This document shows, piece after piece, positions 1 to 37,587 of a stretch of DNA of 37,587 nt. This DNA is from a virus, in the IMG/VR virus record IMGVR_UViG_3300050120_000149, positions 1 through 37,587 of that record. The stretch is one strand, 5' to 3'. The stretch's first letter is position 1. Each line of letters opens with the position of its first letter. The position numbers and the translations under genes are program-made. The notes beneath the pieces were generated by a model. That model ran no database searches. It was given only the letters and a program-made list of their open reading frames with translations, and was not told where the DNA came from.

Positions 1-886
1 GATCCCCCACACGTTCAACCTGGCGAACTTGGCGTACAATAAATACGGGGTTCCCACCGTCGCGAAGGGGCTCGTCAACGCAGGTCGCGTGGCGATGGGG
101 AAAACGGGCGGGAAACTCGGTGAGAACATCGACGAACTACAGTCGCTCGGAGCCAAGAGCCAGTACCACAACATCTTCGATGAGATGGGACTCACGCGGT
201 TAGCGGGCATCCCGGGAACTGAAGGCGCGGCAAGCCTCGCTAACAAGGCGTTGGTGCCCCTACAACGTGCGTCGAACGCCGCGCAGCACAAGATACTCAA
301 CAGCACGGAGACGGGCCTTAGGGCGGCTGCATTGGACGCAGAACGCAAAGGTGGCACGACCGGCGCGCAGGCGGCGAAGAACATTCACTCGACGTTCGGC
401 ACGGACGCCCCGAATAAAATCACGGATGCAGCCGCCGGAATCGGTGCGCCGTTCTTCCACTTCCACGGGCAGACGGCTCCGGCGTCGGCCTTACGGACAC
501 TCGCAACGAATCCGGCACGGATCACGAACACACTCAAAGCCGAGAACGATATGAACGCCTCGGTCAATCCGAACGGGCCGAAGTATCGCTCAACGGTTCC
601 CGGAGCTAACTCCGCGCGTATGCTCATGGACCCGCTCAGCTACTTCATGAGCAACCTTGGCCCGCTCTCGGAATTGAACTCGCCGTACGGCCTCAAGGCC
701 GAGCTACTCAAGGGGCCAAAAGGCGTTGCGAAAGTTGCCGGCGATACTGCTGCGAGGTTCACTCCCGGATCACAAGAGGCGCAAGCTATCACGGAATTGC
801 TTAAGCACAAAAAGGGGCAAGCCGGAGAAACCGGACTCCAGGACTTGCTATCGTCACTCGGCGGCGGATACTGGAGCAAGCACTAA
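1..886 (+). CDS. Ejection-type virion protein, C-terminal part (continues from 36295-37587)
   Basis: This is the C-terminal part of a gene cut by the contig ends. The frame is open from base 2, and bases 1-127 duplicate 37461-37587, so joining gives 683 residues, of which about 252 are encoded only here. The segment is rich in Ala, Gly and Lys and ends in SLGGGYWSKH. There is no signal peptide or clear catalytic motif. It follows three Gln/Ala-rich virion genes and touches the endolysin through a TAATG overlap. Large Ala/Gly-rich proteins in this position of podoviruses are usually internal proteins ejected with the DNA; that role is inferred from context. The ATG at 29 is internal, not the true start. 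Confidence 0.75.
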   Translation, partial: IPHTFNLANLAYNKYGVPTVAKGLVNAGRVAMGKTGGKLGENIDELQSLGAKSQYHNIFDEMGLTRLAGIPGTEGAASLANKALVPLQRASNAAQHKILNSTETGLRAAALDAERKGGTTGAQAAKNIHSTFGTDAPNKITDAAAGIGAPFFHFHGQTAPASALRTLATNPARITNTLKAENDMNASVNPNGPKYRSTVPGANSARMLMDPLSYFMSNLGPLSELNSPYGLKAELLKGPKGVAKVAGDTAARFTPGSQEAQAITELLKHKKGQAGETGLQDLLSSLGGGYWSKH

Positions 887-1314
887 TGCCACAAATCAAT
901 CATGCCGGACTGGTGCTCATAGAGTCGTTCGAGGGCTGCAAACTCACGGCGTACCAAGATTCAGGCGGGGTTTGGACGATTGGGGTGGGTCATACTCCCG
1001 CAACCGAAGGGGAGACGATCACGCAACCCGAGGCAACGGCGTTGCTTGGGCAAGACGTGATCCAAGCCGAGCATGAGGTTGCCAGCCTCATCGAGATTGT
1101 GCTGACGCCGAACGAGTTCTCGGCGCTAGTCAGTTTCCAATTCAACACCGGAGCCATGGGCAGTTCACCCGGCACCGATTTGCTCAACGCGCACGAGTTC
1201 CAGCAAGCCTGGGACGATCACTTTTGCCTCTATATTCACGACGCCAACGGCACGACATTGGAAGGTCTCATTCGGCGACGGGCAGCCGAACGAGCACTTT
1301 TTTTTAATGCATGA
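886..1314 (+). CDS. Endolysin, GH24 (T4-type) lysozyme
   Basis: A 142-residue muramidase that would cleave the MurNAc-GlcNAc bond of peptidoglycan at lysis. The N-terminus has the GH24 signature ESFEGCKL, AYQDSGG and WTIGVGHT, giving the expected Glu16, Asp25 and Thr31 catalytic triad. The block SFQFNTGA and the C-terminal GLIRRRAAE also fit the family. No N-terminal membrane anchor or SAR segment is seen, so export should need the holin. The start overlaps the preceding stop (TAATG) and the stop overlaps the holin start (ATGA), forming a coupled lysis pair. The length is slightly short for the family, with no truncation at either end. Confidence 0.93.
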   Translation: MPQINHAGLVLIESFEGCKLTAYQDSGGVWTIGVGHTPATEGETITQPEATALLGQDVIQAEHEVASLIEIVLTPNEFSALVSFQFNTGAMGSSPGTDLLNAHEFQQAWDDHFCLYIHDANGTTLEGLIRRRAAERALFFNA

Positions 1315-1619
1315 CGATATGGGCACGATGGGAGTCCATTCCCACAGCTATTCGGGAGCCGATAAAAAGTGGATTCATTGCTAGCTTCTTCGCCCTCCAA
1401 ACTGCATTTTTGGTCTTGGTTGGAGCGGCTGCTCAAGCCGGGCAAATCGGGACGCCCGTCGAACTTACCCACTACTTCTGCACCCATTGGTGGGGGGTGG
1501 CGATTGGACTCCTACTCCCTGCTGCTTACCGAGCTAGGCAAGGGAAAGTGGCCGCAGACAATACCGTCCCCCTCCCCAATGGCGGCAGCGCCATCCTCAT
1601 CCCTCCGAAAGGCATCTAA
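1311..1619 (+). CDS. Putative holin, two membrane segments
   Basis: A 102-residue protein starting in a 4-base ATGA overlap with the endolysin. Two hydrophobic stretches are visible: about residues 22-42 (FIASFFALQTAFLVLVGAAA) and 60-72 (WWGVAIGLLLPAA). A basic RARQGK segment and a soluble tail follow. Small size, two membrane segments and direct coupling to a lysozyme fit a class II-like holin that permeabilises the inner membrane. The family was not recognised by sequence, so the call rests on topology and position. Confidence 0.65.
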   Translation: MTIWARWESIPTAIREPIKSGFIASFFALQTAFLVLVGAAAQAGQIGTPVELTHYFCTHWWGVAIGLLLPAAYRARQGKVAADNTVPLPNGGSAILIPPKGI

Positions 1620-1623
1620 TACC

Positions 1624-1929
1624 ATGACACTCACCGAAGCCGAAAAACAACAAGTCGAAACCGCTGTCGATGCGTTCCTTGCATCGCCGAGCGTCCAGTC
1701 CACCGTTACCGCGTTCGTCTCGTCCGCCGAAGCGCAGGGCGTGGCCCTCGCCGACTCGATCATCAACAACGCGAAGGTCGGCGGTCTGCTCGGCAGCATC
1801 TTCACCGCCCTCAAAGGCAGCGCCGAAGCCGAGATCAACACGCTCGTTGCGTCGCTGCCGCCCGCGGCAATCGTCGCGCTTGCAACGAGCGCCGTCGAGG
1901 GCGAACTGAAAACGATCCTGGGGGGCTAA
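1624..1929 (+). CDS. Small Ala-rich protein of unknown function
   Basis: A 101-residue protein beginning MTLTEAEKQQVETAVDAFLA. It is almost entirely helical in composition, Ala/Ser/Val-rich, with moderately hydrophobic stretches but no clear membrane segment. The ATG at 1624 is preferred over an upstream in-frame ATG at 1369, because the longer version would overlay the whole holin gene. It lies between the holin and a small virion gene. A structural or lysis-accessory role is possible; I do not recognise the family. Confidence 0.6.
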   Translation: MTLTEAEKQQVETAVDAFLASPSVQSTVTAFVSSAEAQGVALADSIINNAKVGGLLGSIFTALKGSAEAEINTLVASLPPAAIVALATSAVEGELKTILGG

Positions 1930-1932
1930 CCC

Positions 1933-2310
1933 ATGGCCTTCCCGCTAACCCAGATCGTCGGCTCAGACGGCCTTGTCGTCGGGGTTAGCGGCGGCATCGT
2001 TGTCGGTGGCGGCACCGGGCTCAACGCCCTGGCGGCTGTCTCGAATACCTCCGTTGCCGGATCGACGGCGTACGTCTCGGTCAAAGTCGGTTCGGGCCGT
2101 ATCTTTGGCATGACCATCCAGACCTCGGGCGACGGCGTTATCACGGTAACGGATGGCTCGGGCGGAACGATCATCACGGGGCTTGCCTCAACGCAGACCG
2201 CCGCTGCGCCCGAGACGTTTCCCACGGTCGCCGGGGGCATCCCGTTCTCCACGGCCCTGGTTGTCGTTGGCACCGCATCGTCGCCTGCCGTGACCGTTCA
2301 CTTCTCCTAA
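1933..2310 (+). CDS. Small beta-rich virion protein (putative)
   Basis: A 125-residue protein dominated by Gly, Val, Thr and Ser in alternating patterns (VVGVSGGIVVGGG; VITVTDGSGGTIITG). This is typical of small beta-structured decoration, fibre or tail-collar proteins. It has no Cys, membrane segment or signal peptide. It starts 3 bases after the preceding stop and is followed 1 base later by the large tail protein, so it belongs to the late virion operon. A structural role is inferred. The resemblance to 33326-33673 is only compositional. Confidence 0.6.
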   Translation: MAFPLTQIVGSDGLVVGVSGGIVVGGGTGLNALAAVSNTSVAGSTAYVSVKVGSGRIFGMTIQTSGDGVITVTDGSGGTIITGLASTQTAAAPETFPTVAGGIPFSTALVVVGTASSPAVTVHFS

Positions 2311-2311
2311 A

Positions 2312-4075
2312 ATGGCACAGACCACCAACGACCCCGGGGTAGCCCCTGGGCGTACCTTCGTCTCGTACATCAACCTCGATGGTGGCCTGAACACCAAGCG
2401 CGATATTCACGCGCTCGAACGCAACCAGCTTGCCCTCTCGCAGAACACCTGGTACCAATGCAACGAGGCGATAGCAAAGCGCCCGGGGAGCGCCGGGTTT
2501 GCCGGGCTCTATCAGACAAGCGCCGGGCCAACCGGCCAACTCCAAGGTTCGACGGGTGTCGGCTTACCCGGCAGCGGCATCGTTGCTGCGCGCTTTAGCG
2601 GGCAGTCCTATGTCGTTAGTCAGCAATCGACGGTGCTGACCTATGCAGTAGCCGGGGCAACGGCATATACCTCAATCTCGGGATTGCTCACCGCTGGGGC
2701 CAGCCGCATCCACGCTGCGCAGATGTACGATCCCACGACCCCAACGAGTTTACCGTCGAATGGTTCCCTCATCATCTGCGACGGCAAGGATACCCCGCAG
2801 GTCTGGAACGGCCCCGGCACCTCACTCGTGCCGGTCAACACATCCTCGGGCTACCTTCCGCTCAACGGCGCGTCTACCGGCACGATCACCCCGCGCTTTG
2901 TCATCTCGGATGGGCAGAACTCGAACATCGTATACGCGGGCGAACCGACCGCCCCGAGTGCAGTCTACATCTCCGACCCGCTCTTCCCCGAGAAGTTCTC
3001 GTTCTCGGCCACGGCCACGAGTTCGTATCCCGGAACCTACTCGCCGTACCTCATCGGTCAAAACGACGGTATTGCCGGTGGCGACATTTCAGGGCTCGCG
3101 CTCATCGGCTCGACCATCGTGGTCTTCAAGCAAGCCGCCATCTACTTCATGCAGTTGCAGAGCGTATATGGCAACCTCGTCTTTACGAGTTTCTGCGTCT
3201 CCGCAAGCACGGGTTGCGTCGCCCCGGAGTCGATCCAGTCATTCGATCAGTTCGTATGCTTTCAGGGGAATGACGGTACCTACACCGTGGACATGTACGG
3301 CAACGTGCAGCAAATCAGCCGGAACGTGCCGACCTTCTTCGACAACACGCTAAGCGGTTTTACTGCGACTTGTACGATGCCGGCGAGCGCGGTCGGCGTT
3401 CGTCAGGGCTCGCGCTACATTCTCTTTTACGACGGCCAAGGCGTGGGCTACCCGACTCAAGGTTTGTGGTATGACTTTGCCAAGCCGGACCGAGACGGGC
3501 TCCCGACGTGCGGAGAGATTCTGTCCTATTCGGTGGCCGGTGCCGTGCAGTTGAAGGGGCCGAATGACGATGGCAACTTCGTGTGGACGAACTCCCAGAG
3601 CGATCAGGTCGGGAAGTTCGGCATTGGGTTCTCGGACTTTGGTGCGAACATTCCGTTTGCGATCAAGCTGAAGGCCGATGCGATGGACCGTGAGTATGGT
3701 GAGAAGGGGTTCGTGTCAACGAAGGCCCTGGTGAACATGTGGATTGATACCGCAATTCCGGTAGCTGCCGCAGGCTCGGCCACCATCGCGTTCATCGGTA
3801 CGGTAACGACCGACTATCAGCAGACGCTTTCTTCTCCCGCCGCGGTGATTGCGCTGAACAACCCCGCAACCGCGTATTGGGGCTCGGCGCATTGGGGCCA
3901 GAACTACTGGACCGGCTCGACCGGGAACATCACGGAATATACGACTGCGCGCGTAACGGGGCTACAAGCCGCGCAAGGGCTAACGCTGCAAATGGGGCTC
4001 TACGAGTCGTCCACGCAGCCATTTAAGATCATCGGAATTACTGGTGAGTTTGACGATCGGAACGTGTTAGGCTAA
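2312..4075 (+). CDS. Tail/head-closure protein, P22 gp10-like (putative)
   Basis: A 587-residue virion protein. The N-terminal block FVSYINLDGGLNTKRDIHAL, then LALSQNTWYQ and AKRPGS, matches the pattern of podoviral tail or packaged-DNA stabilisation proteins (G-L-N-x-R-D ... N-x-W ... K-R-P-G). The rest is beta-rich, with repeated Gly/Ser/Thr and aromatic residues as in beta-propeller tail components. It overlaps the tail-fibre start by 1 base (TAATG). It would close the portal vertex or form the tail hub. The family assignment is pattern recognition, not an alignment. Confidence 0.6.
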   Translation: MAQTTNDPGVAPGRTFVSYINLDGGLNTKRDIHALERNQLALSQNTWYQCNEAIAKRPGSAGFAGLYQTSAGPTGQLQGSTGVGLPGSGIVAARFSGQSYVVSQQSTVLTYAVAGATAYTSISGLLTAGASRIHAAQMYDPTTPTSLPSNGSLIICDGKDTPQVWNGPGTSLVPVNTSSGYLPLNGASTGTITPRFVISDGQNSNIVYAGEPTAPSAVYISDPLFPEKFSFSATATSSYPGTYSPYLIGQNDGIAGGDISGLALIGSTIVVFKQAAIYFMQLQSVYGNLVFTSFCVSASTGCVAPESIQSFDQFVCFQGNDGTYTVDMYGNVQQISRNVPTFFDNTLSGFTATCTMPASAVGVRQGSRYILFYDGQGVGYPTQGLWYDFAKPDRDGLPTCGEILSYSVAGAVQLKGPNDDGNFVWTNSQSDQVGKFGIGFSDFGANIPFAIKLKADAMDREYGEKGFVSTKALVNMWIDTAIPVAAAGSATIAFIGTVTTDYQQTLSSPAAVIALNNPATAYWGSAHWGQNYWTGSTGNITEYTTARVTGLQAAQGLTLQMGLYESSTQPFKIIGITGEFDDRNVLG

Positions 4076-5127
4076 TGGCACTTTTAACCATCCCGAATGT
4101 TTTCGTTAATGGGACTGGTCCTACCAACATAATCGACGCCACCTTAATGAACAGTAACTTCACGGCGGTTGCAACGGCGCTGAATAATCTCTACCCCTCG
4201 CAGGTGTTGCCACTGACAAGTGGGCAGGCGACGTTCGGCGCAACGGCAACGGGCGTTGGCTACAAGTTCCTAGCAAACGACGCAACGGCGGTCCCGCTCA
4301 CCATCTCGGGCGTCTCGGGGCAGTCGGCGGACATCTTCGACGTGACGCTGACGAACGGCGGTACGAAGGCGTTCTCCGTCGCCAGTAACGGTGCCGTGAA
4401 CGTTAATAGCTCGTTGGCGGTCACCGGGAATACTACCGTCACGGCGTTATATCTTAATGGAACGACTGCTGCCGCGAACATTCTCGATGATGGTACCAAC
4501 ACGATCTACCGTGCCTACGCTACAGGTGGAATCCATCTTTTTGAAACTGCAGGTGGGGTAGAGCTTGCCCAAATTGGGCCAAATTCTTCGCAATTCATTG
4601 GATCACTTATCGCATCTACCACGCTTGGCATTACTCCGGGGCAATCAAATGGAGATATTGTTGCACAACGCAACGCATCGACGGGACAAATCTGGATCGG
4701 CGGATCAACGGGCGCACTCGGGATGGACTACAACGTCTCGGCGACCACGGCCCTATCGCTTTTCCGCAGCGGCTCGGCTTCAGGCTACTGTCCCGTATTT
4801 GGCGGCCTCTACACCAATTCTTCAGATGCACAGTTCAAAGAAAACGTCGCGCCGATTACCGGAGCATTAGCAACCCTTGCCCAGCTTCGCCCGTCGTCAT
4901 ACAACTGGAAGGAAGACGGTCAGCCGGACTTTGGATTCATCGCTCAAGACGTAGAGACGATACTCCCGCAAATCGTGCGCACGACAGCCGCGCGTGTCGC
5001 CGAAGACGGCACGGAGACGACGCCCTCATCAAAGGGAATCGTCTACACAGGCTTACAGGCATGGTCAATTTCCGCCATTAACGAATTGAATGCTAAGTTC
5101 GATGCCTACGTCGCCGCGCATCCCTAG
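4075..5127 (+). CDS. Tail fibre/spike with C-terminal S74 intramolecular chaperone
   Basis: A 350-residue receptor-binding candidate. The first ~245 residues are beta-rich and Gly/Thr/Asn-rich (LAVTGNTTVTALYLNGTTAA), as in trimeric fibres. The last ~100 residues are a Peptidase_S74 chaperone, with the start motif SSDAQFKENV near residue 249, then WKEDGQPDFGFIAQDVE and GLQAWSISAINELNAK. In this family the chaperone drives trimerisation and cuts itself off just before the Ser of the S-D motif. It is the last gene of the plus-strand late operon, and its TAG overlaps the opposing stop in the palindrome CTAG. No terminator lies between the two operons. Confidence 0.88.
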   Translation: MALLTIPNVFVNGTGPTNIIDATLMNSNFTAVATALNNLYPSQVLPLTSGQATFGATATGVGYKFLANDATAVPLTISGVSGQSADIFDVTLTNGGTKAFSVASNGAVNVNSSLAVTGNTTVTALYLNGTTAAANILDDGTNTIYRAYATGGIHLFETAGGVELAQIGPNSSQFIGSLIASTTLGITPGQSNGDIVAQRNASTGQIWIGGSTGALGMDYNVSATTALSLFRSGSASGYCPVFGGLYTNSSDAQFKENVAPITGALATLAQLRPSSYNWKEDGQPDFGFIAQDVETILPQIVRTTAARVAEDGTETTPSSKGIVYTGLQAWSISAINELNAKFDAYVAAHP

Positions 5128-5471
5128 AAGCGAATGCTGATAACCGTTGCACTCACGGCGCGCCTAATATACCAGCCGTAGCCGATAGCCGCAACGTAGT
5201 TCGCGATGCACGTTCCAATCGACGGCTTCTCGAAGTGCCGGATGATGAGGTTCGCTGCACCCTGGCAGGCGATCTCGTTCACCAACGACTTCGCACAGAG
5301 CGGCATGGTTTGATCGTATGCCGGACTCCCATGCCACTTCATGCTTGCGATGGAGTAGGCGTCCGCTGCCTCTACAGCGGTAAGGGCTGTCTGCGAGAGT
5401 GGCAGGCAGCCAGCGGATGCCGGCGCAGCGAGAGCAACCGCAAGAGCGGCGCTAAGGATCAGGCGTTTCAT
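5124..5471 (-). CDS. Secreted/periplasmic four-cysteine protein, unknown function
   Basis: A 115-residue protein with a clear Sec signal peptide: MKR, a hydrophobic core (LILSAALAVALAA) and a PASAG cleavage region, so export across the inner membrane is expected. The Cys right after the cut (SAGC) could be read as a weak lipobox, but -3 Ser is atypical. The mature part has four Cys, enough for two disulfides in the periplasm. It is the last gene of the minus operon and overlaps the upstream gene by 20 bases. Superinfection exclusion or an envelope-lysis accessory role is possible but unproven. Confidence 0.75.
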   Translation of the reverse strand: MKRLILSAALAVALAAPASAGCLPLSQTALTAVEAADAYSIASMKWHGSPAYDQTMPLCAKSLVNEIACQGAANLIIRHFEKPSIGTCIANYVAAIGYGWYIRRAVSATVISIRF

Positions 5472-5646
5472 CGGTCGTCTCCAGTTTCTTCAGTAGGGCT
5501 TGGCACGCTTGAAGCGCGCCATTTGCCATGAGGAGTTTTTGCTGCCAGAATCCGGCTTGGTTTTGGGCTTCGGTGATCTGGCGTTGGAAATCTTCGATTT
5601 CGGCCTTGAGAATAGCTATGGGGTCGAGCGTGGTTGGTTTTTTCAT
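5452..5646 (-). CDS. Small coiled-coil protein
   Basis: A 64-residue protein starting MKKPTTLDPIAILKAEIEDF. Residues ~10-55 are charged and Leu/Gln-rich with heptad-like spacing (EIEDFQRQITEAQNQ; LLKKLE), pointing to one coiled coil. It has no membrane segment. A purine-rich AGAGAT lies before the ATG. Its 3' end overlaps the start of the exported protein by 20 bases, suggesting translational coupling. A spanin-like role was considered, but there is no membrane anchor. Confidence 0.65.
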   Translation of the reverse strand: MKKPTTLDPIAILKAEIEDFQRQITEAQNQAGFWQQKLLMANGALQACQALLKKLETTDETPDP

Positions 5647-5665
5647 ATCTCTCCATGCAGCAATT

Positions 5666-5836
5666 TCAAGACATCTTCTTAAACAGCAAAAGCAGTTCGT
5701 TGGCTTTCTCTAGGTACTCGCGATCCGAGAGCATGCCATACTCGCCGCACGTACACGGCATGTCTTTTTCGAGGAACTTCACAATCGGCTTCAACGCTTC
5801 TGCGTTCGCTTCAAATGACAGTTTGAGGATATTCAT
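5666..5836 (-). CDS. 56-residue protein with CxC motif
   Basis: The product begins MNILKLSFEANAEALKPIVK, then KDMPCTCGEYG, and ends ELLLLFKKMS. The start overlaps the upstream 16-residue ORF by 4 bases (ATGA), as elsewhere in this operon. The two Cys in PCTCG could bind metal only with a partner. Composition is helical and amphipathic. Function is unknown. Both the coupling and the codon use support real translation. Confidence 0.55.
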   Translation of the reverse strand: MNILKLSFEANAEALKPIVKFLEKDMPCTCGEYGMLSDREYLEKANELLLLFKKMS

Positions 5837-5883
5837 AATCCGGCTTTCCGACGTGCGGCGATAACTTCGTCAAGCGTCAACAT
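5833..5883 (-). CDS. Micro-ORF, 16 residues
   Basis: It encodes MLTLDEVIAARRKAGL. The ATG overlaps the end of the upstream zinc-ribbon ORF by 7 bases, and its TGA overlaps the next ATG (ATGA), so it fills the gap between two genes in the same coupled style. The sequence resembles a short amphipathic helix. It may act only as a coupling leader; a functional peptide is unproven. Confidence 0.35.
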   Translation of the reverse strand: MLTLDEVIAARRKAGL

Positions 5884-5996
5884 CTTATATCTCTCGGTCC
5901 AAACATCGAGATCATACAATCGCGACAATACAGGCAGGTTAGTAAATAGCGTGGCTTGCCACATTTGCGGCACATATCAGATAATCGTTCTTTCAT
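5877..5996 (-). CDS. Mini zinc-ribbon protein, 39 residues
   Basis: The product starts MKERLSDMCRKCGKPRYLLT and continues CLYCRDC, giving CxxC...CxxCxxC: two knuckles able to hold one zinc in a compact ribbon. The ATG sits in an ATGA overlap with the stop of the upstream gene, which favours this start over a longer frame reaching back to 6116 through an Arg-rich shadow. A nucleic-acid or protein-binding regulator is the usual role for such phage miniproteins. No closer family is recognised. Confidence 0.6.
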   Translation of the reverse strand: MKERLSDMCRKCGKPRYLLTCLYCRDCMISMFGPRDIRC

Positions 5997-6238
5997 CGCT
6001 TGCCGTATTCGCGGTCGCCGAACATGATCTTCAGCGGCCCGAGGTGGAACGTCCAGCCGTACACGAGTTTTCCGAGGCCGTCGGCTCCGACTTCCCAGCC
6101 ATGCCAAGTGAACCATGATCGCCAGGTGTACTTATCGCTGGCGAACTCGACGTGAATCGGCCACATCTCGAACCGTTTCGTGGTGCTTCCCAATCCACGA
6201 GACGCGTGCGGAATAGGGATCGGTAATCGCATGTTCAT
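5993..6238 (-). CDS. Trp-rich hypothetical phage protein
   Basis: An 81-residue product starting MNMRLPIPIPHASRGLGSTT. It has many Trp, Phe and Tyr (WRSWFTWHGWEVG; YGWTFHLGPLKIMFG) and no Cys or membrane segment, suggesting a small compact beta-rich soluble fold. The start could also be the ATG two codons downstream (6232), before which GAG is better placed. It is linked to the mini zinc ribbon by an ATGA overlap. Function is unknown. Confidence 0.6.
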   Translation of the reverse strand: MNMRLPIPIPHASRGLGSTTKRFEMWPIHVEFASDKYTWRSWFTWHGWEVGADGLGKLVYGWTFHLGPLKIMFGDREYGKR

Positions 6239-6251
6239 CTCATAATTCTCG

Positions 6252-6317
6252 CTATGGGTTATCGTGCGACGTGGGGCCGTAGGCTCCACAATCTACGAGG
6301 TCGGATAATGCGCTCAT
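6252..6317 (-). CDS. Micro-ORF, 21 residues
   Basis: It encodes MSALSDLVDCGAYGPTSHDN followed by Pro and TAG. Its ATG overlaps the upstream TGA (ATGA), and it ends 13 bases before the next start. No domain is visible. Continuity of the coupling pattern is the only support for translation, so it may serve to carry ribosomes to the next gene. Confidence 0.3.
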   Translation of the reverse strand: MSALSDLVDCGAYGPTSHDNP

Positions 6318-6403
6318 CGGTTCTCCCGAATCCACATAACCGCGCAAATGAAGCCTCCAATCAGCAAGCCTACGCCGTAATCGGCGAGGAGAGGGTCACT
6401 CAT
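6314..6403 (-). CDS. Single-span membrane microprotein, 29 residues
   Basis: It encodes MSDPLLADYGVGLLIGGFIC followed by AVMWIRENR. One hydrophobic stretch of ~17 residues followed by a basic end suggests a single membrane helix in the inner membrane. Start and stop both sit in ATGA overlaps with neighbours. The function is unknown; such microproteins often modulate membrane enzymes, but nothing here indicates a target. Confidence 0.5.
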   Translation of the reverse strand: MSDPLLADYGVGLLIGGFICAVMWIRENR

Positions 6404-6825
6404 TCCGTCTCTCCGTTTAAACTCTGCGCGAACGCTTCTTTGCGAATCTCGGCCTCTCTGCGAATCTCGTCGCGGCGGATGCAAACAACTTCGTCCCATA
6501 GTCCGAACTCTTTTATGTCGCTCGGATTCCACTGCAATGTGATACCGCGCTGTTCGGCCTTCCGGTCAAAGCAATGCAGGCAGAATAACCCCGGGGCGCT
6601 TTCGCCATTCGCATAGCGGCCTCGTCCCGTAACACGTTCATATAGCGCATCATCTGCGTGCCAATGCGGATAGGGATTCCCGCACTCCTGACACGCCTCG
6701 CAGATGTTCCCGCGTATAAGCGTCCAGTATATCGTACGGATTGCGGCGACAATCTTGCCTCGCTTGGCGTACCACCACACCCAGCGCGGGCCAGCAGTCC
6801 AGGCGTATCGGCAATCCACTTTCAT
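6400..6825 (-). CDS. Zinc-finger-like hypothetical protein
   Basis: A 141-residue product. A basic aromatic N-terminus (WTAGPRWVWWYAKRGK) precedes a Cys/His block: ICEACQECGNPYPHWHADD (C-x2-C-x2-C with His) and, ~30 residues later, LFCLHCFDRKAE. This could bind one or two zinc ions. The C-terminus is charged and helical (RRDEIRREAEIRKEAF). It is coupled by ATGA overlaps on both sides. It probably binds nucleic acid or a host protein; the specific function is unknown. Confidence 0.65.
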   Translation of the reverse strand: MKVDCRYAWTAGPRWVWWYAKRGKIVAAIRTIYWTLIRGNICEACQECGNPYPHWHADDALYERVTGRGRYANGESAPGLFCLHCFDRKAEQRGITLQWNPSDIKEFGLWDEVVCIRRDEIRREAEIRKEAFAQSLNGETE

Positions 6826-7460
6826 TTCTTCTCTCCGTTCAGTAGCGATATTACGGCGTCGGCTGTGTCATAGCACGGGCCAACGTATTCGCTTGGGGCT
6901 TCGCGTTGGATGGAGTCGTGGATGGTCTGCGCAATCGCATCCCGGCTTACGCTAGATGAGCGGGCGGCGGGAACGACGATGCCAAGGCGCACGGCAGCCT
7001 CGATTATCTCCCACGGAAACATGCCATGGCATCGGTCCATGAATAGCATCCGCTGCTCGCGCGTCATCTTCCACGCATCGAAGCCTTGGTCTACCTGCTT
7101 TTGAGCGCGGAACAGCGCCAGCACGGCGCGTAGGGCTCCGTTCCAGGGCATATCGTAGTTGTGTTCGGGCGTCTTGAATAACGCTTCGATTTGCTCCCGC
7201 GTCGGCTTCGACTGCGGACAGTAATCCATATGATAGTCGCCAGTCGGACAGATGCAACCATCGTCGTCCGTATCGGGCTCGGTGCCGGAAGCCGAGCACT
7301 TAGCGTCCTCACACTTGAAGCAGTCGCACCCGTACCTGTGACTGTGCTCGCAAACTCCGCCTAGCGTCGGCTCGTTGCCGGTGCTGGAAGCACAATGAGA
7401 CGGATCAAGACCATGATGGCATCGCGAGGGATATTCGTCTGGATGCGTCGGCTCGGTCAT
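6822..7460 (-). CDS. Cys/His-rich protein with a shared IEAAVRxGIVVPA module
   Basis: A 212-residue product. The first ~75 residues are packed with Cys and His (SRCHHGLDPSHC; CDCFKCEDAKC; CICPTGDYHMDYC), so several zinc sites are plausible. The middle is helical, and FPWEIIEAAVRLGIVVPA closely matches a segment of the gene at 9340-9744 (DRIIEAAVRVGIVVPA). The C-terminus (RDAIAQTIHDSIQ ... ADAVISLLNG) is another helical module. It looks assembled from small exchangeable units. Function is unknown; it is coupled on both sides by ATGA. Confidence 0.65.
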   Translation of the reverse strand: MTEPTHPDEYPSRCHHGLDPSHCASSTGNEPTLGGVCEHSHRYGCDCFKCEDAKCSASGTEPDTDDDGCICPTGDYHMDYCPQSKPTREQIEALFKTPEHNYDMPWNGALRAVLALFRAQKQVDQGFDAWKMTREQRMLFMDRCHGMFPWEIIEAAVRLGIVVPAARSSSVSRDAIAQTIHDSIQREAPSEYVGPCYDTADAVISLLNGEKK

Positions 7461-7876
7461 GGGGTGTCTCCTTCCAGAGCGGCGATGATGTCGGCGACCA
7501 TAATCACATGAGCCCCAGTTCGCCCTAAATCCGGCTCAAGATACGATTCGGTCGAGCATGCTTCGCGCACCCGTTCGAGCGCATCCAGCGCCTCCGGCAA
7601 CGCTGTGCGCGCGGCGGCGATGAAGGCGGCGTTTTGGTCCGAGAGCACTTGGCCGTAATCGTCGGATGAAACGATGTAGGTGTTCGGTTCGCTCGTGACA
7701 ACGTAGCCAGGACGCGGAAGCATCTCAAAATCGTAGACGCACGGCGACGTTTCGCCATGATGGCCGACAACGTGATCGGGCACGTTGCAGTGCCCGCGCC
7801 ATGTACCGTTCAGCCACGGCCCCGGAGTAGCATCATCCGCGAGAGCGCGCAGATGTTTGATTCTATCAGGGGTCAT
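7457..7876 (-). CDS. Ead/Ea22-like early phage protein
   Basis: A 139-residue product starting MTPDRIKHLRALADDATPGP. The signature A-D-x-A-T-P-G-P-W near the N-terminus and NAAFIAAARTALPEALDALE toward the C-terminus are hallmarks of the Ead/Ea22-like family of accessory early proteins in lambdoid and other phages. Their biochemical role is unsettled. The start at 7876 is chosen because it makes an ATGA overlap with the upstream membrane microprotein; a start at 7897 (MVDWLDA) is possible. Variable domains inside the family often lie between these two conserved ends. Confidence 0.75.
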   Translation of the reverse strand: MTPDRIKHLRALADDATPGPWLNGTWRGHCNVPDHVVGHHGETSPCVYDFEMLPRPGYVVTSEPNTYIVSSDDYGQVLSDQNAAFIAAARTALPEALDALERVREACSTESYLEPDLGRTGAHVIMVADIIAALEGDTP

Positions 7877-7944
7877 CGCATCCAACCAATCCACCAAGCG
7901 GCATAGGCTATCCCAGCGAGTATCCAGGTCGTCCGCGCGGTCAT
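7873..7944 (-). CDS. Single-span membrane microprotein, 23 residues
   Basis: It encodes MTARTTWILAGIAYAAWWIG followed by WMR. Nearly the whole peptide is one Trp-rich hydrophobic helix. ATGA overlaps join it to both neighbours. It directly follows another single-span microprotein in a different frame, so the two may act as a membrane pair. Function is unknown. Confidence 0.5.
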   Translation of the reverse strand: MTARTTWILAGIAYAAWWIGWMR

Positions 7945-8042
7945 TTCGCGAGTATCCGGGTCAGCACGATTCCGACAGCACCCCAGAACGTCAGGATCGG
8001 CACGCCCCAAACGGCGGCGATCCGCCAATCGATGCGGTTCAC
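7941..8042 (-). CDS. Single-span membrane microprotein, 33 residues, GTG start
   Basis: It encodes MNRIDWRIAAVWGVPILTFW, then GAVGIVLTRILAK. A basic N-terminus, one long hydrophobic helix and a basic tail predict an inner-membrane peptide. The GTG start overlaps the upstream stop (GTGA) and its stop overlaps the following ATG. Function is unknown. Confidence 0.5.
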   Translation of the reverse strand: MNRIDWRIAAVWGVPILTFWGAVGIVLTRILAK

Positions 8043-8347
8043 GGAGCCACCTCGGCGAGCATCGCGCGCACGATATCATCAGCGTCCTGGAACTCAGCCT
8101 TCGTGTGGTACACATCGGTGATCTGAATCTGCAGCGCCTTAATCCGTTCCGGCGTCAACGCGACCATCGGCACCCCCGGAGGCGCGTACCATGCGCGCTC
8201 GACGAGTTCCACCGATGCGGACCCCAGCCAAATGTAATCGTCGACGCCGAAGCGGACGTAAAATATCGGAGGCTCGGCTTTTATCACGAGGCCGACTTTC
8301 TCGGTCACGGGATAGCGCACGCGGTCACCGACTTGAATCTCGCTCAT
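8039..8347 (-). CDS. Hypothetical protein with small beta-barrel-like N-terminus and TPER module
   Basis: A 102-residue product starting MSEIQVGDRVRYPVTEKVGL. The N-terminal half (VGDRVRY ... VIKAEPPIFYVRFG ... SVELVERA) has the rhythm of an SH3/KOW-like small beta barrel. The C-terminal half begins ALTPERIKALQIQITD and is helical. The TPxR start of that half recurs in the two flanking genes. The start at 8347 gives an ATGA overlap and is preferred to the longer Arg-rich frame up to 8422. Function is unknown. Confidence 0.6.
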   Translation of the reverse strand: MSEIQVGDRVRYPVTEKVGLVIKAEPPIFYVRFGVDDYIWLGSASVELVERAWYAPPGVPMVALTPERIKALQIQITDVYHTKAEFQDADDIVRAMLAEVAP

Positions 8348-8550
8348 AACTTGGCCCCGCGCGCTTCTTCGATCATGCCGAGCATCGTCGCCCGTGCTCG
8401 CGTCCAGGTAGGCACCGCGCAAGCGTGTTCAATCGCTTCCATCCGATCGGGCGTGATCGCCACCTCCCGAACCCGTTGCGCCATGATCGGCGTAGGCTGC
8501 GTGAGCGCGTCTCGCAGTTTGTCAGCTAAGAACAGTAATGACAGTTTCAT
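8344..8550 (-). CDS. Small helical protein with TPDR module
   Basis: A 68-residue product starting MKLSLLFLADKLRDALTQPT. Two helical halves are joined by VAITPDRMEAIEHACAVP, which parallels MTPDRIKHL in the Ead-like gene and LTPERIKAL next door. The start at 8550 creates the ATGA overlap; a longer version from 8571 would add MGTRTER only. It has no Cys pair or membrane segment. Function is unknown. Confidence 0.55.
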   Translation of the reverse strand: MKLSLLFLADKLRDALTQPTPIMAQRVREVAITPDRMEAIEHACAVPTWTRARATMLGMIEEARGAKL

Positions 8551-8786
8551 GCGCTCTGTTCGCGTGCCCATTTTGCTCCGGCGGAGAATTGAAATGCTGC
8601 ACGATTTGCAACGCCGAAGCCGCCTTTGCCGCCATTCTTAACGTCCGCATTAGCCATCTTCCGACCATACTCGGTGGCGGCTTCATTGATATGTTCATCG
8701 CTTAAAACCGGAACGGGTTTTGAGCAAATAGCACCGGCTTGAACGTGTACCGGGTCCTTGCAGTCAAACTCAACTAAAACGTCCAT
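8547..8786 (-). CDS. Hypothetical protein, 79 residues
   Basis: The product begins MDVLVEFDCKDPVHVQAGAI, with a beta-rich first third, then a helical part (SDEHINEAATEYGRKMANAD) and a Gly/Phe/Ala-rich end (FQFSAGAKWAREQSA). The last block resembles a helix often seen at the end of phage early proteins (F-x-x-G-A-K-W-A-R). It starts 1 base after the stop of the upstream micro-ORF. Function is unknown. Confidence 0.6.
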   Translation of the reverse strand: MDVLVEFDCKDPVHVQAGAICSKPVPVLSDEHINEAATEYGRKMANADVKNGGKGGFGVANRAAFQFSAGAKWAREQSA

Positions 8787-8787
8787 G

Positions 8788-8835
8788 TTATTTGCCTTTC
8801 AGAATATCAGTAAAGGAACATTTGCGTTCATTCAT
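8788..8835 (-). CDS. Micro-ORF, 15 residues
   Basis: It encodes MNERKCSFTDILKGK and TAA. The ATG overlaps the upstream TGA (ATGA) and the stop lies 1 base before the next ATG, so it exactly bridges two larger genes. No domain is visible. It may be a translational relay rather than a functional peptide. Confidence 0.35.
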   Translation of the reverse strand: MNERKCSFTDILKGK

Positions 8836-9194
8836 TTCTTTGCGCCACTCCATGCGCCGCGTTGCTTCTTCATCTCTGCGATTTCGTCTGGTGTCGCGGG
8901 ACGAATTTCGGTTAGGTGTTGAAACGTCTGCGAACTCCAACCAATCCATGTGACATAAACGCCAGACTGCACCTTGCCGTACTCGGGATGGTCGCCGTAG
9001 GTGCTTGTGACGATGCCGAAGTGCTTGCCCTCTTGCGGGTACGTTCCGGTATACTGCGACTTGAGCAGAATGATAACGTCGCCGGGCTCGTAGGTATGCG
9101 TCTTGGGTGCAGGCGGCTTCGGCGGCTCGACGTAGCCCTTGTGGATGATCGTGGCGCGGTCGGCGTGGCACGGGCAATCGCAAGCGCACGTCAT
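8832..9194 (-). CDS. Cys-rich N-terminus plus KOW/SH3-like hypothetical protein
   Basis: A 120-residue product starting MTCACDCPCHADRATIIHKG. The first ten residues hold four Cys and one His, enough for a metal site. After a Pro-rich linker (EPPKPPAPKTH) comes a beta-barrel-like segment (EPGDVIILLKSQYTG; KHFGIVTSTYG) and the end TPDEIAEMKKQRG. The upstream gene also ends in a C-x-C element and overlaps this start by 4 bases (ATGA). It may bind nucleic acid; the family is not recognised. Confidence 0.6.
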   Translation of the reverse strand: MTCACDCPCHADRATIIHKGYVEPPKPPAPKTHTYEPGDVIILLKSQYTGTYPQEGKHFGIVTSTYGDHPEYGKVQSGVYVTWIGWSSQTFQHLTEIRPATPDEIAEMKKQRGAWSGAKK

Positions 9195-9322
9195 TTGAAC
9201 GCCTTACACGGGCAGTCCTTAACGGTGCAAGGCCCCATGCCATTCGATGCGTAGTGATCTCGGCGCGGGTGACGGCACTCCGGGTTTAGGCATTCTTGCA
9301 TGACGACGGCGACGGCTAACAT
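9191..9322 (-). CDS. Mini zinc-binding protein, 43 residues
   Basis: The product begins MLAVAVVMQECLNPECRHPR and ends CTVKDCPCKAFK, with C-x4-C-x-H and C-x4-C-x-C clusters suited to zinc. The ATG at 9322 is chosen because AAGAG lies a few bases before it. An internal ATG at 9301 gives 36 residues and has no ribosome site. That ribosome site comes from a 12-base direct repeat of the upstream gene's 3' end. It is linked downstream by ATGA. Confidence 0.5.
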   Translation of the reverse strand: MLAVAVVMQECLNPECRHPRRDHYASNGMGPCTVKDCPCKAFK

Positions 9323-9339
9323 AACTCTTGAAATTCCAC

Positions 9340-9744
9340 TTATAGGACCTCTTGAAATTCATGGCCGAGCCCTTGATGGGCCCAGCGCGGATTCATGCAT
9401 TTCGTCGCTCCATCGTGCCATGCGACCATGCGTTGGCATACGGGTTCGCCCTTGTGATTGGCGACGTGCTGCGGAAGCGGTTCGTGCGTCATGTTGATGT
9501 CCGATGCTTGCGACCCGCACGAGCACTTGAAGAAGCCGTCTTTGCGCTGCACCGAATGCAACTCGGGCCAATACGATAGATACGGCTGCGGCTTTTCGGC
9601 CGGCACAACGATGCCGACGCGGACAGCGGCTTCGATGATTCGGTCCCACGAATGCGGCTGGCCGTCTTTGGTTTTCTTGACGGTCGATCGCACTTCATCA
9701 ATCAGCGCCTCGGCCTGCTCATCGGTTAGCTTGAACTCACTCAT
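9340..9744 (-). CDS. Hypothetical protein with shared IEAAVRxGIVVPA module and Cys sites
   Basis: A 134-residue product starting MSEFKLTDEQAEALIDEVRS. Residues ~25-45 carry WDRIIEAAVRVGIVVPAEKP, nearly the same as a module in the gene at 6822-7460. Next come FFKCSCGSQASD and, near the end, HDGATKCMNPRW, giving three Cys. The start at 9744 follows the upstream stop by 4 bases; a longer frame from 9795 is Ser/Cys-rich shadow. Function is unknown; module sharing suggests recombination among early genes. Confidence 0.6.
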   Translation of the reverse strand: MSEFKLTDEQAEALIDEVRSTVKKTKDGQPHSWDRIIEAAVRVGIVVPAEKPQPYLSYWPELHSVQRKDGFFKCSCGSQASDINMTHEPLPQHVANHKGEPVCQRMVAWHDGATKCMNPRWAHQGLGHEFQEVL

Positions 9745-9748
9745 ATTG

Positions 9749-9940
9749 TTAGCGGATACTCGGCAGCAGCGCGTGGACGAGGCCGAACACGACAACGATC
9801 ATAATGAAGGCTCCGAACGCCCAGCGCGCATTGAGTTCATCGCGCTTGTGCGGGTCCTCGCGGTAACCGCTCCGGCCTTTGACGAACATTCCTACGTCGG
9901 AGTAAATCGGGCGATCGTCTTGGTCAACTTCATAGCGCAT
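9749..9940 (-). CDS. Small membrane protein, C-terminal anchor
   Basis: A 63-residue product starting MRYEVDQDDRPIYSDVGMFV. The first ~40 residues are polar and charged; the last ~22 (FGAFIMIVVVFGLVHALLP) form one strong membrane helix ending SIR. This is a tail-anchored or single-span topology in the inner membrane. It starts in a TAATG overlap with the SSB-tail gene. Function is unknown. Confidence 0.6.
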   Translation of the reverse strand: MRYEVDQDDRPIYSDVGMFVKGRSGYREDPHKRDELNARWAFGAFIMIVVVFGLVHALLPSIR

Positions 9941-10464
9941 TAGAACGGAATCGAATCGAGATCATCGTCGTCCAGCCCCAGCTTCGCGGCTGCGGTCTTG
10001 GGCGCAGCGACCGGAGCGGGACGAGCGGCAGCAGGTTTCGCCTTCGGCGCAAACGTGCCGACGACGTTGCAGAACGTCTTGTCGTCTTTCTCGACGTTGG
10101 CGACCTGAACGCGCAGGGCTTTGCCAACCAGTTGCTCGGTCGTCACGTTGCGCTGCGCCTTGTCGCCGCACTTGATCCCGGTCGTGGCCTGGATGAGGTT
10201 GGCGAGCGCGGCGTAGGTGCCGGCCGTTGCGCCGTAGCTAATGGCGAACAGGCGGGACAGTTCGACCGGTCCGCCGTCATCGCCGATTTGGTCGTCGAGC
10301 GCGAAGCGGATGCGGATGCGGTTCTTGCCCCACTTGTCCGTCTCGGGTATGCGGGGGTCCGTCTTGTCCATGACGATCTCAGCCGAGGTGATCTCGGCCT
10401 CGTAAATGTCATCCGGCACGGCGGCGTAGGATGATTGAGCAGCGTACTGTCCGATTGCAGGCAT
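9940..10464 (-). CDS. Phage ssDNA-binding-type protein with SSB-like acidic tip
   Basis: A 174-residue product. The body (DDIYEAEITSAEIVMDKTDP; KNRIRIRFALDDQ) resembles phage DUF669/OB-type recombination proteins. The end is the telling part: an Ala/Pro/Lys-rich linker (~residues 140-160) followed by LGLDDDDLDSIPF. Acidic residues ending in I-P-F are the bacterial SSB C-terminal peptide that recruits host repair and replication proteins. It sits next to a Cas4/RecB-like nuclease, so a recombination or replication unit is likely. ssDNA binding itself is inferred. Confidence 0.65.
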   Translation of the reverse strand: MPAIGQYAAQSSYAAVPDDIYEAEITSAEIVMDKTDPRIPETDKWGKNRIRIRFALDDQIGDDGGPVELSRLFAISYGATAGTYAALANLIQATTGIKCGDKAQRNVTTEQLVGKALRVQVANVEKDDKTFCNVVGTFAPKAKPAAARPAPVAAPKTAAAKLGLDDDDLDSIPF

Positions 10465-10467
10465 GTC

Positions 10468-11238
10468 TTAGCTCGCTTTCTTTCCCATAGGATTTAGTTT
10501 TTGGTTCAGATTGCAAACCGCGTCGCAGTACGCCTTGCAGCGCCACACTTCGCGGTTACCATCTTGAGGGTCGATCGGGGGAGCCGGTTCGGGGGCTTCG
10601 GTCGCAGCGGCCACGCGGCGGATGCGCTCGGCGGCAATGTCTACCCGGTCGCGCCAGGAACGCTTGCCAGGGCCGTCGTTGAGGTCCGGCACGTCATCGA
10701 GGTGGAACCAATGCGCCTTCTGCTGGAGAATGTTCCCGCCGAACCCAATGCAGATCACCAGTTCGCAGAACACCTCACAGCCGAGCGCCATCGCGTAGGA
10801 CGCGGACTTGAGCGCGTGCCCGTACTTCCAGTCGGCAAACTTCGAGGCCGTCGTGGTCGGATCAATGCAGGCCACGACTTCGCCCGAGGCTTTGTCCGTA
10901 AGCAAGAAGTCCGGATGCCCGGAAATGCCGTCTAGAAACGTCTGTGGCGCACGGGAGACGGCGTAGGGGTATTCTGACCCCTGAGCCGTCACAAAGTCGC
11001 TCAGAGCCATCCAGACGCGTTCTTCGTAGGCATGGCCGCGCTCGAACGCGCTGAACGTGCCCATGGTGCGCGGGATGGTCGGCTCGCCGGCAAGGCGTTG
11101 GTGCAGCGCGAAGTCGCACGAATGGAGGTCGGAGGCCGAGAGCTTGCGCGGGTTGCGGCCATCTTCTTCGCTATCGCCGAGCACGATGGAAACGTGATGC
11201 TCCCAGACTGCATCGAGGTCAATCAGAGGCGTGGTCAT
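10468..11238 (-). CDS. Cas4/RecB-like nuclease with probable Fe-S cluster
   Basis: A 256-residue product. Visible in order: Cys41 (LHSCDFALHQ), an H-motif region RGHAYEERV (~69), GHPDFLL with Asp110, VVACIDPTTT with Asp126, a motif-IV-like HALKSASYAMAL, and a C-terminal cluster CKAYCDAVC (Cys234, 238, 242). One N-terminal plus three C-terminal Cys is the 4Fe-4S layout of Cas4/AddB nucleases. The usual E-x-K is replaced by D-P-T, so activity may be altered. The start at 11238 overlaps the upstream TGA by 4 bases. Recombination with the SSB-tail protein is the likely setting. Confidence 0.7.
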   Translation of the reverse strand: MTTPLIDLDAVWEHHVSIVLGDSEEDGRNPRKLSASDLHSCDFALHQRLAGEPTIPRTMGTFSAFERGHAYEERVWMALSDFVTAQGSEYPYAVSRAPQTFLDGISGHPDFLLTDKASGEVVACIDPTTTASKFADWKYGHALKSASYAMALGCEVFCELVICIGFGGNILQQKAHWFHLDDVPDLNDGPGKRSWRDRVDIAAERIRRVAAATEAPEPAPPIDPQDGNREVWRCKAYCDAVCNLNQKLNPMGKKAS

Positions 11239-11399
11239 TCGCGCACTCCATCTTCTTCGCGGTACTCGTCGCAGACGCAATCGGCATGACCCATGCAGAA
11301 GCCGAGAAACGTCCGGTTGCTCGGGCTGTAGCTGAGATGTCCAGAGTTGCTATGCTCGTGGTCGGTCTTATCGTGGCCGCATTTGCACGGATCGTTCAT
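11235..11399 (-). CDS. Cys/His-rich zinc miniprotein, 54 residues
   Basis: The product starts MNDPCKCGHDKTDHEHSNSG and continues FLGFCMGHADCVCDEY. The order C-x-C-G-H-x5-H-x-H ... C-x-x-x-x-x-C-x-C matches a small zinc-binding phage protein type seen in many tailed phages. ATGA overlaps link it to both neighbours. It may be a regulator or host-binding factor; the precise function is unknown. Confidence 0.65.
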   Translation of the reverse strand: MNDPCKCGHDKTDHEHSNSGHLSYSPSNRTFLGFCMGHADCVCDEYREEDGVRE

Positions 11400-11716
11400 G
11401 CTTGCGCTTCGATCTCTGCAAGGCGCTTCGCAAGCTTCATGCGATACATCCCAACCTCGTTATTGAAGTCTGTGACCATCTCGTTCAGGTCGCGTTCGGC
11501 TTCGGCCAGCTCGAACACGGAGAGATCGTGCCATTGCACCGAGGTGCGGCCAGTCCGTGAGTAGCTGGGCATATCCCAGGTTCCCGGACGGAACGTGAAG
11601 GCTTCGGGGGTGCGCTCGGGGACCTCGAAGGGATCGACTTGGTGGCGGCATCTCCCAAAACCAGCAGCGATGCACTCGTCATCGTGTTCGAGGGCGATTT
11701 CCGAAAAGTGCGACAT
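11396..11716 (-). CDS. Hypothetical early protein, 106 residues
   Basis: The product starts MSHFSEIALEHDDECIAAGF and continues GRCRHQVDPFEVPERT. It has a C-terminal helix of heptad character (SVFELAEAERDLNEMVTDF; RMKLAKRLAEIEAQA). The start is at the 1-base TAATG overlap with the RHH gene. The longer frame up to 11902 would cover the repressor in another frame and is rejected. Function is unknown; a coiled-coil partner protein is plausible. Confidence 0.6.
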   Translation of the reverse strand: MSHFSEIALEHDDECIAAGFGRCRHQVDPFEVPERTPEAFTFRPGTWDMPSYSRTGRTSVQWHDLSVFELAEAERDLNEMVTDFNNEVGMYRMKLAKRLAEIEAQA

Positions 11717-11874
11717 TATGCTTCTTTCTTGCCCGTAGGCGTCCAACGTGTTGCAGCTTGCGACATGACGCGCACGACGATCTCGGAGATGCTCCGATCT
11801 TCCAATGCCGCCCGGTCTTTGAACTTGTCTTTGAGCGGTTGCGGCAGGCGAATCGTTAGGTTGGCGTCTTGCAT
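11716..11874 (-). CDS. Ribbon-helix-helix (Arc/CopG-type) repressor
   Basis: A 52-residue protein: MQDANLTIRLPQPLKDKFKD, then RAALEDRSISEIVVRVMSQA. The strand NLTIRLP, helix 1 and the S-I-S-E-I-V turn into helix 2 are the RHH fold of Arc/CopG/MetJ repressors, which dimerise and put the strand in the DNA major groove. It is the first gene of the minus operon and divergent from the plus early unit. A promoter with TTGACG and TAAGAT lies so close (6 bases between -10 and ATG) that the mRNA should be leaderless. Likely role: autoregulated early repressor. Confidence 0.85.
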   Translation of the reverse strand: MQDANLTIRLPQPLKDKFKDRAALEDRSISEIVVRVMSQAATRWTPTGKKEA

Positions 11875-11926
11875 GAATATATCTTAGTGCATTGTCTTGC
11901 AATCCGTCAAGGGGTGTGAGACAATG
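11875..11926. promoter_or_regulatory. Divergent control region: RHH promoter and inverted-repeat operator
   Basis: Minus-strand promoter: -35 TTGACG (plus 11905-11910), 18-base spacer, -10 TAAGAT (plus 11881-11886), then 6 bases to the repressor ATG. A perfect inverted repeat CATTGTCT (11890-11897) and AGACAATG (11919-11926) brackets the -35. One arm lies in the spacer, the other upstream and over the plus-strand start at 11924. The word GGTGTGAGACAATG (11913-11926) recurs inverted at 14422-14435. The operator role is inferred. Confidence 0.65.
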
Positions 11927-12196
11927 TATTCAGAAAGCGAGGCCAAGGCCATGAACAACACGATCAACCTCTACATCACGGACAAGACGGGCAAGAAGTT
12001 TTGGAACACGAGCTGCGGCGCGGGCTACTCGTCCGGCGAACGCCACAATCTCAAACAGCACCTCGCCCGTATCAAAGAGGGCCACAAGGCGTACGCGAAG
12101 TGCGGCGTTGATCGTGAGACGGCTCGCCTGGTTGAGCCCGCCGACGAATTGGACATGTCGCCCGAAGCCATGATGAAGTGGTTGGCGGAGGCGTGA
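11924..12196 (+). CDS. Early hypothetical protein, operator-proximal
   Basis: A 90-residue product starting MYSESEAKAMNNTINLYITD and ending SPEAMMKWLAEA. A beta-strand region (TINLYITDKTGKKFWNTSC) is followed by basic helices (HNLKQHLARIKEGHKAY). The ATG at 11924 is inside the operator arm; an internal ATG at 11951 (MNNTINLY) follows GAGG and would give 81 residues, so the start is uncertain. First gene of the plus early unit. Function is unknown; the two Cys are far apart. Confidence 0.6.
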   Translation: MYSESEAKAMNNTINLYITDKTGKKFWNTSCGAGYSSGERHNLKQHLARIKEGHKAYAKCGVDRETARLVEPADELDMSPEAMMKWLAEA

Positions 12197-12552
12197 GCAC
12201 CCGCCAAACGGGCAACCGCCATGAAAACTCCGTGATGGAGATGGCAGAGAAACTGGGTTACGCTTGTTTTGCATCTCGCGGCTCCCGGGGGGCTGCTGAC
12301 GTTCTTTGTTTCGAGATGCATGGAAACGATATTGCTCGGGACGGCTTGGTGCCGCTAGTGATCCAAGTCGGAACTGCTAACAAGGCCATTGCCCGGACGC
12401 TTATTGAGGTAGCGCAAGCGCCTCGCCCGATCGGTTCTTTGCCAATCGTGGCTCGCCGGCACAAGCACAAGACCTCGAAGCGAATCTCCTGGACCTGGCA
12501 TACGGAAGCCGGGAAGTTCGACTCACTCGCTGCTGCCTTGGAGGGCAAATGA
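12193..12552 (+). CDS. Holliday-junction-resolvase-like (PD-(D/E)XK fold) protein
   Basis: A 119-residue product with a GTG start inside GTGA. The pattern TGNRHENSVMEMAEKLGYAC, ASRGSRGAADVL, then LVIQVGT matches archaeal Hjc/phage resolvase-like nucleases: Glu11, the S-R-G-x-x-D loop with Asp36, then a strand that normally ends E/Q-V-K. Here it reads Q58-V-G60, so the catalytic Lys is missing or displaced. A DNA-junction nuclease or a structural relative without activity are both possible. It lies in the early unit with zinc-ribbon proteins. Confidence 0.6.
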   Translation: MSTRQTGNRHENSVMEMAEKLGYACFASRGSRGAADVLCFEMHGNDIARDGLVPLVIQVGTANKAIARTLIEVAQAPRPIGSLPIVARRHKHKTSKRISWTWHTEAGKFDSLAAALEGK

Positions 12553-12746
12553 TGGAACCAAAGCTAGAAGTGATTCCGGCCTACGGATCAACGAACGCAT
12601 GTGAGTTTACCAAAGATGGAATCTGCATAGGCCACCGGACGCACATCTCAGAGCATTCGATGATTGGCACCTCGCAGACCATGACTCGTGAAGAGGCCAA
12701 GAGACGTTTCCCCGAGTTGGCCGCAAGGATTGACGCGCTGCCCTAA
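12549..12746 (+). CDS. Hypothetical early protein, 65 residues
   Basis: The product starts MMEPKLEVIPAYGSTNACEF and ends RRFPELAARIDALP. The first half is polar with two Cys and two His (KDGICIGHRTH), the second half helical. The ATG overlaps the previous stop (ATGATG). It is followed by a structured non-coding leader. Function is unknown. Confidence 0.5.
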   Translation: MMEPKLEVIPAYGSTNACEFTKDGICIGHRTHISEHSMIGTSQTMTREEAKRRFPELAARIDALP

Positions 12747-12763
12747 TGGGGAGTAGACTGTCT

Positions 12764-12856
12764 GTGGACGACGGGGGGCACCCCGCCATCCGGTACTGTA
12801 GCGGCTCTGGCCGCGATAGCTACAGGTCGCACCAAGAGCCGCGCAGAGTCGTCCAC
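12764..12856 (+). ncRNA. Structured leader RNA with pseudoknot potential
   Basis: No convincing ORF lies between 12747 and 12900. A 9-bp closing stem GTGGACGAC (12764-12772) / GTCGTCCAC (12848-12856) encloses a GGGG/CCCC hairpin (12773-12784). It also encloses two crossing helices: CTGTA (12796-12800) with TACAG (12821-12825), and GCGGCTCT (12801-12808) with AGAGCCGC (12835-12842). These form an H-type pseudoknot or two exclusive folds. A third option, GCGG (12801-12804) with CCGC (12811-12814), competes. A terminator-like hairpin follows at once. A cis-regulatory leader or small RNA is inferred. Confidence 0.6.
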
Positions 12857-12864
12857 CCATTTGG

Positions 12865-12900
12865 ACCCCTGTTCGGTAACACCGAATGGGGGTTTCTCTT
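12865..12900 (+). terminator. Terminator/attenuator hairpin abutting the next start codon
   Basis: TTCGGT (12872-12877) and ACCGAA (12881-12886) pair with loop AAC, extended by CCCC (12866-12869) with GGGG (12888-12891) around a small internal loop. The U-rich TTTCTCTT ends right before the ATG at 12901. The 3' arm also holds the only SD-like G-run for that gene, so the hairpin could both terminate transcription and hide the ribosome site. Confidence 0.6.
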
Positions 12901-13056
12901 ATGCACTTACGTCCTCAAGATGTTCTCAGTCTTACGGTCAACGTGGCCTGTAAGTTCTGTCCTTGGGTCGGCGTCTATCCCGTTGGCGAGCACGAAGAGG
13001 CTGCCAAAGACGGGGCAAAGCACATCTTCAGCGCGCACCCAGAATTGGCGAAGTGA
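12901..13056 (+). CDS. C2H2-like zinc miniprotein under leader control
   Basis: A 51-residue product: MHLRPQDVLSLTVNVACKFC, then PWVGVYPVGEHEEAAKDGAK, HIFSAHPELAK. C-x2-C is followed by His residues at suitable spacing for a classical zinc finger (C-K-F-C ... H-I-F-S-A-H). It begins immediately after a terminator-like hairpin and has no obvious promoter of its own, so it should depend on readthrough or release of the hairpin. The stop overlaps the next GTG start (GTGA). Confidence 0.6.
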   Translation: MHLRPQDVLSLTVNVACKFCPWVGVYPVGEHEEAAKDGAKHIFSAHPELAK

Positions 13057-13400
13057 GCGGTAACGCCAAGCTCGGCGCGGACGTTACGTCCTTCTTCGCC
13101 GGAGTCGTCAAACTCGGAGCGCTTGCCCGTGCCCAAGGCCATTTCGACGCGGAGGGCGACCCGATCTGGTCTATCCCGATCTGGGAGGCGTTCTGCCGTG
13201 GTGCTCGTGCCTACAAGCACGCAGGTTCGTTCTACGGCCCGGGGCTCGTCAATACGGTCCATGAGGTCGAGGAGATGATCGCGGACCAATACGACGCTGC
13301 GTCCATTCATGCGGTGCTTAAGGGCTTTGAGTACGAACGTGAGGCCAAGAACCGCCGGCGCGATCCGCACCAGATTCATTACGCGGAGCTTGGCTCTTGA
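13053..13400 (+). CDS. Hypothetical phage protein (DUF5664-like appearance)
   Basis: A 115-residue product starting MSGNAKLGADVTSFFAGVVK at a GTG in a GTGA overlap. Helical, with PIWSIPIWEAFCRGARAYKH, GLVNTVHEVEEMIADQYDAA and a basic end YEREAKNRRRDPHQ. The alternation of acidic helices with a D-x-x-D-like pattern recalls small dATP/dGTP-pyrophosphohydrolase-like phage proteins, but I cannot confirm this. It is coupled to the next gene through TTGA. Confidence 0.55.
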   Translation: MSGNAKLGADVTSFFAGVVKLGALARAQGHFDAEGDPIWSIPIWEAFCRGARAYKHAGSFYGPGLVNTVHEVEEMIADQYDAASIHAVLKGFEYEREAKNRRRDPHQIHYAELGS

Positions 13401-13534
13401 TTCTTCACACGAAACGAACAGCTCGGAGGCGTTGTCCTCAATGCGGCTCGTGGCTCGTGACGGATGGCGCGGGCCTCAAATGCCCGCAGTCCGGTTGCTC
13501 GTATCGTCGGGGGCCAAAGCCTATCGCGAAGTAA
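13397..13534 (+). CDS. Zinc-ribbon miniprotein, TTG start
   Basis: A 45-residue product starting MILHTKRTARRRCPQCGSWL and continuing LKCPQSGCSYRRG. CPxCG ... C-P-x-x-G-C is a typical treble-clef/zinc-ribbon pair. The TTG start overlaps the previous stop (TTGA). The same frame stays open for another 70 codons after its TAA. Probable nucleic-acid binding; the specific role is unknown. Confidence 0.6.
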   Translation: MILHTKRTARRRCPQCGSWLVTDGAGLKCPQSGCSYRRGPKPIAK

Positions 13535-13747
13535 CGCCACGAGGCGAAGCAGCGTAAAAGGGCGGCGCTCTACGGAGCGGCTCGTCCGGTTAGCAGCCGG
13601 GCGGACTTTGAAGCTACGCAACCGCCATGTCTGAAGCATTGGCGGATCAATACAAAACGCGGTCGTCTTAACCCAACGACTGCGGCACGACGATGCTACG
13701 CGTTGACCTGGTTTTACTTCATGGGGCCTTTGTTCCAGCGAGCGTAG
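13535..13747 (+). other. Open frame without start codon, in frame after the zinc-ribbon stop
   Basis: After the TAA at 13532-13534 the same frame runs 70 codons to TAG at 13745-13747. It reads RHEAKQRKRAALYGAARPVS, later ATQPPCLKHWRINTKRG and RRCYALTWFYFMGPLFQRA. There is no ATG, GTG or TTG near its beginning. It could be readthrough of the TAA, a remnant of a longer gene broken by a nonsense change, or chance. An opposing frame (13852 to 13379) is also open, so coding cannot be settled by eye. Confidence 0.3.
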
Positions 13748-13748
13748 C

Positions 13749-13850
13749 GAACCATACGGATACCACACTGAGGTGCCGGGGTGTCGCGCTCCCGATTCAT
13801 CGTAGCGAAAGCTATGGGGGTCGGGGGCGCACTCTGTCCAGCCGTATTCC
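13749..13850. ncRNA. Candidate structured RNA with GAAA-capped hairpin
   Basis: No start codon with a plausible gene is seen here. A 10-bp stem GCGCTCCCGA (13786-13795) / TCGGGGGCGC (13821-13830), with one G-U pair, encloses CGTAGC-GAAA-GCTATG (13801-13816), a GNRA-capped hairpin. ATACGG (13754-13759) pairs with CCGTAT (13842-13847) as a possible outer closing stem. The strand is uncertain; the plus strand is favoured because the G-U pairs work there. Confidence 0.35.
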
Positions 13851-13884
13851 ATCCTGGGATTAGGGGTATCTCGGACAAACGAAG

Positions 13885-13910
13885 AACCCCGCTCCTTGAA
13901 AAGCGGGGTT
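13885..13910. terminator. Bidirectional terminator between convergent early units
   Basis: A perfect 9-bp stem AACCCCGCT (13885-13893) / AGCGGGGTT (13902-13910) with an 8-base loop. It lies between the end of the plus early unit and the stop at 13918 of the minus unit, where both transcripts converge. The flanking T-runs are short, but the position and stem support termination in both directions. Confidence 0.75.
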
Positions 13911-13917
13911 CAATCGG

Positions 13918-14121
13918 TTAGGGCTTTGGCTTACGCCGGTATTCGTTCGCTCGCTTACCACAGGCTTCACACGTTACTCTTGGTACGCCTAGAGGCTCAT
14001 CAGGGGCGATTATTGGCTTACCACACGAGAGGCAACGCCCTTCCTCGCGGCGCTTGGCGGTTTCGCGCTCGCGTTTGGTGAGCGGTTCGTCAGGCATTAT
14101 GTGCGCGCCATTCCGTCTCAT
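13918..14121 (-). CDS. Zinc-ribbon protein with basic N-terminal helix
   Basis: A 67-residue product. A charged helix (LTKRERETAKRREEG) precedes CLSCGKPIIAPDEPLG and TCEACGKRANEYRRKPKP, a four-Cys zinc ribbon with basic tail, typical of small DNA- or RNA-binding proteins. The start at 14121 (MRRNGAH) or 14097 (MPDEPLTK) cannot be separated; the latter resembles common family starts. It is the second gene of the RHH-controlled minus unit and ends at the bidirectional terminator. Confidence 0.65.
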   Translation of the reverse strand: MRRNGAHIMPDEPLTKRERETAKRREEGRCLSCGKPIIAPDEPLGVPRVTCEACGKRANEYRRKPKP

Positions 14122-14130
14122 ACGGTTCCA

Positions 14131-14373
14131 TCAAACGGCCCTCACTTCCAGCACGACCGGCTTGAGTTCGTGGAAATACGAGCGCCCCTGTCCGTTCGAT
14201 ACCGTCTTAGCGCGCTCGGTGACGATCCGCTCGATTGAGCCGATAACGCCCGTGTTGCGTTCGAGGCTCGCAAGCGATTCTTTGGCGCGCTTCAGCGTTT
14301 TGCAGGGCGCGCCGTCAACCCACGTTCCCGGGGCAACGAGGCGAAACGTCACAACCTTGACGCGATCTTCCAT
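14131..14373 (-). CDS. Hypothetical early protein behind the second operator
   Basis: An 80-residue product starting MEDRVKVVTFRLVAPGTWVD. Beta-strands at both ends (VKVVTFRLV; SYFHELKPVVLEVRAV) flank helices (LKRAKESLASLERN), an alpha/beta mini-fold. AAAGGA lies 8 bases before the ATG, a good ribosome site. A promoter overlapped by RHH-type operator sequence lies 50-78 bases upstream, so it should be co-regulated with the repressor. Function is unknown. Confidence 0.6.
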   Translation of the reverse strand: MEDRVKVVTFRLVAPGTWVDGAPCKTLKRAKESLASLERNTGVIGSIERIVTERAKTVSNGQGRSYFHELKPVVLEVRAV

Positions 14374-14418
14374 GCCTGAGGTCCTTTCTCAGTCGGCCGG
14401 CAAGTCGCCGTTCCGTGA

Positions 14419-14451
14419 GCACATTGTCTCACACCATCATACAATGTGCAA
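14419..14451 (-). promoter_or_regulatory. Minus-strand promoter overlapped by RHH-type operator
   Basis: Minus strand -35 TTGCAC (plus 14446-14451), exactly 17 bases, -10 GACAAT (plus 14423-14428). A perfect inverted repeat GCACATTGT (14419-14427) / ACAATGTGC (14441-14449) covers both elements. CATTGTCTCACACC (14422-14435) is the reverse complement of the word at 11913-11926 by the RHH gene. Repressor control of both units is the simplest reading. Confidence 0.65.
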
Positions 14452-14499
14452 GCGAATCAAGCTCAACTCAGGCAACCTTTACAATACACACACGCAAAG

Positions 14500-14568
14500 G
14501 TTTCATGTGGAACACTCGCTAACGCTCGCGCTCGTAAGAGGGACGGGTGAACTGTTTCACGTGAAACC
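14500..14568. promoter_or_regulatory. Chromosomal-type parS site plus degenerate second copy
   Basis: TGTTTCACGTGAAACC at 14553-14568 matches the bacterial parS consensus TGTTTCACGTGAAACA at 15 of 16 positions, with a perfect 14-bp palindrome at 14554-14567. GTTTCATGTGGAAC at 14500-14513 matches 12 of 14 and lies 54 bp away. parS is the ParB/Spo0J CTPase loading site. No ParB-like gene is seen in this genome, so host ParB would be the ligand. Function is inferred from the motif only. Confidence 0.7.
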
Positions 14569-14793
14569 GAGCAACGCACACCGCATAACGCATACCGTGA
14601 ACACGATACACCGCAATGCGTCATGCTGCTAGCTGCGAACGTTGCTGCTCGCTGCAGGCGCTTACACCATACCTTATGGGGAGGCCCTTTACCCTTACCG
14701 CTCTGCTGCGTAGGGACCAAACTCAACAAAATTATTATTTGGAGGAGGTACTCACCTCAGGTCACTCCCCAATTATAACATTTTTGTAAATAG

Positions 14794-14840
14794 CCACTTT
14801 TGTAGAAATACCAGTCCACTTGTAGTGGAGCGGTCCACTT
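14794..14840. repeat. Three CCACTT repeats, iteron-like spacing
   Basis: CCACTT starts at 14794, 14816 and 14835, about two helical turns apart, each followed by T-rich bases and GTAG/GTGG. The middle copy forms the inverted repeat CCACTTGTAGTGG. The block lies in AT-rich sequence just before the late operon. An initiator, activator or late-promoter regulator could bind here; no cognate protein is identified. Confidence 0.45.
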
Positions 14841-14904
14841 ATCGTAGGATACTGTTAAGTATTCTTTACCAACAGAAATGGTTCGTTGGTTGTAAAATAG
14901 GGGT

Positions 14905-15042
14905 GTGATCGTTAAGGGTTTTTACATCAAGTACATTGGTGATGTGTGCCGTCCGTGTTTGCGGCGTTCGCCGGTGCTGCAATGGGATACGATTCTGAAG
15001 GCTCGTCTTAGCTGCGTGCTGTGCGGGGGCCGGGTTGGATGA
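14905..15042 (+). CDS. Zinc-ribbon miniprotein at head of late operon
   Basis: A 45-residue product with a GTG start: MIVKGFYIKYIGDVCRPCLR, then WDTILKARLSCVLCGGRVG. VCRPC and SCVLC form a four-Cys zinc ribbon. The stop overlaps the aminotransferase start (ATGA), so it is translated with the sugar cassette. The start is uncertain because AGGGG lies very close to the GTG. As first gene after the control island it could be a late regulator; that is inference. Confidence 0.5.
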   Translation: MIVKGFYIKYIGDVCRPCLRRSPVLQWDTILKARLSCVLCGGRVG

Positions 15043-16244
15043 GGGTCGAGGTTGCTCAGCAGATCACGGATCACGTTGAGGCCGACTATCTCAGCCAAGT
15101 CGTAGCCTCTGGACGCTACGCTGCCGGTCCCTGGACGGCTCGCTTCGAGCGGGAGTTTGCTGACTGGTGGGGCGTACGCTCGTGCCTCTTGGTCAACAGC
15201 GGCAGCAGCGCTAACCTCTTAGCCATCTCGGCCTTGATGTCGCCCGCGCTGGGTGATCGTGCGCTGAAGCCGGGTGACGAGGTGATCACAGCGGCGTGTG
15301 GGTTCCCGACGACGGTGAACCCGATTGTTCAGAACGGCTTAGTGCCAGTGTTTATCGACTGTGAACTGGAGACGTACAATGCCGATCTCAGCCAACTGGA
15401 AGCGGCTCTCGGCCCTCGCTCACGAGCGGTTATTCTTGCCCATACCTTGGGAAACCCATACGATGCCGGACGGCTCAAAAGCTTCTGTGATGAGCATGAT
15501 CTCTTCTTCATCGAAGATTGTTGTGACGCGGTTGGTGCGACCTGGGCAGGCCAAAGAGTCGGTACGTTCGGAGATTTATCTACAGTCTCGTTCTACCCCG
15601 CCCACCACATGAGCATGGGCGAAGGCGGCGCTGTCCTCAGCGGCACCCGCTTTCGCAAGATCGTGGAAAGCTACCGCGACTGGGGCCGAGACTGCTGGTG
15701 CGCTCCCGGCTGCGACGATACGTGCGGCAAGCGGCTGGGGTGGCAGTTGGGGACGCTGCCCGAGGGGTACGATCACAAATACACCTACGCGCATCGGGGC
15801 TACAACCTCAAGGCCACGGAGTTCTCCGCGGCGCTGGGATGCGCGCAGCTGCGGAAGGTCGATGGGTTCATTGAGAAGCGGCAAGAGAACGCTGGGCATT
15901 TACGGATGTGGATCGACAAGCGAGTGCCGTGGCTAAAAGTTCCGGCGTGGTCAAACTGGGCGAGTTGGTTCGGTCTCCCTCTCCGAGTCATGCCCGGGGC
16001 TCCCATGACCCGTGACGCCCTCTGCGCCTATCTGTGGTCTCATGGTATCGCGACCCGCCTGCTCTTTGCCGGGAACATCACCCGGCACCCGGCGTATGCC
16101 GATGTAAACTACCGCGTGGTGGGAGAGTTACGTAACTCGGACGAGGTGATGAACTCGGTCTTTTGGATTGGCGTTCATCCCGGCCTCGGGGTGGCCGAGT
16201 TGCAGTACGTCGCAGAAACCTTGGCCGGATGCGCGTCCTCGTAA
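15039..16244 (+). CDS. rfbH: RfbH/E1-type NDP-4-keto-6-deoxyhexose 3-dehydrase
   Basis: A 401-residue DegT/DnrJ-family PLP-type enzyme. The usual cofactor Lys site reads SFYPAHHMSMGEGG, with His at 189-190, the hallmark of the dehydrase E1 (DdhC/RfbH), which uses PMP. The [2Fe-2S] cysteines are seen at DCWCAPGCDDTCG (Cys219, 221, 225, 229), then GYDHKYTYAHRGYNLKAT as in E1. E1 removes the C3 hydroxyl of CDP-4-keto-6-deoxyglucose on the way to 3,6-dideoxysugars, with electrons from a reductase (E3) not found here. The ATG at 15039 (ATGA) is preferred to the GTG at 15021. Confidence 0.9.
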   Translation: MRVEVAQQITDHVEADYLSQVVASGRYAAGPWTARFEREFADWWGVRSCLLVNSGSSANLLAISALMSPALGDRALKPGDEVITAACGFPTTVNPIVQNGLVPVFIDCELETYNADLSQLEAALGPRSRAVILAHTLGNPYDAGRLKSFCDEHDLFFIEDCCDAVGATWAGQRVGTFGDLSTVSFYPAHHMSMGEGGAVLSGTRFRKIVESYRDWGRDCWCAPGCDDTCGKRLGWQLGTLPEGYDHKYTYAHRGYNLKATEFSAALGCAQLRKVDGFIEKRQENAGHLRMWIDKRVPWLKVPAWSNWASWFGLPLRVMPGAPMTRDALCAYLWSHGIATRLLFAGNITRHPAYADVNYRVVGELRNSDEVMNSVFWIGVHPGLGVAELQYVAETLAGCASS

Positions 16245-16915
16245 CGGGAGCCACGGGCTTTCTCGGCCCGTACCTCGTTGCGGCCCTCAAGGCCGCTAAC
16301 AACGAGGTCGTTGGCCTTGGCCGCGGTCAGTCACCAGAAGGCAACTTCGATGCACTCGTTCACGCCTCGCTAGAGCCGATGGCTCACTATCTCGCACATG
16401 TGCAAGGACCGTCCGTTCTCTTGTCCTCGGGAGCCGTCGTTACACACGGCAGCGGCTACCTGGACGGCTACGCCGACACCAAGCGTATTCAAGAAGTCGA
16501 GGCATTCTCCGAGGGCATGCAAATCGCACGCATCTTCTCAGTCCTGGGACCTGGGATCGAGAAGCACGAACACATGGCAGCATCCCAGTTCCTCGCACAA
16601 GCGAAGGCTGGTGGCCCGGTCGTCGTTAAGGCCGGAGCCATTCGCTCGTATCTCTACCCCACCGATGTCGCATCAGCCGTCCTAACCATCATGGAACTCG
16701 GCGACGGCCAGCCGTACGACGTTGGTGGCGAAGAACCGATGAACGTCGCGGACCTTGGTGAGCGGATCGGGCGAGCGGCTAAGGTCGCGGTGTACCGGGC
16801 AGAGATCATTGGCGCGATTGATACCTACCTCCCGGACCTTACGCGCCTCAAGGCGCTCGGTTGGAAGCAAACGATCAGCACAGAAGAAGCCATTCGAAGA
16901 ACGCTCGATGCCTGA
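16229..16915 (+). CDS. Compact NAD(P)-dependent SDR, epimerase/reductase type
   Basis: A 228-residue Rossmann enzyme overlapping the dehydrase gene by 16 bases. MRVLVTGATGFLGPYLV holds the G-x-x-G-x-x-G nucleotide motif (7-13). Ser67 and Y81-x3-K85 (YADTK) are the catalytic residues, and RSYLYPTDVASAVL plus YDVGGEEPMNVADL are typical of sugar-nucleotide epimerases and reductases. It is ~70-80 residues shorter than usual; the region between the first beta-alpha unit and the active site is reduced. It would reduce or epimerise the keto-sugar made by the dehydrase. Confidence 0.82.
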   Translation: MRVLVTGATGFLGPYLVAALKAANNEVVGLGRGQSPEGNFDALVHASLEPMAHYLAHVQGPSVLLSSGAVVTHGSGYLDGYADTKRIQEVEAFSEGMQIARIFSVLGPGIEKHEHMAASQFLAQAKAGGPVVVKAGAIRSYLYPTDVASAVLTIMELGDGQPYDVGGEEPMNVADLGERIGRAAKVAVYRAEIIGAIDTYLPDLTRLKALGWKQTISTEEAIRRTLDA

Positions 16916-17486
16916 GCCCGAGTACGTCACCTTCCGCATGGCGCGCACCGCGAACGACGGCACCATCACCAGCCGCGGGGAACGTGTTGCCGGCGTGCTG
17001 TTCACCGTCCGGCGAGCGAAGTGGGTCCGAGGCTACCTCCAGGCAATTGCCGAAGGGCTCACCGGGAAAGCCGCGGCGTTAGCTGGTGGCCGCTACGGTG
17101 GTATTGGAGGCTCGACGCACTTGCCCGATTTGGTCGTGACCCGCAAGATGGAGACGTTCCTTGCGAACCCGGACGTGCAGCAAGCCATTCGGAGCGTGTA
17201 CGAGGAAGTGGGGTTCTCGCTCGAAGATGCGGTGAAGCTCCATCTGCGGCACATCAAAGGCGACATCTCACACGAAGAAGTCACGAAAGACGGAGACGTC
17301 GTGGAAGTCAAACACGCCCCGAACTACCCTGCCCTCAAGGACTGGCTCGCTGTAGCAACGCCGAGAGAGCCGAAGCGCGTGAATGTCCTCACGGCTCGGG
17401 TGGGCATCGCACGAGAGTCGCGCACGGATGGCTCGCCACCGGCAATGGCCGCACGAGCAATTGGAGAAATCATCGATGCGACCTGA
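16908..17486 (+). CDS. Probable small terminase subunit
   Basis: A 192-residue product starting MPEPEYVTFRMARTANDGTI. The segment WVRGYLQAIAEGLTGKAAAL, then VVTRKMETFLANPDVQQAIR, resembles the DNA-recognition helices of small terminases (sites x-A-A-x-x-A-G, then L-x-x-P-x-V-x-x-A-I). The C-terminus is basic and Ala-rich. It lies two to three genes before the large terminase, with sugar genes on both sides. A replication- or packaging-related DNA-binding protein is the alternative. It overlaps the SDR stop by 8 bases. Confidence 0.5.
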   Translation: MPEPEYVTFRMARTANDGTITSRGERVAGVLFTVRRAKWVRGYLQAIAEGLTGKAAALAGGRYGGIGGSTHLPDLVVTRKMETFLANPDVQQAIRSVYEEVGFSLEDAVKLHLRHIKGDISHEEVTKDGDVVEVKHAPNYPALKDWLAVATPREPKRVNVLTARVGIARESRTDGSPPAMAARAIGEIIDAT

Positions 17487-17817
17487 CGAACTCTTTGAAT
17501 CAATCGGTCGTGGCATCGTCAAACAACTCTTAGCGCCTGAGGCCGCTGCGAATGATCCCGCAGCGATGCTCCCGGCTAAGGCCGAGCCTTCGGGGGTCGT
17601 CGTTCCCCCGGAGGCATCGGTTATTCCAGGCGAGGTTCCGCAGCCGTCATTCGATCAAGTGGACGAGCCGCTGCCCGGATTTGAGGGCATTCCGCGCGCC
17701 ACGCTCAAGCAAATGCAAGACGCAATGGAGAAGATCACTCGCGGTCAGGGACCGCCGCCTGGAATGTACGATAAGGACGACCCAAACAACCCCGTCAACT
17801 CGGTACCGCTAAGTTGA
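17476..17817 (+). CDS. Pro-rich acidic hypothetical protein
   Basis: A 113-residue product starting MRPDELFESIGRGIVKQLLA. It is acidic and Pro-rich in the middle (PPEASVIPGEVPQPSFDQVD), with a short helix (LKQMQDAMEKITRG) and a low-complexity end (PPPGMYDKDDPNNP), so it is probably largely disordered. It overlaps the terminase-like gene by 11 bases and the ThDP gene start by 4. A virion or packaging accessory role fits; no family is recognised. Confidence 0.5.
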   Translation: MRPDELFESIGRGIVKQLLAPEAAANDPAAMLPAKAEPSGVVVPPEASVIPGEVPQPSFDQVDEPLPGFEGIPRATLKQMQDAMEKITRGQGPPPGMYDKDDPNNPVNSVPLS

Positions 17818-18332
17818 CGGTCGCCGATGAAGTCGCCGCGTATCTCGCGGAGCGAGGAGTTACATGTGTCTTCGGGATTATCGGGGCGGGTAACATGTCA
17901 CTCTTTGACGCCATCGATCGGCTGGGCCGGACCACAGTTGTATGTTGCCACCACGAACAAGCCGCGGTCATGGCTGCCGCAGCATACTATCGCGTCAGCG
18001 GAGTGGTTACGGCGGCGCTTGTTACAACTGGAGCAGGAAGCAGTAACGCGCTCACAGGTGTCCTCTCAGCCTACATGGATTCAATACCATTGGTGGTACT
18101 CGCCGGCAATGAGGCTTCTACTCGGCGAACGATTGGACGGGCGCGCGGTGTTCAAGGCTACGACTCGGTTGCCGTAGCCGCACCGATGACGAAACGGGCG
18201 CACCGTGTTGAATTCGGACACGGAAGGATGTCGGCGTGCTTGTTCGATAGTTTTCTGACGGCGGAGTGTGGTCGCCCGGGCCCGATCTGGATAGAGATTC
18301 CGATGGATGTGGCGGCAAGTGAAGCAGCTTAG
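17814..18332 (+). CDS. ThDP-dependent enzyme, N-terminal (PYR) domain
   Basis: 172 residues: MTVADEVAAYLAERGVTCVF, then GIIGAGNMSLFDAI, and CCHHEQAAVMAAAAYYRVSG with the catalytic Glu48 that activates ThDP. TTGAGSSNALTGVLSAYMDS and GPIWIEIPMDV complete an acetolactate-synthase-type PYR domain. It ends at the domain border; the rest lies in the next gene in another frame with 26 bases of overlap. Near an E1-type dehydrase, the closest known role is YerE, which adds a two-carbon branch to CDP-4-keto-3,6-dideoxyglucose (yersiniose route). The start is TTG inside the previous stop. Confidence 0.78.
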   Translation: MTVADEVAAYLAERGVTCVFGIIGAGNMSLFDAIDRLGRTTVVCCHHEQAAVMAAAAYYRVSGVVTAALVTTGAGSSNALTGVLSAYMDSIPLVVLAGNEASTRRTIGRARGVQGYDSVAVAAPMTKRAHRVEFGHGRMSACLFDSFLTAECGRPGPIWIEIPMDVAASEAA

Positions 18333-19440
18333 AGACGCGCAACGCCCATTGCTCTTGCTGGGCCACGGCATCCGGCTTGCTGGCGCGGTCGATCTCATCG
18401 ACCCGTTGCTCGACCATCTCGGCATCCCCGCTATCGTTAGCTGGGCCGGGAAGGATATGAGCGATCATCCGCTCATTTACGGTTCGGCAGGCGTCTACGG
18501 CGGCCGTGCGGCGAATCACATCGTGCAGCAGGCCGACTTCATTCTCTGCATCGGTACGCGCCTTGCGATTCCGCAAACGGGCTACGACATCACGAAGTTC
18601 GCGCCCGATGCAAAGATCGTTGTCGTGGACATCGACCCGGAAGAAGCGCACAAGTTCATGGAACACGAACGGTTCACAGGGATTGTCGCGGATGCGAAAG
18701 AGTTCATGCTTGGACTCATGGAGCCGTACCCCATCGACGGCTTCAACCACGATTGGATGGGTTACATCTACGATACGGTGGAGCGGTTCCCCGTCATCGA
18801 GGAGTGCCACGCGGACCCGCCCGGCTTCATCAGCCCGTACCTGTTCCTCAAGCGTCTCGAACAACACCTCAAACCCGATGCCGTGATCGTAACCGATAGC
18901 GGTGGAGCCTTACTCTGTTCGCATCAAGTCATGACGCTGAAGCCGCCGCAGCGGCTCATAACGACCACCGGACTTGGCGAAATGGGCTTCGGGTTGCCTG
19001 GAGCAATCGGTGCATCGTTTGCACGGAACAAAGGCGAGGTAATCTGCCTAAACACGGACGGCAGCATGATGCTGAACCTGCAAGAGCTACAGACGATAGC
19101 GCATCACAACCTGCCGATTAAGATCATCGTGTTCTCGAACGACGGATACGGGATGATTCGCCACAGTCAGAAGGCGATGGGGCTCGCCAAGACGGGGAGT
19201 GACCGCGAAGGCGGCGTGTCGTGCCCGGACTTCCGTGCGATTGGAAATGCGTTTGGCATTCCGTCGATGTTGACGCTTGAGGGAGCCGCAGACTGTCTTC
19301 CGTGGCTGATGCGGTGTAAGGGGCCCGCGTTGCTTGAAGTTCACTGTTCGCCCGAACAGCAGTATCTTCCGAAGCTCATGGGCTCACCCGGATTTTCGCC
19401 GGCACTTGATGAGATTAGTCCGCTCTTGGTCCGCGCATGA
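18307..19440 (+). CDS. ThDP-dependent enzyme, central and PP domains
   Basis: 377 residues. The central domain begins QLRDAQRPLLLLGHGIRLAG and reads IVVVDIDPEEAHKF. The PP domain has TTGLGEMGFGLPGAIGAS, then LNTDGSMMLNLQELQTIAHH and IVFSNDGYGM; the Mg/ThDP motif is T-D-G (250-252) with N278-D279 instead of G-D-G and N-N. Together with the preceding gene it makes one YerE/acetolactate-synthase-like enzyme of normal total length. Whether it is a natural two-subunit form, a frameshifted gene or a sequencing error is open. A weak AGAG precedes the ATG. Confidence 0.78.
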   Translation: MWRQVKQLRDAQRPLLLLGHGIRLAGAVDLIDPLLDHLGIPAIVSWAGKDMSDHPLIYGSAGVYGGRAANHIVQQADFILCIGTRLAIPQTGYDITKFAPDAKIVVVDIDPEEAHKFMEHERFTGIVADAKEFMLGLMEPYPIDGFNHDWMGYIYDTVERFPVIEECHADPPGFISPYLFLKRLEQHLKPDAVIVTDSGGALLCSHQVMTLKPPQRLITTTGLGEMGFGLPGAIGASFARNKGEVICLNTDGSMMLNLQELQTIAHHNLPIKIIVFSNDGYGMIRHSQKAMGLAKTGSDREGGVSCPDFRAIGNAFGIPSMLTLEGAADCLPWLMRCKGPALLEVHCSPEQQYLPKLMGSPGFSPALDEISPLLVRA

Positions 19441-21548
19441 TTAATCGTGCGAGCGTTCGTGACCAAATCGCCCCAAGAGCGCACGCAATCCTCGCGATGG
19501 TCGGCATTACCGTACCAGATGGCTACCAGCACAGTCTCTTGCCGAACTGGCGTGGCATCCCGTTTGAAACGTGGGTCGATCTTCACGACAACAAGTACGA
19601 ACTTTATACCGAACTGCTCACCATCTGCGAGTCGGACTTCCCGACGTGGTGCGCGCTCTTAGCCCGGATCGTTGGTAAGGGCGGTGGCGGTACCCATCCC
19701 TACATCTTCAACAACTCGCAGCGGTACCTCTGGAACCGCTTCTCCGACCGTATTCAGAACAAGCGCGTGCTGAAGATCATCATTCTCAAAGCGCGCCAAA
19801 TCGGTATCACCACGTTCATGTCCGCATGGCAATACTGGCAGCTATGGCGGCAGGCGAACATTCAAACGCTTATGCTCGGCAATCAAGAGAAGTTGACTGG
19901 GCGCATCACGCAGATGTTCCGTATCTTTCACGATGAGCTACCTGACGTTGGCGATATGAAGCCACGGCTGCGGCAAGACACGAAATTAAAAACCGCCCGC
20001 GTACCAAAGGGCGAAATCTACATGACGTTTCGAGGAGAACTTTCATGGAACAGTTGGGGAATTACGGGTTCCGCTCGCAACGTCGATCAACGTGGGTTTC
20101 AAGGGACGCACTTCTCGGGCTCCGAGGCAGCATTCTGGCCGAAGCTGAACGACTTGAAGGACGCCCTCTTACCCCAGCTACCGCCGCCGTCCTCACCGAA
20201 GTATCTCGAATGCTCCGTTATTTTCGAGAGCAGCCCCCAAGGTCAGAATGAGTTCTGGCAACTCTACATGTTGGGGAAGGACCCGAAGTCTGAGTGGGAG
20301 TCGGTGTTCATCCCCTGGTTCATGCAGGACGACGAGTATTCGATGCTCGTGCCCGACAACTGGAAGATGGACGCGGACGACCGAGACATACAAGCCAAGC
20401 TGACCAAAGAGCGCAAGAAGTACGATGGCCAGCCGATTACCAGAGGGCAGATGTATTGGCGTTACTTCACTCTGCTCAATGAGTATGATGGCAACGTCGA
20501 TGGGTTCGATGCCGAGTACGCCAGCGATGACGTAACGTGCTTCATGATGTCGGATAACATGCTCTTTCAGCGAGACATGAAGTATCTGCACTCATGCGTT
20601 ACCGCCGCGGAAGAAGAAGCACCAAGCCTGCTTGCTGACGCTGGGTTCAAGTCCGAGAAGCAAGCCGTGGGTGAGTTCTCGTTCGAGCCGTTGGAAAACC
20701 CGTTTAAGGGCATTGGCTGGATGAAGGCGCAGAAGCCGAAGTTCAAATACGAGAAGCGCGGAAATGTTACGATTTGGGAGCCGCCGCAAGACGGCCACAT
20801 CTATCTTCTCGGTGCGGACGGCTCGGGTGGCGAGAACAACCGCGATGGTGCGTGCGCGCATGTAGCGTGCGTGAACTGCGGGCGGCAAGCGGCTGAGTTT
20901 TGGGATAACACTGTGGGCCCTGAGGAGTTCACCGATAACTTTTATCACCTCGCGCTGATGTATAACGAAGCCCTCTGCAACCCGGAAATCAACTATCTCG
21001 GCACGATCATTCTCAAGCGGCTCATGACCGGCTGGGGCTACGGCAATGTCGCGCGTGAGGAGAAGTGGGATGAAATCTCGCTCAAGAAAAACAAGTACGG
21101 CTTCAGCACGACTCGGCAAACGAAGCCGGTACTCATTTCCTCCGGTGTCTCGATGATTAAAGAGCGGCATTACAAGATCAGCGGACGAGACATGCTAAGT
21201 GAACTCTCGACCTTTCAGTTCGACGGCCTCAATAGCTTCGGCGATGAGATGTTCTCCGCGCAGCATCATAAACGAGACGATCGTGTGATTGCGTATTGCC
21301 TAGCGATGTACGCCGTACGGCAGTCGCCGAAGCTGTTCTCGACGATTGCAACGCATCAGCACGCCATGCCGAGTGCGGTGGAGTTGCGGATTAACGCCAG
21401 TCCGATTATGCCCGCTTCATCGAAGTTGCCGAAAGACTTCTTGGATCAGGTTCCTGAGGCGATGAAGAATATCTTCGATCCTGGTGGCGTTGAGAGCCAG
21501 GGGATTCCGGCAAACCCTATGCGTGGATACTTGACGGGGTGGCGCTAA
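19437..21548 (+). CDS. Large terminase subunit (TerL)
   Basis: A 703-residue packaging motor. The ATPase Walker A-like loop is IIILKARQIGITTFMSAWQY (Lys118-Thr125), with FNNSQRYLWNRFSDR before it as the adenine/substrate region. The C-terminal nuclease is suggested by YLLGADGSGGENNRDGACAH (Asp-rich metal site). It cuts concatemers and pumps DNA through the portal. It begins in an ATGA overlap with the ThDP gene. Length is usual for podoviral and related large terminases. Confidence 0.88.
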   Translation: MINRASVRDQIAPRAHAILAMVGITVPDGYQHSLLPNWRGIPFETWVDLHDNKYELYTELLTICESDFPTWCALLARIVGKGGGGTHPYIFNNSQRYLWNRFSDRIQNKRVLKIIILKARQIGITTFMSAWQYWQLWRQANIQTLMLGNQEKLTGRITQMFRIFHDELPDVGDMKPRLRQDTKLKTARVPKGEIYMTFRGELSWNSWGITGSARNVDQRGFQGTHFSGSEAAFWPKLNDLKDALLPQLPPPSSPKYLECSVIFESSPQGQNEFWQLYMLGKDPKSEWESVFIPWFMQDDEYSMLVPDNWKMDADDRDIQAKLTKERKKYDGQPITRGQMYWRYFTLLNEYDGNVDGFDAEYASDDVTCFMMSDNMLFQRDMKYLHSCVTAAEEEAPSLLADAGFKSEKQAVGEFSFEPLENPFKGIGWMKAQKPKFKYEKRGNVTIWEPPQDGHIYLLGADGSGGENNRDGACAHVACVNCGRQAAEFWDNTVGPEEFTDNFYHLALMYNEALCNPEINYLGTIILKRLMTGWGYGNVAREEKWDEISLKKNKYGFSTTRQTKPVLISSGVSMIKERHYKISGRDMLSELSTFQFDGLNSFGDEMFSAQHHKRDDRVIAYCLAMYAVRQSPKLFSTIATHQHAMPSAVELRINASPIMPASSKLPKDFLDQVPEAMKNIFDPGGVESQGIPANPMRGYLTGWR

Positions 21549-21691
21549 TGCCGATGAAGTCGAAGGCGCAGAGGGGGTATCTATGGGCAAACAATCCGAA
21601 GGTAGCAAGAGAGTTCGAGGACGCGACGCCAAGAGGCAAAAAGCTGCCCAGAAAAGTGAAGCGCAAAAAGTCATCAGGACGAAAGAAGTAA
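21548..21691 (+). CDS. Small basic phage protein, 47 residues
   Basis: The product starts MPMKSKAQRGYLWANNPKVA and continues REFEDATPRGKKLP, ending in a Lys/Arg-rich tail. The pattern K-S-K-A-Q-R ... P-x-V-A-R-E-F-E-x-x-T-P-x-G-x-x-L-P is a common small phage protein of unknown role, often near terminase or portal genes. Start in TAATG. It is favoured over the competing frame from 21583. The highly basic tail suggests DNA contact. Confidence 0.7.
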   Translation: MPMKSKAQRGYLWANNPKVAREFEDATPRGKKLPRKVKRKKSSGRKK

Positions 21692-21693
21692 CG

Positions 21694-21906
21694 ATGGAAG
21701 CGATTGCGCTCCTGCTCGAAGATTTAGCCGAGAACTCCTCGACCGATATTCATTCCGAGTGGTTCTTCGCTGCTGCCGACCTTGTGCGGAAGTGCATTCT
21801 CGAACTGGTAGAAGCGAACCAGGACCAAGAGGCGATTCAGTCGTTGCTTTCGATGCAGCACGAAATAGCGATGCTGTCGCTAAAAGACGTTGTGGAGAAG
21901 TTTTGA
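21694..21906 (+). CDS. Small helical acidic protein
   Basis: A 70-residue product starting MEAIALLLEDLAENSSTDIH and ending LSLKDVVEKF. Almost fully helical, acidic and Leu-rich. The ATG at 21694, 2 bases after the preceding stop, is preferred to an upstream ATG in the same frame that would overlie the basic 47-residue gene. Its 3' end carries the strong GGAGAAG ribosome site for the next gene. Function is unknown. Confidence 0.55.
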   Translation: MEAIALLLEDLAENSSTDIHSEWFFAAADLVRKCILELVEANQDQEAIQSLLSMQHEIAMLSLKDVVEKF

Positions 21907-22502
21907 AGGTTGCGCTTTGCACCTGGGACACGGAAGACTATGCCGACCTCGCAGCCGTCTCGCAGCCCGGCAAAGAAGAATACTGCGCGAGATACAATTA
22001 CGAGTTCGTTCACGATCAGCGCAAGCTTGTGGACTCGCTTGGCTTCGAGCGCATCGAACTTGTCCACCATTTGCTCGGCACATATGATTGCGTCGTCTCT
22101 ATCGATACGGATGCAATGGTAATGAACCACACCCTACGCGCCGACCGATTCCCGAACACCGGGATTACGATTGCCGAGGACTTGTTCGGTATTAATGACG
22201 GCGTGTTCATCGCGCACAATAATTCGCTGACCATGCAGTTCTTGACCGTGTTGCTGATGAATCGGACGTCTGGCAACTCGCAGCAAGTGTTCACGCATTT
22301 TGCCGCGATGGACTTGTATAAGCCGATCATCAATAAGGTGCCGCAGCGGGAAATCAATTCGTTTCGGAACCATTTGTATGGGCGACCGGGGTGGTTCACC
22401 GGGAATTACGTTCCGGGGGACTGGGTTTGCCAATGGCCCGGTATTTCCAAAGCGGATCGGATTCCGCTCATGACCAAAGCACTCGATGAGGTAATACGTT
22501 GA
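21903..22502 (+). CDS. Glycosyltransferase with DxD motif (GT34-like)
   Basis: A 199-residue product with a TTG start preceded by GGAGAAG. The sequence KVALCTWDTEDYADLAAVSQ, then KEEYCARYNYEFVHD and YDCVVSIDTDAMVMN, follows the pattern of galactosyl/mannosyltransferases of the GMA12/MNN10 type: a 'Y-A-x-x-x-x-Y' region and a D-T-D metal-nucleotide site (68-70). GT-A fold expected, retaining. With the sugar genes upstream it probably transfers a hexose to a host or virion glycan. Family rank is by motif only. Confidence 0.68.
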   Translation: MKVALCTWDTEDYADLAAVSQPGKEEYCARYNYEFVHDQRKLVDSLGFERIELVHHLLGTYDCVVSIDTDAMVMNHTLRADRFPNTGITIAEDLFGINDGVFIAHNNSLTMQFLTVLLMNRTSGNSQQVFTHFAAMDLYKPIINKVPQREINSFRNHLYGRPGWFTGNYVPGDWVCQWPGISKADRIPLMTKALDEVIR

Positions 22503-23497
22503 AAGATCGTCCGGTTAAGGTCATCTCGTGCATCTTCGGCGGCATGGGGGACCACCTGCTCCTCTCGACGCTTCCGCGCCGGTTTGATGAGTATCGCGGT
22601 GAGGACGCGCCCGAAGGCTACGACGTGTATATGCACGACGGCGTGCTAGCGCCGTTCCGTAACTCGGAAATCAAAGCCCTGATAATGCGCAACCCGCACA
22701 TCAAAGGCTTCAGCACGCGCCCGCCAAATGCGGGCCACGGCGTGTATGTCGATCTTTGGGGCCGGTTCTGCTGGGAGACACGCCTACGCAATGCCAACCC
22801 CATTGCTCTGATGGAAGAAGTGAACGGTCTCCCGCCGCCGTATTCGCATGGTCCTGAGATTTACCCCGAACTCGTCCCGGTGAATACGAATGATAGCGTT
22901 ATTCTTATCGACCCGTATAGTTCGTCGATGCCGTTTACTCAGGATTCGGTCGGTCCGTGGGTCGAGTTTTACCAGGGACACTACCCCGGCAAAACCTTTC
23001 ATGTGGTGGAGACACCTGGGTATGCGGCCATGCACCGCTCGCTCTTTGGCTTTCCGAAGATCGAAGCCAAGTCTCTCACCGAATACATCGGACTCCTCCG
23101 GTCTACTCACGCCTTCTTTGGCGTTGAGTCAGGCGGCCAGATGCTCGCTGCTGCCGTGAAGACCAGCATCCGGCCCGAACTGAAGGTTCACGCGCTATTC
23201 TCCACGCGCGGCTACAACCAGAAGTTCTATCGGCTGCACGAGTCGGTCGTGCAGACGGACGTATCCGGGTTCGTGATTCAGAACGACTTCGCGGTCGATC
23301 CTGGGCAGTTGGGATACCGTCACATCGTTGAGACGGGGAACTTCGCTGCGCAGACCAACGCAGCGGAGGCCGCCGTGCCGGAGAAGCCGCTGCAAGCGGC
23401 AGACCTCATTGCCGTGCCGAACTCGCCGCAGCACATTCAGAAGTACGCAGACCCAATTGGTGATGGGTTCCCAATGCCAAGTGAGGCATCGATGTAA
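22499..23497 (+). CDS. Glycosyltransferase GT9/heptosyltransferase-like (putative)
   Basis: A 332-residue product with a TTG start in TTGA. The start VKVISCIFGGMGDHLLLSTL has the G-G-x-G-D-x-L-x-x-S-T-L signature of ADP-heptose:LPS heptosyltransferases. A second domain has HAFFGVESGGQMLAAAVKTS, similar to the sugar-nucleotide binding loop of GT-B enzymes. The C-terminal ~60 residues are unusual and Pro-rich. It forms a unit with the preceding transferase. An LPS-modifying or phage-glycan role is inferred. Confidence 0.6.
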   Translation: MKDRPVKVISCIFGGMGDHLLLSTLPRRFDEYRGEDAPEGYDVYMHDGVLAPFRNSEIKALIMRNPHIKGFSTRPPNAGHGVYVDLWGRFCWETRLRNANPIALMEEVNGLPPPYSHGPEIYPELVPVNTNDSVILIDPYSSSMPFTQDSVGPWVEFYQGHYPGKTFHVVETPGYAAMHRSLFGFPKIEAKSLTEYIGLLRSTHAFFGVESGGQMLAAAVKTSIRPELKVHALFSTRGYNQKFYRLHESVVQTDVSGFVIQNDFAVDPGQLGYRHIVETGNFAAQTNAAEAAVPEKPLQAADLIAVPNSPQHIQKYADPIGDGFPMPSEASM

Positions 23498-23688
23498 TGA
23501 CGGAGGCAACTATTGTGGTCGGAACAGTTGAGGGCAACGTGTTCATCGACTTCCGTCCCGATCAGCATGTGAAGAAGGGCGAAAGCCACTACGTCACACC
23601 CGCAAAGGCGCGCATCTTGGCCGAATCGTTAAATCGCTGTGCGGATAAAGTCGATTCGGCTTTTCCTACGGGGTGGAAACATGGCTAG
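23497..23688 (+). CDS. Hypothetical protein, 63 residues
   Basis: The product starts MTEATIVVGTVEGNVFIDFR and ends PTGWKHG. Beta-rich first half, then a helix (AKARILAESLNRCADKV). The layout resembles small phage proteins that end in a helix after a beta sheet. It shares an A (TAATG) with the previous stop and overlaps the next start by 8 bases. Function is unknown. Confidence 0.55.
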   Translation: MTEATIVVGTVEGNVFIDFRPDQHVKKGESHYVTPAKARILAESLNRCADKVDSAFPTGWKHG

Positions 23689-24118
23689 GTACGCATACGT
23701 CTGCCCGAATTGCGAGGAAGTCGGCACGATCCAGCACCCGATGAACGAGTCGGTATTCGTCGTTCACGAAGGTTGCTTCGTGCCGTGCGAGCGGTATCTC
23801 ACGGCGGACACGATCTTCCAGACGCAAGAAGACCGCCGTCACATGCGGGGTGAGGGCAAGAGCCACGCCACGGGTCAGCCATACGCGCAGAGTCGGCGCG
23901 AGGAGCGGGTGATTGAGAAGGCCGGGAACTTTGAGTTCATCGGCAAGTCCGAGATGCCCGAACAATGGAAGGCTCTCCGAGAGCACGCCCAATATGTTAA
24001 GCAAGGCGGGACCCCGCTTGCGCCGAACGTCTTAAACCCTCCGCCCGATCCTCGGGTGGAACCCGGAACCATCTTGAAGATGATGGATAAGAAAGGGCTC
24101 AGGTTCGGCTGTAGATGA
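23681..24118 (+). CDS. Zinc-ribbon (FmdB-like) protein
   Basis: A 145-residue product starting MARYAYVCPNCEEVGTIQHP, with a second pair GCFVPCERYL, so a four-Cys zinc ribbon like FmdB regulators sits at the N-terminus. The rest is polar (EGKSHATGQPYAQSRREERV) and ends LRFGCR. Many tailed phages carry such a protein between terminase and portal; the role is unproven. The start at 23681 is preferred to 23639 because the Cys motif begins right after it. Confidence 0.65.
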   Translation: MARYAYVCPNCEEVGTIQHPMNESVFVVHEGCFVPCERYLTADTIFQTQEDRRHMRGEGKSHATGQPYAQSRREERVIEKAGNFEFIGKSEMPEQWKALREHAQYVKQGGTPLAPNVLNPPPDPRVEPGTILKMMDKKGLRFGCR

Positions 24119-24666
24119 GCACAGACCCGATGCAAGCGGCTCTTGGCGCGATGCCCAAAGCGATGGAACAGGTTGCTGCGAATAATCCCGAGCCGACACC
24201 GCAGACGACGCCTCCGCCGTGGACCGCCGACACGGGTTTTCAGAAGTATATGAGCCAGTACGGCAAGGGCTGGGACCCGTTAGACAAGTCGGGCATCTCG
24301 GGCGGGTATCGGCTTTACCGGGCGTATAAGCTTGGGATCAAGCCGGACGCGGCCGGGCATTTGCCAGATCATGGTCCGAATAATGAGCCGCTGAAGACGT
24401 ATGCTGATACGAACACAGTGACCAAGGGCGTTGATAACCTCACGGGATACCAAGTGGCTCCCCCGACGTACACGGGTCCGTTAACGGAAGCGATTATCAA
24501 AAACGCTCACAAGTACGTTACGGCTGGAACGGCAACGCGGCCTGGCGGCCCGGGCGGCTGGGATGACGTGCCAACGGGCAAAAGCGCGCCCGCGAAGAAG
24601 GCACCGCAGGGCTGGAGTGTCCCGCCTGATCCAGCCTCTCAGTATGAGAAGAAGTACGGTTATTGA
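24115..24666 (+). CDS. Pro-rich hypothetical protein upstream of portal
   Basis: A 183-residue product starting MSTDPMQAALGAMPKAMEQV. Pro/Thr-rich segments (NNPEPTPQTTPPPW; GGPGGWDDVPTGKSAPAKKA) flank a folded-looking middle (FQKYMSQYGKGWDPLDKSG; YRLYRAYKLGIKP). It resembles lysozyme-like or virion-linker proteins in composition only. It overlaps the portal start by 1 base. Virion protein is a reasonable guess. Confidence 0.5.
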   Translation: MSTDPMQAALGAMPKAMEQVAANNPEPTPQTTPPPWTADTGFQKYMSQYGKGWDPLDKSGISGGYRLYRAYKLGIKPDAAGHLPDHGPNNEPLKTYADTNTVTKGVDNLTGYQVAPPTYTGPLTEAIIKNAHKYVTAGTATRPGGPGGWDDVPTGKSAPAKKAPQGWSVPPDPASQYEKKYGY

Positions 24667-26690
24667 TGAGCACTTTCGAGGAAGCCGTAGCCGAGGCGCG
24701 TCCGCGCAATGGCAAAGCCACGCCCTCGAACGGTAAGACGAAGAACGAAAAAGCCGATACCGGGATGCCGACCGATCCCGACTGGCAAGCCGCGCTCGCC
24801 GAAAAGGTCTGCTCGTATATCCGCCTCTGGGACTCCGAGGAGGACGTAAGACGCCGCTCCGACCGCGAGGGCGCAAACGCCTACTACTCGCGCCATTGGC
24901 AAATCGCCGTCCCACGCAATCGTGCGGCTATCACTTGCAACATCATCAAGCCGCTGGTGGACCACTCCATCGCGATCATGACGAAGCAGCAGCCGACCTG
25001 GGTCGTTACCCCGAGTGCCGAGGGCGACATTCAAGGCTCGCGCAACATGCGCCGGATTCTCATGCGCCAATTCGACGATGACGATATGCTCATCAAGAGC
25101 CGCCAGGCGCTCCGGTGGGCGAAGACGACTCGAACCTGTGCGGCCAAGACGTTCTGGGACCCGACGCTCAAGGGCAGCATCGGGGACGTAACGACCGACA
25201 TCATCCCACCTTTCCGATGCATTTTCGACAACCGCACACGGTTCCCGAATCGGATGCAGTTTATCGGCGACCGAGCGGTGATGACTCGCACGCGTGCGAT
25301 GCAACTCTACAAGCGGTCAGCCTCGAAGTTCATCGAGGCAGGGCAACTCACGGGCGGTACGATCTTCGGCACCGGCACGGCGGCAAGCCCGGCCGGCACG
25401 CAGTTTAGCGGTGGTCCTACCGGCGTTGACTCTGCGCCCTTTGGCGGCACGAGCGCGGGTGGCACGATTGTCAACGGCTCCCCGGTCGTCACGGCCTTTA
25501 CAGGCCGAAGTGCGACCGATGCAGGCCACGAGTTTGAAGTCGAAATTATCGAGATGTACCACAAGGACCCGACGCTGGTGCCGAAGCGCGTAGCGGTCAA
25601 AGATGAGTTCGGGCAAGAGGTCAAGCGGATTGCGCGCGATGAGGAAACGAACGCGCCGATGTTTACGCAAGACGGTGAGTTTGATGAGATTCTCGGTGAG
25701 CCGGGATTCAAGCTTGTAAAAGAGACGCAGACCGAACTCAAGGACATGCCGAAGTATCCGTTTTGGCGGCGTACCACATTACTGATGCCGGACCGTGAGG
25801 TAGTTGATGACCGAGCGTGGGACGCTCCTCAGCCGTATTCTCTGCTCTCCGATAACGAGCCGTTGGAAGGCGCGGTTGGTAAGGGTACTGCTCTGGACTG
25901 CATCGACATTCAAGCGTCCACGAATGTGTCTCTGTCCACAATGCTCGATAATTTACGCTTCTCTGCTTATCGGGCTTTCAAGGCATCAAACCAAGCGCAA
26001 ATAGAAAAAGCCAACCTCATCATCTCCCCCGGTGACGTAATCCGCACGGGTAACGATGTATCGCAGTTCGTCGCCTTAGAGTTCCAGGAGATGAGCCAGC
26101 AATGGTTTGGCTGGATCAATCTCGGCATCTCGCTCATGGAGAAAATCTTCGGCCTCGAAGGCATCATGCAGGGCAATGCTAAGGACGCGCCTCGCACGGA
26201 CTCGGCCAAAGGCTTCGACTCCCTCGCGGAAATCGGCGGCTCGCGTATCGTCGAACAAACGCAGCGGTTCTGCGAATGGCTCTCGGACATCGGCGAAAAG
26301 GTCGGCTGGTGGGCGCAACGGGAGTATACCGAAGCGCACGCGATCCAAGTCGAGAACCTCCAGGGCGAATTGACGTACGAACGAGCGAGTTCGCCGCAGT
26401 TGGCCGGCACCTACGACTACAAGGTTCGGATCGGCTCGACGCTGGCTTGGAACGATTCCGCCGTCCGCGGGCGCATCATTGAGGACTACCAGCTTGGCCT
26501 ACGCGATAAGGTCAACGTATGGCAGCAGCCTGCTATGGGCATTGATGATGTGGATGGGATCAAACAGCGGATCGAGACGGAGAACCCGATGCTCGGGCTT
26601 GCACCGCCGCCAAGAAGTCGTCAGCAAATGCCGCAACAAGGGAAGAAGGCACCCAAGCCCAAGTCCGGGGCCACCGGGCAATTCCATTAA
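24666..26690 (+). CDS. Portal protein, P22 gp1-like
   Basis: A 674-residue protein, the size of podoviral portals. N-terminal helices RRRSDREGANAYYSRHWQIA and ITCNIIKPLVDHSIAIMTKQ match the clip/wing start. KTFWDPTLKGSIGDVTTDII and FNNRTRF-like IFDNRTRFPN fit the wing region. The C-terminal region is Gln/Pro-rich (RSRQQMPQQGKK). The portal is the dodecameric channel at one vertex, the docking point for terminase and later connectors. The ATG at 24666 follows the previous gene by overlap of one base; it is followed by two small genes and a terminator. Confidence 0.82.
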   Translation: MSTFEEAVAEARPRNGKATPSNGKTKNEKADTGMPTDPDWQAALAEKVCSYIRLWDSEEDVRRRSDREGANAYYSRHWQIAVPRNRAAITCNIIKPLVDHSIAIMTKQQPTWVVTPSAEGDIQGSRNMRRILMRQFDDDDMLIKSRQALRWAKTTRTCAAKTFWDPTLKGSIGDVTTDIIPPFRCIFDNRTRFPNRMQFIGDRAVMTRTRAMQLYKRSASKFIEAGQLTGGTIFGTGTAASPAGTQFSGGPTGVDSAPFGGTSAGGTIVNGSPVVTAFTGRSATDAGHEFEVEIIEMYHKDPTLVPKRVAVKDEFGQEVKRIARDEETNAPMFTQDGEFDEILGEPGFKLVKETQTELKDMPKYPFWRRTTLLMPDREVVDDRAWDAPQPYSLLSDNEPLEGAVGKGTALDCIDIQASTNVSLSTMLDNLRFSAYRAFKASNQAQIEKANLIISPGDVIRTGNDVSQFVALEFQEMSQQWFGWINLGISLMEKIFGLEGIMQGNAKDAPRTDSAKGFDSLAEIGGSRIVEQTQRFCEWLSDIGEKVGWWAQREYTEAHAIQVENLQGELTYERASSPQLAGTYDYKVRIGSTLAWNDSAVRGRIIEDYQLGLRDKVNVWQQPAMGIDDVDGIKQRIETENPMLGLAPPPRSRQQMPQQGKKAPKPKSGATGQFH

Positions 26691-26702
26691 AAGGGATCTG
26701 AT

Positions 26703-26858
26703 ATGGTTGCTTTAGTCTTGTATATAGTCTTCATGGCGCTTTGGCTCGTTAGCGTCTCGCCATTTCCGAATAATCCGGGAACGCCGTACGGCGGTATCTT
26801 CGCGTGGCTCTCGGTATTGATGCTCGCGTTCGTCGTTCACGCGATCCACTTCTCATGA
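26703..26858 (+). CDS. Two-span membrane miniprotein, 51 residues
   Basis: The product starts MVALVLYIVFMALWLVSVSP and ends AWLSVLMLAFVVHAIHFS. Two hydrophobic segments joined by a Pro/Gly turn (FPNNPGTPYGG) predict a hairpin in the membrane. AAGGGA lies 8 bases before the ATG. The stop overlaps the next start (ATGA). It could be a second holin-like or antiholin peptide, although it is far from the endolysin. Unrecognised family. Confidence 0.6.
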   Translation: MVALVLYIVFMALWLVSVSPFPNNPGTPYGGIFAWLSVLMLAFVVHAIHFS

Positions 26859-27049
26859 ACAACGGCCTCGCGAACTTGGTGATCGGTACGTCTAGCCACG
26901 ATGCGGGCGTTTTAGTAACCCATCTCGTTCGTGGGGTTGAGTTTGGGAAGATTCTCATTACCTACGAAAACGGAAGCCCAACTCGCGTCGAACGCACGGA
27001 ATCCATAAAGGTTGGAACCGTTGCAGGAAACGTTGTCCGGCTAGTTTAA
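26855..27049 (+). CDS. Hypothetical protein, 64 residues
   Basis: The product starts MNNGLANLVIGTSSHDAGVL and ends VGTVAGNVVRLV. Beta-rich, with alternating hydrophobics (LVTHLVRGVEFGKILITYEN). Start in an ATGA overlap with the membrane miniprotein; an earlier in-frame start at 26804 is not needed. It is the last gene before a strong terminator, so it closes a transcription segment. Function is unknown. Confidence 0.55.
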   Translation: MNNGLANLVIGTSSHDAGVLVTHLVRGVEFGKILITYENGSPTRVERTESIKVGTVAGNVVRLV

Positions 27050-27084
27050 CGGGCTCTCTCATAGAGAACTCGGTAGTCCACACG

Positions 27085-27122
27085 GACGCCGTACCCTTCG
27101 GGGGACGGCGTCTTTTCTTTTT
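27085..27122 (+). terminator. Rho-independent terminator with UUCG loop
   Basis: GACGCCGT (27085-27092) and ACGGCGTC (27104-27111) form a perfect 8-bp stem. CCC-TTCG-GGG inside it closes with a stable UUCG tetraloop, followed by TTTTCTTTTT (27112-27121). This is the strongest terminator in the window. It splits the late region between the portal block and the scaffold/capsid block. Confidence 0.9.
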
Positions 27123-27133
27123 GAGGATTCGGA

Positions 27134-27595
27134 TTGTCCAACGCGGCAGGCCCACAAAACCTCCGAGCAGCGTTAGCCACACAGGCACCGCCGAATAATC
27201 CGCGTACCCAAAATGACCGCACGGACCCGCACGAAGAAACGCTACTCGATCAGCAGCGTATCCGGCGAGCGTTCGAGGTCGCGCTTGAGCATCGCCCGGA
27301 CGAACAGGACCCTCTCAAACAGATTTACGGCCCGATGCACGCCGCGATTACGCGGCTCCGGGACGGTACCTCCATCGAAGATGTTACGGATGCTCTTGGC
27401 CTTGCGCTGTTCCAACTGGTCAGCCCGCAAACCAAAAAGCAACTTATGCAACTGCTTTCGCCCCCTCCAGCCCCGGGGATGGGTGCGATGCCAGCCGGAC
27501 CGCCGCAAGGCGTTCCTGGTGGTGCGGGACCGGGTGCATCGGCAGGCGGGCCACCTCCGGGCGGTCCTCCTGTGTCGCCGGGTCCTCCCGGTTAA
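27134..27595 (+). CDS. Hypothetical virion protein with Gly/Pro-rich tail
   Basis: A 153-residue product with a TTG start; GAGG lies 8 bases before it. The middle is helical and charged (QQRIRRAFEVALEHRPDEQD; LRDGTSIEDVTDALGLALFQ). The last ~50 residues are Gly/Pro/Ala low complexity (PGAGPGASAGGPPPGGPP). First gene after the terminator, in the head-gene block. It could assist scaffold or portal assembly; the family is unknown. Confidence 0.5.
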   Translation: MSNAAGPQNLRAALATQAPPNNPRTQNDRTDPHEETLLDQQRIRRAFEVALEHRPDEQDPLKQIYGPMHAAITRLRDGTSIEDVTDALGLALFQLVSPQTKKQLMQLLSPPPAPGMGAMPAGPPQGVPGGAGPGASAGGPPPGGPPVSPGPPG

Positions 27596-27609
27596 CAATA
27601 GGAGACCAT

Positions 27610-27651
27610 ATGCGTCGTCATAAGCGCGGTAAAAAGGGTCGCAAAAAGTAG
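27610..27651 (+). CDS. 13-residue strongly basic micropeptide
   Basis: It encodes MRRHKRGKKGRKK, ten of thirteen residues basic. AGGAG sits at ideal spacing before the ATG, as strong as for the capsid gene. It is far below usual gene-calling size. A polycationic peptide expressed with capsid genes could neutralise DNA in the head or help coat assembly; this is inference. Confidence 0.45.
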   Translation: MRRHKRGKKGRKK

Positions 27652-27657
27652 TCTGAT

Positions 27658-27750
27658 ATGGCAGCAGCCGTACCAGGCGCACGTTTCGTCGGTGGTGGCA
27701 AACGTGTTGGCCCTAAAAAGAAAAAGCGCGGCTCCGGCCGCCGCAAGTAA
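27658..27750 (+). CDS. 30-residue basic micropeptide
   Basis: It encodes MAAAVPGARFVGGGKRVGPK followed by KKKRGSGRRK. A short Ala/Gly/Val head leads into a Lys/Arg tail, much like a histone-tail or protamine fragment. It lies 6 bases after the 13-residue peptide and before the scaffold candidate. The same basic-tail theme recurs at 31027-31158. Probably a capsid-associated DNA-binding peptide; unproven. Confidence 0.45.
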   Translation: MAAAVPGARFVGGGKRVGPKKKKRGSGRRK

Positions 27751-27769
27751 CCCTCTCTAGGAGAACTGG

Positions 27770-28480
27770 ATGAGTCAACAGGACCCCGAACAAATGCAAG
27801 GAGCCCAACCCGCAGCGCCAGCGCCCGCGGTCGAGGCTCCTGTTGCTCAACCTGCCGTCGAACGGCAAATCGATCCGAGCTACGTTGCGCAGTTGGAAAA
27901 CTACGCACGGCAGCAACAGGCCGAAATCAATCGGTACGAGTCGGTCAAAGAAGACCTCGACTGGATGCTCGAAGACCCCACGCGGGTCGAAGGCGTCAAG
28001 CGGTACCGGAACGCCTATACCGAGGCGGCCAAGCCGAAGTTTGATCCGGCTATCGAGCCGGTCATGGAATACGTCAAGAGCGAAATCGCTCCGGTCCGTG
28101 AGTGGGTGGACGGCCAGCGCAAGAGCGCCGAGCAACGCGCTCAGGCCGAACGTCAGAGCTACGAAGCCGAGAACATGCGCTATCTGCAGCGCATTACGGC
28201 AGAGCAGAAACTTTCACCCGAACAGCAGATGAAGCTCGCCGGCTATGCCGACGCAGCTGCTCAACGCCTTGGCCGCAACGTACCGATTGAAGAAGCCTGG
28301 AAAGACTTCAGCGGCGGGTGGGGCCAGCCCAAGACGGACGCGGCGAAAGCCCCGGTCCTTCGCTCAGAAGAAGGCGCGGTGGGCGTTCCTGGCCCCTCCG
28401 CACCGGATAGTAAACGCTGGGTTACCGACTTTCACGGCGCGCTCGCCGATGCACTCAGAGCCGAACAGAAATCGGCATAG
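27770..28480 (+). CDS. Putative scaffolding protein
   Basis: A 236-residue, acidic, Gln/Ala/Glu-rich helical protein: PSYVAQLENYARQQQAEINR, then REWVDGQRKSAEQRAQAERQ with coiled-coil rhythm. The N-terminal ~35 residues are Ala/Pro/Gln low complexity. It sits directly before the major capsid gene, with a TAGGAG ribosome site, the standard place of scaffolding proteins, which shape the procapsid and then leave. No protease motif is seen. Assigned by composition and position. Confidence 0.65.
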   Translation: MSQQDPEQMQGAQPAAPAPAVEAPVAQPAVERQIDPSYVAQLENYARQQQAEINRYESVKEDLDWMLEDPTRVEGVKRYRNAYTEAAKPKFDPAIEPVMEYVKSEIAPVREWVDGQRKSAEQRAQAERQSYEAENMRYLQRITAEQKLSPEQQMKLAGYADAAAQRLGRNVPIEEAWKDFSGGWGQPKTDAAKAPVLRSEEGAVGVPGPSAPDSKRWVTDFHGALADALRAEQKSA

Positions 28481-28489
28481 GAGTAATCA

Positions 28490-29506
28490 ATGCCGAACTA
28501 TTCAAGCTCGTATACCTTCTCAAACCCGCTTCAAGTGATGACGCGGGAAGCCGTTATCTCCGATGTGATCTTCGACCAGAACTTCACGAAGTCTGGTAAG
28601 TTCATGCAGTACATGCTCCAAAAGGGCATGGTCGATGACAAAAAGGGCGGCGCGGCGCTGACCTGGCAAAACAACTTCGGCTCTTCGCCGAATACCGTTG
28701 CCTTCGACGGCGACGACAACTTGCCGATCGCGTCGATGACCAACAACCTTCAGCGCGCAGCACTCCCTTGGCGCGCCTACGCGGACGCCTTGGTGCTCGC
28801 GGTGCTGGACGTCGTGGACAATGAGGACTCCCCGGAGGCTCTTGCGAGCCTTGTCGAAGGCCAGTTGGACATTACGAAGATGTCGCTGGTTGATCGGCTC
28901 GCGGGCGACATCCTGACTAACACGCCGTCGATCAACCCGAAGGGCCTGGACGGTATCGCCGAGGCCATCGACTCGGGCACGGTCGCGCCGACGTACGCCG
29001 GTATCGGTCGCACGCAGTTCGGTACGCGCTGGCAGTCCACCGTGAACTACGCGGTGCCGTCTACGACGAGCATCCTGAACACGATTCACATGAACGACCT
29101 CACGGCGTCGATTGATAACCAGCGCCCGGATGCGTACTTCTGCAACACGCTCATGTTCGGGCAAATCATCGAGTCGCTGTTTGCGCAAGACGCCTATATC
29201 CAGCCGGAGATGGCGCGCGCAGCCGGTGGCAACGATCTGATTTTCAACGGTAACCCGCTCTACATCGACAACCACATTCCGACGGGCGTGGCGAGTCCGA
29301 ACGGAACGGCCGGCACCTACGGTCAGTTCCTCGGGATCAACTCGACGTATCTCCGGTACATCATCAATCCGAAGATGCGGTTCTCGGTCACCGACTGGAT
29401 CGCAGCGCAGAACAGCGGCACGGTGTTCGTGCGTATCTTCTTCCGCGGCAACCTCGTGGTTCCGAAACCGGCCGCCCACTTCACTTTCTGGTACCAAGGG
29501 ACCTAA
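28490..29506 (+). CDS. Major capsid protein
   Basis: A 338-residue protein preceded by ATAGGAG. N-terminal MTREAVISDVIFDQNFTKSG, then LTWQNNFGSSPNTVAFDGDD, KMSLVDRLAGDILTNTPSIN, and C-terminal GTVFVRIFFRGNLVVPKPAA with the F-x-x-R-G beta-hinge typical of HK97-fold coat proteins in podoviruses. It forms the icosahedral shell. Its place between scaffold and small head proteins supports this. No exceptional insertion is seen. Confidence 0.8.
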   Translation: MPNYSSSYTFSNPLQVMTREAVISDVIFDQNFTKSGKFMQYMLQKGMVDDKKGGAALTWQNNFGSSPNTVAFDGDDNLPIASMTNNLQRAALPWRAYADALVLAVLDVVDNEDSPEALASLVEGQLDITKMSLVDRLAGDILTNTPSINPKGLDGIAEAIDSGTVAPTYAGIGRTQFGTRWQSTVNYAVPSTTSILNTIHMNDLTASIDNQRPDAYFCNTLMFGQIIESLFAQDAYIQPEMARAAGGNDLIFNGNPLYIDNHIPTGVASPNGTAGTYGQFLGINSTYLRYIINPKMRFSVTDWIAAQNSGTVFVRIFFRGNLVVPKPAAHFTFWYQGT

Positions 29507-29519
29507 GGAGTTATCGATC

Positions 29520-29777
29520 ATGGCACAAGAAAAAAAGAGCGGCGAGCCGCACTACGTTCTCACTCCGGGCAAGTTGATGGCAGGCCCGTCGATCTTCGCC
29601 AACGGCTTCCCGGGTAACCCGGCGGCGCCGAAGCTCCGTGGTGACGCGAAGGCTGTCGGCTCGGCGAACTACCCGATGGGCGCGAAGAACGCAGCCAACA
29701 CGGGCCCGTTCAAAGCGTTCGGTATCCGTGGCGAAAACCAAAATGGTAAGGGCGGCAAGAAAGGCCTGGGCGACTAA
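29520..29777 (+). CDS. Small Gly/Lys-rich head protein (putative)
   Basis: An 85-residue product starting MAQEKKSGEPHYVLTPGKLM and ending in a basic Gly/Lys tail GKGGKKGLGD. The middle is low-complexity (FANGFPGNPAAPKLRGDAKA). The start follows AAGGAG after the capsid stop. It fits a small decoration or minor head protein, but no family is recognised. Confidence 0.5.
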   Translation: MAQEKKSGEPHYVLTPGKLMAGPSIFANGFPGNPAAPKLRGDAKAVGSANYPMGAKNAANTGPFKAFGIRGENQNGKGGKKGLGD

Positions 29778-29779
29778 CT

Positions 29780-31027
29780 ATGAGTTTCATCGGCACGACC
29801 CAAACGGGTCCCGGAGCGGACACTTACCGCTTTCAGTCTCCCGGCATCATTCCGGTCGGCGCGTCGGCGGTTATCAATACCGGCACGATGGTCCGTCGAA
29901 ATGTCACCGCCGTTCAGGGTCAGAACCCGGGCGTCTACAACTGGACGCCCACGGTTCCCGGCGTCTGCGGTGGCGATATGGTCACCCTTCCGACGTCGGC
30001 TAACGGTGGCCCGGTCTACGGCGTCTACTCCGGCTCAACGGTCGCGAATACGTCTACCGGCGCGGTCGCGACCTCGGTTGTCACGGCGCTGATGACCCGT
30101 GCGGGCATAACGCCCACGCTGGTCGGTGCCGCTTCCGGCGGTATTGCCGTGACGGTCGGTTGCCAAGTCGGCTTGAGTTCGCTCATCTCGGGCGGCCTGG
30201 GTGTGCTTGCGAATAACATCGGTGCGCCGGTGAACTTCGCGCAGGCGCTTACGGGCCCGGCCTCACAGGGTCTGATCGGTACGGTGGTCGGCTACCCGAT
30301 TGCTACGGCACTCGTTAGCGCGGTTACGGCTGGCACCTCGGTTGCGTCGCCGGTATATAATACGGCGGGCCTGCAAATCGGCTCGACCGCACAGCCCGCG
30401 CTCACGATCAACCCCGGTGCTCCGAACGCCGAAGTCGTTACGTTCTCCTCGGTCGGTCCGGGTGTTGCTGCACAGTTGAACCTTACCTTCGGCGGTACGT
30501 CTGCCGGTTCACCGTCAACCGTGCTCGTCTTCGGGAACGCTTCGACCGGAGCAATCCCGCAGGTTCCGGGTGGCATCTTCGCCGTCTCGCTGGCGATGAC
30601 CACGGGTAACACGGCAGCGGCTGCGGCAACGCAGTTCACCTCGTTCTTCAATGCGCAGACCGCTGCGCTCGGCGTAGCACCCACGAACATTCTAGGTGTG
30701 CAGGGCATTCAGCCGTTCGGTATCGCAACGGCGGCCACGTCGGTCGTATCGATTACAGCCGCTATCGCATCGCCGCTCTACAGCGTCGTGCCGGTGTCGA
30801 TCCTTGCCGCCGGTGCCTCGTCGTTCGCTTCGGGCGGCACGTCGTGGGGCGCAACCTCGGCTGGTGCGTATCCGACCACGTTCGGTACGTTCATAAACAA
30901 CCACTTGGCAAACGAGCCGGTAATCGGCGTGCAGACGACCTACGGCGCGAGCATCTGTCCGGTTCCGGGTCAACCGGGCGGAGCAAATGTTGCGCTAGCG
31001 CAAGTCGATCTTGAGTACCTCATCTGA
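29780..31027 (+). CDS. Gly/Ser/Thr-rich beta-structured virion protein
   Basis: A 415-residue product with long runs of Gly, Ser, Thr, Ala and Val in beta-like patterns (GVYSGSTVANTSTGAVATSV; AVTAGTSVASPVYN) and only three Cys. Such proteins are usually head decoration fibres or tail tube components. It starts 2 bases after the previous gene and overlaps the next basic peptide by 1 base. The role is inferred; no helical coiled coil and no catalytic motif are seen. Confidence 0.55.
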   Translation: MSFIGTTQTGPGADTYRFQSPGIIPVGASAVINTGTMVRRNVTAVQGQNPGVYNWTPTVPGVCGGDMVTLPTSANGGPVYGVYSGSTVANTSTGAVATSVVTALMTRAGITPTLVGAASGGIAVTVGCQVGLSSLISGGLGVLANNIGAPVNFAQALTGPASQGLIGTVVGYPIATALVSAVTAGTSVASPVYNTAGLQIGSTAQPALTINPGAPNAEVVTFSSVGPGVAAQLNLTFGGTSAGSPSTVLVFGNASTGAIPQVPGGIFAVSLAMTTGNTAAAAATQFTSFFNAQTAALGVAPTNILGVQGIQPFGIATAATSVVSITAAIASPLYSVVPVSILAAGASSFASGGTSWGATSAGAYPTTFGTFINNHLANEPVIGVQTTYGASICPVPGQPGGANVALAQVDLEYLI

Positions 31028-31158
31028 TGGCAAAAGCCGAGGCGAAGTTCGCGTCTCGCGAGGATGCAGACGAACGGGACGCATCGCGCGAGAACAAGCC
31101 CGACCGCAAGAGCGGTCGCAAGTCCAAGTCTAAACGCGGCAGTTTCCGAAAGAAGTAA
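31027..31158 (+). CDS. 43-residue charged peptide with basic tail
   Basis: The product starts MAKAEAKFASREDADERDAS and ends in a Lys/Arg/Ser tail (KSGRKSKSKRGSFRKK). The acidic/basic first half leads to a polycation, the third such tail in the head-gene block. It starts in a TGATG overlap with the large beta-rich gene and precedes another virion gene by 3 bases. DNA or capsid contact is plausible. Confidence 0.5.
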   Translation: MAKAEAKFASREDADERDASRENKPDRKSGRKSKSKRGSFRKK

Positions 31159-31161
31159 CGC

Positions 31162-31959
31162 ATGGCAACTCTCAACGATAAGATCATCGAAGCGGCCACG
31201 AAGCAAAACCGCCAGTTCATGGAAGAAATGGGCAAGTGGGTACGCGTTACCCTCTTGGCCCCCTACACGGATTGGCGCACGGGCGCAGATGTTGTCACCA
31301 TGCGGTTTGGCTCAACGGCGGCGAAGATCGTCGGCGAGGACGTCGCTGGTGAAGATAACGATGTGATCGACCTCACCCGCAAGCAAGCCAACATCATCCC
31401 GGGCCGTCCGATTCACTACCATCTCTCGTGGGATGATAAGACCGAGTTCAAGTGTGGTGGAGACTTCGGCTGCGCGAACGAACCGCTCGAAATCGGCAAG
31501 GTCATTACGATGCCGTTGCCGGCTGCCGAGAACTGGTTTGGTCGCTGGATGCGCTTCAATAAGGTCTACGCACCGGGAGAGAATCCCGACCCGTACGATT
31601 CGATTCAGCATCAGCAGAAGCTCGTTGCCGCACGTTGGGGCGATTACAAGCTGCGCCAGTTCGACTCGCGCATCGACGCGCCAAAGTCGTGGCGGAAGCT
31701 TGAGAAGATCGGTGCTCCTGCCGTGCCGAACGTCGAAATCGTGCGTTTGGATACGCAGTTCCGGGCGATTCCGAACTCGTCGTTCAAGCCGTGGGAAACG
31801 TATCAGTTCACGAAGGACGTTGTTGAGGATCGTTGGTCGGAGAATCCGCAAGATCGCATCATGTCGTTCACCGAATCGCAGCTCAAAGAGTACATTGCGA
31901 ATGCGGTGGCCGAATCGGGTCGCGGCAACAACATGCCGCAGAAGGCAGCGCGAGTGTAA
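31162..31959 (+). CDS. Conserved-looking virion protein, 265 residues
   Basis: The product starts MATLNDKIIEAATKQNRQFM. It reads as a soluble globular protein with many Trp/Tyr/Asp (WRTGADVVTMRFGSTAAK; YHLSWDDKTEFKCGGDFGC) and a helical C-terminal end (FTESQLKEYIANAVAESGRG). It has two Cys near the middle. It lies between head and connector genes, so a head-completion role is likely; the specific function is unknown. Confidence 0.5.
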   Translation: MATLNDKIIEAATKQNRQFMEEMGKWVRVTLLAPYTDWRTGADVVTMRFGSTAAKIVGEDVAGEDNDVIDLTRKQANIIPGRPIHYHLSWDDKTEFKCGGDFGCANEPLEIGKVITMPLPAAENWFGRWMRFNKVYAPGENPDPYDSIQHQQKLVAARWGDYKLRQFDSRIDAPKSWRKLEKIGAPAVPNVEIVRLDTQFRAIPNSSFKPWETYQFTKDVVEDRWSENPQDRIMSFTESQLKEYIANAVAESGRGNNMPQKAARV

Positions 31960-32174
31960 TGGGATTCGACGTATTCAAGAAGGACGAGAACTACCACAAG
32001 CCGCGTCCGACCGGGATCGATCAGACCCCGATTATTCGGAACGTAGTGGGCAACGGCTCGCAGTACGATCAGTCCTGGAAGGTCGGCAACGGCCCGAACT
32101 GGTCAGAGCGTACGGAGACGGACCATAAGACCAACGCGCTTGACCAGGCGTTCTTTCGTCGTTCAAAGGGCTAG
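31959..32174 (+). CDS. Small polar protein upstream of connector gene
   Basis: A 71-residue product starting MGFDVFKKDENYHKPRPTGI. Polar, Asn/Thr/Lys-rich (VGNGSQYDQSWKVGNG; ERTETDHKTNALDQAFF), probably beta or partly disordered. The start at 31959 overlaps the previous TAA. Its 3' end contains the AGGAG for the connector gene. Virion component inferred from position only. Confidence 0.45.
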   Translation: MGFDVFKKDENYHKPRPTGIDQTPIIRNVVGNGSQYDQSWKVGNGPNWSERTETDHKTNALDQAFFRRSKG

Positions 32175-32183
32175 GAGTCGTGC

Positions 32184-33329
32184 GTGGTTCTCGAAGACCT
32201 AGAAAACATGGTTCTGCTGCAACTCCAAGAGTCGAACATCAATTTCGGCTCGCAGCCGGTCTATGCCACGGGCGCGAACTACGCGCAGTCCACGCTTGAC
32301 TTCGCCCTCAACCGGGCGTACGCGAAGACGCTTGCGGACATCGGGGACATTGCGCTTGAATCGCAAGTCCTTACGTTCCCGTCTGTTAGCCAGCAATATG
32401 CCTATTCTGTTCCCATCGGGCAAAGCGCCAGCGCGACGGTAAGCACCGTTCTCGGCACCACGCCCCTAACGGGCGTTGTGCTGACGGTGACGATCAACGG
32501 GACCCCCGTAACGTATACATGCAACTCGACCGATGGCGTGCTCTCGGCGCTCACGCAGTTGATGAACAACGTCAATTTGAACACGACCCTAGTCGTGAAC
32601 GCGAGCCCGGTGCTGACTCCGTGTCAGCAGGCGCTTAACGCTGCGTCATCGTTCACCATTCGTGCTTTTATCCCGGGTATTGCCGGAAACTCGATTACGC
32701 TCACAGTCAGTTCCTCGAACGCAGCTAAGATCAGCATTGCCGCTTCGAGTGCAACGCTTTTAGGTGGGACCGCCGCGAGCCCGGACATTCGCACGTTGCG
32801 CCGCATCTATTATCAGCCGCTCGGGCTGACGTACAACCTCTCACGCGCTCCGGGCGTCCGGCTCATCTCGTGGGACGAATACGAGACGAAACTGGTCGAT
32901 GGCTACATGCAGTCTTTCAGCGCCGGTCAGTTCCCGGACTACGTTGCGATGAACAGCACGCGCACGAAGCTGCATCTCTACCCGACGCCGTACGAGTCGG
33001 GCGATACGATCACGTTCGAATACGCGCCGCAGTTGACGAACAACGCGAGCATTCCGGCCACGTCCTACGGCTATCTCTCGGCCTCGACTGATGTTCCGCT
33101 CTTGCCCGAAGATGCGCAGGACCTCATTTGGATGTACGCCTGCTATCTCTTGTGGCCGAAGGCGCGTGAACTTGGGACGGCTCAACTCTACAAGCAGATG
33201 TACCAAGAGAAGCTGACGCAAGTGATCGAGAATTATATGCAGGCGAGTGCTGGCGCATCGTTTGGTATCCGTGACAAGAGCGACTTGGCCTCGCAGGGGT
33301 ACGGCTTCTCGAATTGGTTTAGTTCATGA
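32184..33329 (+). CDS. Head-tail connector (P22 gp4-like) with inserted beta domain
   Basis: A 381-residue product with a GTG start behind AGGAG. The N-terminal ~70 residues (QSTLDFALNRAYAKTLADIG) and C-terminal ~170 residues (DIRTLRRIYYQPLGLTYNLS; LLPEDAQDLIWMYACYLLWP) fit podoviral head-completion or adaptor proteins. Between them, about residues 70-190, lies a Thr/Val/Ser-rich beta-sandwich-like insertion (TTPLTGVVLTVTINGTPVTY; SITLTVSSSNAAKISIAAS). It is longer than typical gp4-like adaptors. The insertion could project from the connector and bind a surface. Confidence 0.6.
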   Translation: MVLEDLENMVLLQLQESNINFGSQPVYATGANYAQSTLDFALNRAYAKTLADIGDIALESQVLTFPSVSQQYAYSVPIGQSASATVSTVLGTTPLTGVVLTVTINGTPVTYTCNSTDGVLSALTQLMNNVNLNTTLVVNASPVLTPCQQALNAASSFTIRAFIPGIAGNSITLTVSSSNAAKISIAASSATLLGGTAASPDIRTLRRIYYQPLGLTYNLSRAPGVRLISWDEYETKLVDGYMQSFSAGQFPDYVAMNSTRTKLHLYPTPYESGDTITFEYAPQLTNNASIPATSYGYLSASTDVPLLPEDAQDLIWMYACYLLWPKARELGTAQLYKQMYQEKLTQVIENYMQASAGASFGIRDKSDLASQGYGFSNWFSS

Positions 33330-33673
33330 ATAACACGCAGATCGGCAAGACCTCGGGCGGGCCGTCCATGCTCACGGAAGCGCGCAATGCGACCGCGGCG
33401 CAGATTCCGTTCGTTCTGCCGCAGGTCATCTTCAAGGGCGGGCTCACGCAGCAGAGGATGGGCCAGGGGCTGCTTGCGCAAGTCGCGGCGGCCTCGGCGA
33501 GTACGAACTATACGATTGCGCACAATCTCGGGCATCCGATCAACTGTGTCTGGGTCGTCATGGCCCCGACTGGGACGTTTGCCCCGACCATTGCGATTAC
33601 GTCAAATACAACCCAATCGGTCACCGTGAAGTTCAGCACGGCGGCCAATCCCGTTACGGTGGCCTTGTTTTAG
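33326..33673 (+). CDS. Small beta-rich virion protein
   Basis: A 115-residue product starting MNNTQIGKTSGGPSMLTEAR in an ATGA overlap. A helical/Gly head is followed by a compact beta domain (STNYTIAHNLGHPINCVWVV; IAITSNTTQSVTVKFS). The pattern H-N-L-G-H-x-x-x-C-V-W-V-V-M resembles C-terminal beta domains of phage head/tail fibre proteins. Role inferred; part of the late operon. Confidence 0.55.
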   Translation: MNNTQIGKTSGGPSMLTEARNATAAQIPFVLPQVIFKGGLTQQRMGQGLLAQVAAASASTNYTIAHNLGHPINCVWVVMAPTGTFAPTIAITSNTTQSVTVKFSTAANPVTVALF

Positions 33674-34237
33674 ATGTCATTTTTAGCACCACTTCTTGGC
33701 GGACTCGTTTCGGGCGGGTTAGGGATGCTTGGAATGAACCAAGCAAATTCCGCGACGATCAACGCGCAAAACCAAGCGCAGCAGAACGCAGCGAACACCG
33801 CGGCGAACTCAACCGCGGCGGCCAAGCAGAGCCAACAGCAAGCCCTTCAGCAAGCCCTCTCGAACCTCGCGCAGTACCAGCAATCGAACCCCTCGCCCAT
33901 TAGCCAGCTTGGTGCAATTCAAGGGCCGTCGCAGAGCGGTGCGCAGCAATCATTCGGCGGCGGCGTGCAAGGCTCGCAGGCACCGCAGCAACAACAGCAG
34001 ATGCAGATGCCGCAAGGGATGCAGCGTCAGCAGCCGCAGCAGATGCCGCAGCAGCAACCGCAGCAAAATCTTCAAGGGGCAGTTGCTGGACAGTCGCCGG
34101 GTACGAATCAGCCGCCCCAGCAACCGCCAGGACAGGATTTTAGCCGGCTTCAGCAGTTGTCCCCGCTGGTACAGCAGATGCTCCAAGGTCAGCGTACGCC
34201 GCAGCCGATGGGACGTTCTAGTGGCGGGGCGATGTAA
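33674..34237 (+). CDS. Gln-rich ejection protein (P22 gp7-like position)
   Basis: A 187-residue product. The N-terminus SFLAPLLGGLVSGGLGMLGM is a glycine-zipper-like amphipathic segment, as in ejected proteins that insert in membranes. The remainder is Gln/Ala/Asn low complexity with CAG/CAA runs (about 33980-34075 in DNA). First of four ejection-type genes before lysis, matching the gp7-gp20-gp16 block of P22. Probably stored in the head and ejected to form the trans-envelope channel. Confidence 0.55.
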   Translation: MSFLAPLLGGLVSGGLGMLGMNQANSATINAQNQAQQNAANTAANSTAAAKQSQQQALQQALSNLAQYQQSNPSPISQLGAIQGPSQSGAQQSFGGGVQGSQAPQQQQQMQMPQGMQRQQPQQMPQQQPQQNLQGAVAGQSPGTNQPPQQPPGQDFSRLQQLSPLVQQMLQGQRTPQPMGRSSGGAM

Positions 34238-35478
34238 TGGCTGGACTTTCTCCGCAGCAAATCGCCGCGATCCAATCCGCCGCTCAAGCTGGAATAACAG
34301 GCGAGCAGCAGCACCAAACGGCCTCACAATTTGAAGGCCAAGGCATCGACAATTCTCTCGCCAGCTCGGGCCTTTTTGATCCATCACAACTGAACGCCAT
34401 TGCCCAGGGTTGGAATTATGGTACGAATGGGCAATGGGGCAATGGGCCAACCTCGGCGATCTCTGATTTTACCGGGCAAATTGACTCAGCGTTGCAAGGC
34501 GCAAACGCGAATCAGTCCTCGATTGCCGCAATGGCTCCCTCGTCAACGAGCCCGAATGCCCAGGCGATTGCCGGGACGCCCGCAACGGCTACCACGGCGG
34601 CAACCGCGCCATATAACCCGCTTCAGCCTGCGTACTTGTCGCAGCCCGCAACGCTGAACGCAACGACGGTGCAGCCGCAGTATGCGAGTTCTGCCGGGTA
34701 CAACGCGCAAACGCTCAACCCGCAACTGACGAACTCGCTCGGCTCGGGGAACACGGTCAATGCGCTCGTGAGCGCGAACCAGCCGCAGTTCCAGCAGCAA
34801 GATCAGCAGATGATGCAGATGCTGGCAACGTCCGGCATGGCTCCGTCATCGACCGCTGGGCAGACAGCGTTTAACAATCTCTCGCAACAGCAACTTGCCG
34901 GGATGGACCCGAGCATCGCTGCGGCCATCCAGAACTCCCAGAGCAACCAACTCAACGCAGGCCAGTACAACACCTCGGCGCTCAACAGCGCCGGTCAGTA
35001 CAACGCGGGCAATCAGCAGAACGCCAACCAGTACAATGCAACGACCGGGAACACCGCAGCGCAAAACAATGCCAACGCGCTCAATACTGCGGCTGGAACG
35101 AATGTTGCCAATCAAAATTCGCAGCAAGCATATAACGCAAGTGCTTACAATAACGCGGGCAACAACTATTTCAATGCGATGACCGGGCAGTACAACAACA
35201 ACGCGAACGCCTTTAACAACATCAACAACGCCGGGCTGACTGGCTCGCAGACCACGGCGAACACGGCGCAGGCTGGCGCGAACAACCTCGCGTCCGGGCA
35301 GCAGAGCACATTCCCAACGTACAGCAACCCGTACGGTGGTATTTCATCGAGTCAGTTCGGGAGCGCGGGAGCGTACCCGTCGCAATCATCGAATACGAGT
35401 AACAATTACAACTACGGCGGCACGGCGGTCAGCGATCAAACCGGAACGCCGACTGACCAATCGGCGATGGGCTACTAA
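34237..35478 (+). CDS. Asn/Gln/Ala-rich ejection protein
   Basis: A 413-residue product. Residues ~200-400 are extremely rich in Asn, Ala, Gln and Tyr in loosely repeated units (SALNSAGQYNAGNQQNANQY; NNAGNNYFNAMTGQYNNNAN). The N-terminal third is more ordered. TAATG overlaps at both ends. Low-complexity ejection proteins with Asn-rich repeats occur in P22-like phages; the same role is inferred. No Cys. Confidence 0.55.
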   Translation: MAGLSPQQIAAIQSAAQAGITGEQQHQTASQFEGQGIDNSLASSGLFDPSQLNAIAQGWNYGTNGQWGNGPTSAISDFTGQIDSALQGANANQSSIAAMAPSSTSPNAQAIAGTPATATTAATAPYNPLQPAYLSQPATLNATTVQPQYASSAGYNAQTLNPQLTNSLGSGNTVNALVSANQPQFQQQDQQMMQMLATSGMAPSSTAGQTAFNNLSQQQLAGMDPSIAAAIQNSQSNQLNAGQYNTSALNSAGQYNAGNQQNANQYNATTGNTAAQNNANALNTAAGTNVANQNSQQAYNASAYNNAGNNYFNAMTGQYNNNANAFNNINNAGLTGSQTTANTAQAGANNLASGQQSTFPTYSNPYGGISSSQFGSAGAYPSQSSNTSNNYNYGGTAVSDQTGTPTDQSAMGY

Positions 35479-36302
35479 TGCCGACCTATCAGCTTCAGAG
35501 TCCGCTTGGCGCTGGCCTTGCCGATGCGGCTGGGTTCATGGCGGGCGACACGGAGAAAAAGCGGTATCAGGCCGAGCAACAGCGTCAGGCTGGTATTGAT
35601 GCGCAGGCCGCTGCGCTTAGTCAATCGCAAATTGGCAAGAATACTCAGGATATTGCAGCCTCAAAGGCTCAGGTCACGCGGCAAGACCTCGATTCAGCCT
35701 CAACGCGCGTTCACCAAGCTGCGCAAGATGCACTTGAGAAGGCGAAATTCACCTATTCGCAGACGCACGACGCGGCGGTCTACAAACAAGAGCAACAACG
35801 CATCAATAACGCGATGACCTTGGGACTTGGGCAAATTGCGGCCTCTAAGTATTCGGCTGATTTGTCGGCAAAAACCTCAACGGCTATCGCGACCATTTCG
35901 GCGGCGACGCAACGGCGCGGCCAGGACGTCGGCGCGGCGAGCGAGCGTCGTGGACAAGATCTATCTGCCAGTACGGCGGCGGCAAACCGCGCTCAAGAGG
36001 GGAGCGAGTTCTCGCAAAGTCAAGCAACGACGCGGCGCGGCCAAGACATTGGACTTAAGGAATATACGGCGGGCTATCGTGGTAACGTGAACAAGGCGTT
36101 CGCGCCGGACCTCAATACGATCAAGTCCAATCCGACCTTTAAGACGCTGCCAATCAATCAGCAGTTGACGATTCAACAGGGCGTTACGAAGTACGGCGCG
36201 CAGGCATTTCTCGACAAACTCCAACAGAATCCGAATGACCCGCCGCCGGGAACCACGCCACAGGATGCACAAGCAATCGTGCAGTTCCTGACTGGTGGCT
36301 GA
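35478..36302 (+). CDS. Helical ejection protein with RRGQD repeats
   Basis: A 274-residue product. Long Ala/Gln/Ser-rich helices carry the motif R-R-G-Q-D three times (TQRRGQDVGAASERRGQDLS; TTRRGQDIGL) at intervals of 13 and ~30 residues. The C-terminus (FLDKLQQNPNDPPPGTTPQD) resembles a small folded cap. Repeated R-R-G-Q-D within coiled coils is seen in other podoviral internal proteins. It overlaps the next gene's GTG start by 8 bases. Confidence 0.6.
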   Translation: MPTYQLQSPLGAGLADAAGFMAGDTEKKRYQAEQQRQAGIDAQAAALSQSQIGKNTQDIAASKAQVTRQDLDSASTRVHQAAQDALEKAKFTYSQTHDAAVYKQEQQRINNAMTLGLGQIAASKYSADLSAKTSTAIATISAATQRRGQDVGAASERRGQDLSASTAAANRAQEGSEFSQSQATTRRGQDIGLKEYTAGYRGNVNKAFAPDLNTIKSNPTFKTLPINQQLTIQQGVTKYGAQAFLDKLQQNPNDPPPGTTPQDAQAIVQFLTGG

Positions 36303-37587
36303 TGCGTGGGCCGATTGGGGCTCGGGCGCTAGTTCTAAGCCTACTGCTACTGGCGCTCCTAGCGGTGCCTGGTCCGATTGGCACGCTTCATCGTCCGCTT
36401 CCGCTCCAGCTTCCAGCGCCCCCGCCGAACCCGGCTTCGGCGGCGGTGGCTTCGGTGCTGTTACCAAGGCGGCTGGTAAGGCTGGAGACGCAGCTACTAA
36501 GACAGTTGGCCGTGCAATTGTCCAAGGCCACAAAGACCCCATCGGATCGATTCTAGGTGGCCTCCAAGCTCCCCAGCGTGGCTTAGAGGCCCTTGAGACA
36601 GGGGCGAATCCCGTCAAGGCGTTCATGGAACCAAAGCAGGGTCCCGCGCTTTCCCGCGCCGTAAAGTCGAAGATTGGTCTTGCGGGATTAGAGGCTGGCC
36701 CACTTGCCGGCGCAGACTTACCGCATAAGCTCATGCGCGGCGTGGTTGATACGGCGTTGGATGTTGTAAACGATCCGATGACATTCGCGCCCATCGGTAA
36801 AGTCGGAACGCTCATCAAAGATGTTGTTCCGGGCGTGAAGCCGCTCGCGGAAGCGGCTGGCAAAGCAATCTCGGAGAGTCCGCTCCTTGGTTCGGACTAC
36901 TATCTGCGTGGGCTGACGCCCGAGGGAAAAGCGCAGTACGAAGTCATCACAAACAAAGCGATGGAGTCTGTACGCGCCCGTAAAGTCGCCGAAGATGCGA
37001 TTGTGAAGAAGCACGCTGCGGCTATCCGTAAGGGCGTTATGCCCGATGAGGTCGCGCAGCTATTCAAAGGCCCGAATAATACGGCCTCACATGATGCGTG
37101 GCGCGATGCGTTCACGGACCCGGATGGAAAGTTCACGTTCGGCAAGGGCACGCGCCCGCAAGACGTATCGAAGGCGCTCTATACCAATCGCGCACCGATG
37201 TTCAAGTCCGAGGCGATGCCGGAACTGGAGAAGGGGGGCTTCTTCTCGCCGCCCGCTTCGGTCGGCGGTATGCGCTCGATGGGTAAGACCGACCCGTTTG
37301 CATTGTCGGATGAAGCCATAACCAACGGTGGTCAGCCCTTGATTGACTTGCAAAACCGGCTGCGTGCAAATGTCGAGTCGAAGATGAATCCGCCGAACGA
37401 GATTATCAAAGGCGCGCAGAAGCTCACTCGTCTTGGAAACAAGGCGTTCCTTGCCAACCCGATCCCCCACACGTTCAACCTGGCGAACTTGGCGTACAAT
37501 AAATACGGGGTTCCCACCGTCGCGAAGGGGCTCGTCAACGCAGGTCGCGTGGCGATGGGGAAAACGGGCGGGAAACTCGGTGAGAAC
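36295..37587 (+). CDS. Ejection-type virion protein, N-terminal part (continues at 1-886)
   Basis: 431 codons of the 683-residue gene that crosses the contig ends. A TGA lies at 36289-36291 in this frame; the first GTG follows at 36295, overlapping the previous stop by 8 bases, and no ATG occurs until far inside. N-terminus MADAWADWGSGASSKPTATG is Gly/Ser/Ala-rich, then PIGSILGGLQAPQRGLEALE and helical, Lys-rich blocks (VRARKVAEDAIVKKHAAAIR). Likely the largest internal virion protein (P22 gp16-like position). The junction reads in frame across the 127-base overlap. Confidence 0.72.
   Translation, partial: MADAWADWGSGASSKPTATGAPSGAWSDWHASSSASAPASSAPAEPGFGGGGFGAVTKAAGKAGDAATKTVGRAIVQGHKDPIGSILGGLQAPQRGLEALETGANPVKAFMEPKQGPALSRAVKSKIGLAGLEAGPLAGADLPHKLMRGVVDTALDVVNDPMTFAPIGKVGTLIKDVVPGVKPLAEAAGKAISESPLLGSDYYLRGLTPEGKAQYEVITNKAMESVRARKVAEDAIVKKHAAAIRKGVMPDEVAQLFKGPNNTASHDAWRDAFTDPDGKFTFGKGTRPQDVSKALYTNRAPMFKSEAMPELEKGGFFSPPASVGGMRSMGKTDPFALSDEAITNGGQPLIDLQNRLRANVESKMNPPNEIIKGAQKLTRLGNKAFLANPIPHTFNLANLAYNKYGVPTVAKGLVNAGRVAMGKTGGKLGEN
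37461..37587. repeat. 127-base terminal redundancy identical to 1-127
   Basis: Every base of 37461-37587 equals 1-127. The length of exactly 127 is a common maximum k-mer of metagenome assemblers, so this is best read as the overlap of a circular assembly, not a biological terminal repeat. It marks a circle of 37,460 bp. Confidence 0.9.

Follow-up and report, generated by a model that had tools for sequence, protein, structure and literature searches.

A 137-nt stretch of a tailed-phage genome (positions 12764-12900, plus strand) folds into a structure whose stability is not due to chance. It is best explained as a discrete sRNA unit of the phage, an orphan about 130 nt long, which would act in trans and end in a terminator insulating the next small genes; we put the probability of this reading at roughly 45%. 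The window, that is, the whole stretch of DNA analyzed, comprises the entire record IMGVR_UViG_3300050120_000149 (37,587 bases), and its matches in PHROG include the terminase large subunit (19437), the portal (24663), and the major capsid protein (28490).

The minimum-energy fold of the 137-nt RNA was computed at -77.5 kcal/mol, compared with a mean of -50.4 kcal/mol for 200 shuffled sequences (z -7.0), and none of 2000 dinucleotide shuffles proved as stable (z -6.56). Turner 2004 and Andronescu 2007 parameters (-67.67 with the latter) led to an identical nested fold. In this favored architecture, stem P1 closes a four-way junction nearly without linkers, and the terminator hairpin stands as an independent element (Table 1). 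A fixed-grid structure scan of the window (1250 windows, both strands, 25 shuffles each) ranked windows over the RNA second, fifth, and eleventh, the first rank being taken by 10921 on the plus strand. Since a fixed grid is off register, eight loci were rerun with an equal search of register and length (60 shuffles). The RNA then gave the strongest value (z -7.34), while the seven other loci reached -4.95 or weaker, with that at 10921 falling to -4.54. The shuffle results, together with the top register-tuned value, place the fold of 12764-12900 beyond chance, and the structure is real. An earlier claim, made in the initial annotation of this DNA, of an RNA of roughly 130 nt, strongly structured and with a 9-bp outer stem, thus appears to be borne out by fold energies, and the stem itself is present as P1.

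The same annotation placed crossing helices (CTGTA/TACAG and GCGGCTCT/AGAGCCGC) and a competing GCGG/CCGC pair inside the outer stem. All of these strands occur in the sequence: CTGTA/TACAG extends to the 7-bp CTGTAGC/GCTACAG (12796-12802/12819-12825), GCGGCTCT/AGAGCCGC lies at 12801-12808/12835-12842, and the competing pair appears as a GCGGC/GCCGC hairpin, a folding intermediate that growing-chain folding prefers until position 12842 is transcribed, after which P4 replaces it. The 7-bp crossing complement and this early preference for another hairpin would suit a true H-type pseudoknot or an RNA that is bistable between pseudoknot and hairpin. Against it, the crossing helix is missing from the minimum-energy and centroid folds, being unable to coexist with the base and tip of P4; CTGTA/TACAG occupies the base and the loop of that hairpin and has to compete with a much more stable helix, in a comparison of nested-only energies, since ViennaRNA ignores pseudoknots and gives no direct pseudoknot energy. 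When the flanking sequence was shuffled with the long stem given, 1840 of 5000 shuffles produced crossing helices of 5 bp or longer, a length thus expected by chance; 138 of 5000 produced one of at least 7 bp, a mild signal. The full-length helices, moreover, have two bases in common, which leaves almost no crossing loop. Because of the chance-level frequency and the clash with P4 (-28.0 kcal/mol), we take the crossing helix as a minor or chance feature and reject the pseudoknot as the main, working fold; a pseudoknotted or bistable RNA is highly improbable.

Table 1. Features in and around the structured RNA (window coordinates).
Feature	Position	Strand	Remarks
Upstream gene, 65 aa	12549-12746	+	3' end contains the -35 box
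Sigma-70-like promoter, TTGACG-18-TAGACT	12730-12759	+	9/12 consensus matches
Four-way-junction RNA domain (93 nt)	12764-12856	+	-54.3 kcal/mol; z -5.59; 0/2000 shuffles as stable
P1, outer stem, 9 bp, GTGGACGAC/GTCGTCCAC	12764-12772/12848-12856	+	pair probability at least 0.986
P2, small hairpin	12773-12776/12781-12784	+	nested fold
P3, small hairpin	12785-12787/12792-12794	+	nested fold
P4, long interrupted hairpin	12796-12846	+	-28.0 kcal/mol; nested fold and growing-chain folding
P4 helices	12796-12799/12843-12846, 12801-12808/12835-12842, 12809-12810/12832-12833, 12813-12817/12826-12830	+	
P4 apical loop, 8 nt, AGCUACAG	12818-12825	+	
Alternative crossing helix, CTGTAGC/GCTACAG	12796-12825	+	at most transient or minor
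Intrinsic-terminator-like hairpin	12863-12895 (12863-12877/12881-12895)	+	15 bp including 4 G-U wobbles
Shine-Dalgarno-like GGGGG of the 12901 gene	12888-12892	+	duplex -10.1 kcal/mol; in the 3' arm of the terminator
U-rich tail, TTTCTCTT	12893-12900	+	abuts the start codon at 12901
Gene for a 51-aa protein, CxxC and HxxxxH	12901-13056	+	zinc-binding-like; no family match
Gene for a 115-aa protein	13053-13400	+	start overlaps the 12901 stop; last plus-strand gene before convergent genes

Promoter-like and terminator-like elements lie in register with the folded body. Transcription from the promoter-like site, which is absent from the initial annotation, is expected to start at about 12764-12768, i.e., at the 5' end of P1. 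The window holds 12 such sites on its two strands, and this is the only plus-strand one listed within 11000-15500; a site would end in any given 7-nt slot with a probability of about 0.0011, a figure that serves as a guide only, as the slot was picked post hoc. Having such a site directly before it makes an RNA acting in trans, as had been suggested for this locus, plausible. At the opposite end, a hairpin with a U-rich end had been described before the 12901 ATG, and it is found there as 15 bp followed by a T-rich tail; folded alone, 12857-12900 has a z of -3.9. A pattern scan for terminators left the hairpin at 12863-12895 unlisted, probably since maximal pairing uses up TTT. The G-run resembling a Shine-Dalgarno sequence for the 12901 gene lies, as also claimed, within this hairpin, where its GGGGG is the best predicted Shine-Dalgarno among 27 positions (a set including 12214 and 12943, which are not accepted starts) and has an unpaired probability below 0.01. 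The 12901 frame scores 12.06 bits over 51 codons in coding statistics, which is inside the in-frame range.

These elements suggest how the unit might work. A host sigma-70-type promoter would start the RNA, which would fold into a compact four-helix junction and stop at the terminator hairpin to give a product of about 130 nt; we infer the existence of this RNA in cells, its start and end, and any target. Action in trans, the most likely mode, could proceed through the CCAUUU linker and the 8-nt loop of P4, the only sizeable exposed elements, or through binding to a protein of the host or the phage. In cis, the pair of small genes that follows may be insulated and silenced by the terminator, since the first of them has its Shine-Dalgarno sequence in the 3' arm. 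A promoter-like site, a closed body, a terminator-like end, and independent domains are together fitted best by an sRNA gene. Counting against it are the promoter's match to consensus at only 9 of 12 positions, the imperfect U tract downstream of the hairpin, the small number of nucleotides exposed for base pairing, and the placement of a hairpin on the 12901 Shine-Dalgarno, which is the arrangement classically seen in a cis-acting leader.

The overlap of the terminator with the ribosome site of the next gene makes such a leader or attenuator the main rival. In it, the 12730 promoter would drive 12901-13400, the junction would sense a signal, and the hairpin combining terminator and Shine-Dalgarno would be the output. 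The terminator abuts the ATG, and the Shine-Dalgarno within it is predicted to be the strongest among those listed. The order of a junction-type 5' domain followed by a terminator hairpin that holds the Shine-Dalgarno of a downstream gene resembles riboswitch and ribosomal-protein leaders; those differ from the present RNA, which has no mutually exclusive antiterminator pairing among nested folds and no known aptamer match. When the terminator pairs were forbidden, the junction stayed the same and the tail became single-stranded (-55.1 vs. -77.5 kcal/mol), and constrained folding revealed no antiterminator or anti-sequestering partner among nested folds. The earlier suggestion that alternative folds act as a switch finds no backing here, given that refolding keeps the junction and yields no competing nested pairing. 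Lacking a nested structure that would join the junction to the terminator or Shine-Dalgarno, the RNA is unlike typical riboswitch leaders, and a riboswitch with an antiterminator was rejected. Nor does any Rfam family, riboswitch or other, reach its gathering score, weak matches only being returned. That the junction folds independently of the terminator is expected for an RNA body with a terminator rather than for an aptamer with an expression platform; coupling could still arise through ligand-induced tertiary effects, a bound protein, alternative folds with pseudoknots, or ribosomes translating the RNA.

The last of these routes corresponds to a variant of the leader in which ribosomes would re-initiate at ATG 12746, translate the RNA, and melt both hairpins. 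An open frame of 105 codons on the plus strand (12746-13063) does begin where its ATG overlaps the stop codon of the upstream gene (TAATG), and it extends across RNA and terminator. Its codon statistics are non-coding, however, and by estimate an open frame of such length is not rare at the G+C content of the window; a coding frame across the RNA was rejected on the same statistics. Over the RNA region, the three plus-strand frames score -3.1, -5.4, and -24.1 bits, compared with +9.3 bits for the 5th percentile of true 51-codon pieces, so the region is non-coding by codon statistics in all three. On balance, a cis-acting leader seems somewhat unlikely.

The location among tightly packed same-strand small genes, as well as the long interrupted hairpin P4, would also agree with a passive intercistronic element, namely an RNase III-type site or stability/insulation hairpins in a longer early mRNA originating in the divergent region at 11900, in which case no separate RNA gene would exist. 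A promoter-like site in register and a closed four-way junction nevertheless exceed what a processing hairpin needs, and we consider this explanation unlikely. A structured RNA that directly precedes a terminator-like hairpin in a group of small genes is likewise reminiscent of HK022 put, a phage RNA structure beside a terminator. In a put-like cis antiterminator, the junction would modify RNA polymerase and cause readthrough of the adjacent terminator. The put RNA consists of two simple stem-loops, an architecture different from that found here, and a put-like function is very unlikely.

Taken further, the trans-acting sRNA reading would define a new class: a self-standing four-way-junction RNA acting in trans on the host, whose terminator would also serve as the ribosome gate for a small zinc-finger-like protein and balance RNA release against production of the protein. 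This extension is doubtful, on our estimate improbable. If the hairpin does gate both the RNA end and 12901 translation, the phage would have a highly economical means of control.

The RNA at 12764-12900 is an orphan, with no relative detected in the collections searched. Searches with blastn found nothing for the RNA among 50,697 phage records, nor for the 2-kb early region among phage records, and among 72,556 plasmid records the RNA gave only a 28-nt match in two records, taken as chance. A search of IMG/VR with the major capsid protein returned just two related records, G001 and G002 (64-65% identity), as did a search with an alignment query, and no relative of this protein was found in genome contigs. 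These two records have structural genes in common with the window; the early region holding the RNA is not shared. DNA-level and single-sequence covariance-model searches of both found no RNA (best score 11.4 bits), in comparison with 117 bits when the model recovers its own RNA. Two 16-nt patterns hit 6 loci in IMG/VR and one 17-nt pattern hit 15 loci in genome contigs, none of them with a model match. The covariance model also found nothing in the five genomes behind pattern loci (0/5), in genomes from the phylum (0/398) and the class (0/385) of the Allorhizobium locus, and it gave one match in 296 genomes from the phylum of the Sinomonas locus (27.6 bits, E 0.047); these samples overlap partly, and some genomes recur. 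This match was rejected as a homologue and taken as chance, as it lies inside predicted ORFs and many pairs are broken. Since the model comes from one sequence, only fairly close homologues are detectable, exact-word scans combined with it miss distant ones, and the searched collections may omit near-identical records. Phage small RNAs are still few and difficult to find via homology; this candidate is noticeable in a single genome through the combination of fold, promoter-like site, and terminator-like hairpin.

Protein searches gave a similar picture. No phage matched the 12901 and 12214 proteins in tblastn, the 12549 protein had matches in three records at chance level (E 2-4), neither the capsid nor the portal protein had a match among phage records, and peptide-pattern scans of IMG/VR for the 12901, 13053, and 12214 proteins and TerL yielded no confirmed relative. 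Structured stretches of G001 and G002 (scanned in the first 17 kb only of L004 and L006) were rejected as equivalents of the RNA. One of them, L004:2451-2728 of G001, is intergenic and strongly structured; it includes a terminator-like hairpin, precedes a promoter-like sequence, and has a fold that differs from that of the RNA. At one end of G001 (L005:19513-19685) lie genes for tRNA-Pro and tRNA-His, and no tRNA genes were found in the window. Antisense action on the phage's own genes was rejected as well, the longest exact complement being 13 nt (15532-15544; BLAST E 0.059, near chance).

Among known phage RNAs, sRNAs with varied targets are an established kind, according to PMC12197685. The trans-acting PreS, VpdS of VP882, and AgvB, reviewed there, are like the present RNA in being short non-coding RNAs between small phage genes, and the likeness would extend to the own promoter and intrinsic terminator proposed here. 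PreS of lambda and VpdS differ in binding Hfq (PMC12197685), whereas almost all of the RNA studied here is base-paired and no relative was detected for it. For c4 RNA, that text indicates possible pairing via loops, and c4 of P1/P7 and sar of P22 share with our RNA the character of a structured phage RNA potentially pairing through loops. They differ in that no ant-like target gene was recognized here and no Rfam match attained its gathering score. Rfam includes a c4 model. A further likeness to P22, which also encodes Arc, is an Arc-like repressor gene about 0.9 kb from the RNA. This gene (11716-11874, minus strand) starts directly after a promoter-like TTGACG-18-TAAGAT (11910-11881) and is divergent from the plus-strand small-gene operon containing the RNA. 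The best weak Rfam match, to the Pseudomonas sRNA P17, spans junction and terminator (20.8 bits, E 0.0023 over 251 bases); identity with P17 was rejected in view of its gathering score of 45, a whole-window E of 0.34, and many non-pairing positions, and the match is taken as chance. A literature search found no paper on the P17 sRNA.

Two palindromes in a long intergenic stretch (14499-14514 and 14553-14568, 38 nt apart) match the bacterial parS consensus TGTTTCACGTGAAACA at 13 and 15 of 16 positions, and shuffled windows contained 0 or 1 site with at least 13 matches (20 shuffles). This pair, and the existence of RNA-based prophage origins (PMC7157519), would fit a role for the RNA in the replication of a plasmid-like prophage of the kind seen in extrachromosomal mycobacteriophages. 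On the other side, no ParB or Rep was recognized among the ORFs scanned, partition-labelled PHROG matches are weak and concern the Arc-like protein only, and the parS-like sites lie 1.7 kb off; a replication RNA is extremely unlikely. Farther along the window, a sugar-modification cassette (15039-19440) encodes a DegT aminotransferase family protein, whose phage matches include CDP-4-dehydro-6-deoxyglucose 3-dehydratase, an epimerase-type SDR, and an acetolactate synthase-like TPP enzyme, a set reminiscent of branched-sugar (yersiniose-type) synthesis. The TPP enzyme occupies two overlapping frames, 17814-18332 with the N-terminal domain and 18307-19440 with the middle and C-terminal domains, which represent either a natural split or a frameshift.

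Follow-up and report, generated by a model that had tools for sequence, protein, structure and literature searches.

A predicted sugar-branching cassette with a gene-split carboligase among the packaging genes of an environmental phage

Results

Gene organization around the large terminase gene

The stretch of DNA analysed here (the window) is the whole of IMGVR_UViG_3300050120_000149, a linear IMG/VR virus record of 37,587 bases that is probably a fragment, such that 37 kb is a lower bound on the genome size. Endolysin and tail-fibre genes lie on the left side of the window, and portal (24663–26690; phrog_156), major head (28490–29506; phrog_9953) and tail genes on the right side. Upstream of the portal gene, and like it on the + strand, is a series of genes coding for an RfbH/DdhC-type dehydrase (15039–16244, 401 aa), a short-chain dehydrogenase/reductase (SDR; 16229–16915, 228 aa), a candidate small terminase (16908–17486, 192 aa), a Pro-rich small protein (17476–17817), the two parts of a thiamine diphosphate (ThDP) enzyme (17814–18332 and 18307–19440) and a probable large terminase (TerL; 19437–21548, 703 aa). 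All genes between 15039 and 21548 overlap their neighbours: the candidate small terminase gene, which is interleaved in the cassette, overlaps the SDR gene by 8 nt, the Pro-rich gene overlaps the genes on both sides (the starts at 16908 [ATG] and 17476 are taken from reading of the sequence), and TerL overlaps the second ThDP gene by 4 nt. TerL is followed by a gene for a 107-aa protein and, on the same strand, by genes for a GT34-like glycosyltransferase (21903–22502) and a second putative glycosyltransferase (22499–23497). Among named phages, a DNA search matched nothing beyond a short piece of one unannotated record of 2.6 kb.

The original prediction for this region included large and small terminases and two glycosyltransferases. 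The large terminase is supported, if weakly, by PHROG matches with low scores (phrog_38407, phrog_24361 and phrog_2) and by tblastn matches, at around 24% identity, to terminases from other phages. The small terminase fares worse, as family profile searches gave no match and a helical AlphaFold model from the single sequence has a pLDDT of 34.5; the Pro-rich protein also has no family match in these searches. The product of 21903–22502 does match GT34 (PF05637) with 26.7 bits, just above the cut-off of 23, and tblastn finds a relative of its gene in a putatively viral contig (L146), where RfbH and a JanthE-like gene follow immediately, but its partner at 22499–23497 has no match in the family profile searches, and a single-sequence AlphaFold pLDDT of 32.

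The dehydrase and the SDR

The first gene of the cassette is predicted to encode an NDP-4-keto-6-deoxyhexose 3-dehydrase of the RfbH/DdhC type. The protein scores 566 bits against the RfbH equivalog model (NCBIfam NF011936), for which the curated cut-off is 423, and 459 bits against the solved E1 enzyme (PDB 3bcx). The PLP lysine is replaced by His within the motif SFYPAHH, at a position that aligns with the His of 3bcx and where 3bb8 has Lys, and four cysteines are arranged as C161-X57-C219-X1-C221-X7-C229, which we take to be the spacing of the [2Fe-2S] cysteines of E1. The initial description of this gene as an E1-type dehydrase with His in place of the PLP Lys and four Fe-S cysteines is thus upheld by both the profile score and the motifs.

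The adjacent gene codes for a short extended SDR (PF01370, 53.9 bits) with TGATGFLG and YADTK motifs. It had been likened to YerF, and although the description as a short extended SDR stands, the assignment reaches the level of the SDR fold family, at which the protein could not be tied to YerF. Relatives of the SDR in viral loci with RfbH and ThDP genes are 27–33% identical to it. We regard it as too divergent for the YerF label and propose that it may act as a side-chain-ketone reductase.

A YerE-like carboligase encoded by two genes

The ThDP enzyme was initially taken to be the product of one gene, but is encoded by two open reading frames in different frames that overlap by 26 nt. The first carries the N-terminal (PYR) domain (PF02776, 102 bits), with the catalytic Glu in the motif HHEQ, and corresponds to JanthE residues 9–176; the second carries the central (PF00205) and C-terminal (PP; PF02775) domains and corresponds to JanthE residues 208–593. 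These three Pfam matches confirm membership of the ThDP family. A single polypeptide is usual among the relatives, though not family-defining, and the window departs from it.

When joined, the two parts score 513 bits against JanthE (PDB 8rph; PMC12188165), with 51% identity along the whole length and in all three domains, compared with 227 bits for the best acetohydroxyacid synthase (AHAS)/acetolactate synthase. Matches of the pair to NCBIfam are mostly to AHAS models, every one with a score far under its cut-off, and an acetolactate synthase identity carries little weight because JanthE is far closer. The DG motif is kept, and is preceded by Thr (TDG) both in the window and in its closest relative (L021), where JanthE has CDG and most ThDP enzymes have GDG. 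JanthE is one of the YerE-like lyases, which have been described as alone among the known decarboxylase subclasses in joining 2-keto acids to isolated ketones (PMC12247030). Assignment of the pair as YerE-like is well supported, with ketone carboligase activity as its predicted function.

Related loci in viruses and bacteria

A scan of viral contigs with RfbH identified 62 environmental contigs carrying RfbH. In about 40 of these the ThDP enzyme is encoded nearby, and in about 20 a gene recognisably related to that of the window's SDR is present. The closest relative of the window has the gene order RfbH, ThDP N-terminal part (N), ThDP middle and C-terminal part (MC), SDR, a glycosyltransferase-like gene, a 100-aa gene, TerL and portal, such that RfbH-N-MC-SDR is held just upstream of TerL and portal. 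PHROG matches identify TerL and portal downstream of the cassette in this contig, TerL and portal in L028, portal and a head protein in L026, and, near the cassette, a head protein in L033, a scaffold in L037 and a minor head protein in L053. In six contigs (L026, L037, L038, L042, L053 and L056) the cassette is flanked by portal and head genes, and so a site within or beside the packaging or head operon recurs in different phages. The original prediction considered such a pathway unusual in a 37 kb phage; this holds among named phages, but the cassette recurs in environmental viruses, and 37 kb is a minimum. In a limited literature search we found no earlier report of YerE-like enzymes in phages.

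Viral-contig scans queried with TerL or with the second ThDP part gave zero matches; a ThDP scan succeeded with a query alignment that included L021 and JanthE. Four of the viral contigs with a ThDP enzyme related to that of the window (L153, L154, L156 and L157) have heptose-type or other genes instead of RfbH, and three of the four are present on the tree described below, within the clade of the window. The acceptor sugar of this subclade may therefore not always be a dideoxy sugar. Among 80 bacterial loci, an RfbH-like gene is present in 62, and RfbH, RfbF and DdhB are the usual neighbours of the ThDP homologue, which places the bacterial homologues in dideoxy-sugar clusters.

Exchange of the carboligase for a split transketolase

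In three viral contigs (L013, L014 and L032) the position between RfbH and the SDR, which in relatives is held by the YerE-like enzyme, is occupied by a transketolase encoded by two genes, identified by PF00456 and PF02779 matches to the L013 pair and, for L014 and L032, by similarity to L013. The DNA of L032 is 97% identical to that of L012 as far as position 11199, where RfbH ends, and 87% identical again from the SDR onward, with no similarity over the 1.7–1.8 kb in between. L014 and L010 share RfbH at 93%, the former with the split transketolase and the latter with a YerE-like enzyme divided between its middle and C-terminal domains (NM|C). That two unrelated carboligases share the slot between a deoxygenase and a reductase argues that the step at this position is a carboligation on the sugar, and the exchange independently supports a carboligation between dehydrase and reductase.

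We offer a broader suggestion, tentatively and with some doubt, that this is a swappable sugar-branching module, in which the heteromeric, split YerE-like carboligase recombines out for unrelated carboligases (a split transketolase or other YerE lineages) while dehydrase and reductase stay fixed. Related phages might thereby switch the branch of a sugar that their virions display, in a manner comparable to O-antigen serotype switching in bacteria.

Proposed pathway and destination of the sugar

The yersiniose A pathway of Yersinia pseudotuberculosis comprises DdhA, DdhB, DdhC, DdhD, YerE and YerF, and the window had been predicted to hold DdhC, YerF and YerE in a similar arrangement and to be potentially able to make a 3,6-dideoxy or branched sugar. 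Enzymes of the DdhC and YerE types are borne out by the scores above, but this is not a complete yersiniose pathway, as three of the enzymes are missing. Neither DdhA (TIGR02623) nor DdhB (TIGR02622) was found in the window, the record of which may be incomplete, and the sole match to the DdhB model, of 15 bits, is to the SDR. A DdhD-type reductase (PF00175) was found in none of 48 virus records, and a search for DdhD-like motifs gave clustered candidates in 11 of the 80 bacterial loci and in no viral locus, although the pattern is too crude for this count to serve as support. The absence of DdhA, DdhB and DdhD from the window suggests that the phage probably completes a CDP-4-keto-6-deoxy sugar made by the host, supplying the last steps itself and relying on the host both for the 4-keto-6-deoxy nucleotide sugar and for electrons, unless the missing genes lie outside the record.

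We infer that the cassette would make a C4-branched 3,6-dideoxy sugar from this host-supplied nucleotide sugar. RfbH, with electrons from a host reductase, would take the 3-hydroxyl off NDP(CDP)-4-keto-6-deoxyglucose. The N and MC proteins translated from the overlapping genes would co-assemble into one YerE/JanthE-like ThDP carboligase, which would add to the C4 ketone an acyl unit derived from either pyruvate or some longer 2-keto acid, and the SDR would reduce the new side-chain ketone. One or both of the glycosyltransferases encoded after TerL would then attach the sugar to its acceptor, for which a virion protein is the most likely candidate. Because the cassette genes overlap the terminase genes, production would presumably occur late, together with the virion proteins. 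As far as the branched sugar itself we consider this pathway likely; for the entire scheme, including transfer to the acceptor, the balance tips only slightly in favour.

Host LPS, the virion and phage DNA were all named originally as destinations. No GtrA or Wzx flippase is present in any of 37 cassette-bearing records, and a thymidylate synthase/hydroxymethylase-type gene is absent from the window and found in only one of the 37. The lack of a flippase, and of a thymidylate synthase-type hydroxymethylase in 36 of 37 records, weakens the LPS and DNA readings respectively, and the same observations together with the terminase-gene overlap point to a cytoplasmic acceptor made late in infection. 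A virion protein is our first guess, at or a little below an even chance of being correct.

A plausible but rather unlikely alternative is that the branched sugar is put on the host LPS or capsule late in infection so as to block superinfection or re-adsorption, much like serotype conversion. LPS and related surface glycans are where the known sugars with a YerE-like branch have been described (PMC12247030), rfbH of environmental phages has been reported as a gene for O-antigen (PMC11295528), swapping of the branching enzyme resembles antigen diversification, and host glycans are a possible destination since host flippases could serve. Set against this are the absence of a GtrA or Wzx flippase from the 37 records and the late, virion-linked position of the cassette, as indicated by its overlap with the candidate small terminase and TerL genes and by the head operons of its relatives. 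It is improbable that the sugar decorates phage DNA as a protection against restriction, even though the cassette adjoins packaging genes and hydroxymethylated bases are glycosylated by some phages, as a hydroxymethylase-type gene is so rarely present and the cassette is in head operons and not with replication genes. Even less probable is a role for the ThDP pair in ordinary acetolactate or 2-keto-acid metabolism, supporting the host during infection and unrelated to RfbH; the pair does belong to the acetolactate synthase superfamily, with mostly AHAS models among its NCBIfam matches, but these fall far under their cut-offs, JanthE is much closer, the linkage to RfbH recurs in viruses and bacteria, and the slot is exchanged with a transketolase.

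Recurrent splitting of the carboligase

Among the viral loci that the RfbH scan identified, seven encode a fused ThDP enzyme, about 16 (the window being one) an enzyme divided as N|MC, and 15 an enzyme divided as NM|C. The enzyme is cut in three (N|M|C) in L052 and L053 and has no middle domain in L028, while a few copies are shortened by contig ends and L062 seems decayed. The ThDP scan adds four N|MC cases (the four contigs without RfbH) and about 11 fused cases. None of the 80 bacterial loci has a linker cut; in five the gene is truncated where the contig ends, and in one (L070) an interruption lies within the N domain. Linker splitting is thus frequent in viruses and absent from the bacterial relatives.

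A tree with 81 rows groups the window with four other rows in a viral clade of split enzymes (support 99), which is nested in a 31-row clade (support 100), 20 rows of which are bacterial and JanthE-like. The split state requires at least four changes on this tree, and a single clade for all split rows is rejected (p=4.7e-5). As the tree is of a 'quick' type with some long branches, the exact number of splits is uncertain, and that the splits lack a single origin is a safer claim than any count. Both parts of the carboligase have pN/pS values of 0.03–0.37 in comparable pairs of relatives (the window itself being too diverged for comparison), which indicates that both are under purifying selection in the pairs compared. 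A GIY-YIG/NUMOD3 homing endonuclease gene lies exactly between N and MC in L027 and L055, which suggests a route by which a split can arise; there is none between the parts in the window, where the two overlap.

It is very unlikely that the split reflects an assembly or sequencing error, even though the window comes from one metagenomic contig and the frame changes once, or that the enzyme is decaying, as L062 and the bacterial L070 might suggest, because the same linker is cut in L021 and four further related viral contigs, the other linker is cut in other phages with clean 4-nt start-stop overlaps (NM|C), both parts show the low pN/pS values noted above, and the catalytic Glu and the DG motif are kept in split viral copies wherever the scan could read them.

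Discussion

The cassette in the window is one instance of a predicted sugar-branching module that is widespread among environmental phages, exchangeable, and in many cases split at the gene level. The viral loci with RfbH and a ThDP enzyme, the viral linker splits and the exchange with a split transketolase are new. Should the predicted chemistry be correct, phages would both produce rare branched sugars and diversify them, and would do so with ketone-accepting ThDP carboligases, an enzyme class wanted in biocatalysis. The exchange of YerE-like enzyme and transketolase in near-identical phages constitutes a natural experiment on sugar-branch switching, and the succession of fused enzyme, two kinds of two-way cut, three-way cut and endonuclease present forms a natural series on phage-gene fragmentation with function kept.

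The window shares with the yersiniose A pathway a DdhC-type enzyme, a YerE-type enzyme and an SDR in one operon, but differs in having no DdhA, DdhB or DdhD, in an SDR matched at the fold-family level, and in the interleaving of these genes with terminase genes. JanthE, the YerE-like lyase of Janthinobacterium sp. HH01, has the same three domains, the catalytic Glu and also a non-canonical ThDP motif, but JanthE and, with the exception of L070, all bacterial homologues uncut by contig ends are one chain, whereas the window encodes two proteins split at the first linker. RfbH is likewise encoded by other environmental phages, as rfbH is an auxiliary metabolic gene of Sargassum viruses, listed among O-antigen and biofilm genes; no carboligase partner is mentioned in the part of that report cited here (PMC11295528).

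Division of a phage enzyme into separate genes has a precedent in Aeromonas phage Aeh1, in which nrdA is split by the endonuclease mobE and remains functional (PMC2988022), and a GIY-YIG endonuclease is similarly positioned between the carboligase parts in L027 and L055. The window differs in that it has no endonuclease, and the cassettes in that two different linkers are cut and another enzyme class has been struck repeatedly. For miharamycin and amipurimycin, the branching of keto sugars has been proposed to be the work of split-gene transketolases (PMC12247030), and there too a two-gene transketolase lies within a sugar-branching cluster; in the phages, however, the transketolase alternates with a YerE-like enzyme at one locus.

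Other arrangements of the ThDP enzyme genes

At two viral loci (L052:7404-9012 and L053:15938-17546) the ThDP enzyme is encoded by three genes, one domain each, the last two of which overlap by 4 nt. At another, L028:9154-10190, a gene for the N domain is followed directly by a short gene for the C domain, with a 4-nt overlap between them, and the middle domain is absent. The ThDP gene at L062:11139-12664 is broken into several fragments separated by gaps, and is likely decayed or poorly sequenced.

JanthE-like genes, related to the ThDP enzyme of the window, are also split in phages L153, L154, L156 and L157, in none of which was RfbH detected. A PfkB/HldA-like kinase gene is located upstream of the split genes in L153, L156 and L157, a SIS (GmhA-like) gene is present in L154 and L157, and a radical SAM gene lies nearby in L153, L154 and L157. 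The set in L157 directly follows a TerL-like gene.

Within the phages collection, RfbH-like or acetolactate synthase-like genes occur in very short records (e.g. OR851175 and OR845371) that are labelled as phages of Salmonella, Escherichia or Listeria; these look like host DNA.

Neighbouring genes

The minus-strand genes scanned at 5124-14800 of the window, which may be early genes, gave almost no family matches; one weak single-strand-binding match lies at 9940-10464 (minus strand). Radical SAM/SPASM-type genes (cluster c10; Pfam domain confirmation is limited to L026) recur near the sugar cassette in L016, L026, L027, L033, L035, L037 and L059. Small GT34-like genes (cluster c37) are positioned near the major head protein gene in L036, L042, L045 and others, and are similar in kind to the window's gene at 21903-22502.
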